DNA of 42,155 nt from Oscillospiraceae bacterium (GTDB lineage Bacteria > Bacillota > Clostridia > Oscillospirales > Acutalibacteraceae). The notes under the pieces are model-generated. The model did no database searches. It was not told the DNA's origin and saw nothing but the letters and a program-made list of their open reading frames with translations. Made by a program: the position numbers and the translations under genes. The stretch lies in assembly GCA_902792905.1 (NCBI GenBank), contig CADBBH010000016.1, forward strand, positions 1-42,155. The letters are read 5' to 3'. Positions 1 through 42,155 of this stretch are shown in pieces. Numbering within the stretch: the stretch's first letter is position 1; every line of letters starts with the position of its first letter.

Positions 1-16
1 TAATAGCCGGAACAGG

Positions 17-43
17 CAAAAAACGCAGTATAAACATACTGCG
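17..43 (-). terminator. Rho-independent terminator, minus strand
   Basis: An 8-bp perfect stem (24-31 with 36-43) closes an AAAC loop. Read on the minus strand, six T residues follow the stem directly. No gene lies between this terminator and the one at 677-698, so it either backs up readthrough from alr or ends an unrecognised minus-strand transcript through the repeat region. Confidence 0.6.
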
Positions 44-254
44 CATTTACGTAAAAACTGATGAAATTGAAGAAAAATTATATAAAATTCATTGTTCCGG
101 GCGGCGCGCGAAGAATCGCAGAACCTGTGCGCACCAACAAACAAAAATTGTCATTCTGAACGCGAAGCGTGAAGAATCGCAGGACAGGATAAAACAAAAA
201 AACACTGTCATTCTGAGGCGGTACGCCGAAGAATCGCAGGATTAACTTGTATTA

Positions 255-596
255 TTTATGCTCCGCATATCCTTGGGGCGGGCGGATGATATCCGCCCCT
301 ACGGGGGTGCTATAATTACAATGCTCCTTTTATTGCGATCCTTCGCTGCGCTCAGGATGACAGGAAGTGATTTTTTACGCATATACAGTTGTGTTGTGTT
401 TGCCCGGTTTACTCAGAAAGCAGTGCTTTGAATATACTGAGACCGTAGGGGCGGATATTATCCGCCCGCTTTACGCAGGTCGGTTTTCTTTATGCTCCGC
501 ATATCCTTTTGGCGGGCGGATGATATCCGCCCCTACGATAATGCGAAAATTACAATGCTCCTTTTATTGCGATCCTTCGCTCCGCTCAGGATGACA
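255..596. repeat. 108-bp direct duplication (255-362 and 489-596)
   Basis: Two direct copies of a 108-bp composite unit are 126 bp apart. Each holds, in the same order, TTTATGCTCCGCATATCC, a palindromic GGGCGGATGATATCCGCCC block, an AATTACAATGCTCCTTTTA spacer and one reverse copy of the GTCAT repeat. The copies differ mainly between the palindrome and the AATTACAATG segment. The unit seems to have been copied as a block, since all sub-elements keep their spacing. Confidence 0.8.
280..532. repeat. Three copies of a 19-bp GGGCGGAT..ATCCGCCC palindrome
   Basis: Near-identical palindromes occur at 280-298, 449-467 and 514-532. Each has arms GGGCGGAT and ATCCGCCC around a 3-nt centre, and is bordered on one side by an overhanging CCTACG or CGTAGG, so the flanks are partly conserved as well. 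Copies 1 and 3 belong to the 108-bp duplication; copy 2 stands alone in between. The function is unknown. It could be a small non-autonomous mobile repeat or a protein-binding palindrome. Confidence 0.7.
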
Positions 597-670
597 AAGC
601 AAAAACATACATTTGCCTTCTCCTGCGATTCTTCGCTTTGCTCAGGATGACAATACGCCGGGATGACAAA

Positions 671-700
671 GAAAAAACAGCCCCCGGTTGAGGGCTGTCG
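671..700 (-). terminator. Terminator of the alr operon
   Basis: Stem ACAGCCC (677-683) pairs with GGGCTGT (692-698). On the minus strand it is followed by a run of six T residues. It lies about 70 bp past the alr stop codon and is the natural end of the seven-gene minus-strand operon. Confidence 0.8.
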
Positions 701-765
701 GTGTGAATGACTGTAAATTGAATTATTGTAAAACCGGCTGATAATAAACCGGGTTTATGTTTTGA

Positions 766-1908
766 TTACGTCTTGTCGGAGAAAACTTTTCCGTCCCTGA
801 AATAAACTCTGGGAACGCGTTTGTTGACGCGGCAGGGGAGCTCGTAATTGAAGGAATGGGCGGCGTTTGAAACCTCTTCCATCGTGAGCGTCGCTCCGCC
901 CTGAGTGCCGACGAGGACAACTTCATCGCCCGGCTTGCAATCAATTCCCGTGACATCAACCATGAACTGGTCCATACATACTCTGCCTGTAATCGGGGCA
1001 AATTGACCGTTTATGATGACCTTGCCGAGATTTGAGAGGCAGCGGGGATAGCCGTCCGCGTAGCCGACCGGAATGGTCGCTATTTTTGTATCTTTTTCCG
1101 TCCTGTATGTTCCGCCGTAGGAGATTTCTCTGCCCTCTTCAAGCGTTTTCACGTGGCTTATATAAGTTTTCCACTCCATTACGGGGCGGATTGAGAGCAG
1201 GCTCTTGTCAACCTCCTCGGAAGGGTAGAGGCCGTAGAGGATGATTCCCATGCGGCACATATCGAAATACTCATCGAAATTCATAATGCCCGCCGAATTG
1301 TTGAGATGCTTAACGGGGATATCGATGCCCCTGCTTTCGAGCATTCCGACGAATTTTTTATATCTTTCCCTCTGCGCCTTCGCGCGGGTGAGGTCGGCTG
1401 AATCCGCGGTCGCGAAATGCGAGAAAAGTCCCTCGGCGAAGATGTTCGGAAGGGCGGTGATTTCTTTGCAGATATCGGCGCTCTCCTCTGTTATCTGAAA
1501 ACCGATGCGGCTCATACCCGTATCAATGCAGAAATGGAAGGGCGCGGTTTTGCCCTGCCTGACGGCTTCATCCGACAGCGCCTTCGCGTCTTCAATATTG
1601 AAAATCGGGATTCTGATATCGTGTTTCACAATCTCCTCATAGTCCCAGGGAAAGACTCTGCCGAGAATAAGCACGGGAGTTTCAATTCCCGCCTTTCTGA
1701 GCTCGAGTGCCTCCTCAGTGCAGGCAACTCCGAAGAAATCCGCTTTTCCCTCAAGAAACCTGCCGATTTCGGCGGCTCCGTGGCCGTAGGCGTCCGCCTT
1801 GATGACGCAGAGCACCCTGACCCCTTCGGCGACCTTGTTCCTGACGGAATTGTAGTTATACTCGATATTGTCGAGATTTATCGCGGCGTAGGTTCTGTGT
1901 TTAATCAT
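766..1908 (-). CDS. alr: Alanine racemase
   Basis: PLP-dependent interconversion of L- and D-alanine in the cytoplasm, supplying D-Ala for peptidoglycan and for D-amino acid transaminases. The 380-residue length is normal for the family. The N-terminal TIM-barrel motif VIKADAYGHG carries the PLP lysine at Lys37; the second catalytic base is Tyr264 in EISYGGTYR; CMDQFMVDVT near the C-terminus is also family-typical. The start overlaps the pxpA stop as ATGA and has GGCGA upstream. It is the last gene of the operon, before the terminator at 677-698. Its place next to a D-amino acid aminotransferase and 5-oxoprolinase genes suggests a role in D-amino acid interconversion beyond cell-wall supply; that part is inference. 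Confidence 0.95.
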   Translation of the reverse strand: MIKHRTYAAINLDNIEYNYNSVRNKVAEGVRVLCVIKADAYGHGAAEIGRFLEGKADFFGVACTEEALELRKAGIETPVLILGRVFPWDYEEIVKHDIRIPIFNIEDAKALSDEAVRQGKTAPFHFCIDTGMSRIGFQITEESADICKEITALPNIFAEGLFSHFATADSADLTRAKAQRERYKKFVGMLESRGIDIPVKHLNNSAGIMNFDEYFDMCRMGIILYGLYPSEEVDKSLLSIRPVMEWKTYISHVKTLEEGREISYGGTYRTEKDTKIATIPVGYADGYPRCLSNLGKVIINGQFAPITGRVCMDQFMVDVTGIDCKPGDEVVLVGTQGGATLTMEEVSNAAHSFNYELPCRVNKRVPRVYFRDGKVFSDKT

Positions 1909-2660
1909 TTTATCGCCTCTGAAAGTTTTACGGTTTCAATACCGTTTTCACTGAATGCTTTTCTGAGCGCCTTAACGAAATCGAGCGCCTTGGCGCTGTC
2001 TCCGTGAACGCAGACTGAATGGGCTTCGAGAGGAACGTCTTCGCCGCTGTATGCCCTGACCTTTCCCTCTTTTATCATCCTGATTACTCGTTCGATTGCC
2101 TCGTTTTCATCGGTAATCATCGAGCCCTCAAGGGTTCTCGCACGCAGGGTGCCGTCGGCCTCATAGGCCCTGTCGGCGAATACTTCGCTGGCATATCTTA
2201 TGCCGACCTGCTTGGCGGCGTTTATCATCTCGGAGCCCGAGAGAGCGAGCAGGATAAGGTCCCTGTCATAATCGCGGACGGCGTTCGCAATCGCGAGCGA
2301 GAGCCCGATATCCTTTGCCGCCATATTATACATCGCGCCGTGGGGCTTTACGTGCTCGAGCTTTACGCCCTTCGCCTTTGCCATCGCGCCGAGCGCGCCT
2401 ATCTGATAAAGAGTGAAATCATAGACCTCTCCGGGAGTGACATCCATCTTCGTGCGCCCGAAATTCTCTTTGTCCGGGTAGCCGGGATGAGCGCCGAGAG
2501 CGACTGAATTTGCCTTGCAGAGCTCAATGGTCTTATCCATAAGAATACTGTCGCCGGCGTGGAAGCCGCAGGCAACGTTTGCGCCTGTAATAAGCGGAAT
2601 AATTTCGCCGTCGCAGAGCGCGCCTTCTCCTAAATCGCTGTTCAGGTCAACCTTATACAT
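1905..2660 (-). CDS. pxpA: 5-oxoprolinase subunit PxpA (LamB/YcsF family)
   Basis: With PxpB and PxpC it forms the prokaryotic ATP-dependent 5-oxoprolinase that opens 5-oxoproline (pyroglutamate) to glutamate. The 251 residues carry the family signatures: LNSDLGE (6-12), ANVACGFHAGD (27-37) and GAHPGYPD (56-63). Length matches the family. Start ATG at 2660 follows a GGTGAT ribosome site, 9 nt after the DUF1445 stop. Here pxpA is separated from pxpBC by the DUF1445 gene, whereas the three subunits are often contiguous. Assignment is firm at family level; which stereoisomer of 5-oxoproline it handles in this operon cannot be read from sequence. Confidence 0.93.
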   Translation of the reverse strand: MYKVDLNSDLGEGALCDGEIIPLITGANVACGFHAGDSILMDKTIELCKANSVALGAHPGYPDKENFGRTKMDVTPGEVYDFTLYQIGALGAMAKAKGVKLEHVKPHGAMYNMAAKDIGLSLAIANAVRDYDRDLILLALSGSEMINAAKQVGIRYASEVFADRAYEADGTLRARTLEGSMITDENEAIERVIRMIKEGKVRAYSGEDVPLEAHSVCVHGDSAKALDFVKALRKAFSENGIETVKLSEAIK

Positions 2661-2669
2661 ATTATCACC

Positions 2670-3455
2670 TCAGTATTTGAGATTTACGTTTTTGACATCG
2701 GTAATGAACATATGCCCGGGAGCGTGGGTAATCGCTATGGGCGGCTTTGACTGCATTACAGCGTTCTGCGGGGTGACTCCGCAGGCCCAGAATACGGGGA
2801 TTTCGCCCTCGTTTATCGTAACGCTGTCGCCGTAATCGGGCTTTGTGACATCCGTGATGCCGATGGCTTCGGGATTTCCGATATGAACGGGCGCGCCGTG
2901 AACTCTCGGCATAGCCGCCGTCACGTTGACCGCCTTGACTACGAGATTATCGGGAATCGGGCGCATTGAAACGACCATATTGCCGTGGAATTTGCCCGCG
3001 CTCTGAAGAACGATATTCGTATTGAACATCGGCACGTTTCTGCCCTCTTCAATATGTCTCACGGGCACCTCCGCCTCGAGCATTTCGCTCTCGAAGCTGA
3101 AGGAACAGCCGATAAGGAAATATACGAAATCATCCTGCCAGTAATCGGTTATGTCGGTGACTTCCTTCTCGAGCACGCCGTTTTTCCATATGCGGTATTT
3201 CGGGAAATCCTTACATACGTCGCCTTCGACCGCCATTGTCTTAAACTCTTTTGAGCCGACATCGCCGACCTCGAGAATCGGGCAGGGCTTGGGGTTTCTC
3301 ATACAGAAGAGCAGGAAATCAAAGGCGTAATCCTTCGGCAGAATGCAGAGATTCGCCTGCGCGTAGCCGTTGCACATACCCGAGGTCTGAAAATCGATTT
3401 TTCCCTCGCGGATGAGCTTTTTCACTTCCTGCGGATGCATTGTTGAATAGTCCAT
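2670..3455 (-). CDS. DUF1445 / YcsI-family protein (D-glutamate cyclase N-domain type)
   Basis: A 261-residue protein of the YcsI/DUF1445 family, often labelled putative hydro-lyase. Recognised from conserved stretches such as GMCNGYAQANLCILP (26-40), FLIGCSFSFE in the middle and APVHIGNPEAIGI before the C-terminal FWACGVTPQNA segment. Length is typical. In human DGLUCY (mitochondrial D-glutamate cyclase) a DUF1445 domain is fused to a DUF4392 domain, and a separate DUF4392 gene lies three genes upstream here, so both halves share one operon. The DUF1445 partner's own activity is not established. It could act on 5-oxoproline or a related cyclic amino acid, or support the cyclase. Start ATG 3455 lies just past the pxpC stop with GAGG upstream. 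Confidence 0.85.
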   Translation of the reverse strand: MDYSTMHPQEVKKLIREGKIDFQTSGMCNGYAQANLCILPKDYAFDFLLFCMRNPKPCPILEVGDVGSKEFKTMAVEGDVCKDFPKYRIWKNGVLEKEVTDITDYWQDDFVYFLIGCSFSFESEMLEAEVPVRHIEEGRNVPMFNTNIVLQSAGKFHGNMVVSMRPIPDNLVVKAVNVTAAMPRVHGAPVHIGNPEAIGITDVTKPDYGDSVTINEGEIPVFWACGVTPQNAVMQSKPPIAITHAPGHMFITDVKNVNLKY

Positions 3456-3457
3456 AT

Positions 3458-4381
3458 TTACCTCTTCAAAAGTTCTTCAAAGTATTGTTTTTCTTTAACC
3501 GCAAGCTCCTCGGCTTCTTCAACGCTCATCTTAACGAAGCGTATCGTATTGCCGGGGCGCGCCTGCGCGAGTTTTGACAGCTCCGCGCCTGCGACGGTCG
3601 CAATCTTGGCGTAACCGCCCGTTGTCTGATGATCCGCCATAAGGATAATGGGTTTTCCCGAGTTCGGAATCTGAACGGAGCCGAAGACTATGCCGTCGGA
3701 GATGATGTCCTTTCCGCTTTTGCTCTGAAGCTCGGGACCTTCGAGGCGGATGCCCATGCGGTCGAGCTCGCTCGTGACGGTGTATTCTGCGCAGAAGAAG
3801 GTCTCAATATCCTCGCCGGTGAACATATCGTCCTGCGGGCCGGGAACCGCGCCGACTTCAATCACGGCCGGATAATCCGCCGCGGGAACGCAGTCGCCTT
3901 CTTTGATACCGGGCGAGGGGGTTCCCGTTTCGATTTTATCATAGGTGCGAAGCTTTCTGCCCTCATATCCGCCGAGCGAAATTTTGAGATTCGTCGATGC
4001 GCTGCCCATAAACAGGGGAACTCTGAAGCCACCGCCGACGGCGAGGCAGCATCTGAAGCCCTCCGTCGCCGCGCCGACGGAAATGATATCATTCTTCTTC
4101 GCTTTATAAACAGTGTTTCTTTCTATCTTGTTTTCATTGAGCTTTGCGCTGAAATTTCCGCCGCTCAGGCAGAAATAAGTCTCATCGTCAAACCAGGCGG
4201 TGAGGCCCTTCATCGTCATTTCAATAACGGGTGCGTTCAGGTCGTTTTTCAGCAGGGCGTTCGCGAGCTTCATCGAATGCGAATCCATCGCTCCGCTCTG
4301 GGTGAAGCCGTTTTTCATAACGCCGAATCTGCCCGCATCCTGCACGGTTGAGAGAGCGCCGCCGGTAATAATTTCAAGCAT
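3458..4381 (-). CDS. pxpC: 5-oxoprolinase subunit PxpC (biotin-dependent carboxyltransferase-like)
   Basis: The large KipA/AHS2-type subunit of the PxpABC 5-oxoprolinase. The N-terminal STVQDAGR (11-18) with following GAMD is diagnostic of the family, as is LMADHQTTGGYAKIATV in the C-terminal half. About 307 residues, normal for the family. A GTG at 4384 is in frame, but ATG 4381 is preferred: it makes a TGATG overlap with the pxpB stop, the same arrangement as at the pxpB start, and sits behind GGAGG. The tight overlaps fit co-translation of PxpB and PxpC as a complex. Confidence 0.92.
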   Translation of the reverse strand: MLEIITGGALSTVQDAGRFGVMKNGFTQSGAMDSHSMKLANALLKNDLNAPVIEMTMKGLTAWFDDETYFCLSGGNFSAKLNENKIERNTVYKAKKNDIISVGAATEGFRCCLAVGGGFRVPLFMGSASTNLKISLGGYEGRKLRTYDKIETGTPSPGIKEGDCVPAADYPAVIEVGAVPGPQDDMFTGEDIETFFCAEYTVTSELDRMGIRLEGPELQSKSGKDIISDGIVFGSVQIPNSGKPIILMADHQTTGGYAKIATVAGAELSKLAQARPGNTIRFVKMSVEEAEELAVKEKQYFEELLKR

Positions 4382-5103
4382 CACTCCGCCTCCGTTATCT
4401 CAGGTGTGTATTCTCCCGCACGAACCTTCGCTTCGATTTTTTCATATTCTTCAAGGGTTACGGGATAAAACTTTATATAGTCTCCCGCTTTGTAGAGAAT
4501 CGGATTCTCCTTTGAAGGGTCGAAAACCTTTACGGGAGTTTTGCCGAGAAGCTGCCAGCCGCCGGGCGAGGCGATGGGATAAATTCCGGTCTGGCTTCCG
4601 CCGATTCCGACTGCTCCCTCAAAGATTTCAAGGCGCGGGGATTTGAGGCGGGGAGTCGCGAGGCGCTCATCCATTCCGCCGAGATACGCAAAGCCCGGCA
4701 AAAAGCCGAGCATATAGATAAGATAGGGCTTTGAGGTATGCAGAGCGATAACCTCATCGCGCGAGAGGCCCGTATGCTCCGTGACATTGCCCATATCGGG
4801 AGAAAACTGCTCATCATAGCAGACGGGAATATTATAAATCTTTGCGTTTTTCGCTCCGCCGACAGACATCGAGTCAATCAGCGAGGATATTTCTTCCTTT
4901 AACCGGCCGGCTCTGATAACCGCGCAGTCATAGAGCACGGTCAGCGAGGTGAAGGTCGGGATAAGCTCGATGACGCCGGATATTTTTTTATCCTCAATCA
5001 CAGCGGCGAGGGCGGTCACGAAGCCGTTTACCTCATCGCTGATTTTTCTTTCAAACTGCACTGTCAGCGCCGTGTCGGCATTCGACAGAAATTCGTAAAA
5101 CAT
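4381..5103 (-). CDS. pxpB: 5-oxoprolinase subunit PxpB (KipI/AHS1 family)
   Basis: Cyclophilin-like small subunit of the ATP-dependent 5-oxoprolinase, related to the KipI sporulation-kinase inhibitor and allophanate hydrolase subunit 1. The 240 residues contain LGFLPGFAYLGG (132-143), TPRLKSPR (150-157) and the SPGGWQLLG segment (179-187), all hallmarks of the family. The start codon overlaps the stop of the upstream DUF4392 gene as TGATG, and its own stop overlaps pxpC the same way. With neighbouring pxpA and pxpC present, an enzymatic Pxp role is more likely than a stand-alone KipI role. Confidence 0.92.
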   Translation of the reverse strand: MFYEFLSNADTALTVQFERKISDEVNGFVTALAAVIEDKKISGVIELIPTFTSLTVLYDCAVIRAGRLKEEISSLIDSMSVGGAKNAKIYNIPVCYDEQFSPDMGNVTEHTGLSRDEVIALHTSKPYLIYMLGFLPGFAYLGGMDERLATPRLKSPRLEIFEGAVGIGGSQTGIYPIASPGGWQLLGKTPVKVFDPSKENPILYKAGDYIKFYPVTLEEYEKIEAKVRAGEYTPEITEAE

Positions 5104-6161
5104 CAGCCGAAGAATCCTTTCCTGATGGTGTTGGTAAACCAGTGCTCGGTCTTGTCGGTTACGGTCGGCGGATACTCGATGAGAGCTTTCATGAGAGAGA
5201 CCATCGGGCAGTTTATATTCTCGCCGAAGCCGTCGATATAAGGCCTTGCTTCGCCGTACATATCAAGCATTCCGGCATTCGCGGCGGCCTCCATGACCTT
5301 CGCCTGCATTTCTCCCGTGTGGAAGAGCGACGGCTTGCCGAGAATGAACGCCGCAGCCGCCATAAGAGCGTTGCAGCCCCAGTCGGAAACGGTCGCGGTG
5401 ATAATGTTGTCCGCCGCTGTGTCGGCGAGGATGCCGTAGCCCGTGCCCGCCTTGCAGCCGCCGAGCTCCGCGTAGGGAACGTATTTTCTGATATGCTCCT
5501 CAATGGCGCCCATGCCTATTTCATTGCCGAGATCGCCGATTGAGAGATTCCAGACTCCGAGGGCCTGACATTTTCTGAAAAGAACATCGTATTTTGCCTC
5601 GACATCGGTTGTGTTGACGCCGGTGGCATTGTGATAATAGCCGTTTTTGTTTCTTCCGGGCGCTTCGTTGGTAAAGCAGACGCAGGGTCTGCCGTGGGAG
5701 AGAATTTCATCCGCGCATTTTTCCGCCTCGTCATCATTCTTCGTGAAATTCACGACGCAGACGGTGTTTTCGCCGATGTTGTCCAAATCAACGGTGAGCT
5801 CCATATCGAGCACCTTGCACATCGCCGCGATGGATTTGTTGCACTGGTCGGGAACTATCATCACCGGCTTTGCGCCGAAGGCGTTTATAAGGAATCTGGC
5901 AAAGACGGTTGAGGAGATGATTCCGTCGGTCTCCGCCTCGTTCCAGGGCATAAGGACAAAGCCCGTCAGGATATAGACGAGCTCTCCTTTTTTAACATTT
6001 TTGATAAGCCCCTTCGCGGCGTGGGTTGAGAGCGGCTCGCCCGTGAATTTGCGGGAGCCGTTGTAGAGAATACGGCAGACGCCGTAGCCGCGAGGGTCAA
6101 GATTCATAAGCTGATCGAGGTTTTCGCCGATATTGAAAAGAGTGAGTTCTTCTCTTGTCAT
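5103..6161 (-). CDS. DUF4392 protein, probable D-glutamate cyclase
   Basis: A 352-residue protein matching the DUF4392 family, the catalytic C-terminal part of mammalian D-glutamate cyclase (DGLUCY), which dehydrates D-glutamate to 5-oxo-D-proline. Recognised features are an early LDPRGYG, the block GFVLMPWNEAETDGIISS (67-84), and a later GIGDLGNEIGMG-like stretch (read here as SIGDLGNEIGMGAIEE). No signal peptide or membrane segment is seen, so it is cytoplasmic. Start ATG 6161 follows AGGTGA. It stands between dat, which can make D-glutamate, and pxpBC, which open 5-oxoproline. The D-glutamate cyclase call rests on family knowledge plus this context; activity of this protein is inferred. 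Confidence 0.85.
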   Translation of the reverse strand: MTREELTLFNIGENLDQLMNLDPRGYGVCRILYNGSRKFTGEPLSTHAAKGLIKNVKKGELVYILTGFVLMPWNEAETDGIISSTVFARFLINAFGAKPVMIVPDQCNKSIAAMCKVLDMELTVDLDNIGENTVCVVNFTKNDDEAEKCADEILSHGRPCVCFTNEAPGRNKNGYYHNATGVNTTDVEAKYDVLFRKCQALGVWNLSIGDLGNEIGMGAIEEHIRKYVPYAELGGCKAGTGYGILADTAADNIITATVSDWGCNALMAAAAFILGKPSLFHTGEMQAKVMEAAANAGMLDMYGEARPYIDGFGENINCPMVSLMKALIEYPPTVTDKTEHWFTNTIRKGFFG

Positions 6162-6182
6162 GATTCAATCACCTTTCTGAAA

Positions 6183-7028
6183 TCAGTCTGCCTTGCACTG
6201 CTCCTCATAATCCGCAACGAGGGCGTCCTGAATGGTTTTGAGCATTTCGGGCGCCTTGCCGCCGACGGGCTTGCCGTCAACATGGGCGACGGGGATGCAG
6301 AAGGAACCGGTTGAGTGTACGATGACCTCGTCCGCGTTCATAAGCTCGTCGAGAGTATATTCTCTCTCTTCGGTAGCAAAGCCGAGCTTCTCGGCAAAAG
6401 CGAGCAGTCTGATTCTCGCCGTGCCGGGCAGAATCTTGTCATCGAGCGGGTGGGTGATGACCTTGCCGTCTTTGAATATGGAAACATTTGAATGGGCGCA
6501 TTCGGTGACGATATCGCCCCTGTGGAAGATAGCTTCCTTGCAGCCGGCTCTGTCAGCCGCGGTGGCTCCGAGCACGGAGGGGATGAGGTTGAGGGTTTTG
6601 CAGTTGCAGTATAAGAAGCGCTTATCCTCAAAAGTGATTACATCTATCGGGGTATAGGTATCCGCTACGGGCTGGGGAGTGAGGGTGACCCAGAGATTGC
6701 CTTTCATATCGGCGTCGTAAATGTGATTTCTCGGCGCGCTGCCTCTGGTGCACTGCATATATACAAACTGATCGCCGTCGTCAACTTTGAGCACAAGGTC
6801 CTTGAGAAGGGCGGCGAGCTCGTCCTTGGGAATCGGAATATTGATTTCAAGAATCTTTGCGCTGTTATAAAAGCGGGTGAGATGATGATCGAGATCGAAA
6901 ATCTTGTGATTGTGGGAGTAGGTCGCATCATAGATGCCGTCGCCGAACCAGCTGACTCTGTCAATCATCGGAATAGTCATATTCTCGATTTCGTCGTATT
7001 TGCCGTTGTAGTAGCCCAATGTTTTCAT
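6183..7028 (-). CDS. dat: D-amino acid aminotransferase (class IV PLP enzyme)
   Basis: Transfers the amino group between D-alanine and 2-oxoglutarate, giving D-glutamate and pyruvate. The class IV fold is shown by GDGIYDATYSHN (29-40), the PLP lysine in CKTLNLIPSV (Lys144) and the VTECAHSNVSIF segment. 281 residues from ATG 7028, chosen over an in-frame start 39 bp upstream because AGGTGAT sits just before 7028 and the family N-terminus starts at this point. A branched-chain or 4-amino-4-deoxychorismate relative is possible, but the alr/pxp/D-glutamate-cyclase neighbours favour the D-amino acid role. It is the first gene of the operon, behind the promoter at 7067-7094. Confidence 0.83.
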   Translation of the reverse strand: MKTLGYYNGKYDEIENMTIPMIDRVSWFGDGIYDATYSHNHKIFDLDHHLTRFYNSAKILEINIPIPKDELAALLKDLVLKVDDGDQFVYMQCTRGSAPRNHIYDADMKGNLWVTLTPQPVADTYTPIDVITFEDKRFLYCNCKTLNLIPSVLGATAADRAGCKEAIFHRGDIVTECAHSNVSIFKDGKVITHPLDDKILPGTARIRLLAFAEKLGFATEEREYTLDELMNADEVIVHSTGSFCIPVAHVDGKPVGGKAPEMLKTIQDALVADYEEQCKAD

Positions 7029-7066
7029 AGAAATCACCTCATAAAAAATAAATTTACCAACTATCA

Positions 7067-7094
7067 ATTATAGACCTTTTACTATAAAAGTAAA
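7067..7094 (-). promoter_or_regulatory. Probable sigma-A promoter of the dat-alr operon
   Basis: On the minus strand a perfect TATAAT (7067-7072) lies 16 bp downstream of TTTACT (7089-7094), about 40 bp ahead of the dat start codon. The flanking DNA is AT-rich and holds an imperfect inverted repeat (CTTTTAC..GTAAAG) between and around the two hexamers, which could be an operator. Confidence 0.55.
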
Positions 7095-7147
7095 GTATCT
7101 CATAAGAAAATTTGTGAAAAATTTCGGTTTTTTCCGTCAGGGAAAAT

Positions 7148-7183
7148 AAAAAATCCCCGACCTGAAACCGGAAACGGGGATTT
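7148..7183 (-). terminator. Terminator downstream of tcdA
   Basis: A 9-bp stem AAATCCCCG (7151-7159) with CGGGGATTT (7175-7183) around a 15-nt loop. On the minus strand it is followed by a T-rich tract. It lies between the GH3-to-tcdA gene run and the dat promoter, separating the two minus-strand operons. Confidence 0.85.
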
Positions 7184-7187
7184 CAAG

Positions 7188-7209
7188 TGTAAAGCACCTT
7201 TGCTTTACA
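7188..7209. other. Perfect 9-bp inverted repeat with 4-nt loop
   Basis: TGTAAAGCA (7188-7196) and TGCTTTACA (7201-7209) flank CCTT. There is no T-run on either side, so it is not a simple terminator. It lies just before the terminator stem on the minus strand, about 95 bp upstream of the dat -35. It may be an operator, or part of the 3' structure of the tcdA mRNA. The rest of 7210-7317 is AT-rich with nothing else recognised. Confidence 0.5.
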
Positions 7210-7317
7210 AATTATAATTATTGAATTGTGTCAAATAATACGCTCACATTATTTTATAAAATAGACAGAATATCGGATGACGCATCTGTAAAGTAAAATC
7301 ACCTTACAATAATTACA

Positions 7318-8058
7318 TCAATCCGGGAGCATTATGAGGTCTTTTACGACCTCCGAGGCTATAATCAGACCGACTGCGGGAGGCACAAACGCGATGCTGC
7401 CGGGCAGATCCCTTCTCGGAGCGTCGGAGCTGCGCTCCGCCGACGCGGTCTGAGCCGCTTCTTCCGTCGGCTTACGTGGCTCCTCCTCGGAATAGACTAC
7501 CTTGAGCGAATCGATGCCGCGGTTTCTGCACTCCTTGCGCATTCTTTTTGCGAGGGGGCAGACCTGAGTGTCATAAATATCCGCCACCCTGAAAGCGGTC
7601 GGGTCGAGCTTGTTGCCCGCACCCATTGCGCATATAATCGGAGCATTCTCATTCTTCGCCTTTTCTATCAGGGCGAGCTTCGCGGTGAGAGTATCGACGG
7701 CATCAATAATATAATCGAATCCGCCGAGCTCAAATGTATCCGCGTTTTCCGGCAGGAAGAAGCAGTCCCTGATTTCAACGCTGACGTCGGGATTGATTCT
7801 GAGCATACGCTCTTTCATCACTACGGTTTTGGGCCTGCCGACAGTCGAGGTATCCGCGATAATCTGCCTGTTGATATTGGTTTTGGAAACGGTGTCGCTG
7901 TCAACGAGCAGAAAGCTTCCTATTCCGCATCTCGCGAGCGCCTCGCAGGCGTATCCGCCGACTCCGCCTATGCCGAAGACGGCAACCCTGGATTTGCGCA
8001 GCTTATCGAGATTCTCTTTCCCGATAAGCATTTCGGTGCGTAAAAAACGATTATCCAT
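7318..8058 (-). CDS. tcdA: tRNA threonylcarbamoyladenosine dehydratase (TcdA/CsdL, ThiF family)
   Basis: ATP-dependent enzyme that cyclises t6A at position 37 of ANN-decoding tRNAs to ct6A. The N-terminal VAVFGIGGVGGYACEAL holds the nucleotide-binding glycine loop (29-35). DSDTVSKTNINRQ (about 58-70) is the adenylating-enzyme motif, and the C-terminal SIAFVPPAVGLIIASEVV is typical of TcdA rather than of ThiF or MoeB. 246 residues, normal. The start overlaps the stop of the SGNH gene as TAATG, so the two are translationally coupled. It is the last gene before the terminator at 7151-7183. An insert of about 30 polar residues before the C-terminal motif (EEEPRKPTEEAAQ and following) lacks recognisable structure. 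Confidence 0.88.
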   Translation of the reverse strand: MDNRFLRTEMLIGKENLDKLRKSRVAVFGIGGVGGYACEALARCGIGSFLLVDSDTVSKTNINRQIIADTSTVGRPKTVVMKERMLRINPDVSVEIRDCFFLPENADTFELGGFDYIIDAVDTLTAKLALIEKAKNENAPIICAMGAGNKLDPTAFRVADIYDTQVCPLAKRMRKECRNRGIDSLKVVYSEEEPRKPTEEAAQTASAERSSDAPRRDLPGSIAFVPPAVGLIIASEVVKDLIMLPD

Positions 8059-8864
8059 TATACGAACAGCTGCAGTATAGGCCAGATGGGCAGAGCTATT
8101 TCATTGACGCCGGGGTGGTTGATGACAGGTTCCGTCGCTTCGCCGAGTCCGAGCTCCTTGAGAACCTTGAGAACCTCTCTCGCAATCAGCACGTTTCCTT
8201 TCGCGTTCGGATGAATCGTATCGAGCGCGGTGAATCCGAAAACGCCCTTGAGCGCCGCATGGACATCGACAACGGTGAAAGCTTCGGGATTCTCATCAAG
8301 ATAGGATACGAGCTTTTCATTGAGGAGAGTAATGATTCTCTCAAGCTGAGCGCCGACGAGCGGATAATTCGGAGCGTAGAGAGTCTGGAAGAGAATGGTC
8401 GCTTCGGGATTTATCTCTTTGATTTTGCCGATTATGACGCAGAAATTATCATAAGCCGATTCGACTATCTGCTTGCTGGGCTCCAGATTTCCGAACGCCG
8501 CCTCGATGACGAGCTTAATCATATTGAGGAAGATGGTTTTGCCGAGAAAATCATTGCCGCCTATTGAAATGCTTATGATATCCGCTTCGGCAACATCCCT
8601 GATTACATCGGATTTATTGAGCTCATTCACAAGGTTTGCGGTCGTGAAACCGTCAATTCCGCGGTTTTTGTAGTTATAGCCGTTGGTATCGGCGACTATT
8701 CTGCCGAAGCAGGCCTCATCGTGATTGAGAACTCCCGAGCCCCTGGCTATCGAATCGCCGAGCAGGAGATAATTGAGAGTTTCCTTTTCTTCTTCCGCGA
8801 AGCCGATGACGGTCACGGAGAGAATCATAACCAGCGCGAGGATAATTGATAATGCCTTTTTCAT
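8058..8864 (-). CDS. Secreted SGNH/GDSL-family hydrolase
   Basis: Exported esterase or lipase-like hydrolase. Residues 1-23 form a Sec signal peptide (MKK, then a hydrophobic core ending GFAEE). Block I is GDSIARGSG with Ser38, block III is GGND (102-105), and the catalytic pair is Asp215/His218 in DTIHPN, so all SGNH residues are present. 268 residues. The C-terminal tail is hydrophobic and proline-containing (ALPIWPILQLFV), possibly for membrane or wall contact. The substrate could be acetylated polysaccharide or lipid and cannot be told from sequence. Start ATG 8864 has AGAGG upstream, 15 bp after larE. Confidence 0.88.
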   Translation of the reverse strand: MKKALSIILALVMILSVTVIGFAEEEKETLNYLLLGDSIARGSGVLNHDEACFGRIVADTNGYNYKNRGIDGFTTANLVNELNKSDVIRDVAEADIISISIGGNDFLGKTIFLNMIKLVIEAAFGNLEPSKQIVESAYDNFCVIIGKIKEINPEATILFQTLYAPNYPLVGAQLERIITLLNEKLVSYLDENPEAFTVVDVHAALKGVFGFTALDTIHPNAKGNVLIAREVLKVLKELGLGEATEPVINHPGVNEIALPIWPILQLFV

Positions 8865-8879
8865 AGTGTTTGCCTCTTT

Positions 8880-9680
8880 TCAGATATTCATATTGCCTGT
8901 TTTATAGCCGTTTATGTCAAGGGAAACAAAGCGGAAGCCGATTTCTCTTAAATAATCATAAACCGCTTTTCTTGTGCCTTCTTCAATGAACCTTTCGAAA
9001 TCCGCCTGCGGAATCTCGATTCTCGCGTCCTCCCCGTGGATTCTCACTCTGAACTGCGTGAAGCCGAGTTCAAAGAGGAAGCGTTCCGCCTTCTCCGCCT
9101 GTTTCAGCTTATCCGCGGTTATGAGAGTGCCCGTCGGAAATCTTGTTGCAAGGCAGGCGAACGAGGGTTTTGCCGCCGACGGCAGATTGAAATGCGCCGA
9201 GAGCTCCCTGATTTCCGCCTTTGAAAGCCCGGCGGAGCGCAGGGGAGTCAGGATTCCGAGCTCGGCAGTCGCCCTTTTGCCGGGTCTGTAATCGCCGTCA
9301 TCATCGGTGTTCGCTCCCTCCGCGACGGCGCTGAATCCGTTTTCGCGTGCGGTCGCGAGTATCTTTTCAAACAGCGCACGCTTGCAGATATAGCAGCGGT
9401 CGGCGGGATTTTCGGCAAAGCCGGGTATTTCAAGAGGATTGGTTTCAAGAATAATCTGCCTGATGCCGAATCTTCTGCAGAATTCATCCGCGTCGCTCCT
9501 CTCCGTACCGGAGAGCAGAGGGGAGACGACCGTTACCGCCGCCGCCTTTTCGCCGAGGGCATCCTTTGCCGCGTAGAGCAGCAGCGAGGAATCAACCCCG
9601 CCCGAGAAAGCGACCGCAACGGAGCCGGCGCAGACGAGCTGAGCCTTCAGATTATCGTATTTTTCAAAAAGTCCGTTCAT
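8880..9680 (-). CDS. larE: ATP-dependent sacrificial sulfur transferase LarE-like
   Basis: PP-loop enzyme of the LarE family. LarE converts the two carboxylates of the biosynthetic intermediate to thiocarboxylates during synthesis of the nickel-pincer nucleotide cofactor of lactate racemase. Evidence is the PP-loop SGGVDSS (26-32), EGANTDD (121-127) and the sacrificial cysteine in FACLATRFPTG (Cys176); 266 residues is family size. The start overlaps xylB by 4 nt (ATGA). No larA, larB or larC gene is in the window, so either the cofactor genes lie elsewhere or this member serves another sulfur-transfer role. Its position behind sugar isomerase and kinase genes may reflect co-expression only. 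Confidence 0.88.
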   Translation of the reverse strand: MNGLFEKYDNLKAQLVCAGSVAVAFSGGVDSSLLLYAAKDALGEKAAAVTVVSPLLSGTERSDADEFCRRFGIRQIILETNPLEIPGFAENPADRCYICKRALFEKILATARENGFSAVAEGANTDDDGDYRPGKRATAELGILTPLRSAGLSKAEIRELSAHFNLPSAAKPSFACLATRFPTGTLITADKLKQAEKAERFLFELGFTQFRVRIHGEDARIEIPQADFERFIEEGTRKAVYDYLREIGFRFVSLDINGYKTGNMNI

Positions 9681-11110
9681 TTCAGTTCTTTTGCGAGAGG
9701 ATACATTTTAAGGTATCCCGCGTATTTTTTCTCATAGAATTCATTCATCGCCTTGTCGGGATGAACCGTCTCTTTTATTCCGTAAAACGCGGATGATATA
9801 TCATTCCCGCAGCCCTTTGCCGCGAGGATGCAGGCGCCGAGAACTCCGCCGTGCTCAAATTCGGGAATCTCGATATCTATGCCGAGAATATCGGCGCAGA
9901 GCTGAACCCAGAATTTATTCCTCGTGCCGCCGCCGCAGATTTTCGATTTATGTATATCCACGCCGAGCGACTTTATGATTTCAATATTTTCCTTGAGCGA
10001 GAACGCTACTCCCTCAAGCACCGCGAGAGTCATTTCCTCTCTTGATGTATTCATCGAAAGGCCCGCGAAGACGCCTCTGACCGCCGTATCGTTGACCGGC
10101 GAGCGCTCACCCATAAGATAGGGGAGGAAGAGCACGTCGCTTTTGCCCTCAAGCGCCGAAATATCAAAATCATAGCCGGATTTGAGAATATCCTCAATCC
10201 ACCATTTCTGGCTGCTCGCGGCAGTCAGGGTGCAGGCGAGATAATGATACTTTCCGTTTGCCGAGCAGAAGGAATGAATTGCGTTTTTCTTATCGCAGTT
10301 GAATTTATCCGAGCAGACGAAGACTGTGCCCGAGGTGCCGAGCGAAATATTGCAGTCGCCGTCATTTACGGTTCCGGTGCCTATCGCCGAGGCGGCGTTG
10401 TCGCCCGCGCCGATGACTATTTTTACGCTTTCGGAAAGGCCGAGCTTATCGGCAAATTCCTTTTTGAGTGTACCGACAGCTTTGCTGCTCTCGTAAACCT
10501 TCGGAAGTCTGCTTTCGTCAATATGAAGCAGGCTGAGCATTTCCTTTGACCAGCGCCTGTTTTCCGTATCAAAATACAGAGTGCCCGCGGCGTCGCTCGT
10601 ATCGGTCGCGAATACGCCCGAGAGCATGTAGGCGACATAATCCTTCGGAAGGCAGATTTTTTCCGCCTTTGCGAAATTTTCGGGCTCATTCTCATAAACC
10701 CAGAGCAGTTTTGGCGCGGTAAAGCCCGCGAATGCGATATTGCCCGTTTTTTCAAGCAGGAATTCTTTGCCGGTTTCGTTGTTGAGAAATGCCGTCTGCT
10801 TTTCGCTCCTGCCGTCATTCCAGAGAAGCGCGGGGCGGATGGGCTTATCATCCTTATCGAGCATCACGAGCCCGTGCATCTGCCCCGAGAAACTGATTGC
10901 CCTGACAGCGTTTTTATCAATGCCTGCCGTCAGCTCCTCAATCGCCGAAACGCTTTCTCTCAGCCAGTCCTCCGGATTCTGCTCAGACCAGCCGGGCTTC
11001 GGCAGGGAGAGGGGGTAATCGCGCGAAACAGAGCCGATTATGCTGTTATCATCTGTCAGCATCGCCTTGACGGACGAGGTGCCGACATCGAGACCTATGT
11101 AGAAATTCAT
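9677..11110 (-). CDS. xylB: Xylulokinase-type FGGY sugar kinase
   Basis: Phosphorylates a ketopentose, most likely D-xylulose, to enter the pentose phosphate pathway. It has the N-terminal GLDVGTSSVKA (6-16), SGQMHG (75-80), the catalytic-base motif GAGDNAASAIG with Asp237, and a late GGGTRN loop. 477 residues, normal for FGGY kinases. It follows a fucose/arabinose-type isomerase and a GH3 glycosidase, which fits pentose or pentoside use. FGGY substrate specificity is hard to read from sequence; xylulose is favoured by SGQMHG and overall resemblance. Start ATG 11110 lies 4 nt after the isomerase stop with no strong Shine-Dalgarno, suggesting coupling. Confidence 0.88.
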   Translation of the reverse strand: MNFYIGLDVGTSSVKAMLTDDNSIIGSVSRDYPLSLPKPGWSEQNPEDWLRESVSAIEELTAGIDKNAVRAISFSGQMHGLVMLDKDDKPIRPALLWNDGRSEKQTAFLNNETGKEFLLEKTGNIAFAGFTAPKLLWVYENEPENFAKAEKICLPKDYVAYMLSGVFATDTSDAAGTLYFDTENRRWSKEMLSLLHIDESRLPKVYESSKAVGTLKKEFADKLGLSESVKIVIGAGDNAASAIGTGTVNDGDCNISLGTSGTVFVCSDKFNCDKKNAIHSFCSANGKYHYLACTLTAASSQKWWIEDILKSGYDFDISALEGKSDVLFLPYLMGERSPVNDTAVRGVFAGLSMNTSREEMTLAVLEGVAFSLKENIEIIKSLGVDIHKSKICGGGTRNKFWVQLCADILGIDIEIPEFEHGGVLGACILAAKGCGNDISSAFYGIKETVHPDKAMNEFYEKKYAGYLKMYPLAKELK

Positions 11111-11116
11111 ATCCGG

Positions 11117-12586
11117 TTAACCCCAGGGATTCTCATGCGCGTAGCGGACATTTGCGGGGCGGTTGTATTCGATATCGGTGACGCCGAGATATTTGAATAC
11201 CTCATAGAGCGCCTTGCCGCAGTGAGCGAAAGCGACCGCGCCGTGGTGCGGGAATCTGTTCTGAATCAGAACGTGACGGTAGAATCTGCCCATTTCGGGG
11301 ATGGCGAAAACGCCGATGCCGCCGAAGGAACGGGTCGCAACGGGCAGGACCTCGCCCTGAGCGATATAGGAGCGCAGATTTCCTTCGCTGTCGCACTGAA
11401 GGCGGAAGAAGGTGATATCCGAGGGAGCGATGTCGCCCTCGAGAGTTCCGCGCGTGAAATCGGGCTCGCTGCCTGCCGGCTCGAGAAGTCTGTGCTGAAT
11501 GAGCTGATATTTTACGCCGCAGCCGTCGCACATCTTGCAGCTCGGGGTGTTGCCGCAGTGGAAGCCCATAAACGTATCGGTAAGCTTATAGTCGAATTTG
11601 CCGCCGATTTCCTCATCATAGATATATTTGGGAACGGAATTGTTGATATCGAGCAGGGTGACCGCGTCCTGAGTGACGCAGGCGCCGATATACTCGGAGA
11701 GGGTGCCGTAGATATCGACCTCGCAGGCGACGGGGATTCCGCGCGCGGCAAGGCGTGAATTGACATAGCAGGGTTCAAAGCCGAACTGCTCGGGGAAAGC
11801 GGGCCAGCATTTATCGGCGAAAGCGACATATTTTCTGTCGCCCCTGTGATTCTCCGCCCAGTCGAGAAGAGTCAGCTCAAACTGAGCCATTCTCTCGAGC
11901 ATATCCTCATATATATTCCCGCCCATTTCCTTTTTCATATCGGCAATGACTTCGGGAATCCTCGCGTCGCCCGCGTGCTCCTTGTATGAAACAAGCAGGT
12001 CGAGCTCGCTGTTTTCCTCAATTTCAACGCCTATCTCATAGAGCCCTTTTATCGGGGCGTTGCAGGCGAAGAAATCCTGCGGGCGCGGACCGAAGGTGAT
12101 AATCTTGAGATTCTTAACGCCGATAATTCCTCTTGCGACGGGGATGAAATCTTTTATCATCTTTACGCAGTCCGCCGCGTCGCCGACCGGATATTCGGGG
12201 ATATATGCGCTGAGCTTTCTCATGCCGAGATTGTAGGAGCAGTTGAGCATTCCGCAGTAAGCGTCGCCTCTGCCGTCAATGAGGTCGCCGTCTCCCTCCG
12301 CGGCGGCTATGCACATCGCGGGGCCGTCGAATTTTTTGACAAGCAGCGTCTCGGGAGTCTCGGGTCCGAAATTGCCGAGGAATACTACGAGCGCGTTGAC
12401 GCCGTGCGCCTTGACATCGTCAATTGCCTTCTGCGCGTCGGCTTCGTTTTCAACGGTGACGGGGCATTCATAGAGTCCTTCGCCGAAAGCGGAAACGATA
12501 TTCTTCCTGCGCATTTCGGAAAGGCCGATGGGGAAGCAGTCTCTTGAAACGGCAATTATGCCTAATTTTACTTCGGGAATGTTCAT
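11117..12586 (-). CDS. L-fucose/L-arabinose isomerase family protein
   Basis: A 489-residue cytoplasmic sugar isomerase of the fucose/arabinose isomerase superfamily. Typical segments are VVFLGNFGPETPE (near 85-97), GDAYCGMLNCSYNLGMRKL, the central ITFGPRPQDFFACNAP, and the C-terminal FGGIGVFAIPEMGRFYRHV followed by RFPHHGAVAFAHCG, which resembles the metal-site region of AraA/FucI. Members interconvert an aldose and a ketose with Mn2+. Because the next gene is a xylulokinase, a pentose such as arabinose or xylose derived from a glycoside is the likely substrate; this is inference. Start ATG 12586 overlaps the GH3 stop as TAATATG behind AAGGAGATA. Confidence 0.85.
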   Translation of the reverse strand: MNIPEVKLGIIAVSRDCFPIGLSEMRRKNIVSAFGEGLYECPVTVENEADAQKAIDDVKAHGVNALVVFLGNFGPETPETLLVKKFDGPAMCIAAAEGDGDLIDGRGDAYCGMLNCSYNLGMRKLSAYIPEYPVGDAADCVKMIKDFIPVARGIIGVKNLKIITFGPRPQDFFACNAPIKGLYEIGVEIEENSELDLLVSYKEHAGDARIPEVIADMKKEMGGNIYEDMLERMAQFELTLLDWAENHRGDRKYVAFADKCWPAFPEQFGFEPCYVNSRLAARGIPVACEVDIYGTLSEYIGACVTQDAVTLLDINNSVPKYIYDEEIGGKFDYKLTDTFMGFHCGNTPSCKMCDGCGVKYQLIQHRLLEPAGSEPDFTRGTLEGDIAPSDITFFRLQCDSEGNLRSYIAQGEVLPVATRSFGGIGVFAIPEMGRFYRHVLIQNRFPHHGAVAFAHCGKALYEVFKYLGVTDIEYNRPANVRYAHENPWG

Positions 12587-12587
12587 A

Positions 12588-14666
12588 TTATATCTCCTTA
12601 CTGAAATTGATTTTTATTTCTTTATTCATACAGTCGAGCGAATCCTTGCCGACATAGAGCGTGTATTCATCCTCAAGGAACCATGATTCTGTTTCGGGAT
12701 TGTAGAATTTCAGATCACCGGTATTGATTTCCACCTTAGCGGGGGCGCTTTCTCCCGCCGGAACAAATACTTTTTTGAAGCCCTTGAGCAGCTTTACGGG
12801 ATGCTCTCCGCCCGCGCCGGCGTATACCTGCACGACCGTTTTGCCGTCCCTGTCTCCGGTGTTCTTCACGGTCAGGGAAACGGTAATCTTACCGTCCTCC
12901 TCTTTTGCCCTGACTCTCTGATAGGCGAAGGAGGTGTACGAGAGGCCGAAGCCGAAGGGATAAGCGGGTTCCTTTCCTTCCTTATCGAGCAGGGTGTAGC
13001 CGTGATAATAGCCGTAGGTGATATCTCTGGTCTTGTCGCCGGGGAAGAGAAAATCGGGGTAGTCATCCTCGCTCTTCGCGATTGTGAACGGCAGGTGACC
13101 CGAGGGATTTACCTCGCCCGAAATCAGCTTCGCGAGCGCGTTTCCGCCCTCCATACCGCCGTAGAACGAGTGGAGAATCGCCGACACGGAATCCTTCCAT
13201 TCCTCGATTACATAAGCGGAGCCGCCGATTATATTGACTATAACATTTTTGCAGGATGCCGCAGCGTGGCGAATCAGCGCCGCTTCGTCGCGCGGGATAC
13301 GCAGCGAATATCTGTCTCCGCCCATTCCCTTTTCCTGCACGGAATCGCTCTTTGAGAAATTCGCAAGGTTTTCGCCCTCCTGCTTATAGTCGCTGCCGAT
13401 GCAGAGGATGACAGCGTCGCATTTCTTTATTTCGCTCTCTTTCGGAGTCAGGCTCGTGCCCTCGCACAGAACGACGTTTTCTTTTCCGTAAATATTGCAC
13501 AGGCCCTCATAGGGCGTGACGGTATATGGAGCGAATACCGAGCTTGAGCCGTGGTCGCCGACATTTATCTTATTCGCGTATCTGCCGACTATCGCAATCT
13601 TCTTCGGCTTCTCAAGCGGTAAAATGCCGTTGTTTTTCAGAAGCACCGTTCCTTCGAGAGCGGCTCTCTCGGCGAGCTCAATATGCTCCTTCGAGCAGAC
13701 GACGCTCTTATCGGTCTTCTTGATTTTCGGTGTGATTTTTATCAGCGCGCGCAGAATGCTTTCAACAGAATCGTCAATATCCTGCATGGTTATTCTGCCG
13801 GTTTTCAGCGTAACAGGCAGCGCGGCATAATGCATAATCTGGGGCATCTCGATATCGAGACCCGCCTTGAGTGCCTTCGGAGCATTGCGCACGCCCATGA
13901 GGAAATCGGAGATGGTGAAGCCCTCAAAGCCCCATTGTTCCCTGAGAATATCCTTGAGCAGATACTTGCTCTCGCAGCAGTGGTCGCCCCTGAAAAGATT
14001 GTAAGCGCCCATTATCGACATTGCGCCCGCGTCAATACACGCCTTGAAATGGGGGAGATAGACCTCGTGAAGAGTGACCTCGTCGCAGTCAACATTGACA
14101 TCGAAGCGGATATTCTCAATGCTGTTGAGCGCATAGTGTTTAGGGCAGGCGATAACGCCCTTTTCCTGAACCGCCCTTGTCAGCGCGACTCCCATTTTCG
14201 AGAGCAGGAACGGGTCCTCGCCGTAGGTTTCCTGCGCTCTGCCCCAGCGGGGATTGCGCAGCAGATTAATGCAGATGCCCGCGAAATAGTTGCCGCCGAG
14301 AGCGACGACCTCATCCGCCATCGCCGAGCCGATTTCGTACTCGAGCTCATCGTCAAACGAGGCGCCTCTCGCCATTGAAACGGGGAAGCAGGTGCTGTTG
14401 CCCATAACGACTCCGCGCGGGCCGTCCGAAAAAGCGACCTCGGGGATGCCGAGCCGTCTGACGCCTCCCGCGAGGCAGGGGCGGCAGTTATATTTCTGAC
14501 CCTTTGTGATGAGGTCGAAACCGTTTCTCATAAAGAATCTTTTGCCAGATAACATACCGAGTTTCTCGGAGGTTTTCAGTTCTTTGCGAAGGGCCGATGC
14601 CGTTTCGCACAGATTCTCGCCGGTCGGGTTTTCCGCGTATTTTTTTACCGCGGTTTCAAAGTCCAT
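12588..14666 (-). CDS. Glycoside hydrolase family 3 (beta-glycosidase)
   Basis: Releases a terminal non-reducing sugar from beta-glycosides. Order of domains in 692 residues: the GH3 N-terminal barrel with FSDGPRG (79-85), NLLRNPRWGRAQETYGEDP (134-152), KHYALN (176-181) and the nucleophile Asp254 in TISDF; the alpha/beta sandwich with the QEKGMGGDRYSL region; and a C-terminal Fn3-like domain (LTVKNTGDRDGKTVVQVY). There is no signal peptide, so it acts inside the cell on imported oligosaccharides. It heads the operon with an isomerase and xylulokinase, pointing to xylosides or arabinosides, but GH3 specificity is not readable. Start ATG 14666 has GGGAGG upstream. Confidence 0.92.
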   Translation of the reverse strand: MDFETAVKKYAENPTGENLCETASALRKELKTSEKLGMLSGKRFFMRNGFDLITKGQKYNCRPCLAGGVRRLGIPEVAFSDGPRGVVMGNSTCFPVSMARGASFDDELEYEIGSAMADEVVALGGNYFAGICINLLRNPRWGRAQETYGEDPFLLSKMGVALTRAVQEKGVIACPKHYALNSIENIRFDVNVDCDEVTLHEVYLPHFKACIDAGAMSIMGAYNLFRGDHCCESKYLLKDILREQWGFEGFTISDFLMGVRNAPKALKAGLDIEMPQIMHYAALPVTLKTGRITMQDIDDSVESILRALIKITPKIKKTDKSVVCSKEHIELAERAALEGTVLLKNNGILPLEKPKKIAIVGRYANKINVGDHGSSSVFAPYTVTPYEGLCNIYGKENVVLCEGTSLTPKESEIKKCDAVILCIGSDYKQEGENLANFSKSDSVQEKGMGGDRYSLRIPRDEAALIRHAAASCKNVIVNIIGGSAYVIEEWKDSVSAILHSFYGGMEGGNALAKLISGEVNPSGHLPFTIAKSEDDYPDFLFPGDKTRDITYGYYHGYTLLDKEGKEPAYPFGFGLSYTSFAYQRVRAKEEDGKITVSLTVKNTGDRDGKTVVQVYAGAGGEHPVKLLKGFKKVFVPAGESAPAKVEINTGDLKFYNPETESWFLEDEYTLYVGKDSLDCMNKEIKINFSKEI

Positions 14667-14702
14667 TTACACGCCTCCCTGCGGATATATTTATATAATT
14701 AT

Positions 14703-14731
14703 ATAATAAAGTTTACGGATTATTTTGTCAA
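14703..14731 (-). promoter_or_regulatory. Consensus sigma-A promoter of the GH3-xylB-tcdA operon
   Basis: On the minus strand TTGACA (14726-14731) is separated by 17 bp from TATTAT (14703-14708), about 35 bp ahead of the GH3 start. Six closely spaced or overlapping genes follow down to the terminator at 7151-7183, so one transcript is likely. Confidence 0.85.
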
Positions 14732-14740
14732 TGAAAAAAT

Positions 14741-14772
14741 AAAAAAGGCGTGCAGATTTTACTCTGCACGCC
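14741..14772 (-). terminator. Terminator downstream of the DUF4474 pair
   Basis: A perfect 10-bp stem GGCGTGCAGA (14747-14756) with TCTGCACGCC (14763-14772) and a 6-nt loop. On the minus strand it is followed by TTTTTT and more T-rich DNA. It ends transcription of the two DUF4474 genes just before the GH3 promoter. Confidence 0.92.
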
Positions 14773-14788
14773 GTAAAAAGCGATATGC

Positions 14789-15835
14789 TTAATCTCTGCC
14801 TTCGTAACCAACGAAGCTGTCCTGATAAATGGTTGACCAGAGAACCCAGACATCGGAGCCGCTCATGAAGTATGAGTCGTCAACGAGCTGATCCGCGCCT
14901 GCCGCTCTGCGGAAGCCGCCGAGTTTCAGACCCTGAACGAATAGATTCGCCTGCTCGGGTGATTTGAAGGTAATGCGGTTCTTGGTCTTGATTTCGGTTC
15001 TGGGAGCTGTATATTTGGTAACCTGACCCTTGACGAAGCCGGTTGCCCACCAGTAGGTGTCATAAGGTCTGGTGAATACTTTCTTATAAGTGCCGTTGCC
15101 GCCCTTGCAGTAGTAGCAGTCGAGCTGCATCTTGAGCCAGTCGGCTTTGTCGGCCGCGTTGAAGTGGTTGATATCTCCGGTGCCGCCGTTATACTGATCG
15201 AGATCGCAGGTGTAAACGCCGATTTCAGCGCCGATGAGAAGATAGCCGTACTGACCCTTCCAGAGCTGAATCATCCAGTTCTTTCCGCCGTACTGGAAGC
15301 GGATTCTGACCTGGTCGATATACATTGCCGCGTAGGGAGCGAGCTTATCATAAACCTCGTTATAGCCGGTATCCTTCTGCCAGTTATCCTTATCGTCGCA
15401 GTAGTAATAACCGTCGCTTGAATATCTGTAGCCGAGGAAGGACTGCTTCGCGTCGTCGCCGATCATCTTCTGAACGTTCATCTTGGTATCGCTGTTCTCG
15501 GCTTCGGAGCTAGCCTTCTTGGTAGTGGTGCTTCCGTTCTTGGTGGTTTTTGCAGCTTTGGTAGCGTTGTTTATTACTCTGGTGATTGCCTGGGTAACTC
15601 TTGTGACAGCGTTGCCCTGAGCGTCGGTCTCGGGCTCGGCTTCAACGGTGCTGTCGGGCTCTGCGGTCGGCTCGGTATAATCATAATAATCTTCTTCGGT
15701 GATTTCGACCTGTCTTTCGGTGTTTGCGGTTGTGGGTTCAACGGTGGCGGGCTTTCTCAGGAAATAAACTGCCGCGCCGCAGCCGCCGATAACGAGGGCC
15801 GCACAGATTGCAAGAACGATGATTTTGGTTTTCAT
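14789..15835 (-). CDS. DUF4474-domain membrane-anchored surface protein (copy 2)
   Basis: 348 residues. Residues 1-26 are a membrane anchor or signal (a GGCGAAVYFL stretch could also act as a lipobox, but the following residues stay hydrophobic). Residues 30-125 form a Thr/Ala/Glu-rich linker with TTTKK runs. The globular part from about 125 holds FLGYRYSSDGYYY, FQYGGKNWMIQLWKGQYG and GAEIGVYT, hallmarks of DUF4474. The function of DUF4474 is unknown. It is paralogous to the next gene upstream: both share the QLWKGQY block, a WWxTGxVxGQ segment and a closing RITFKxxEQA-x-GF region. Start ATG 15835 follows AGGAG; the gap to its paralogue is 20 bp. Confidence 0.8.
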   Translation of the reverse strand: MKTKIIVLAICAALVIGGCGAAVYFLRKPATVEPTTANTERQVEITEEDYYDYTEPTAEPDSTVEAEPETDAQGNAVTRVTQAITRVINNATKAAKTTKNGSTTTKKASSEAENSDTKMNVQKMIGDDAKQSFLGYRYSSDGYYYCDDKDNWQKDTGYNEVYDKLAPYAAMYIDQVRIRFQYGGKNWMIQLWKGQYGYLLIGAEIGVYTCDLDQYNGGTGDINHFNAADKADWLKMQLDCYYCKGGNGTYKKVFTRPYDTYWWATGFVKGQVTKYTAPRTEIKTKNRITFKSPEQANLFVQGLKLGGFRRAAGADQLVDDSYFMSGSDVWVLWSTIYQDSFVGYEGRD

Positions 15836-15855
15836 AGTTAAACTCTCCTCTTAAA

Positions 15856-16950
15856 TTATCTTACATCTTGCCAGAGATAAATAACATCTTTGCCGTATCT
15901 CTTACATGTATCTTTAACGGTGGGGTTGAAGGTCTCAACACTTCTGAACCCTGCCTTAACAAGAGCCTTTTCGAATTCGCCCGCCTGCTCTTCATCCTTG
16001 AAGGTGATTCTCTGAAGAATCCTCAGGGGAGAAGAATCCTTGCGGTTTTTGAGCTGGCCGTCAACGTAGCCGGTCTCCCACCAGTGCTTCGCGTATTTAC
16101 GCGTGAGCTGAGGCAGATAGTTGCCGTCGCCGTTTTCATCCCAGAATATCGTGAGCTCGCACCAGAGCCAGTCGCTCTCGTCGGCGCAGTCATAGTGACC
16201 GATTGCCGAGGTCTTGCCGACGGGCCTGGTATAGATGCCGACCTCTCCGCCGACAGTCCCGATATCGCCCGAAATATACTGGCCTTTCCAGAGCTGAATC
16301 ATATACTGCTTGTTGTCATAGTTGAATTTGATTCTCGAGGTCTCGATGCTGAAATCGATGAGCTTTGCTCCGGCGTCGTAAAGCACGTTATAGCCGAATT
16401 TTCTCTGCGTGCAGTCCGGCGAGGTATCATCGTTGTAGATGAATGTCTTCGGACCGATTACGCTGAATCCCGAGCGCTGAAGACCCGTGAAATACATATC
16501 GTTCGGCAGCGAGGAATCGACTGTTGATGACGCCGCGGGAGCCACGCCCTTCTTTGTGTCTTCCTCCTTGAGCACCGGCATCGTGACTTCTTCATCGACT
16601 ACGACATCGACCTTGGTGCCGCTGATCGCGAGCTGAGTGGTCTTCGCGATTGTGGTCGCGACCTTGGTCGCCGCCTTCTTTGCCGCCGTCTGTCTGACGG
16701 TTGTTGACGGCGCTGTCACGCTCGTGCTTTCTTCGGCGCTCGCCGCTTCGGTTTCGTAGGTGTAGTCAAACGCCGTTGTTTCTTCCGGCTGAGCAATCGT
16801 GTTGTATGAAGCGGTCGTGTTATTCGGCTGAGCCTTACCCTCGACCGAGCCGTTTCGCGAAATCCGCACGCCGAGTACGCTGACTGCGGCGATAAGACCC
16901 GCTGCGGCAACTCCCACCACAATGGCGGGGGCGTTGATTCCTTTCTTCAT
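15856..16950 (-). CDS. DUF4474-domain membrane-anchored surface protein (copy 1)
   Basis: 364 residues with an N-terminal transmembrane anchor (about 9-27), then a low-complexity Thr/Ala/Lys linker (about 35-135), then the DUF4474 domain: SFKFNYDNKQYMIQLWKG-like core (read here as IKFNYDNKQYMIQLWKGQY), GTVGGEVGIYTRP, KHWWETGYVDGQL and RITFKDEEQAGEFEKAL. It forms a tandem pair with the downstream paralogue, so a local duplication followed by strong divergence is likely. The domain faces outside if the anchor is N-in. Start ATG 16950 follows GGAGG and lies 42 bp after the tmRNA 3' end, with no clear terminator between, so readthrough from ssrA is possible. Confidence 0.8.
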   Translation of the reverse strand: MKKGINAPAIVVGVAAAGLIAAVSVLGVRISRNGSVEGKAQPNNTTASYNTIAQPEETTAFDYTYETEAASAEESTSVTAPSTTVRQTAAKKAATKVATTIAKTTQLAISGTKVDVVVDEEVTMPVLKEEDTKKGVAPAASSTVDSSLPNDMYFTGLQRSGFSVIGPKTFIYNDDTSPDCTQRKFGYNVLYDAGAKLIDFSIETSRIKFNYDNKQYMIQLWKGQYISGDIGTVGGEVGIYTRPVGKTSAIGHYDCADESDWLWCELTIFWDENGDGNYLPQLTRKYAKHWWETGYVDGQLKNRKDSSPLRILQRITFKDEEQAGEFEKALVKAGFRSVETFNPTVKDTCKRYGKDVIYLWQDVR

Positions 16951-16992
16951 TTCTTTCCTCCGTGTGCAATTTTGTGAGCAATTATAGAGTAT

Positions 16993-17339
16993 TGGTGGAG
17001 ATGGCGGTAATCGAAACCGCGTCCGAAAAACCTTTGCAGGGACTTTCTACGAGTGTATCTTACCTTCTGACATTCCCTCTCCCGCACGCCGGTAATCGGG
17101 CTTACGGGTTCAGTAGGCGGATTGTGCGTGACCGGCTATCCGTCATCGCCGGTGCACGTTCACTGCTGAGTGACGCCTCTTATGCGGCCGCAGTCCTCCG
17201 CACAGAGACGGCTGCTATTTAAGCAGCAAGAGCAACTGTATTGTTGTCGTTTAAATTTTAGATTGCGGATTTTAGAGCGGTCCCGCCCCGCTACTCGCTT
17301 ATCCGGGCTCGGATTCCCCGTCGAAATCCTTTCATCCCC
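16993..17339 (-). ncRNA. ssrA: Transfer-messenger RNA (tmRNA)
   Basis: Rescues stalled ribosomes with SmpB. The 5' end GGGGATGAAAGGATTTCGAC (from 17339) pairs with the 3' end CATCTCC-ACCA (to 16993), including one G-U pair, to make the acceptor stem. GCGGTTTCGATTACCGC forms the T-arm, and CCA is encoded. The mRNA-like part ends at TAA 17221-17219. Reading back gives the tag DNNTVALAA, with GAC (17248-17246) as the likely resume codon since UAAAC precedes it. The final ALAA is the usual degron. The 347-nt size is normal. It starts only 14 nt past the smpB stop, so both are probably cotranscribed and the 5' end made by RNase P. Confidence 0.93.
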
Positions 17340-17353
17340 GTATATATTGACGC

Positions 17354-17812
17354 TCAGAATTTTTCCGCGCGTTCAATTTTTCTTTCTGCTTCCTTCCTCG
17401 CCGCGGCCTCGCGCTTGTCATAGAGCTTCTTGCCCTTGCACAGCCCGATTTCGAGCTTCGCTCTGCCGTTTTTGAAATACAGGGTGAGGGGAATGAGGGT
17501 CAGACCCTCCTGCTTTACCTTCGCGTAGAGATTTCTGATTTCTCTCTTATGCATCAGCAGTCTTTTGACCCGCATCGGGTCGCGGTTGAAAATGTTGCCC
17601 TGCTCATAGGGGCTGATATGCATACCGCAGACAAAAATTTCGTTATTCTTTATCTGGCACCAGGCATCCTTGAGGTTGACTTTGCCGTTTCGGATCGATT
17701 TGACCTCGGTGCCGAAAAGCTCGATGCCCGCCTCATACTTCTCAAGTATGAAATATTCGTGATATGCTTTTTTGTTCTGGGCAACGGGTTTTACAGCGTC
17801 TTTTTTGTCCAT
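17354..17812 (-). CDS. smpB: SsrA-binding protein SmpB
   Basis: Small RNA-binding protein that delivers tmRNA to stalled ribosomes. The OB-fold is recognised from [25 protein letters not shown] (split motif, residues 16-40), KVNLKDAW, and the C-terminal [15 protein letters not shown], followed by the basic helical tail [13 protein letters not shown] that enters the mRNA channel. 152 residues, typical. The gene for its partner RNA follows directly on the same strand. Start ATG 17812; the 72-bp gap upstream to yhbY is AT-rich and may hold a weak promoter. Confidence 0.96.
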
Positions 17813-17884
17813 AATATCCTTATCTTAATATCAGTGTAAAAATATTGCCTTTTTGTTGCAGAAAATATAAAAATTTTTATTAAT

Positions 17885-18322
17885 TTATTTCGGATTTCTG
17901 TTTCTGCTCTTCGCGTAGAAATCGCGCTTGGCCTGCTTCCTCTCCGCCTCTCTCTTCTCGGTGAGGGCTCTCTTTGCCCTGACATTCGCGAGCGGCTTTG
18001 ATTTCTTGGGCTTTGCGGGTTTCTTCTTCTGAATTCTATTGCCGTTTTCGTCAAGGTCCGGATTCTCTTTATAGAGCACGATTACTCCGCCTATGACCTG
18101 AATCACATCGCTCTGAGTCGCCGCGGCGAGCTTATCCGCGAATTCGCGCGGAGTCTCGGGGGCGGATTCGAGCAGAACCTTGATTTTGATGAGTTCTTTT
18201 GTATTGAAAGCGTCGAGAGTCTGCCTGATGACGCCGTCTGTCATGCCGCCTTTTCCTATCTGGAATTCGGGCTCGAGCGAATTTGCCTTCGCTCTCCACG
18301 CGGCTCTTTCTTTTCCTGTCAT
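17885..18322 (-). CDS. yhbY: YhbY-type CRM-domain RNA-binding protein with basic tail
   Basis: Ribosome-assembly factor of the YhbY/CRM family that associates with pre-50S particles. The CRM domain spans about residues 1-95: LEPEFQIGKGGMTDGVIRQ contains the GxGG-like loop (IGKGG), followed by ELIKIKVLLES and QVIGGVIVLYKEN. A Lys/Arg-rich tail of about 45 residues follows (PKKSKPLANVRAKRAL onward). Start ATG 18322 is chosen because GGAGAA lies 6 nt upstream and it abuts the rdgB stop; a longer open frame upstream is a shadow of rdgB. 145 residues. The basic tail lengthens it beyond the roughly 100-residue core proteins. Confidence 0.87.
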   Translation of the reverse strand: MTGKERAAWRAKANSLEPEFQIGKGGMTDGVIRQTLDAFNTKELIKIKVLLESAPETPREFADKLAAATQSDVIQVIGGVIVLYKENPDLDENGNRIQKKKPAKPKKSKPLANVRAKRALTEKREAERKQAKRDFYAKSRNRNPK

Positions 18323-18323
18323 A

Positions 18324-18917
18324 TCATTCTCCGATTTTGGCGGCGAGCTCTCTGAGCGCCGCGCCTCTGTGGCTGATTGCGTCCTTCTGCTCCGCGGTGA
18401 GCTGGGCAGTGCTGAGCTTGTAATCATATTTTTCCGCCATAAAGAGCGGGTCATAGCCGAAGCCGCCGTCGCCGACGGGCTCAAAGCCGATTCTGCCTCT
18501 GCATTCGCCCTTTGCGATCACGGTTCTCCCGTCGGGATAAACGCAGCAGACCGCGCTGATGAACGCCGCGCCGCGCTCTTCGAACGGAACTCCTTCAAGC
18601 TCCCTGAGAAGTTTTTCGTTATTCTTTTCATCGTTGCCGTGCTCTCCCGAATACCTCGCGGAATATACTCCGGGAGCGCCGTCAAGATAATCGACCGAAA
18701 GGCCCGAATCATCGGCAATGCAGGGGTATCCGCTTTCGCGGCAGCCGCTCTCGGCCTTGATATAAGCATTTTCCTCGAAGGTTTCGCCGGTCTCCTCCGC
18801 GTCGGTAAGCTCGATTCCGAGCTCCTCGGCAAGATGAACCTTAATGCCGAGAGGGGAGAGAATGCGGTGAAGCTCATCGCGTTTTTTCATATTGTGGGTT
18901 GCGAGAATATAATCCAT
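18324..18917 (-). CDS. rdgB: XTP/dITP diphosphatase (RdgB/HAM1 family)
   Basis: House-cleaning pyrophosphatase that hydrolyses XTP, ITP and dITP to monophosphates, keeping deaminated purines out of nucleic acids. N-terminal ATHNMKKRDEL matches the TxNxxKxxE nucleotide motif; FEENAYIKA (47-55), ADDSGLSVDYLDGAPGVYSARY (split, 68-89) and the C-terminal SHRGAALRELA are diagnostic. 197 residues, normal. It is placed between ftsY and yhbY with 2-bp and 1-bp gaps, so it is cotranscribed with them. Confidence 0.95.
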   Translation of the reverse strand: MDYILATHNMKKRDELHRILSPLGIKVHLAEELGIELTDAEETGETFEENAYIKAESGCRESGYPCIADDSGLSVDYLDGAPGVYSARYSGEHGNDEKNNEKLLRELEGVPFEERGAAFISAVCCVYPDGRTVIAKGECRGRIGFEPVGDGGFGYDPLFMAEKYDYKLSTAQLTAEQKDAISHRGAALRELAAKIGE

Positions 18918-18919
18918 AC

Positions 18920-19843
18920 TCAGTCGTCCTTCTCTTTTTCGGCAAAGAGACTCTCCGCGAAATCGGCGGGAATAAAGGGCCTCATATCGTCAATGCCCTC
19001 GCCGACTCCGATGAATTTGACGGGCACCTTGAGATCGTTCTTGATAGCGAGCACAACGCCGCCTTTTGCCGTTCCGTCAAGCTTTGTGAGGATAATGCCG
19101 GTAATCTCCGCCGCCTCCATGAACTCCTTCGCCTGCTGGATGGCGTTCTGACCTGTCGTGGCGTCGAGCACGAGCAGAATTTCTCTGTCCGCGTAGGGGA
19201 GCTGACGGTCCATAATGCGGTAAATCTTGCTGAGCTCCTCCATAAGATTCTTCTTATTGTGGAGTCTGCCGGCGGTGTCGCAGATGATAATATCCGCGTT
19301 TCTTGCCTTGCCGGCCTCGATTGTATCATAAACAACGGCCGCGGGGTCCGCGCCTTCTTTATGCTTGACTATGTCAACTCCGGCTCTCTCCGCCCAGATT
19401 TCAAGCTGGTCGATGGCAGCGGCTCTGAAGGTATCCGCGGCTCCGAGTATAACCTTCTTGCCCTCGGATTTGAACATCGCCGCGAGCTTGCCGATGGAGG
19501 TGGTCTTGCCGACTCCGTTCACGCCGATAACGAGAATTACCGACGGAATCGTAATCATATCAACTTCTTCGCCGCCAGACAGGATATCGGAGACGATATT
19601 TTTGATCTCCTCCTGGACATCCTTGGCTCTGTGAAGGTTCTTTTTGAATACGGCGTCTCTCAGGCGTGAAACGATTTCTTCCGCGGTGGTCACGCCGACA
19701 TCCGCCATTATGAGTATCTCTTCAAGGTCGTCATAGAATTCGTCGTCTATCTCATTTTTGCCGTAAAGCGCCGAATTTATCGCCCCGGACATGCTGTCGC
19801 GGGTCTTTTTGAGTCCCTTGTTGAGCTTATTGAAAAATCCCAT
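18920..19843 (-). CDS. ftsY: Signal recognition particle receptor FtsY
   Basis: SRP receptor GTPase that docks Ffh-ribosome complexes at the membrane for co-translational insertion. The short helical N domain (1-95) lacks the long acidic A domain, as is common in Gram-positives. G-domain motifs are [10 protein letters not shown] (107-116), DTFRAAA, the DTAGRLHN G3 motif and [10 protein letters not shown] (G4). 307 residues. It starts 3 bp after the dnaA stop. The gene usually follows smc or sits with ffh in Firmicutes, so the direct dnaA-ftsY link is unusual. Confidence 0.96.
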
Positions 19844-19846
19844 GAA

Positions 19847-21160
19847 TCAGTGCTCCCTGGCGTTTTTGATAATGTTGTCCACGCTTCTGCGAAGGGCGGG
19901 GTCCCTCTCCGCCATTGCGGTGATTTTTTCGAGGGCGTAGTGGATTGTGGTCCTGTCTCTGCCGCCGAAGAATTCGCAGATTTCCTGCTGGGTGAGCTCG
20001 GTGCATTCCCTGATGGCGAAAATCGCAATCTGCCTTGCCTTGGCGGTCTTGCTGTCCTTCTTCTTGGAAATTATATCGCTGACCGGCAGGCCGTAGGTTC
20101 TTGCCGTTTCGGAAATGATTTTATTAACAAGCTCGTTTACGGGCATTCCCTCGCTGGCGAGGTCGCTGATTGCGTTCTGCGCCATGGCAATATTTATGGA
20201 AGTGCCCTCGAGAGTGACGAGCGCGTGGATTTTCTTGACCGTGCCCTCAAGCTGGCGGATGTTTGTCTTCACCTTCTCGGCGATGAATTCCGCTACCTCC
20301 TGAGGCAGATTGAGTCCGATTGCCTCCGCTTTGCTGCTGATGATAGCGAGTCTCGTCTCATAATCGGGCGGCTGGATATCAGCAAGAAGTCCCTGCTCGA
20401 TGCGGGTGGTGATTCTGTCCGCGAGATTCGGGATGTTTTTGGGCGGAGTATCGGAGGTGAGAACGACCTGTTTGTTCGCGTCGGTCAGCACGTTGAAGGT
20501 GTGGAAGAATTCCTCCTCGGTTCTCTCCTTGCCGGCGATGAACTGGATATCGTCAACGAGCAGGGCATCGCAGGTGCGAAGCTGCGCGTGAACCTCGTCC
20601 ATAGTGCCTTTGAGAAGACCGCCGACTATAAGATTGACAAGGTCTTCGCCTCTGGTATATATGATTTTTTTATTTGGGTCCTTCTCGAGAATCGCGTTCT
20701 TGATGGCGTTGAGAAGATGGGTTTTGCCCAGACCCGACGAACCGTAGATATAGAGGGGGTTATAGACTGTGCCGGGATCGCTTGTGACAGCTTTCGCGGC
20801 GTTATACGCAAATCTGTTTGACGAGCCGACGACAAAGGTGTCGAAGGTGTTCGCGTCGGATGAAACAGGCGCCTGAGCCGCGGGTTTCGGCGCTTCACGC
20901 ACCGGAGCGGCTGCGGCCTTTTCGCGGGAAACAAACGAGATTTCCGGAACGAAACCGACCACGTTGCTGAATGCCTCGGCAAGCTCATCGGCAAACTGCT
21001 TCTCTATTGTGGTTTTGATGAATTCGCTCGCTGAGAGCGTGACAACGGCGCCGTCATACGAAATAATCTCGACGGGCTTGAACCAGACATTGTAAATAAC
21101 TTCGTTCAGTGAATGCCTCAGATCCTGGCTGACGAGGCTCCACATTTCTTTCAAATCCAT
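19847..21160 (-). CDS. dnaA: Chromosomal replication initiator DnaA
   Basis: AAA+ initiator that binds DnaA boxes at oriC and opens the duplex. Domain I is residues 1-75 (MDLKEMWSLVSQDL), the linker domain II about 80-110 is Ala/Pro-rich, domain III has Walker A GSSGLGKT (140-147), Walker B LLVDDIQF and sensor segments, and domain IV ends with FGGRDRTTIHYALEKI, the DNA-binding signature. 437 residues, normal. It has its own promoter (21212-21240) and AGGAG before ATG 21160. It runs divergently from rpmH, as in most bacteria, but dnaN and recF are not next to it; ftsY follows instead. Confidence 0.97.
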   Translation of the reverse strand: MDLKEMWSLVSQDLRHSLNEVIYNVWFKPVEIISYDGAVVTLSASEFIKTTIEKQFADELAEAFSNVVGFVPEISFVSREKAAAAPVREAPKPAAQAPVSSDANTFDTFVVGSSNRFAYNAAKAVTSDPGTVYNPLYIYGSSGLGKTHLLNAIKNAILEKDPNKKIIYTRGEDLVNLIVGGLLKGTMDEVHAQLRTCDALLVDDIQFIAGKERTEEEFFHTFNVLTDANKQVVLTSDTPPKNIPNLADRITTRIEQGLLADIQPPDYETRLAIISSKAEAIGLNLPQEVAEFIAEKVKTNIRQLEGTVKKIHALVTLEGTSINIAMAQNAISDLASEGMPVNELVNKIISETARTYGLPVSDIISKKKDSKTAKARQIAIFAIRECTELTQQEICEFFGGRDRTTIHYALEKITAMAERDPALRRSVDNIIKNAREH

Positions 21161-21211
21161 TTTACAGCTCCTGACAGAGGATTTTACTCCATATTAAACA
21201 TTATTAGTTGT

Positions 21212-21240
21212 ATATTAACACAAAGGCGGTCCGATTTCAA
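21212..21240 (-). promoter_or_regulatory. Promoter of the dnaA-ftsY operon
   Basis: On the minus strand TTGAAA (21235-21240) and TAATAT (21212-21217) are separated by 17 bp, about 50 bp before the dnaA start. No clear DnaA box (TTATNCACA) is present in 21161-21433 on either strand, so autoregulation by DnaA binding here is not supported. Confidence 0.7.
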
Positions 21241-21279
21241 GGGGAGACAAAATATTTTTATAGTAAAATTAAAAAAATA

Positions 21280-21309
21280 TTGACTTTTTACTGTATTTTG
21301 TATTATAAT
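21280..21309 (+). promoter_or_regulatory. Promoter of the rpmH-rnpA-yidD-yidC-khpB operon
   Basis: TTGACT (21280-21285) and a perfect TATAAT (21304-21309) are 18 bp apart. Transcription would start near 21316, leaving a leader of about 118 nt before the rpmH start. Confidence 0.75.
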
Positions 21310-21314
21310 CTAAA

Positions 21315-21424
21315 CTCCGAGGGCTATGGGCAAATTATGCCCGTTTGCTCCCAAGACGAAAATTGAGCCGTGCGGCAGGGGTAAATGCCGCGTGGTTTGA
21401 TTCTATAACTCACAGTGAACGGAG
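21315..21424 (+). promoter_or_regulatory. Structured 5' leader of rpmH
   Basis: The untranslated leader can form a hairpin with stem GGGCA (21328-21332)/TGCCC (21338-21342), extendable by two pairs, and a long hairpin with core GCGGCA (21372-21377)/TGCCGC (21386-21391), extendable through wobble pairs to about 12 bp. CTCCG at the 5' end (21315-21319) is complementary to CGGAG (21420-21424), which contains the rpmH Shine-Dalgarno. A closed form with a masked ribosome site is therefore possible. This is seen by eye only; I do not know a described leader family for rpmH. Confidence 0.5.
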
Positions 21425-21433
21425 GTCAGCGAT

Positions 21434-21568
21434 ATGTTAAGAACTTATCAGCCCAAAAAGCGTCATCGCAAAAAGGAACACGGTTTCCGCAAGAGAATGT
21501 CCGACAGAAACGGCCGCAAGGTTCTTGCCCGCCGCAGAGCCAAGGGCAGGAAGCAGCTCAGCTATTAA
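21434..21568 (+). CDS. rpmH: 50S ribosomal protein L34
   Basis: A 44-residue, highly basic ribosomal protein, exactly the usual length. The N-terminus [14 protein letters not shown], then GFRKRM and [17 protein letters not shown], is the canonical L34 sequence. ATG 21434 is preceded by GGAGG at 21421-21425. It heads the operon with rnpA, yidD, yidC and khpB, the standard block beside the bacterial origin. Confidence 0.97.
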
Positions 21569-21581
21569 GCGATAAACCCCA

Positions 21582-21929
21582 ATGTCGCGCATCATTGCCT
21601 TAAAACAGAATTCCGAATTCCACCGCGCTTACGCCCGCGGCAAATCATGCGCCTCGCCGGAGCTTGTCACCTACGCATTCAGAAGCAGACTGCGCGGCTC
21701 GGGCTGCAGAGTGGGCATAACCACTTCCAAAAAAATCGGAAGCGCGGTAGAGAGAAACAGATGCCGCCGCGTCATCAGAGCGGCGTGGTCTTCTCTTGAT
21801 TCGCAGGTTACCGGGGATTGGGATATAGTTTTTGTTGCAAGGCACAAAACAAAAATTCTGAAAACTCCCGCCGTGGCTTCGGCCATGTCGAAACAACTCA
21901 CACAACTCGGAGTTATACGAAAGACCTGA
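21582..21929 (+). CDS. rnpA: Ribonuclease P protein component
   Basis: Protein subunit of RNase P, which matures tRNA 5' ends together with the RnpB RNA. 115 residues. N-terminal ALKQNSEFHRAYARGKS matches the family; VGITTSKKIGSAVERNRCRR (split, about 46-65) is the conserved RNR-type RNA-binding motif; WDIVFVAR comes near the end. Starts 13 bp after rpmH. The ribosome site before ATG 21582 is weak, so coupling with rpmH translation is likely. Confidence 0.96.
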   Translation: MSRIIALKQNSEFHRAYARGKSCASPELVTYAFRSRLRGSGCRVGITTSKKIGSAVERNRCRRVIRAAWSSLDSQVTGDWDIVFVARHKTKILKTPAVASAMSKQLTQLGVIRKT

Positions 21930-21944
21930 AAAGGGGGAGGGCAG

Positions 21945-22187
21945 ATGAAAAAAATTCTGCTTAAAATGATACGCTTTTATCAGAAGCATATTTCTCCGCT
22001 TTTGCCCCCTATGTGCAGGTATTACCCGACCTGCTCGAACTACGCAGTGCAGGCGATTCAGATTCACGGAGCGTTCAAAGGGACGCTGCTCGCCATACTG
22101 CGGCTTATGAGATGCAATATTCTCTTTCCCGGCGGCTATGATCCGGTGCCGCCAAAGAAACACAGACACTCGGAGGACAGGAAATGA
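21945..22187 (+). CDS. yidD: Membrane protein insertion efficiency factor YidD
   Basis: An 80-residue inner-face membrane-associated protein that aids YidC-dependent insertion. [27 protein letters not shown] holds the family-defining YQ..ISP and C-x5-CS pattern (Cys24, Cys30), and the end GGYDPVPP is also diagnostic. ATG 21945 follows GGGGGAGGG. The stop overlaps yidC by 4 nt (ATGA). Confidence 0.95.
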
Positions 22188-23149
22188 TTGGCTTGTACAA
22201 AGTGCTGGGCGTTCCTTTCGGATTTCTGCTCAAGCTGATTTATGAAACCATCGGTTTCGGCAATTTCGCCGTATCGATAGTTCTTCTCACTCTCATCGCG
22301 AGGCTGATACTCATTCCGTCGAGCATTCAGCAGCAGAAGGGTATGGCGAAGAATCAGCGTATGCAGTCCAAAATCCGCAAGATTCAGGAGAAATACGCAG
22401 GCGACCAGCGCAGAATTCAGGAGGAGACGCAGGCTCTCTATCAGCGCGAGGGATATAACCCGATGAGCGCGGGATGCGGCGCCCCGATGATTATCCAGTT
22501 TCTCATCCTCTTCGGCCTTATCGGCGCGATTTATTATCCGCTGTCAAACTTCCTCAGAGGCATTCCCTCTCAGGAAATCACAACTCTTACATCCCTGATC
22601 ACCTCTTTCAAGCCGGCAAATATGGCCAAGAGCACCATCATGGATGAGCTTCTCGTTGTTCAGCATATCAAAGAAATCGCGGCCAAGGCGCTTGAAAAAG
22701 GAGTGTCCCAGGCAACAATTGACAAGATAGGCGCCATCAACTTCTCATTTTTCGGTCTGTTCAATCTCGGTGATATACCCAAGAATTTCAAATTCCCGCA
22801 TATCATATGGGTGATTCCGGTATTATCAACGATTTCGACCCTTGCTTCGTCGCTCTATTCGATGATTAAGCAGAAGGATCAGCAGCAGAATGCGGCAGCC
22901 GCGAAATCGATGGGCTGCATGACAATAGGCATGGCGGGCCTTTCTCTGTGGTTCGTTGTCTCCTACCCCGCAGGTATCGGTATTTACTGGATCGCATCCG
23001 GCTTATTCGGATTTATTCAGAGTGTATTGATCGGCCATTTCTACTCTCCTAAAAAAGTCCTCGCCAAGATTATGGTTGAAGAGACGGTTCAGCGTCGGTC
23101 AAAAGAAAACAACATCAAGTTTGCCGCGAAGGTAAACGAAGAAAAGTAA
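22184..23149 (+). CDS. yidC: Membrane protein insertase YidC (Oxa1 family)
   Basis: Inserts and folds membrane proteins alone or with SecYEG. 321 residues with about five transmembrane stretches: an N-terminal re-entrant and TM1 ([21 protein letters not shown], 26-46, split), a loop with basic coiled segment ([18 protein letters not shown]), TM2 near 104-120, and later segments at about 212-230, 250-268 and 270-288. The [13 protein letters not shown] with Arg in LIARLIL is the conserved hydrophilic-groove arginine region. There is no cleavable lipoprotein signal, unlike Bacillus SpoIIIJ. An insert of about 80 residues between TM2 and TM3 (ending with KFPHIIW) is longer than minimal forms. Confidence 0.94.
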
Positions 23150-23168
23150 ATTCAGGTGGTGAATTTCG

Positions 23169-24008
23169 TTGATTAAAGAAGCAATCGGCAAAGGTGCAAC
23201 AGCCGATGAAGCTTATCAGGACGCACTCGCGAAGCTCAACGCTCCCGAAGATGCGGAAGTTAAGCATGAAGTTATAGCTCAGGCCAAGCCGAAAATTCTC
23301 GGCATATTCGGCGGCTCGGACTGCGAAGTCAGAGCGTATTATGAAATCGAAGAAGATAAATTTGCCTCGGTAAAGGCTTATCTCAATACAATTCTCGCGT
23401 CACTCGGCGCCGAGAATCCCGAAATCAATATCAGAGTCGAAAACGGCGAAGACGTCAGAATCGAAATCAACTGCGGCGATGATTACGGCTCCGTAATCGG
23501 CAGAAGAGGCGAAACTCTCGACGCCATCCAGTATCTCACCCGCCTTGTTCTCAACAGAGCGACGGATGAATACAAGCGCGTTTCAATAAATGTCGGCAAC
23601 TACCGCGAAAAGAGAGAGGCGACTCTCAGAGCGCTTGCCAAAAAGAACGCTTCAAGAGTAAGAAAATACGGCAGAAATGTCGTTCTCGAGCCCATGAATC
23701 CCTATGAGCGCCGTATTATCCATACGACAATTCAGGAGATTGAGGGCGTCACCTCACACTCGGTCGGCTCCGATGATGAACGCAAGGTTGTCATCACTCT
23801 TGAGGAAGGCGTAAAGCCCCTCAACGGCGGATACGGCAGAGGCGGCTACAATAAGGGCCGCGGCGGATACAACAAGGGCGGTTACAACAGAAACCGCGGC
23901 GGAAGAGGCGGCAGCAGCAATTCCTCAGCTCCCTCGGCTCCCGCAAGAGAACCCCGCAGCGACACAGCCGGCACTCTCTACGGCAAAATCGAAGTGAATA
24001 AAGATTAA
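23169..24008 (+). CDS. khpB: KhpB/Jag RNA-binding protein with Gly/Tyr/Arg-rich tail
   Basis: RNA-binding protein of the Jag/EloR/KhpB family, which with KhpA influences cell elongation and envelope synthesis. Order: Jag-N domain (about 1-52, with AYQDALAKLN and ILGIFGG), KH domain (about 80-150; DYGSVIGRRGETLDAIQYL has the GxxG-type loop IGRRGE), R3H domain (about 152-215; MNPYERRIIHTTIQ has the R-x3-H motif). A low-complexity tail follows (about 219-263), rich in GGYN, RGG and NKG units, reminiscent of RGG boxes. Start is TTG 23169, supported by AGGTGG upstream and the family N-terminus; no in-frame ATG fits. Last gene of the rpmH operon. Confidence 0.92.
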   Translation: MIKEAIGKGATADEAYQDALAKLNAPEDAEVKHEVIAQAKPKILGIFGGSDCEVRAYYEIEEDKFASVKAYLNTILASLGAENPEINIRVENGEDVRIEINCGDDYGSVIGRRGETLDAIQYLTRLVLNRATDEYKRVSINVGNYREKREATLRALAKKNASRVRKYGRNVVLEPMNPYERRIIHTTIQEIEGVTSHSVGSDDERKVVITLEEGVKPLNGGYGRGGYNKGRGGYNKGGYNRNRGGRGGSSNSSAPSAPAREPRSDTAGTLYGKIEVNKD

Positions 24009-24014
24009 AAAAAC

Positions 24015-24041
24015 AAGCACGGATGAAATTCATCCGTGCTT
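24015..24041. terminator. Bidirectional terminator between khpB and acp
   Basis: A perfect 12-bp stem AAGCACGGATGA/TCATCCGTGCTT with an AAT loop. T-rich DNA follows on the plus strand and a run of T (after one G) on the minus strand. It lies between the convergent ends of the rpmH operon and the acp operon and can stop both. Confidence 0.93.
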
Positions 24042-24058
24042 TTAATTATCCGTTTATC

Positions 24059-24283
24059 TTATTTGTTATCCTCAATATACTTTATGAGTTCATCAACGGT
24101 TGATATATTGATGATTTCGCTGTTCGGCAGGGAGATATTGAAAGTATCCTCAATCTCTACCGCCATATTTATCATATCGAGCGAGCTCATTCCGAGATCG
24201 CTTCTGAGCGATACTCCGCTTTTAACCTCGTCCGGGTCAATATCAATATAATTGCAGATTATTTCAGCTAACTGTTCAAGCAT
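24059..24283 (-). CDS. Free-standing acyl/peptidyl carrier protein
   Basis: A 74-residue carrier protein with the phosphopantetheine site in DLGMSSLDM (the second Ser of SS, Ser34 from this start). It follows the usual four-helix pattern of acidic helices and ends EIINISTVDELIKYIEDNK. ATG 24283 is preferred to ATG 24292 because the GAAAGG ribosome site is 9 nt upstream of it but touches the earlier one. It is the last gene of a three-gene operon with a condensation-type protein and an adenylating enzyme, so it likely carries their substrate and is not the fatty-acid synthase ACP. A probable Sfp-type transferase to activate it is encoded at 27385-27975. Confidence 0.87.
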   Translation of the reverse strand: MLEQLAEIICNYIDIDPDEVKSGVSLRSDLGMSSLDMINMAVEIEDTFNISLPNSEIINISTVDELIKYIEDNK

Positions 24284-24296
24284 TTCATTCATCCTT

Positions 24297-25676
24297 TCAG
24301 TCTATGTTATCGAGTATCTCTCTGAGTGTGATATCGGGATTCGAGCAGCCCATAACGAGCGCCTTGACGGTATTGTCCTGAAGGCGGTCGATATCCGCGG
24401 TTGAGATGGTATCCGTTCTGTGAAGATAGGCGAATCTCAGGCCGCCGGTGACGGAATCCTTCATAGTGTATGTATAAAGAGGCATGACGTAATGGCCGAT
24501 GCTGTAGCCGTGGAATTCATATTCCCAGCCGTTCATCGTGTCATTCTCAAGCGGGAACCATGAGAACATCATGGTCGTTGTGCCGTCTTTCATGCTGTAA
24601 TTGAAAAGCTCGCGCTCATTCTCAAGCCAGCGGATGAACGGGTAATTATTGTGTCTCATTATATCGCCCTGAAGGGTCTTGAGCTTGTTAACCGCCTGAG
24701 CGAAGGTGAGATCCTCGGGGAGGATGACTCTCCAGGGAAGGGCAGAGGCCATTGTGCCGCCGCAGCGCTTCTCGTTGACGGTCCTTCTTCTGTTGGAAAG
24801 AACGAGGAAATGAGTGTCGTCGTGTCTGTGGTTGATTTTGCCGACATGAAGACGCATACCGAGCTGAACAACGCATTCGCCGCTTATCTGGTTCTTCTCC
24901 ATATAGTCGAGAATCACCCTGCTGTCTTCAACGGAGAGAGTTCTCTTTTCGAGAACTGCGGTGTCGTGAATCGGGTCAAAGCTGCCGCAGGCGCGAAGGT
25001 CGGGCTTCTTTTTCTTTATTCTCGTCTTGTCAAGCGGCTCGGGGCCCATGACGCCGTTCCAGATGGGCTCGCCGTCCTTGAGGAAATAATTGACATAGAA
25101 GTCTTTATCCGCCTGAACTTTTTCCGCGTTGTTTATGTATTCGAGTTCCTTCTTGATTGCCGCTTCATAGCTGCCGAGAGGCTTCGGCATCTCGGTTCCG
25201 TTTTCGAGCGCCTCATAGACCTTGAGCAGATCGTCGAAGAAGATGAATACGGCGGGCGCGTCCATCGCGAGATGGATGACGTTGATGTAGATGCCGTTTC
25301 TGCCGTCTGCAGTGTTGAAGAAAAAGATGCGGTAGGTTTCGCCCTTGAAGCATTTTATCGGCTTCTGAGCGTCAGCGGTCAGGAATTCATCCTGCTCTTT
25401 ATCGCTCTTGAAATTCATTACGGGAATCTTGCCAATATCGACTTTCTCTTCAAAATACTGGGTGAATCCGCCCTTCTTTGAGAAGCGTAATCTCATGCAG
25501 TCGTTTCTCTCGATTTCCTTCTCGAGTGCCTTCTGCATGATGTCGAAGTTGATTTTTCTCTTAACCACTATCGAAGCGGGAATCTGTATTACCTGCTTAT
25601 GAAAGAAGGAATACTTCAGCATGAAATTAATCATTTCCTGCGCGGGGGTAAACGGGTAAATTGTCGGTTTGCTCAT
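24297..25676 (-). CDS. Condensation-domain-like acyltransferase
   Basis: 459 residues resembling stand-alone NRPS condensation domains and alcohol/amine acyltransferases of the CoA-dependent acyltransferase superfamily. An N-terminal TPAQEMINFML opening segment resembles the start of C domains. The active-site motif reads VIHLAMDA (His135, Asp139): the second His and the Asp of HHxxxDG are kept, the first His is Ile and the Gly is Ala. Later SNRRRTVNEKRCGGTMASALPWR resembles the C-terminal-half core of the fold. The overlap with the upstream ligase gene is 4 nt (ATGA). Predicted role: transfer of an acyl group from the carrier protein to an amine or alcohol. The acceptor is unknown. Confidence 0.68.
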   Translation of the reverse strand: MSKPTIYPFTPAQEMINFMLKYSFFHKQVIQIPASIVVKRKINFDIMQKALEKEIERNDCMRLRFSKKGGFTQYFEEKVDIGKIPVMNFKSDKEQDEFLTADAQKPIKCFKGETYRIFFFNTADGRNGIYINVIHLAMDAPAVFIFFDDLLKVYEALENGTEMPKPLGSYEAAIKKELEYINNAEKVQADKDFYVNYFLKDGEPIWNGVMGPEPLDKTRIKKKKPDLRACGSFDPIHDTAVLEKRTLSVEDSRVILDYMEKNQISGECVVQLGMRLHVGKINHRHDDTHFLVLSNRRRTVNEKRCGGTMASALPWRVILPEDLTFAQAVNKLKTLQGDIMRHNNYPFIRWLENERELFNYSMKDGTTTMMFSWFPLENDTMNGWEYEFHGYSIGHYVMPLYTYTMKDSVTGGLRFAYLHRTDTISTADIDRLQDNTVKALVMGCSNPDITLREILDNID

Positions 25677-27226
25677 TTTGATACCACTGTTTCCTTTCTG
25701 ATGAGTTTGCCGCTCGGGGTCTTCTCAAACGGAACGTCTCTCACGCGGAGCTCCGCTATTATATGGGACGCCTTCGCGGTCGAATTCATCATCTTGATTT
25801 TTTCCTTGATTATGCCTTCTATATCCGAAATACCGTTTATCGAGCAGTATTCTTTATTCGGGAAGACTTCGGCGACTATGCGGTCGTTCTCCGCATAAAT
25901 CTGAACTTCCTCAACCTCGTGAATCGGAGCGAATTTCTTCTCTATCGCTTCGGGAGAAACATTTTCGCCGCCGGAGAGAATTATCAGATTCTTGAGTCTG
26001 CCGGTTATGAAAAGCTGCCTGTCTTCGGTTACGTAACCGAGGTCGCCCGTTCTCAGCCAGCCGTCAACTGTGAACATCTTTTTGGTCTCCTCGGGCATTT
26101 TGTAATAGCCGAGCATAACTGACGGGGTTTTAACCTGAATTTCGCCCTTCTGGGTACGTACATCGCAGATGTCGATGACTCTGCCGACCGATTCAACCGA
26201 AACCGTCTCATCGGGAACCGAAATTCTGCAGCCCGCCTCGGTCATACCGTAGCCCTGCCTGAGATAAATGCCGAGCTCATCATAGCCCTCAACTATCTCG
26301 GGATTGAGATAGGCGCCGCCCGAAATCAGCCAGGTGATATTTCTGCCGAACACCTTTTCTTTTGCCTGCTCGGGGGTGAGGGGATTATTCTTCTTTGAGG
26401 TCAGCACCTTGATTCTGTTGAGGAGAGACTGCGCCATCATCGGAACGACGCGCATAACATTCGGCTCAAATCTCTTGAGGTTGGAACTGAGATCGCGCAG
26501 GTCCTTATTTATGCAGACCGTAACGCCGTCCTGCAGGTTGCGGATGCAGTCGCCCGAGAATGAGTAGATATGGTGCATCGGAAGAACCGAGAGGGCGACC
26601 CTGCCGTTGTCGAGGGCTTCGCAGTAATCGGTATACATGATGTTCGCGATGAGCGAATAGGTCGAGAGCATAACTCCCTTCCTCTTGCCGGTGGTTCCGC
26701 TGGTATAGATAATCAGGGCGCATTTATTTTTATCCACCCTGAAATCGGAGAGGGCGGCATATTTCGGATTATCGGTATATTTATCTATGATGCGGGCGAA
26801 TTCCACATCATCGCTGAAATTGATTGCCTTGTAGATTCGCGGCAGGGCGGTCATTATTTCCTGCGCCTCTGCGGTGAATTCATCCTCGTGCAGGATTATG
26901 TCTATATCGGCGCTGTCAAAAAGCTTGATGGCGTCCTTTGAGGAAATCTGCGGGTCAAAAGGAACGGCGACATTGCCGCTGAGAAGAATTCCGAAAAAGT
27001 ATATGATGAAATTATAGGTGGTCCTGCCCGCAATGGCGATATGCTTGTTGCAGACGGAATTGTGAATAAGCCATCTGCAGACAGCGAGAGAATCCTCCCT
27101 TACCTTTTCGTAGCTCTTTTCGATAACGGTATTGCCGTCGAAATACTTTATGAATATTTTATCGCCGAATTTTTCGGCGGAATTGTCAAGCAATTCCCTG
27201 AGATCCGGTACATAAAAATCTTTCAT
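25673..27226 (-). CDS. Class I adenylate-forming enzyme (acyl-CoA/acyl-carrier ligase type)
   Basis: Activates a carboxylic acid as acyl-AMP and transfers it to CoA or, more likely here, to the carrier protein at 24059-24283. Motifs: IIYTSGTTGKRKG (A3, near 172-184), RQGYGMTEAGCR (A5), GWLRTGDLGY (A7), GRLKNLIILSGGENVSPEAIE (split; A8) and PSGKLIRK with the catalytic Lys (A10). 517 residues. ATG 27226 is preferred to ATG 27238 because GAGGATT lies 7 nt upstream. The sequence is closer to fatty-acyl ligases than to amino-acid adenylation domains by eye, so a lipid tail is a reasonable guess. Upstream 27239-27373 is AT-rich with several TATAAT-like boxes but no clear -35. Confidence 0.87.
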   Translation of the reverse strand: MKDFYVPDLRELLDNSAEKFGDKIFIKYFDGNTVIEKSYEKVREDSLAVCRWLIHNSVCNKHIAIAGRTTYNFIIYFFGILLSGNVAVPFDPQISSKDAIKLFDSADIDIILHEDEFTAEAQEIMTALPRIYKAINFSDDVEFARIIDKYTDNPKYAALSDFRVDKNKCALIIYTSGTTGKRKGVMLSTYSLIANIMYTDYCEALDNGRVALSVLPMHHIYSFSGDCIRNLQDGVTVCINKDLRDLSSNLKRFEPNVMRVVPMMAQSLLNRIKVLTSKKNNPLTPEQAKEKVFGRNITWLISGGAYLNPEIVEGYDELGIYLRQGYGMTEAGCRISVPDETVSVESVGRVIDICDVRTQKGEIQVKTPSVMLGYYKMPEETKKMFTVDGWLRTGDLGYVTEDRQLFITGRLKNLIILSGGENVSPEAIEKKFAPIHEVEEVQIYAENDRIVAEVFPNKEYCSINGISDIEGIIKEKIKMMNSTAKASHIIAELRVRDVPFEKTPSGKLIRKETVVSK

Positions 27227-27240
27227 TTCAATCCTCATAC

Positions 27241-27266
27241 GGCGCGTTGGTTTCGTTTCGCGCGCC
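27241..27266. other. GGCGCG...CGCGCC inverted repeat upstream of the ligase gene
   Basis: A GC-rich inverted repeat (27241-27246 with 27261-27266, loop 14 nt) inside otherwise AT-rich DNA, 14 bp before the preferred ligase start. It would form a hairpin in the 5' untranslated region and could affect access to the ribosome site, or be an operator. No function is shown. Confidence 0.4.
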
Positions 27267-27373
27267 TCATATATAATATTGTAATTATATATTTATATAA
27301 ACAGACATTTTTACACTTTCGTATAGTTTTTCAGGCAAAATCAAAAGTTGCCCAAAGATTTAATTCAAAAAAA

Positions 27374-27412
27374 GCTTGCAGCCCTCACCCGTTACGGGTG
27401 CAGACTGCAAGC
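27374..27412 (-). terminator. Terminator overlapping the end of the PPTase gene
   Basis: Stem GCTTGCAG (27374-27381) with CTGCAAGC (27405-27412), with an inner CACCC/GGGTG stem, followed on the minus strand by seven T residues. The PPTase stop codon (27385-27387) lies inside the hairpin, so the last residues (LAVCTRNG) are coded by its upstream arm. Confidence 0.88.
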
Positions 27413-27975
27413 ACGTAATCATCCGTTATTTCGCTTTTGTATTCAAATCCGGGGATATCCGAAACGGGTTTTCCGCCCGATAAATCAAATGAGATTTCGT
27501 TGAGATTATTCCGGATTCCCTCGCCGGTGCATTTGAGATGCGCCTCCTTGAGAGTCCAGATTATCAGGAATTTTTCCGGGTCGCCGCCGATGTATTCAAG
27601 CTCGCTCCCGGTCGCAATCCGCTTCGATGCCGGAATGCTCTTTCTGCCTTTTTCTTCAATATCGATGCCGACCGGCTCATCGGAGACCGCGGCTGCGGCA
27701 AACCTGCCCGAGTGGGAATAATTTATGAAGCAGCCGCCGTTTTCAATATACGGCTTTCCGTGCGAATCCCGGCTTATTCTGACATCGCAGGGGGGAATAT
27801 TCAGATAATCTGAAACCGCCTGCCTCGTGAGATGGTCGGCGAGGATGCAGAGTTTCCGGTCGGCTTCCCTTATATACCGGTCGCATTTTCCGCGCCTTTC
27901 GGAGGACATTTCGAGATACATCTCATCAAAACGGGTATCCGTGTAATTTTCGATGCAGTCAACCTTGATAATCAT
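27385..27975 (-). CDS. Sfp-type 4'-phosphopantetheinyl transferase
   Basis: Transfers phosphopantetheine from CoA to a serine of a carrier protein. Diagnostic residues are GIDIE with Asp105 and Glu107 (Mg2+ ligands) and WTLKEAHLKCTGEG (140-153), the W-x2-KEA-x2-K motif; INYSHSG (84-90) is the conserved substrate segment. 196 residues. ATG 27975 overlaps the lipoprotein stop by 4 nt; a longer open frame upstream is a shadow. The nearest carrier-protein gene is two genes downstream past the terminator, so activation of that protein is the best guess. AcpS-type enzymes for fatty-acid synthesis are normally smaller. Confidence 0.92.
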   Translation of the reverse strand: MIIKVDCIENYTDTRFDEMYLEMSSERRGKCDRYIREADRKLCILADHLTRQAVSDYLNIPPCDVRISRDSHGKPYIENGGCFINYSHSGRFAAAAVSDEPVGIDIEEKGRKSIPASKRIATGSELEYIGGDPEKFLIIWTLKEAHLKCTGEGIRNNLNEISFDLSGGKPVSDIPGFEYKSEITDDYVLAVCTRNG

Positions 27976-28463
27976 TTGACAAATATCACCGCACGCACAT
28001 AGTTTTCGGTGCCGACCTGCCTGATGACAACCGCCTTCGCTCCGCTCACCGCGTATGTCGGCATATAAAACTGCCATCTCGCCGTGCCTTTTTCGTCGGA
28101 GGTGACATTTCCCGTACCGGGCACATCGAGCTTGTTAGCGCCGTCATTATAGAATTCGATTGAGAATTCCGCGTTTACCTCGCCCTTGACAGTAATTGAG
28201 CAAAGGTCGCCGGGCTTCGCGTCCTGCGAGAGCATTTCAACCTTGACGCCGTGTGAATCCTGATAGACTCTGTCGGCGCGGTGAGTGGTTGTGTCTCCGT
28301 TTTCCTGAGTCACGGTATTCGCGTAGTATTCAGCCGCCGCGGGGTCGGGAGTCCACTGCGCCGAAGTGGGTTCGTTATCCGTTTTCTTTTCGGTTTTACC
28401 GCACGCCGTAAAGGCGGCGCAAACTGCAAAAACAGCGAGAATGATGCATAATGCTTTTTTCAT
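27972..28463 (-). CDS. Predicted lipoprotein of unknown function
   Basis: 163 residues. A lipoprotein signal (MKKALCIILAVFAVCAAFTAC) with lipobox FTAC predicts attachment at Cys21 on the outer face of the membrane. A polar linker (about 25-60) leads to a beta-rich domain from about 65 to the end (VKVEMLSQDAKPGDLCSITV, then FYMPTYAVSGAKAVVIRQ), which could be an Ig-like or bacterial surface fold. I do not recognise a named family. It sits between birA and the PPTase gene with a 4-bp gap and a 4-nt overlap, so it is cotranscribed with them; no shared pathway is evident. Confidence 0.8.
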   Translation of the reverse strand: MKKALCIILAVFAVCAAFTACGKTEKKTDNEPTSAQWTPDPAAAEYYANTVTQENGDTTTHRADRVYQDSHGVKVEMLSQDAKPGDLCSITVKGEVNAEFSIEFYNDGANKLDVPGTGNVTSDEKGTARWQFYMPTYAVSGAKAVVIRQVGTENYVRAVIFVK

Positions 28464-28467
28464 ATGA

Positions 28468-29154
28468 TTACCTCATTATAATTGAAACTTCGCCCGATGA
28501 GAGCGATTTAACGCCCTCCGGCGTCTCGACTTCGAGATTGAAATTTTCATTTATATCAACGGCTTTTCCCGTAAGAATCCTGCCGTTTTCGGTGTATTCG
28601 ATTTCCTTCCCCGTAATCAGCGAGCGCTTTTTGTATTCTGCGAGAAGGGCGTCGCGGGAATAATCAGCGGGAGAATTCAGCAGGCAGAGAGCGATTTTTT
28701 CCGCAGTTTCAACCGGGTCGAGCGCCGCGCCGACCGAGCCCGCAAGGGGCAGCTCCCCGGGAAAATCACGGGTCGTCAGATTGATTCCGATTCCGGCCGC
28801 CGTCAGCATTCTGCCCTGCGATTCGAATCTTTCGCAGAGAATACCGCAAACCTTTCTGCCGCCGAGATAAATATCGTTGACCCATTTTATCTGCGGAGAT
28901 ATTTCTTCGCTTTCAAGCGCTTTGCAGACCGCAACCGCCGCGCGGGGAGTGACGAAATCAAAGTTCTCATCCGCCTCAAAAAGAAGAGTGAAATACAGGC
29001 CCGTACCTGCGGGCGAATAGAAGATTTTGCCCTGCCTGCCTCTGCCAGCCGTCTGCTCCCGCGCGATAATCAGAGAGGGGAGGGGGAGCGAGGGAGCGTG
29101 AGCGCGCGCATAGGTATTTGTTGAATCAACGGTATCAAGTCGAATGATATTCAT
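28468..29154 (-). CDS. birA: Biotin--protein ligase (monofunctional BirA)
   Basis: Makes biotinyl-AMP and attaches biotin to a lysine of carboxylase carrier domains. 228 residues, starting directly at the catalytic domain (LDTVDSTNTYA), so the DNA-binding repressor domain of E. coli-type BirA is absent. GRGRQGK (37-43) is the biotinyl-AMP loop, KWVNDI (90-95) and the catalytic Lys101 in GRKVCGIL follow. The C-terminal SH3-like part is short (ITGKEIEYTENGRILTGKAVD). Lies 39 bp after aroK in the same direction. The PxpC subunit in this window resembles biotin-dependent carboxyltransferases but is not itself biotinylated. Confidence 0.93.
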   Translation of the reverse strand: MNIIRLDTVDSTNTYARAHAPSLPLPSLIIAREQTAGRGRQGKIFYSPAGTGLYFTLLFEADENFDFVTPRAAVAVCKALESEEISPQIKWVNDIYLGGRKVCGILCERFESQGRMLTAAGIGINLTTRDFPGELPLAGSVGAALDPVETAEKIALCLLNSPADYSRDALLAEYKKRSLITGKEIEYTENGRILTGKAVDINENFNLEVETPEGVKSLSSGEVSIIMR

Positions 29155-29193
29155 AATGTGATTGGTTTTAACCTTTCAGAACTGATTGCGGCG

Positions 29194-29697
29194 TTACCTT
29201 GACCCGCCTGCGCCGCATATTTTCGCGACGGTTTCTTCGATGGTTGAATTATTGCAGTCGATGATGACGTCGGCGTATTTTTCATAGAGCGCTTCACGCT
29301 CGCTGAACATATCCTCTATTGTTTCGCCGTTTTTCAGCAGGATGCCGCGCGTTTTCATATTCTTGATTCTGTCGAGCATCTCCTTGAGGCCGATTTTAAG
29401 CCAGATGACTCTGCCGTTTTCCCTGAGATGATTCATTCCTCTTTCGGAATAGACGGCGCTGCCTCCCGTCGCGATTACGGTATTCTCAAATCCGGTTTCA
29501 AGCAGGGCATTTTCCTCTGCTGTTTCAAAATAATCGTTGCCGTCGGAATCGATTATTTCCTGCAACTTTCTGCCTTCCCTCGCCTGAATCACAAGGTCCG
29601 TATCGGCAAAATCCATACAGAGTGCCTTCGCGGCGAGCACTCCGCAGGTGCTCTTGCCGCTTCCCGGCATTCCGATAAGCACTATGTTGTTACCCAT
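29194..29697 (-). CDS. aroK: Shikimate kinase
   Basis: ATP-dependent phosphorylation of shikimate to shikimate-3-phosphate, step five of the chorismate pathway. P-loop GMPGSGKS (9-16), DTD (32-34) for Mg2+ and shikimate binding, and VIATGGSAVY carrying the GG shikimate site. 167 residues. ATG 29697 is chosen over an in-frame start 45 bp upstream, as GGGAGAGA precedes it and the family N-terminus begins NIVLIGMPGSGKS. First gene of the operon with birA, the lipoprotein and the PPTase, behind the promoter at 29731-29759. Confidence 0.92.
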   Translation of the reverse strand: MGNNIVLIGMPGSGKSTCGVLAAKALCMDFADTDLVIQAREGRKLQEIIDSDGNDYFETAEENALLETGFENTVIATGGSAVYSERGMNHLRENGRVIWLKIGLKEMLDRIKNMKTRGILLKNGETIEDMFSEREALYEKYADVIIDCNNSTIEETVAKICGAGGSR

Positions 29698-29730
29698 ATT
29701 TCTCTCCCGCCTTGTTTTTCTTTCCCCGAA

Positions 29731-29759
29731 ATTATATATCAAAAAAGCGAAGCAGTCAA
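29731..29759 (-). promoter_or_regulatory. Sigma-A promoter of the aroK operon
   Basis: On the minus strand TTGACT (29754-29759), 17-bp spacer, perfect TATAAT (29731-29736). About 34 bp ahead of the aroK start. It is divergent from the KtrB promoter at 29767-29795; the two -35 boxes are only 7 bp apart, so the promoters may influence each other. Confidence 0.87.
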
Positions 29760-29766
29760 CTTATCC

Positions 29767-29795
29767 TTGAAATATCATTTTATTATTGTTATAAT
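29767..29795 (+). promoter_or_regulatory. Sigma-A promoter of the ktrB operon
   Basis: TTGAAA (29767-29772), 17-bp spacer, perfect TATAAT (29790-29795), then GGAG at 29821-29824 before ATG 29831. All genes from ktrB to 36735 follow on the same strand with short gaps. Confidence 0.87.
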
Positions 29796-29830
29796 ATATT
29801 CTGAATAAATATCTTTAACAGGAGAACAAT

Positions 29831-31168
29831 ATGAGCGCTTTGGGTAAGCTGAGAAAAAAGCTCAGCGCCTTTCAGATAATTATAATCGGCTTTGCGGGAA
29901 TGATTCTTCTCGGCTCGCTTCTGCTGATGCTTCCGATATCCTCGAGAAGCGGAGTGGTAACGCCTTTCAGGGATACGATATTCACGGCGACCTCGGCTGT
30001 CTGCGTGACGGGGCTTGTTGTCAGGGATACGGCGACCTGGTGGTCTCCCTTCGGGCAGGCTGTCATTCTTACTCTTATTCAGATCGGCGGCCTCGGCATT
30101 GTAACTGTCGCCGCTTCGTTCGCTCTCATCGCGGGCAGAAAGATTTCGCTGCTTGAGCGCAACACAATGCAGAACGCCCTCTCGGCTTCAAGTGTCGGAG
30201 GCATAGTCAGGATGACGCGATTCATCGTCAGGGCCTCTCTCATCGTCGAAGGTCTCGGAGCGCTTCTGCTAATGACGGTGTTTGTCCCGAAATTCGGAGC
30301 CAAAGGCATATGGATGTCTGCGTTCCATTCCGTTTCCGCCTTCTGCAATGCGGGATTTGACATAATGGGCTCGGAAACGGGCGAATACTCTTCGCTGACT
30401 TCCTTCGCCGCAAATCCGCTCGTAGTAATCGTGATTTGTCTTCTGATTCTGACGGGCGGCATCGGATTTCTGACATGGGATGATATGGTCAATCATAAAT
30501 TCCGCATCAAAAGATACAGAATGCAGAGCAAGGTTGTGCTCAGCGTCTCGGCCGCTCTGATACTGATACCCGCAGTGCTGTTTTTCTTCTTCGATTTCGG
30601 AAATCTGCCGGCGGGCGAGAGAATTCTCAAGGCGCTCTTTCAGGCGGTAACGCCGAGGACGGCGGGTTTCAACACAGCCGACCTGACTCTTATGAACGGC
30701 GCGGGCAGAATGATGATAATTATTCTCATGGTTGTCGGCGGCTCTTCCGGCTCGACTGCCGGCGGTATGAAAACAAATACTCTCGGCGTGCTTATCGCAA
30801 ACGCGTGGTCGATAATCAGAAACAAGAAGAGCACCCACATATTCGGCAGACGGATTGAGGACTCGGTCGTCAGGAACGCGGCTCTGCTGCTCGGTTACTA
30901 TCTGACGCTCTCGATTGTCGGCACTCTGCTCATCAGCACTTTTGAAGGACTCCCGGTCGATACCTGTCTTTTTGAAACGGTATCGGCGCTCGCGACGGTC
31001 GGCCTGAGTCTCGGAATTACGCCCGGGCTCGGTCTCGCGTCGAGAATCGTCCTGATTATTCTTATGTTTATCGGCAGGGTAGGCGGTCTGACCGTTATTT
31101 CCGCGACCGTCTCACGCAGGAAGCCCAATGTATCGGAACTGCCGGTTGAAAAAATTACAGTAGGTTAA
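29831..31168 (+). CDS. ktrB: TrkH/KtrB-family potassium uptake channel subunit
   Basis: Membrane K+ transport subunit made of four pore-loop repeats. 445 residues, starting with a basic segment (LRKKLSAF) and TM1 (FQIIIIGFAGMILLGSLLLM, split). Pore-loop sequences include TATSAVCVTGLV (near 49-60), SVSAFCNAGFD (near 171-181) and TPRTAGFNTADL (near 274-285), and VGGSSGSTAGGMKTNT marks the flexible loop region. The following gene is the cytosolic RCK partner, giving a KtrAB system that imports K+ with Na+ dependence in studied Firmicutes. Ends at 31168, 12 bp before ktrA. Confidence 0.95.
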   Translation: MSALGKLRKKLSAFQIIIIGFAGMILLGSLLLMLPISSRSGVVTPFRDTIFTATSAVCVTGLVVRDTATWWSPFGQAVILTLIQIGGLGIVTVAASFALIAGRKISLLERNTMQNALSASSVGGIVRMTRFIVRASLIVEGLGALLLMTVFVPKFGAKGIWMSAFHSVSAFCNAGFDIMGSETGEYSSLTSFAANPLVVIVICLLILTGGIGFLTWDDMVNHKFRIKRYRMQSKVVLSVSAALILIPAVLFFFFDFGNLPAGERILKALFQAVTPRTAGFNTADLTLMNGAGRMMIIILMVVGGSSGSTAGGMKTNTLGVLIANAWSIIRNKKSTHIFGRRIEDSVVRNAALLLGYYLTLSIVGTLLISTFEGLPVDTCLFETVSALATVGLSLGITPGLGLASRIVLIILMFIGRVGGLTVISATVSRRKPNVSELPVEKITVG

Positions 31169-31180
31169 GGAGATTATATA

Positions 31181-31828
31181 ATGAAATCTGTTTTGCTCAT
31201 AGGTCTCGGAGTTTTCGGAACTCAGGTGGCGGAGGAACTCAACAAGCTCGGCCACGAAGTAATGGCTGTTGACAAGGATGAAAACAGGGTAAATGACGCG
31301 ATGCCGCTCGTTACCGACGCTCAGATAGGCGACAGCACCAGCGTCGCTTTCCTCAAAGAGCTCGGCGTGAACAATTATGATCTTTGCATTGTCGCTATCG
31401 GCAATGATTTCCAGTCTTCGCTGGAAACGGCAAGCAATCTCAGCGAGCTGGGAGCGAAATTCATCGTCGCGAGGGCCGACAGGGAGGTGCAGGCGAAGTT
31501 CCTGCTCAGAAACGGCGCAAACAAAGTGGTAAATCCCGAAAAGCAGGTCGCCAAATGGACCGCGGTGCGCTATACATCCGATCATATTCTCGATTATATT
31601 CCGCTCGATGACGACCACGCGATTTACGAGGTCGATATTCCTTCGGATTGGGTCGGCAAGACCGTCGGCGGAATCGATATCCGCAAAAAATACAATATTA
31701 ATATCATGGGAATAAAGCATGAAGGGAAGACCAATCTCACCGTCACTCCCGATACCGTTCTCGCTCAGGGCAGCACCATGCTCGTTCTCGGCGAATACAA
31801 GGACCTTCACAGGTGTTTCAGAATATAA
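31181..31828 (+). CDS. ktrA: KtrA/TrkA-family K+ uptake regulator (RCK protein)
   Basis: Peripheral ring-forming subunit that gates KtrB. RCK-N (about 1-130) has the nucleotide loop GLGVFG (8-13), the acidic end of the second strand (VDKDEN) and IVAIGNDFQSSL. RCK-C (about 140-215) is a small beta-rich domain, where c-di-AMP binds in studied KtrA proteins. 215 residues, standard size. ATG 31181 has AAGGAG upstream. The pair with ktrB is standard; c-di-AMP control is family knowledge, not shown here. Confidence 0.95.
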   Translation: MKSVLLIGLGVFGTQVAEELNKLGHEVMAVDKDENRVNDAMPLVTDAQIGDSTSVAFLKELGVNNYDLCIVAIGNDFQSSLETASNLSELGAKFIVARADREVQAKFLLRNGANKVVNPEKQVAKWTAVRYTSDHILDYIPLDDDHAIYEVDIPSDWVGKTVGGIDIRKKYNINIMGIKHEGKTNLTVTPDTVLAQGSTMLVLGEYKDLHRCFRI

Positions 31829-31837
31829 GTAATCTTT

Positions 31838-32590
31838 ATGGATAAAAAGCAGAAAGTCAATGACGCGAAAAAATGGTTTCTCAAGGGACTGCGCGACGGT
31901 ATTCCGATTGCGGCGGGCTATTTCGCCGTATCATTCGCGCTCGGTATCACCGCGAGAAACGCGGGGCTGACCTGGTATCAGGCGACTCTCGCGAGCTTAC
32001 TCTGCAACGCCTCGGCGGGCGAGTATGCAGGCTTTGAGGTAATCGCTTCAAAGGGCTCATATATAACAATGGCGCTCATCACGGCGATTATCAGCGCGCG
32101 TTATATGCTCATGTCGATAACCCTTTCGCAGAAGCTTTCACCCGATGTTAATACTCCGCAGAGACTCTTTGTCGGTTTCTGGGTCACGGACGAGATTTTC
32201 GGCGCGTCTTCGACAGTACCGGGAAAGCTCAATCCGCATTATAATTACGGCCTGGCAATCTGCTCGCTCTCCTTCTGGGCGCTCGGCACCTGTCTCGGAG
32301 TCGTGGTCGGCAATATCCTGCCCGCCGTGCTTGTAACGGCTCTCGGCGTGCTGCTCTACGGAATGTTCCTCGCTATCATTATGCCGGAGGGCAGAAAGAA
32401 CAAGAAGGTTCTCATCCTGATTTTTGTTTCAATGGCGATGAGCTTCGCTTTTTCGCGCCTGCCTTATATTTCAAAGCTCGGCGAGGGCACGAGGATTATA
32501 ATTCTCACTCTGCTGATAGCCGGCGGAGCCGCGTTTCTTATGCCCGTGCGCGATGAGAATTCTCCGGAAAAGGAGGATTCCGACGCATGA
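31838..32590 (+). CDS. azlC: AzlC-family branched-chain amino acid exporter subunit
   Basis: Large subunit of the AzlCD exporter for branched-chain amino acids and analogues. 250 residues with several membrane segments. The opening FLKGLRDGIPIAAGYFAVSFALG (split) and ASLLCNASAGEYAGFE followed by ARYMLMSITLSQKL are signature regions. The weak ribosome site and the 9-bp gap after ktrA suggest cotranscription. Overlaps azlD by 4 nt. There is no obvious functional link with potassium uptake. Confidence 0.92.
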   Translation: MDKKQKVNDAKKWFLKGLRDGIPIAAGYFAVSFALGITARNAGLTWYQATLASLLCNASAGEYAGFEVIASKGSYITMALITAIISARYMLMSITLSQKLSPDVNTPQRLFVGFWVTDEIFGASSTVPGKLNPHYNYGLAICSLSFWALGTCLGVVVGNILPAVLVTALGVLLYGMFLAIIMPEGRKNKKVLILIFVSMAMSFAFSRLPYISKLGEGTRIIILTLLIAGGAAFLMPVRDENSPEKEDSDA

Positions 32591-32895
32591 GACACAATGT
32601 GTATATCTATATCCTGATAATGTGCGGTGTCTCGTTTCTTCTCCGCGCTCTGCCGCTGACTCTTATCAGAAAAGAAATAAAGAACAAGTATTTCCGCTCA
32701 TTTCTCTATTATGTTCCCTATGTCACGCTCGCCGTGATGACTTTCCCCGCGATTACGGATGCCGTCTCAAATCCTCTCGGAGGAATCGCGGCGCTTGTAA
32801 TCGGTATGGCTGCGGCGTATTTCGGTGCGGGCCTTTTCCCGACCGCGATTATCTGCAGCGCGATAGTTTTCTGCGTCGAATACTTCGTTAAATAG
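32587..32895 (+). CDS. azlD: AzlD-family small transporter subunit
   Basis: 102 residues, four predicted membrane segments, partner of AzlC. CGVSFLLRALPLTLI (14-28) and YYVPYVTLAVMTFPAI (40-55) match the family; GGIAALVIGMAAAYFGAG forms the third segment. ATG 32587 overlaps the azlC stop (ATGA) and GGAGGA lies just upstream within azlC. The AzlC/AzlD order is conserved in many bacteria. Confidence 0.93.
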   Translation: MRHNVYIYILIMCGVSFLLRALPLTLIRKEIKNKYFRSFLYYVPYVTLAVMTFPAITDAVSNPLGGIAALVIGMAAAYFGAGLFPTAIICSAIVFCVEYFVK

Positions 32896-32919
32896 TTCAT
32901 AAATGAAGAGGTGTGAAAA

Positions 32920-33648
32920 ATGAAAAGAGTACTGAGCGTCATTCTCTCCCTCATAATTGCGTGCTCCGGCCTTACCTGCGTTTTCGCGGCGGGCACCAAA
33001 GAGGTTTCGATTGAGGTGACATATCATCAGACCGAGGCGAGGAGCATACTCGGCAGAATAAACGAACTGCGTACCTCGGCCGACGCGTGGTACTGGAACA
33101 GGGATAATACAACAAAGACTTACTGCACCGGACTGTCTGCGCTCGTATATGATTATGAGCTTGAAAAGTTCGCAATGCTCCGTGCGGCTGAGATTGCGCT
33201 GAACTTTTCTCATACCAGACCCGACGGTACCCTGTCGGTCGACGGATTCACGGGCACCACAAGAGCAGAGAATATAGCGGCGGGTTATACGAGCGCCGAA
33301 ATGGTTCAGGAAGCGTTCGAGGAAGTCAATGACGATTATTCCGGACAGGGTCACAGAAGGAATATGCTGAATTCTTCAATAACGGCGGTCGGAATCGCCT
33401 GCGCCGAATATAACGGCAGAAGATACTGGATTCAGGAATTCAGAGCCCCGACCGGCAGCACGGTCGAAACCGTCGCGAACGACGGGCTGACAACTGTTAC
33501 CGTTACCGTCTCGGACGGCGGAAGTACTCCCGGCGATAATCAGGACAGTCAGGATGAAGACGGCGGCGCAAACTGGTTTGACGCGATAATTGCCTTCTTC
33601 AGATCGATAATCGATTTCTTTATCATGCTTTTCAATTCGTTCAATTAA
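32920..33648 (+). CDS. Secreted CAP-domain (SCP/CRISP-like) protein
   Basis: 242 residues. Sec signal peptide 1-24 (ending TCVFAAG). CAP domain about 38-180: RINELRTS opens it, cavity residues are His98 in SHTRPDG, Glu117 in RAENIA and His145 in GQGHRRNML. An acidic Asp/Gly/Gln linker (about 195-212) precedes a C-terminal amphipathic hydrophobic tail starting NWFDAIIAFFRSIIDFF. Bacterial CAP proteins have poorly known roles (lipid, wall or metal binding). AGAGGTG before ATG 32920. The tail resembles that of the next protein. Confidence 0.88.
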   Translation: MKRVLSVILSLIIACSGLTCVFAAGTKEVSIEVTYHQTEARSILGRINELRTSADAWYWNRDNTTKTYCTGLSALVYDYELEKFAMLRAAEIALNFSHTRPDGTLSVDGFTGTTRAENIAAGYTSAEMVQEAFEEVNDDYSGQGHRRNMLNSSITAVGIACAEYNGRRYWIQEFRAPTGSTVETVANDGLTTVTVTVSDGGSTPGDNQDSQDEDGGANWFDAIIAFFRSIIDFFIMLFNSFN

Positions 33649-33681
33649 GCGTATTGCGAATTTATGTAAGAGGTATATTAT

Positions 33682-34602
33682 ATGAAACTTTTCAGAAAGA
33701 TAATCGCGCTGACTGCGGCCGCGTTGACTCTGTTCTCGGTCTGCTCGGCATATGCTTCTGCGGACTGGTATGACGAGGTCTCGGGCGGAAGCTATTCCCC
33801 GATAACAGGCGAGCCGTATGTCGCCGAAACATTCTGCGGAGTGGAGGCGCGCTACAGCCTGACCACCGCGCAGTATCAGTGCAACGAACTCATTATGCGA
33901 TTTTACCGCGAGGCATACGGCCTTGATGTGATGGCATATATGAATATCGGCCTTGTCATGCTGACCGATGGCTATGAATTCAAGACGCCATCCGTGCCGA
34001 AAAAGGGCGATATCATCTATTCGCCCGCAAAATTCCGTCAGAACAAGAGCGACCACTGGGCAATAGTCAAGGACTATTCAAACGGTAAAATCACACTCTT
34101 TGAGCAGAATGTGGTTTATAACGGAAAAGCGGGAACAGGCAGAAAGCTGAACTTCCCCTCGGATTATTATTATATCTACACTCCGGTTGCCAAGGCGGGC
34201 TATCCTGCGCCGTCCCTTAACGGCGCTCAGCCGAAGGAGCATTCGCTGACGCTCTCTAAGACCGCGATAACGGCGAAGGCGGGAGAGAAGGAATATATAA
34301 CCTACACTGTCGGAAACGCTCAGGGAGGCACCTACGACATTTCCTGGAAAATCTCCGATGAATCGGTGGTGTCGGTCGATATCGAAAGCGGGAAGATTGT
34401 AATAAATCCCATTAAAGACGGCACCGCGACGGTAACGTTCACCCTCAGCAACGCCGAAAAGACAAAAGTCTATGATACGCAGATTCTTAAAGTTACGGTC
34501 GGCAGCGGCGGAGACTCTTCAATGAACTGGCTGAGCTTAATAATGAGCTTTGTAAATCTGATGATAAGATTATTTACCATGATTATGGGAATTATAGGGT
34601 AG
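33682..34602 (+). CDS. Secreted CHAP-like cysteine hydrolase with Ig-like domain
   Basis: 306 residues. Signal peptide about 1-26 (ending YASA). A domain of about 40-190 has QYQCNELIMRFY (Cys67), GDIIYSP, DHWAIVK (His125) and FEQN (Glu141/Asn143), the spacing expected for a CHAP/NlpC-P60-type peptidoglycan hydrolase; this assignment is from pattern, not a search. Residues about 195-275 look like a BIG2/Ig-like domain (LTLSKTAITAKAGEKEYITY, WKISDESVVSVD). The C-terminal tail NWLSLIMSFVNLMIRLF is hydrophobic and resembles that of the CAP protein upstream. AAGAGG ribosome site. Likely a wall-acting enzyme tethered to the membrane. Confidence 0.76.
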   Translation: MKLFRKIIALTAAALTLFSVCSAYASADWYDEVSGGSYSPITGEPYVAETFCGVEARYSLTTAQYQCNELIMRFYREAYGLDVMAYMNIGLVMLTDGYEFKTPSVPKKGDIIYSPAKFRQNKSDHWAIVKDYSNGKITLFEQNVVYNGKAGTGRKLNFPSDYYYIYTPVAKAGYPAPSLNGAQPKEHSLTLSKTAITAKAGEKEYITYTVGNAQGGTYDISWKISDESVVSVDIESGKIVINPIKDGTATVTFTLSNAEKTKVYDTQILKVTVGSGGDSSMNWLSLIMSFVNLMIRLFTMIMGIIG

Positions 34603-34611
34603 GAGAGTATT

Positions 34612-35070
34612 ATGAAAAAGATTCTTTTACTCTGCACTGTTTCGGTTATACTGTTTGCTTTCTGCTCCTGCGGAAAAACAGGCGAAATCAAACTGGTTTC
34701 CGCGAACGGAAATAACGATGCTGAAACGGAGAAGGGCATTACCTCAAAAATCGCTCAGAGCGTATCGGATGTTATTGAGAAGACCACCGAACTGCTCGAA
34801 AGCGCTTCCGACAGTACTGAGGACAGCGAAACCGGTTCATGGTTTTCAACAACAAGGCCCTCAACAACCACGACAACAAGACCTTCAACAACAACGACAA
34901 CAAGGCCCTCAACAACCACGACAACAAGGCCTTCAACTACGGAGCCGACAACGCAAACCACCACCGTGACAACCACAAGGGCGGGAGACAGGTTCAATTT
35001 CACAACCACCGATGTTGACGGCAATACGGTATCCCTTTCCGATTATTCGAATGCGAAAGTTATATTATGA
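34612..35070 (+). CDS. Lipoprotein with Thr-rich repeats; 5' part of a split TlpA-like thioredoxin
   Basis: 152 residues. A lipoprotein-type signal with Cys20 (FCSC) predicts a membrane-anchored outer-face protein. A helical/acidic stretch (about 22-80) is followed by four TTTTTRPS repeats (about 82-113), a flexible spacer. The last 25 residues, FTTTDVDGNTVSLSDYSNAK, are the N-terminal hairpin of a TlpA/ResA-type domain and stop at VIL, exactly where the next open frame resumes with INMWETWCGPC. The stop TGA (35068-35070) overlaps ATG 35067 in the -1 frame. The two parts together would make one normal lipoprotein thioredoxin. See the finding on the split. Confidence 0.8.
   Translation: MKKILLLCTVSVILFAFCSCGKTGEIKLVSANGNNDAETEKGITSKIAQSVSDVIEKTTELLESASDSTEDSETGSWFSTTRPSTTTTTRPSTTTTTRPSTTTTTRPSTTEPTTQTTTVTTTRAGDRFNFTTTDVDGNTVSLSDYSNAKVIL
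34854..34949 (+). repeat. 24-bp tandem repeat (four units) in the lipoprotein gene
   Basis: Units starting at 34854, 34878, 34902 and 34926, each coding an eight-residue RPSTTTTT unit (reading phase TTTTTRPS); the fourth unit diverges after its middle. Likely prone to copy-number change by slippage, altering spacer length without changing the frame. Confidence 0.85.
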
Positions 35071-35393
35071 TAAATATGTGGGAAACCTGGTGCGGTCCGT
35101 GCGTCAATGAGATGCCCGATTTACAGCGCCTCTATACGAACTATAAGAGCAGGGGATTCCTGATTCTCGGCGCCACCGCATCCGAAAAGAGCGAAATAAG
35201 AAGCACCGTGCGCAGTCTCGGCGTTACCTACCCGATAATTATGCGCAATTACCAGTTCAACAAGTTTGATACCGGCTATGTTCCGACCACCGTATTTATC
35301 GACGGCGACGGCTATGTTCTTTCATCTGAGCCGTATGTCGGTGGCAGATCATATGCCGAATGGGAAAGAATACTTCTTTCCTATCTCAAGTGA
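35067..35393 (+). CDS. TlpA/ResA-like thioredoxin domain, 3' part of the split gene
   Basis: 108 residues starting within the first strand of a thioredoxin fold: MINMWETWCGPC with redox CGPC at 9-12, then PDLQRLYTNYKSRGFLILG, the cis-Pro region YVPTTVFIDGDG and a closing helix. As written it has no signal peptide and lacks the first beta-hairpin, both of which are in the upstream frame. It therefore works only if fused by a -1 frameshift, if the split is a sequence error, or if the two chains associate. Together with the next two genes it makes a TlpA - CXXC peptide - 4Fe-4S membrane protein module, probably for extracytoplasmic thiol redox. Confidence 0.85.
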   Translation: MINMWETWCGPCVNEMPDLQRLYTNYKSRGFLILGATASEKSEIRSTVRSLGVTYPIIMRNYQFNKFDTGYVPTTVFIDGDGYVLSSEPYVGGRSYAEWERILLSYLK

Positions 35394-35398
35394 CCGGA

Positions 35399-35536
35399 AT
35401 GAAAAAGAGAATTGTTTTGTTTACATTGATTGCGCTGTCCGCCGCCCTGATTGTTATCGGCTGTATCAAAGGTCAGCCGGATTCCGTTATGGCGAAGGCG
35501 GTCACCGTATGTCTGGAGTGTATCGGAATTGGATAA
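35399..35536 (+). CDS. CD1871A-type CXXC mini-protein
   Basis: A 45-residue protein with one membrane helix (MKKRIVLFTLIALSAALIVIG) and a short outside part ending VTVCLECIGIG, carrying CLEC. This matches the small clostridial CXXC proteins of the CD1871A type, which I recall occurring beside thioredoxin-like and 4Fe-4S membrane genes. It is short enough to be missed by many gene callers. ATG 35399 lies 5 bp after the thioredoxin stop; GGAAT is only a weak ribosome site, so coupling is likely. The cysteine pair could pass electrons between the membrane iron-sulfur protein and the thioredoxin; that is inference. The 3' end overlaps the next gene by 8 nt. Confidence 0.85.
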   Translation: MKKRIVLFTLIALSAALIVIGCIKGQPDSVMAKAVTVCLECIGIG

Positions 35537-36428
35537 TAAAAGAAAACTGCTGATTCAGTCGCTCGCCGCTCTCGTTCAGAACGCGGATTTCAGGGGCTTC
35601 TTCAGCGGCAGGGTATCCGGCGCGGCGACAAAGAAGGTGTGCGTCCCGGGGCTGAACTGCTATTCCTGCCCGTCGGCCGTCGGCGCCTGCCCGATAGGCT
35701 CTCTTCAAAGCTCGCTCTCATCATTTTCTTTCAGGGTTCCTTACTATATCATCGGGCTGCTGATATTCTTCGGCGCTTTGCTCGGCAGAGCTGTCTGCGG
35801 CTTTCTCTGCCCGTTCGGTCTGCTTCAGGATTTGCTGCACAAGATACCGTTTTTTAAGAAAATCAAGACTTTCAAAGCGGATAAGTATCTGCGCTTCATA
35901 AAATACGCGGTGTTGATTTTCGGCGTGATAATTCTGCCGGTGTTCATTAAACTCACGCCCGTATTCTGCAAATATCTCTGCCCCTCGGGCACTCTTGCAG
36001 GCCTTTTGCTCGCCTTTTCCGATACGAAGCTCTTCGCCCTTTTCGGCGGCAGATTTATGTGGAAGGCGTGTATTCTCGGTATTATCACACTCGCGAGCGT
36101 GATTATCTACAGACCTTTCTGCAAATATCTCTGCCCGCTCGGCGCATTCTATGCCCCGTTCAATAAGGTTTCGCTTCTTCAGATTAAGACAGATGCAGAA
36201 AAATGCACAAATTGCAAAGCCTGTTTCAGAGCTTGCGATATGTGCGTTGACCCGTCTCTTCATCCCGACAGCACCGAATGCATAAGATGCGGCAAGTGTA
36301 TCTCCGCCTGCCCGGAGGGAGCGATTCACTACTCGACACTGTTAAGCAAAGGCGCAAGCCTTCAGAATAATAAGATGAAAACTGCGGAGGTTGAATATGA
36401 GCAGGAAGAAAAAGCAGGGACTGATTGA
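35529..36428 (+). CDS. Membrane 4Fe-4S protein (NapH/NosR-like, CcdA-partner type)
   Basis: 299 residues from TTG 35529, which follows GGAG and is the only start fitting the conserved N-terminus; the open frame extends further upstream in a shadow of other genes. Several membrane helices (about 70-90, 122-142, 178-196). Cysteine motifs: CYSCPSAVGACPIG (44-57), CGFLCPFG (90-97), CKYLCPSG (147-154), CKYLCPLG (198-205), then two ferredoxin clusters with Cys226/229/232/236 and Cys251/254/257/261. This resembles NapH-type quinol or thiol electron-transfer proteins. With the thioredoxin-like and CXXC genes it could move electrons across the membrane to reduce extracytoplasmic disulfides. Confidence 0.86.
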   Translation: MDNKRKLLIQSLAALVQNADFRGFFSGRVSGAATKKVCVPGLNCYSCPSAVGACPIGSLQSSLSSFSFRVPYYIIGLLIFFGALLGRAVCGFLCPFGLLQDLLHKIPFFKKIKTFKADKYLRFIKYAVLIFGVIILPVFIKLTPVFCKYLCPSGTLAGLLLAFSDTKLFALFGGRFMWKACILGIITLASVIIYRPFCKYLCPLGAFYAPFNKVSLLQIKTDAEKCTNCKACFRACDMCVDPSLHPDSTECIRCGKCISACPEGAIHYSTLLSKGASLQNNKMKTAEVEYEQEEKAGTD

Positions 36429-36735
36429 AGCGAAAATCGGCGGAGCGATAGACAAGGTCGCGGATACCGCAATCGACAAGGTCAAGGAAAAAATAGACGA
36501 AAAAGCCCCCGATTTTATCGGAGACGCCGTCGGAAACGCACTCGATAATTTCAAGGATAACGCCCTCGAGAAGGCAAAAACCGAAATCAAAGAGGCCGCG
36601 GTCAAACAGACGAAGAAGATTGTGAAAAAAGTCATCTGCCGATCTGTCACCATAGCCGCCCTCACGGGCTGCGCAGTCCTCGTTTTCAAGAATAAGGATA
36701 CAATTATCGGATTCGTCAAGGATAAAATCGGATAA
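36397..36735 (+). CDS. Small helical protein with one hydrophobic segment
   Basis: 112 residues from ATG 36397, supported by GGAGG 8 nt upstream; it overlaps the 4Fe-4S gene by 32 nt. Residues 1-80 are a charged amphipathic helix with loose repeats (AIDKVADTAIDKVKEKIDEK), and residues about 85-100 are hydrophobic (VTIAALTGCAVLVF), followed by a basic end. I do not recognise the family. It could be a peripheral or membrane-tethered stress or coiled-coil protein. Last gene of the long plus-strand run, 23 bp before a terminator stem. Confidence 0.72.
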   Translation: MSRKKKQGLIEAKIGGAIDKVADTAIDKVKEKIDEKAPDFIGDAVGNALDNFKDNALEKAKTEIKEAAVKQTKKIVKKVICRSVTIAALTGCAVLVFKNKDTIIGFVKDKIG

Positions 36736-36758
36736 AACAGTAAAATGAATAATAAGAG

Positions 36759-36784
36759 AAAGCCTCGTCTTCGGACGAGGCTTT
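36759..36784 (+). terminator. Terminator of the ktrB-to-36735 gene run
   Basis: An 11-bp perfect stem AAAGCCTCGTC/GACGAGGCTTT with a stable TTCG loop. The T-tract is short on both strands, but the stem is strong and it lies between convergent transcripts (plus-strand run and the minus-strand hydrolase gene). A second imperfect inverted repeat (CCCGG/CCGGG) lies at 36799-36815. Confidence 0.82.
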
Positions 36785-36854
36785 ATTTGGATATACTACC
36801 CGGAATTCAACCGGGGATAGTAATTTCCGTATTGATGGAACAAGGTATAATCCG

Positions 36855-38573
36855 TTACAGATTGTCAACTGTAAAACCTCTTTTCAGAGTGTTGACGGAA
36901 GCTCTCTCAACATATTTTACGCTGATTTCGGTGAGCTTGGCTTTTACCTCGGGAACAGACCCGCTGAACTTGATTTTTACGGATTTCCCGGGAAGGATAA
37001 CTGTTGTTTTTACTGCGTCGAATTTTATATCAAGCCCCGAGGCGGTGACTGACAGGATCTTTACCGGCGCAATGTCATTGAGATTCTTGATAATCAGGCA
37101 ATTGTCATCGGAAGAAATAAAACCCGCCTTTGATTCATCAAAGCTGAAACTTATCCCCATATTTATATTGTCCGAAAATCCGAACTGCGGATATCCGGGA
37201 TCGGAATAAACATCTTCTATATCATCAGTCAGAAGCAGTTTTTCTATGAGAGTCATAGTGTAATCCTGATTGGGATAAGCTCCGTGAAATACCCCTTCAA
37301 CAAACCATGTGTTTTCAGGGAGAAACGCCGTCGACGCATCGATGTTCATAGCAGGCGAAACATGATTGTGTTTTGCGTTGCTGCAAACGGAACCTTTTGC
37401 TTCATATCCATCGCAGAAATGCTCCCCGTATTTTGTGCAGGATGCGCCGGTGACAAGTTTAACCGGAAGAAGAACATCCGTGTTGTCGTCCCCGCCAAGG
37501 CATTCCTGAATACCGCTGCCGCTGATTATGGAAACATCAATTCCCTCAGACTGGCAGTTTTCAAATATTCTTCTCAGATTCGGAATCATATCATAATGGA
37601 TAATGTCGTTTGCTTCTTTAATCGGTGCGCTTTCAACCGGATCGAGGAATTCCTCTTTGAGCAGTTCATAATACTCGTTTGAACAAAGCGAATACATGCT
37701 TCCCCAGTAGCGCCACATCCCGGCCAGTTCGGCAAGTCCGCTGCTTGCAAACTCGTTGATATAATGGAAAAGATCTTTTCTGCACAGTTTCTCAATCTCA
37801 GTCGGACTGCTGAGGAGATTTTCCACAAATACAAGGATATCGTCAAAGGGCACATCGGCATCAGCTTCAAGAATATACTTTATGGCATCCGTTCCGGCAA
37901 GGGCGGGATAAATCATAACGGCTTTTTTTATGTCGCGGTCTTCAGGATATCTGTAAAAATATGCGGCAATTATCTGACCGCCGTAACTGTGCGAACAGAG
38001 TCTTACCTTTCCGGAACCCGTGTATTCCTTGACGGATCGGATAAACGACCTGAGCTGTGAGGCAAGTTCAAGGCTGTCAAGCTGACTGTTGTAACAAAAT
38101 ACAAAAGTTCTGTCGGGATCTGTCTTTGACGCAACATCTTCGGCAATTGCAGCCATAGCAAGATATTTACCGCTTTTGTGCTTCGAAAGATAACCCACAT
38201 TACAAAGTTCGGGATCCTGCGGAAAAGATTCAATTCCGTAATCGGAGCTCCCGTCAGGGTTGCAGGTCAGCTTATGAAGAACTTCTTCGGCATCCTTTCC
38301 CAATCTGGCTCCCAATTTATCAAAATTTCCGAAAATCAGACCGGCGAGAAGAGTAATCAGAGCCGGAGAATCCGAAGCGATTTTCCCTACCACAGTCTGA
38401 ACGGTAAAAGGCCATAACTGTTCCTCGTTGTATTCATCCACATTTACGCCCATGATTGTTTCGATAAATCCCGGAACAAAAATAACCGGCGTGTCGTCTT
38501 CGGCAGCGCTGACTATAATACAGCAGGAGAAAACAAGCACAACACTGAGCATAAAGCATATTATTCTTTTCAC
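36855..38573 (-). CDS. Secreted alpha/beta hydrolase, lipase/LCAT-like
   Basis: 572 residues. Signal peptide about 1-23. An early oxyanion-type motif VIFVPGF (30-36) and nucleophile Ser196 in CSHSYGGQ (G replaced by S in the first position of GxSxG) support an alpha/beta hydrolase. A possible catalytic His is in VEGVFHGAYPNQDY, and Asp candidates lie between. It resembles lecithin:cholesterol acyltransferase-type lipases of Clostridia by layout. The C-terminal 110 residues look beta-rich (VKILSVTASGLDIKFD). Start is GTG 38573 behind GAAGGTG; no in-frame ATG nearby fits the signal peptide. Codon use and neighbours suggest it is not part of an operon. Confidence 0.82.
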   Translation of the reverse strand: MKRIICFMLSVVLVFSCCIIVSAAEDDTPVIFVPGFIETIMGVNVDEYNEEQLWPFTVQTVVGKIASDSPALITLLAGLIFGNFDKLGARLGKDAEEVLHKLTCNPDGSSDYGIESFPQDPELCNVGYLSKHKSGKYLAMAAIAEDVASKTDPDRTFVFCYNSQLDSLELASQLRSFIRSVKEYTGSGKVRLCSHSYGGQIIAAYFYRYPEDRDIKKAVMIYPALAGTDAIKYILEADADVPFDDILVFVENLLSSPTEIEKLCRKDLFHYINEFASSGLAELAGMWRYWGSMYSLCSNEYYELLKEEFLDPVESAPIKEANDIIHYDMIPNLRRIFENCQSEGIDVSIISGSGIQECLGGDDNTDVLLPVKLVTGASCTKYGEHFCDGYEAKGSVCSNAKHNHVSPAMNIDASTAFLPENTWFVEGVFHGAYPNQDYTMTLIEKLLLTDDIEDVYSDPGYPQFGFSDNINMGISFSFDESKAGFISSDDNCLIIKNLNDIAPVKILSVTASGLDIKFDAVKTTVILPGKSVKIKFSGSVPEVKAKLTEISVKYVERASVNTLKRGFTVDNL

Positions 38574-38625
38574 AAAAACACCTTCTCAAGAAATAAACTG
38601 TGAGGATAATTAATATTGTTTTTTA

Positions 38626-38631
38626 ATTATA
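38626..38631 (-). promoter_or_regulatory. Candidate -10 box of the secreted hydrolase gene
   Basis: A perfect TATAAT on the minus strand about 53 bp ahead of the GTG start. The -35 is unclear (TTCAAT at 16 bp is the closest). An inverted repeat GGAAATT/AATTTCC (38644-38664) lies over the -35 region and could bind a regulator. The rest of 38665-38800 shows nothing further. Confidence 0.4.
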
Positions 38632-38802
38632 ACATAGTAACTCGGAAATTGAAATATAATTTCCAAGTTTATTCTCGATGTTTTTCATAGCAGGAAGCTT
38701 TGAAACGTGAAACGGGATTGCCGAAAAAGCGTGAACAAAGAATAAAAGAATCGTGTCTCGGGAGTCATTATACACTGCTTTTGCTCCGTTTTTTCAGACT
38801 TT

Positions 38803-38854
38803 TCAAAAAGAAAGAGCCCGCAAATCCTTGGATATTAAGGACTTACGGACTCTT
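38803..38854 (-). terminator. Terminator of the tRNA-Cys-like transcription unit
   Basis: An imperfect hairpin between 38812 and 38854 (AAGAGTCCG...CGGGCTCTT on the minus strand), followed by a TTTC then TTTTT run. It lies 6 bp past the encoded CCA of the tRNA-like element on the same strand, as expected for a short non-coding transcript. Confidence 0.7.
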
Positions 38855-38859
38855 GATCT

Positions 38860-38919
38860 TGGAGGTACCACCCAGATTTGAACTGGGGAATCGCGGTTTT
38901 GCAGCAGTCTAGGAGTACC
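38860..38919 (-). pseudogene. tRNA-Cys-like element lacking the D-arm
   Basis: Minus strand, 60 nt. Intact parts: acceptor 5' side GGTACT (38919-38914) pairing with AGGTACC-type 3' side and encoded CCA (38862-38860), T-arm CCCAG-TTCAAAT-CTGGG (38887-38871) and a Cys-type anticodon loop CTGCAAA with GCA (38902-38900). The 3' anticodon stem ACCGC is present, but the 5' side reads GACTG and does not pair with it, and the D-arm is gone. The 3' half is fully tRNA-Cys-like, so a deletion or an integration scar in a tRNA-Cys gene is likely. It lies within a unit that has its own promoter and terminator, so it may still be transcribed. Confidence 0.65.
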
Positions 38920-39015
38920 TCAAAGTCTTGATATACAAGCGTTTCAGCTGTGTTTTAATACGGTTTTTGGGGCGCCCTGGGGTAGTATTTTCCGTGGGGT
39001 AAAAACCGTGTATTA

Positions 39016-39044
39016 ATAGTAACAGAAATCGATACACTTGTCAA
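39016..39044 (-). promoter_or_regulatory. Consensus promoter of the tRNA-Cys-like unit
   Basis: On the minus strand TTGACA (39039-39044), 17-bp spacer, TACTAT (39016-39021). Predicted start near 39009. The first 48 nt of the transcript can form an 8-bp stem CGGTTTTT (39008-39001)/AAAAACCG (38968-38961) enclosing a C-rich loop. No open frame with a ribosome site lies between here and the terminator. Confidence 0.72.
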
Positions 39045-39167
39045 TTGCATAATAAGCAAATCAATTATTACCCGATATCAATATTTATGAATAATAACCG
39101 GTTGGAATTAACAGCAAAGTGTGTATATTATCTCTGTGCGTTTATTGAAAATATACCCTTTTTATTA

Positions 39168-40436
39168 TCACTCGGTTTTAATCACCTGTGTTTTTGTGTT
39201 GTCTTTTGTCAGAATCGGGTCGTCGGCGGATACCTCGCAGATTATTGCCCAGCTTGCCATATCGGCGGTGCGGACTTCGGGAATGTATCTGTTGATGTAA
39301 ATCTCGTTCTTGTCTGAATTGATTTTGACTCCGGTGTAATAGTTCGAGCCGCTGCTCTCACTTGTAAATATGACTACAAGCGCATGATCCTTGAAGAATG
39401 CATCATTATATTTGGGGTTATATACAATTTCCCCGTTGTTTTGGTATGATTGCTGCGCTTCAAAAAGAGATTTATACTGCGCCTTGTTTCTGATGAATAC
39501 AACCTGCGGATAATCCGCGGAAGATTTCCAGGAAAGCCTTATATAATGGATTGAGTCGGATGAATCATACACATAGTCATTCTGAACAGGTTGTGTGCTC
39601 TTTACTGTCAGTCCGGGTTCTCTCTCATTGAGAACGGCATAGTCACGGATAATTGAATTGATTTTTTCCCTGTCTTCAGAACTGAGTACAATGCTCTTTT
39701 CCTCGTTCACTTTCTTTATAACCGTATCAGTAACTATACCGGAAGAGGATTCGTAAAGGTAGCGGTGAGAGCCGATTATTATTTCATAATCGGGAAGATT
39801 ATCGTAAGGATTGATACTGAACCGGTAACCTCCGAGTGTTCCCGAAACTACGGCTGCATCATTATCGGAAAGCTTTAACTTACCTTCGGTTATATACTTT
39901 TCACATTCGCGTGTGCTCTTAATATAAACCGGTTCGGCATTTTTGGCTTTTGATGTGCTTTCTTTAACCGTGTTCTCAGCTTTGCTTTCTTTCCAGACAT
40001 CAACAATCTGTTCTATCTTTTTTCCTGATTCTTTGCCTCCGGGAACATACTCAACCTTAACGGTATCGCTCTCTTCAAGATTATTATCTGCGGGGACCTC
40101 AATGATTTCACCGGGAAGAACATCGCCGTCACCCTCAAACACTTCAACCGAAGCCCCATTTTCAGCCGCATCGACGACTACGCCGCTGACCTCGCTGACG
40201 GCGGGATCAATTTCCATTCCTTCCCAAAGCTCGTCAACGGATTTGAGGCTGTGTGGGAACTTATACACTTCTTTTTGAGTAAACATAAGATTTTTGTAAA
40301 ACGGTCTGTTCCATTTCACAATCTTATATGCAATGGCATTATAGCTCTTTGTGCCGTCTGCATATGCCTTCGGTATCGGAACAAAAAGTCCGATAATCAA
40401 AAGTGCAGCGGCTGAAATAATTATTTTTTTCTTCAT
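39168..40436 (-). CDS. Exported protein of unknown function
   Basis: 422 residues. Sec signal peptide about 1-26 (IPKAYADG), followed by SYNAIAYKIVKWNRPF, a segment I associate with a group of small clostridial exported proteins. Residues about 78-160 include short acidic beta stretches (VVVDAAENGASVEVFEGD); about 175-245 read as a compact domain (LGGYRFSINPYDNLPDYEII); the C-terminal 140 residues contain YKSLFEAQQSYQNNGE and VVIFTSESSGSNYYTG, resembling a PrcB-like or protease-complex domain, with low certainty. Last gene of the sigma-factor operon, 69 bp after the anti-sigma-type gene; no clear terminator lies between 39045 and 39167. Confidence 0.7.
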   Translation of the reverse strand: MKKKIIISAAALLIIGLFVPIPKAYADGTKSYNAIAYKIVKWNRPFYKNLMFTQKEVYKFPHSLKSVDELWEGMEIDPAVSEVSGVVVDAAENGASVEVFEGDGDVLPGEIIEVPADNNLEESDTVKVEYVPGGKESGKKIEQIVDVWKESKAENTVKESTSKAKNAEPVYIKSTRECEKYITEGKLKLSDNDAAVVSGTLGGYRFSINPYDNLPDYEIIIGSHRYLYESSSGIVTDTVIKKVNEEKSIVLSSEDREKINSIIRDYAVLNEREPGLTVKSTQPVQNDYVYDSSDSIHYIRLSWKSSADYPQVVFIRNKAQYKSLFEAQQSYQNNGEIVYNPKYNDAFFKDHALVVIFTSESSGSNYYTGVKINSDKNEIYINRYIPEVRTADMASWAIICEVSADDPILTKDNTKTQVIKTE

Positions 40437-40505
40437 TTTTTCACCTCTCAGATTAATAACAGTCAGATTTTAAAATATAAATCGCATCAAAATCAAAACC
40501 TTAAG

Positions 40506-41405
40506 TTATTCCATTACGGTATATCCCTTTGTGGTTTCGATTACATAGTCACCGTTTGCAGGAGTTTGAGCGGTTGACGGAGCAGAGCCACCGATAACAT
40601 AATCACTGACGGCAGAAGAATCTGCCTCGGGATTTATCACAACATAATAATGTGTTGTGGTAAGTGAATCTCCCTTATCTTTGAATTTAAGACAAACAGC
40701 CACATCATCGGGAACGCCTTTGATGTAATAAACATCGGCCGAGAGGGTTTCTTTTGCGGTATTTCCTTCGGCGACTGCACCGGGTCCTTCCCAGCCTGCC
40801 GTTACCGTAACTGAGCCGACTTTTTCACCAACCTTTTCTTTTTCAATTACCTTTCCGGCAACATAGTTTTTATATTTGCCGCTGTCTATATGATATTTAT
40901 ACTCAGAGTGTAATGCTGTTTCTTCGGTAACTGCGTTTGCGGTTGCGGGTCTTGTGGTTGTTATATTTGCGTTGCTGTCAGTCCGCGCTGATGTTGCAGG
41001 AGCGGCGGTTGCTGTTTCTTCTAAGGAATCATAATCTCCGTTTTTATCTTGTTTCACGGTAGCAAGCAAGGTTGTTGTCTCGTCTTTTGCTTTGAGTGTC
41101 CCGTTTTCCTCCGTTCTCTCGGTATCCCTATCAAGATTGAAATATGATGTTATTTCCTGTGATAGCAATTCGGGAACGGTATATTCTGAATCGTCTGAAA
41201 CTATTGCCGCTTCGGAATTCTCATCGGCGGATTTCTTGTTAATCATGCCTGTATTTCCGGCGCGAGTCGCAGTAAAAACACATAAAGCCACAGCAACAAG
41301 TGCGGTTGAGCTGAGAGCCGCGCATTTAATTGTCTTTTTCCTTTTGAGCATATAGCTGTCACGCTCAGCCATCACGCGCTCAAAGGTTTCATCATAAGTT
41401 TTCAT
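40506..41405 (-). CDS. Membrane-anchored probable anti-sigma factor
   Basis: 299 residues from ATG 41405. Residues 1-28 are a charged cytoplasmic segment (MKTYDETFERVMAERDSYML), then a transmembrane helix (about 31-48, CAALSSTALVAVALCVFTAT), then a long outside part: a Thr/Ala/Asp linker to about 165 and a beta-rich domain to the end (VGSVTVTAGWEGPG, AVCLKFKDKG). The layout of an ECF-linked transmembrane regulator, with a start overlapping the sigma gene by 14 nt, supports an anti-sigma role, although no ZAS zinc motif (HxxxCxxC) is visible. It could instead be an RsiV-type or simply a sigma-controlled surface protein. Confidence 0.65.
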   Translation of the reverse strand: MKTYDETFERVMAERDSYMLKRKKTIKCAALSSTALVAVALCVFTATRAGNTGMINKKSADENSEAAIVSDDSEYTVPELLSQEITSYFNLDRDTERTEENGTLKAKDETTTLLATVKQDKNGDYDSLEETATAAPATSARTDSNANITTTRPATANAVTEETALHSEYKYHIDSGKYKNYVAGKVIEKEKVGEKVGSVTVTAGWEGPGAVAEGNTAKETLSADVYYIKGVPDDVAVCLKFKDKGDSLTTTHYYVVINPEADSSAVSDYVIGGSAPSTAQTPANGDYVIETTKGYTVME

Positions 41406-41946
41406 ATACAAAACCATCCTTTTCCAATTGCGCTTTGAGAGCCTGCCTTGCCTTATATGCAAGATTTTCCGTGGCGTGAGTCTTTATGCCGATTACGGCT
41501 GACGCGTCTTTCATGCTCATTCCTTCAAAGTATACAAGCCAGAGAATCTGTCTGTATTCCGGCTTCAGCTTACCCATAGAACGGTGAAGAGCAATATCCC
41601 GTTCATTCTTTATAACGAGGATTTCAAGCTCCAGTTCATCGGGAGTCATTTCATAATCCTCAATAGGGAGTGTGCCTCTCCTGGCAGCTTTGCGCAGATA
41701 ATCTTTCGCGAGATTTCCGCCGATAGTATACAGCCAGGTTCTGAATGAAGCTTTTCCGTTGTATCTCGGTCGCTTAGTCACAAGCTTTATAAAGGTATCC
41801 TCTGCCAGATCCTCCGCATCGGTTATATTAGAAACAAAGGAATTGATATAGAGGATGAGTCCGTCGCGGTATTCTCTTATAATTTCGGCGAAGGCGTTAT
41901 CATCGCCTGCAAGGAAACGGCGGTAGCTACTTGCACCGTTATCCAT
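41392..41946 (-). CDS. ECF-type RNA polymerase sigma factor
   Basis: 184 residues of the extracytoplasmic-function sigma family. Region 2 about 14-80: FAEIIREYRDGLILYINSF (17-35), DAEDLAEDTFIKL (43-55) and FRTWLYTIGGNLAKDYLR (68-85) bind the -10 and core polymerase. Region 4 about 121-170: LKPEYRQILWLVYFEGMSMKDASAVIG (split) is the helix-turn-helix for the -35. The stop overlaps the start of the downstream membrane gene. AAAGGAG before ATG 41946. Target genes likely include the two downstream genes; this is inferred from the arrangement. Confidence 0.94.
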   Translation of the reverse strand: MDNGASSYRRFLAGDDNAFAEIIREYRDGLILYINSFVSNITDAEDLAEDTFIKLVTKRPRYNGKASFRTWLYTIGGNLAKDYLRKAARRGTLPIEDYEMTPDELELEILVIKNERDIALHRSMGKLKPEYRQILWLVYFEGMSMKDASAVIGIKTHATENLAYKARQALKAQLEKDGFVYENL

Positions 41947-41994
41947 AGGGCTTCTCCTTTCTGAAAGAGCGATGCCTGAACTGCCCTTTCACTT

Positions 41995-42000
41995 ATTATA
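41995..42000 (-). promoter_or_regulatory. Candidate -10 box of the sigma-factor operon
   Basis: TATAAT on the minus strand, about 50 bp ahead of the sigma factor start. No good -35 match stands 16-18 bp upstream (GTGAGA at 17 bp). A GTGAGA-type -35 could also be used by an ECF sigma, which would fit self-activation, but this is speculative. Confidence 0.4.
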
Positions 42001-42053
42001 CGAAATATATGCAAAAATCTCACGGTAAAAATTACGCTGATTATTATGATTGA

Positions 42054-42155
42054 TTATACTTTGGGACGCACTACCTCTCTGTGAAATTCATTAGATTCGT
42101 CACCCATTGCATTATCCCAAAATTGTGCGTTCTCCTCCCAGATTTTTTTACTTTC
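42054..42155 (-). pseudogene. Truncated SAM-dependent methyltransferase N-terminus (window edge)
   Basis: Minus strand, open from the window edge to TAA at 42056-42054, reading SKKIWEENAQFWDNAMGDES followed by NEFHREVVRPKV and stop. The WD..MGDESN.FHR..VRP pattern is the N-terminal helix region of a class I methyltransferase group; in complete proteins the SAM-binding DxxCGNG region should follow at once. Here the frame stops before any of it, and the next 100 bp toward the sigma gene show no continuation. It is either a remnant of a broken gene or a very short protein. The start lies outside the window. Confidence 0.6.

Follow-up and report, generated by a model that had tools for sequence, protein, structure and literature searches.

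DUF1445 is a widespread domain and one half of the animal enzyme DGLUCY, the other half being DUF4392. According to the available part of PMC5339696, recombinant mouse DGLUCY, with both domains, converts D-glutamate to 5-oxo-D-proline. The locus described here carries the two domains as separate genes among those for 5-oxoprolinase, and raises the question of what each does and where the D-glutamate comes from and goes.

A conserved seven-gene unit

The window, a 42,155-nucleotide stretch of an Oscillospiraceae contig (CADBBH010000016.1), contains seven minus-strand genes between positions 766 and 7028, separated by gaps of at most 21 bp. In transcript order, these genes and the candidate signals flanking them are:

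7067..7094, minus strand: candidate promoter, TTTACT-16-TATAAT, 10/12 matches, upstream of the first gene
6183..7028, minus strand: class IV aminotransferase, D-amino acid aminotransferase-like (DAT); Aminotran_4 140.9 bits
5103..6161, minus strand: DUF4392 / GLUCM-like_C, predicted Mn-dependent D-glutamate cyclase; Pfam GLUCM-like_C (PF14336) 293.8 bits, gathering cut-off 27.9
4381..5103, minus strand: PxpB, 5-oxoprolinase subunit; Pfam CT_C_D 237.1, TIGR00370 213.9 (cut-off 145.55)
3458..4381, minus strand: PxpC, 5-oxoprolinase subunit; Pfam CT_A_B 300.9, TIGR00724 307.1 (cut-off 230.2), below the PxpC equivalog cut-off of NF045499 (249.9 versus 500 bits)
2670..3455, minus strand: DUF1445 (Pfam D-Glu_cyclase, YcsI/UPF0317), predicted 5-oxoproline racemase; PF07286 235.2 bits (gathering cut-off 25), NF003969 422.8 (cut-off 324)
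1905..2660, minus strand: PxpA, 5-oxoprolinase subunit (LamB/YcsF); Pfam LamB_YcsF 310.2, NF003814 322 (cut-off 226)
766..1908, minus strand: alanine racemase Alr; Ala_racemase_N/C 224.6/167.6, TIGR00492 368.4 (cut-off 168)
676..699, minus strand: candidate terminator-like stem-loop with a T tail, 3' of the last gene

Successive genes are joined by a gap of 21 bp, overlaps of 1 and 1 bp (the second 4 bp if PxpC starts at GTG), gaps of 2 and 9 bp, and an overlap of 4 bp. PxpC can start at an ATG (3458-4381, used here) or a GTG (3458-4384); the aminotransferase is taken from the ATG at 7028, and a longer TTG form in the ORF list extends to 7067. All seven products score far above their Pfam cut-offs. 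The ORF coordinates and Pfam profiles thus bear out the tightly spaced seven-gene operon described in the first-pass annotation, and with it the presence of both DGLUCY-type halves, unfused, at 2670-3455 and 5103-6161 with two genes between them. All three 5-oxoprolinase subunits belong to the same run, and DUF1445 sits between PxpA and PxpC. A second terminator-like site is located upstream of the operon at 7175-7153. Because promoter-like sites (6 versus a mean of 5.7 in shuffles, no excess) and terminator-like sites (13 versus 9.4, a slight excess) occur at about the frequency of shuffled sequence, the bounds of the operon are candidates only.

The arrangement recurs widely. The DUF4392 proteins nearest to the window's, among the matches listed, come from 53 named loci; 15 of these hold all seven genes, and another 18 hold all but Alr. 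This rules out that the operon is unique to the window's genome, the outcome that the first-pass annotation had named as counting against its proposal. An aminotransferase gene lies upstream of DUF4392 in 44 of the 50 listed loci with at least 900 bp there; downstream, the 39 listed loci with at least 5.5 kb contain PxpB (34), PxpC (35), DUF1445 (35), PxpA (34) and Alr (19). Distant lineages in the DUF4392 tree (drawn without L073, L074, L154 and rows shorter than 220 aa) also adjoin DUF1445 or Pxp genes, some with an aminotransferase as well, and Pseudoalteromonas sp. CF6-2 has the order DUF1445-PxpA-DUF4392-class IV aminotransferase. The seven genes are one conserved unit, common to many clostridia, and their identities, order and conservation are direct observations.

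A co-occurrence survey of the kind suggested in the first-pass annotation, across 398 Bacillota genomes, reveals strong associations. DUF4392 (43 carriers) and DUF1445 (64 carriers) occur together in 32 genomes (Fisher p 2e-20, kinship ignored), and PxpB is present in 63 of the 64 DUF1445 genomes (p 5e-38, kinship ignored), within 10 kb in 49. Half of the DUF1445 genomes (32/64) have no DUF4392, and all 32 have PxpB; conversely, 11 of the 43 DUF4392 genomes have no DUF1445. By this observed co-occurrence, DUF1445 accompanies 5-oxoprolinase rather than DUF4392. In Paraburkholderia sprentiae its gene is one removed from that of an OPLAH-type oxoprolinase. A search of 72,556 plasmid records with an E threshold of 1e-20 finds it in 238; 10 of these, and 3 of 60 with DUF4392, were inspected. 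None of 14 control genomes has a match to the DUF4392 profile; B. subtilis and C. glutamicum are among them, and the B. subtilis genome does match the DUF1445 and PxpB profiles. Among 66 DUF4392 loci without linked Pxp (L128, L133, L153, L154, L157, L161 and L168 set aside), 6 share a type of neighbour whose one scanned representative is a gamma-glutamyltranspeptidase.

Proposed roles of DUF4392 and DUF1445

The reading that we favour, with a probability of about 0.5, is that the operon handles D-glutamate through a DUF4392 cyclase, a DUF1445 racemase and PxpABC, while the aminotransferase and Alr link D-alanine and D-glutamate. We infer each bacterial reaction, the way the pathway runs and the separate tasks of DUF4392 and DUF1445 as follows. 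Alr and the aminotransferase would connect L-alanine, D-alanine, 2-oxoglutarate and D-glutamate and pass the amino group of D-amino acids to D-glutamate; in particular, the aminotransferase would convert D-alanine and 2-oxoglutarate to pyruvate and D-glutamate, the latter usable for murein. DUF4392 would cyclize D-glutamate to 5-oxo-D-proline, DUF1445 would invert this to 5-oxo-L-proline by means of catalytic cysteines and no cofactor, and PxpABC would open the L-form to L-glutamate with ATP. This ATP-driven ring opening would make the route one-way.

DUF4392 is predicted to be a Mn-dependent D-glutamate cyclase. Its profile matches four structures of the DUF4392 protein TON_0340 (4dwz, 5gl2, 5gl3 and 5gl4), and the residues E77, D79, E166, D210, E214 and D310 are invariant in 18/18 proteins. 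E77 aligns with TON_0340 E59; the other five metal ligands are matched by motif, not by the numbering of the paper.

For DUF1445, the profile search returns the structures 3db9 and 2pif, and the predicted model (pLDDT 93.7) has their fold. Three cysteines, C58, C117 and C225, are invariant in 53/53 proteins and 6/6 plasmid copies. The model places both C117 and C225 after a strand and before a helix, as in cofactor-free two-thiol racemases. No sequence repeat was found within the protein (hhalign E 0.95), although the topology of the model would fit two pseudo-symmetric halves that each give one thiol; a known racemase fold is absent from the structural matches listed, which excludes nothing. 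Since DUF1445 tracks PxpB even where DUF4392 is missing and carries three invariant cysteines, a 5-oxoproline racemase acting between DUF4392 and PxpABC is the favoured prediction for it. The first-pass annotation had suggested DUF1445 as a missing racemase, an idea that gains from the same two lines of evidence, the activity itself being a prediction. The occurrence of each half without the other also fits successive enzymes; obligate subunits of a single cyclase are unlikely with one half alone in 32/64 and 11/43 genomes. A search of the open-access literature, which most subscription papers fall outside, found no reaction for DUF1445.

The database names point to the reverse assignment, in which DUF1445 is the D-glutamate cyclase (D-Glu_cyclase for PF07286 in Pfam, putative hydro-lyase in NCBIfam) and DUF4392 hydrolyses, for example, a phosphorylated compound, in keeping with the in vitro phosphatase activity of TON_0340 (PMC5132392, available part). 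However, these names appear to have been carried over from DGLUCY, which was assayed as a two-domain protein in the available part of PMC5339696. Moreover, the 32 genomes with DUF1445 and PxpB but no DUF4392 would then need a source of D-glutamate, an L-specific oxoprolinase would still be confronted with the D-ring, and the gamma-glutamyltranspeptidase-type neighbour noted above also speaks against the exchange, which is quite unlikely.

Alternatively, as the first-pass annotation also considered, there may be no racemase, with the operon's PxpABC taking 5-oxo-D-proline directly to D- or L-glutamate and DUF1445 serving, for example, in an accessory or channelling role. At an 80% class criterion, sites that distinguish DUF4392-linked from other operons number none in PxpA or PxpC and one weak site in PxpB. 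This site, residue 168, adjoins the conserved GGSQTG motif and is Gly in 51/59 linked operons and Ala in 29/31 others; this difference speaks for such a reading, as does locus L170, with PxpB and PxpC and no DUF1445 match. However, Gly168 is absent from other linked operons (L033, L146, L148, L159, L054, L055 and L210) and present in two unlinked ones (L099 and L108), a scatter that looks like a clade effect, and the sequences of the Pxp subunits give no clear sign of altered stereospecificity. In addition, returning 5-oxo-D-proline to D-glutamate would be a futile cycle, and DUF1445 stays with Pxp where DUF4392 is missing. A D-accepting PxpABC is thus rather unlikely.

Possible supply of D-glutamate and direction of flow

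The best solved relatives of the aminotransferase are D-amino acid aminotransferases, the closest being the Bacillus enzyme (1DAA family). R100 and H102 of the window's protein, invariant in 10/10 operon copies, correspond in the alignment to R98 and H100, the carboxylate trap of the Bacillus enzyme. D-specificity is likely. The score on TIGR01121 (D-amino-acid transaminase) is 220.1 bits, below the cut-off of 277.45, and therefore the product is named only D-amino acid aminotransferase-like. This corrects the earlier name, D-amino acid aminotransferase. The pathway first proposed for the operon is borne out in part: the unfused halves and the conserved run stand and the racemase idea is strengthened, and the stereochemistry of each step, the source of D-glutamate and a cyclase role for DUF4392 alone are predictions.

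The window's genome (84% complete) gave no MurI match, nor did G589 and G590, the two relatives closest to it, and the operon's Alr is the sole alanine racemase match in the window's genome. With no detectable MurI and the single detected Alr in the operon, points that the first-pass annotation missed, the aminotransferase and Alr may also feed murein with D-glutamate. Within the order, MurI over the cut-off is absent in 8/10 DUF4392 genomes versus 30/187 without DUF4392. Among carriers of the operon it is present in 24/50 versus 157/187 (p 8e-7, with kinship ignored and the completeness of the 50 not given); this count uses 50 of the 53 loci, 4 of them without parts of the operon, and one more genome, G636, has a cut match of 129 bits. 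MurI loss is thus only partly linked to the operon. That the operon replaces MurI as a rule is not upheld, as 24/50 carriers keep MurI, C. guangxiense (L153) among them. The aminotransferase accounts poorly for the absence of MurI, which is missing in 10/30 genomes with the aminotransferase versus 28/167 without (p 0.045, unlisted genomes counted by subtraction); G542 and G545 lack both an aminotransferase match and a MurI match over the cut-off.

These absences of MurI, in the window's genome, its two relatives and 8/10 DUF4392 genomes of the order, would also fit a biosynthetic direction, in which DUF1445 makes 5-oxo-D-proline from the L-form and DUF4392 hydrolyses it to D-glutamate for murein where MurI is lacking. 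G542 and G545 agree with this, as does L153, which keeps DUF4392-DUF1445-Alr with no Pxp nearby. However, opening the 5-oxoproline ring without ATP is uphill, the adjoining aminotransferase is a simpler source of D-glutamate, PxpABC would drain the intermediate, and about half of the carriers, including C. guangxiense itself, have MurI. Such a biosynthetic role is highly improbable.

Upstream of the operon, some other lineages encode an amino-acid ABC transporter or an Lrp/AsnC protein, a feature overlooked in the first-pass annotation. In L165, and with one ORF between in L166 and L185, the operon is preceded on its own strand by a LIV-type ABC transporter; LIV permease and binding-protein families occur in 8 to 9 loci (representatives scanned), 6 loci, belonging to 5 genomes, have an Lrp/AsnC-type protein upstream (one scanned), and Azospirillum oryzae has the order LIV genes-DUF1445-PxpB-PxpC-PxpA. 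These neighbours would suit a nutrient route, in which imported D-amino acids or gamma-glutamyl and 5-oxoproline compounds are broken down with no link to murein. However, no transporter or regulator was found in the window's operon or its three upstream neighbours, the contig ending 765 bp downstream of the operon, and the sole detected Alr would be oddly placed inside a purely catabolic unit. A nutrient role alone is very unlikely.

Relation to known systems

If the favoured reading is true, it would provide a new enzyme activity, a reason for YcsI in the pxp operon and an account of which DGLUCY half does what, and gut clostridia would gain an ATP-driven path from D- to L-glutamate that may matter most without MurI. 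Because the bacterial genes are unfused, each half is testable alone. A broader proposal is tentative, with the odds somewhat against it: DUF1445 would be the first of the cofactor-free, cysteine-based cyclic-amide racemases, with a fold new for racemases, in a general route from D- to L-glutamate with DUF4392 and PxpABC; the domains would be fused in animals as DGLUCY; and where MurI is lacking the operon would supply D-glutamate via the aminotransferase and drain the excess.

The mitochondrial DGLUCY (human C14orf159, mouse 9030617O03Rik) has the same DUF1445 and DUF4392 domains as the operon. In the operon each domain has a gene of its own, pxpB and pxpC lie between the two, and a 5-oxoprolinase is encoded together with an aminotransferase and Alr. 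A table in the available part of PMC11580864 already lists split GLUCM_HUMAN homologues from gut microbes (0 full-length, 6 split, as its columns read). No paper on the seven-gene operon was found in the same open-access search.

The pxp operon of B. subtilis (with ycsG and ycsI) and pxpTABC of C. glutamicum (PMC10448178 and PMC13274462, available parts) have PxpA, PxpB and PxpC in common with the operon, and B. subtilis also has DUF1445 (YcsI); these clusters serve 5-oxo-L-proline, and neither genome has a DUF4392 match. TON_0340 of Thermococcus onnurineus, described in the available part of PMC5132392 as a Mn-dependent phosphatase of unknown natural substrate, shares the domain of the operon's DUF4392, in which the six acidic metal ligands are kept. 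Compared with the Bacillus D-amino acid aminotransferase, the operon enzyme falls below the TIGR01121 cut-off and belongs to an operon with predicted D-glutamate removal. Finally, in hydantoin racemase-hydantoinase clusters a racemase feeds a stereospecific ring-opening enzyme. The logic would be the same here, and a divergent DUF1445 lies one gene away from dihydropyrimidinase in Agrobacterium; known hydantoin racemases belong to the Asp/Glu racemase superfamily, not to DUF1445.

Operon layout and conservation

ORF calling in the window finds a single minus-strand run of seven genes at 766–7028, named along the transcript by Pfam and NCBIfam as a class IV aminotransferase, a GLUCM-like_C/DUF4392 protein, PxpB, PxpC, a D-Glu_cyclase/DUF1445 protein, PxpA and alanine racemase (Alr); the NCBIfam profile search gave no match for the DUF4392 protein. 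Adjacent genes overlap by 1–4 nt or are separated by gaps of 2, 9 and 21 bp, and the ORF run, profile names and short spacing bear out the seven-gene operon described in the first-pass annotation. A 289 bp gap separates it from its upstream neighbors (ThiF family, GDSL and LarE), and the contig ends 765 bp downstream. Three sites flank the run:

7175–7153, minus strand: terminator-like site upstream of the operon
7094–7067, minus strand: promoter-like site before the first gene, a candidate only
699–676, minus strand: terminator-like site downstream of the operon

Elsewhere on the minus strand of the window are two adjacent DUF4474 proteins (14789–16950), a tmRNA gene with the tag DNNTVALAA (16993–17339), and a DnaA-like protein with N-terminal, ATPase and C-terminal domains (19847–21160). 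A short run of a Condensation-domain protein, an AMP-binding enzyme and a 4'-phosphopantetheinyl transferase (24297–28077, minus) resembles a small system of the non-ribosomal peptide type.

The first-pass annotation had proposed surveying genomes for DUF4392, DUF1445 and Pxp, and in 398 genomes of the phylum the three co-occur strongly. DUF4392 is carried by 43 genomes, DUF1445 by 64 and PxpB by 121. DUF4392 and DUF1445 occur together in 32 genomes (within 10 kb in 17), DUF4392 and PxpB in 35 (within 10 kb in 7), and PxpB is present in 63 of the 64 DUF1445 genomes (within 10 kb in 49), including every one of the 32 genomes with DUF1445 and no DUF4392. DUF4392 is present in 10 of 197 genomes of the order. 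Among these, the window's own genome is joined by G406 and G580 in having all seven genes in identical order; G532 has the whole operon without Alr, G545 lacks both the aminotransferase and Alr, G515 and G425 show the aminotransferase-DUF4392 part before the contig ends, G489 has DUF1445-DUF4392, and G542 and G450 have DUF4392 on its own.

Relatives were scanned at one genome per species and the best 80 of at least 521 confirmed relatives kept, so this sample is biased toward close ones. Among these 80 are 53 loci of the window's kind (L137–L188, L213), many interrupted by contig ends; 15 contain all seven genes (arranged as in the window in 13), and a further 18 contain all except Alr. Eubacterium coprostanoligenes ATCC 51222 has all seven, as does Clostridium tyrobutyricum DSM 2637 in a different order, and isolates lacking only Alr include Clostridium sp. 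cel8, [Clostridium] aerotolerans DSM 5434 and Caproicibacter fermentans. Exceptions to the pattern are L153, with no Pxp within 8 kb, L154, L157, L161 and L170. Two spirochaete MAGs contain the operon (L185) or a cut part of it (L180). In L185, one 595-residue frame (8968–10752), matched as PxpC only, is perhaps a PxpB-PxpC fusion, and genes resembling Amt and serine dehydratase, read by eye, adjoin it.

Distant lineages and other partners

A FastTree tree built on 136 DUF4392 rows places most operon copies in a single 59-row group (support 99). Other copies adjoining DUF1445/Pxp/aminotransferase genes cluster far from it (L035, L036, L046 and the contig-cut L037). Elsewhere in the tree lie L033, L054/L055 and several DUF1445-adjacent copies, the positions of L033 and some others being unsure because of long branches. 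A Pseudoalteromonas megaplasmid carries the row DUF1445-PxpA-DUF4392-class IV aminotransferase; profiles match all four proteins, the aminotransferase remotely (162.9 bits), and annotation within 5 kb shows no PxpB or PxpC. The strongest evidence that these genes share a pathway is the recurrence of the same partners on different DUF4392 lineages, partly in a second phylum. Paraburkholderia (L221:3639–7026) and Sinorhizobium (L224:5962–9415) plasmids have DUF4392 pairs around an annotated selenocysteine synthase.

DUF1445 was followed on ten of 238 plasmid records, drawn from 40 listed. Pxp genes adjoin it in four (Lactiplantibacillus plantarum, Levilactobacillus brevis, Azospirillum oryzae and Klebsiella). 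One record each pairs it with PxpA and DUF4392, with hydantoinase B/oxoprolinase one gene away, with dihydropyrimidinase one gene away, and with gamma-glutamyltransferase; two have no informative partner, one of these with D-serine ammonia-lyase at greater distance. In this small sample, DUF1445 is thus associated with cyclic-amide opening, not with one set of subunits. On a Sinorhizobium plasmid chosen for DUF4392, DUF1445 lies ~3.7 kb off. In the dihydropyrimidinase record, an Agrobacterium plasmid (L223:2787–5750), a DUF1445 relative retaining all three cysteines follows one gene after dihydropyrimidinase, a place in which one could expect a hydantoin racemase. Divergent paralogues at L109:3415–4239 and L110:8332–9072 (44 and 43% identity to the window's protein) adjoin LIV-type ABC transporter-like genes, read by eye, without Pxp, and may have a different substrate.

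Around the operon, with families named by one representative each, a same-strand LIV-type ABC transporter lies upstream in several Lachnospiraceae and one spirochaete, and an Lrp/AsnC-type protein in Clostridium species as well as a near relative and one further lineage. At 66 DUF4392 loci without linked Pxp, the recurring neighbors, likewise named, are transporters of the ABC and TRAP types, PF17645 (arylmalonate decarboxylase, an Asp/Glu-racemase-like family), an IclR regulator, class I/II aminotransferase and gamma-glutamyltranspeptidase, families that fit amino acid or gamma-glutamyl metabolism.

Proposed pathway and D-glutamate supply

The operon is best read as a one-way line from D-Glu to L-Glu. 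DUF4392 would convert D-Glu to 5-oxo-D-proline, DUF1445 would convert this to 5-oxo-L-proline, and PxpABC would open the L-form to L-Glu with ATP, making the whole line one-way; Alr and the aminotransferase would feed it. The data demonstrate which genes are present and that they are conserved; we infer each reaction of the bacterial enzymes by analogy with DGLUCY (PMC5339696) and PxpABC (PMC10448178, PMC13274462) and from general knowledge. Alternatively, the operon's PxpABC may itself have changed to accept the D-ring, in which case one might expect diagnostic residues. Across 83 PxpA, 90 PxpB and 89 PxpC sequences, only PxpB 168 separates the classes at the 80% level, and this difference seems to track clades, not gene content; PxpABC of the operon may still have relaxed specificity.

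Glutamate racemase (MurI) has no match in the window's genome (84% complete), where the operon's Alr is the only Alr match, nor in its two nearest relatives (G589, G590). Within the order, MurI over the cut-off is absent from 8 of 10 DUF4392 genomes vs 30 of 187 others (p 3e-5), and the aminotransferase is weakly associated with MurI absence. MurI over the cut-off is also missing from 28 of 167 order genomes without the operon-type aminotransferase, which may have a different source of D-Glu or incomplete assemblies. Among carriers from the best 80 of at least 521 relatives, 24 of 50 have MurI, including E. coprostanoligenes and C. tyrobutyricum; none is shown for Caproicibacter fermentans. 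Since carriers are mixed, Alr and the aminotransferase may provide murein D-Glu in some and not in others, and the window's genome is perhaps among those so fed. Dat is a known alternative to racemases, according to PMC5885031.

A search of open-access literature returned no paper on an operon with Pxp, aminotransferase and Alr or on DUF1445 function. Split DGLUCY halves in gut bacteria are already published, in a table of homologues (PMC11580864), and sequential steps have been proposed for the fused halves (PMC5132392).
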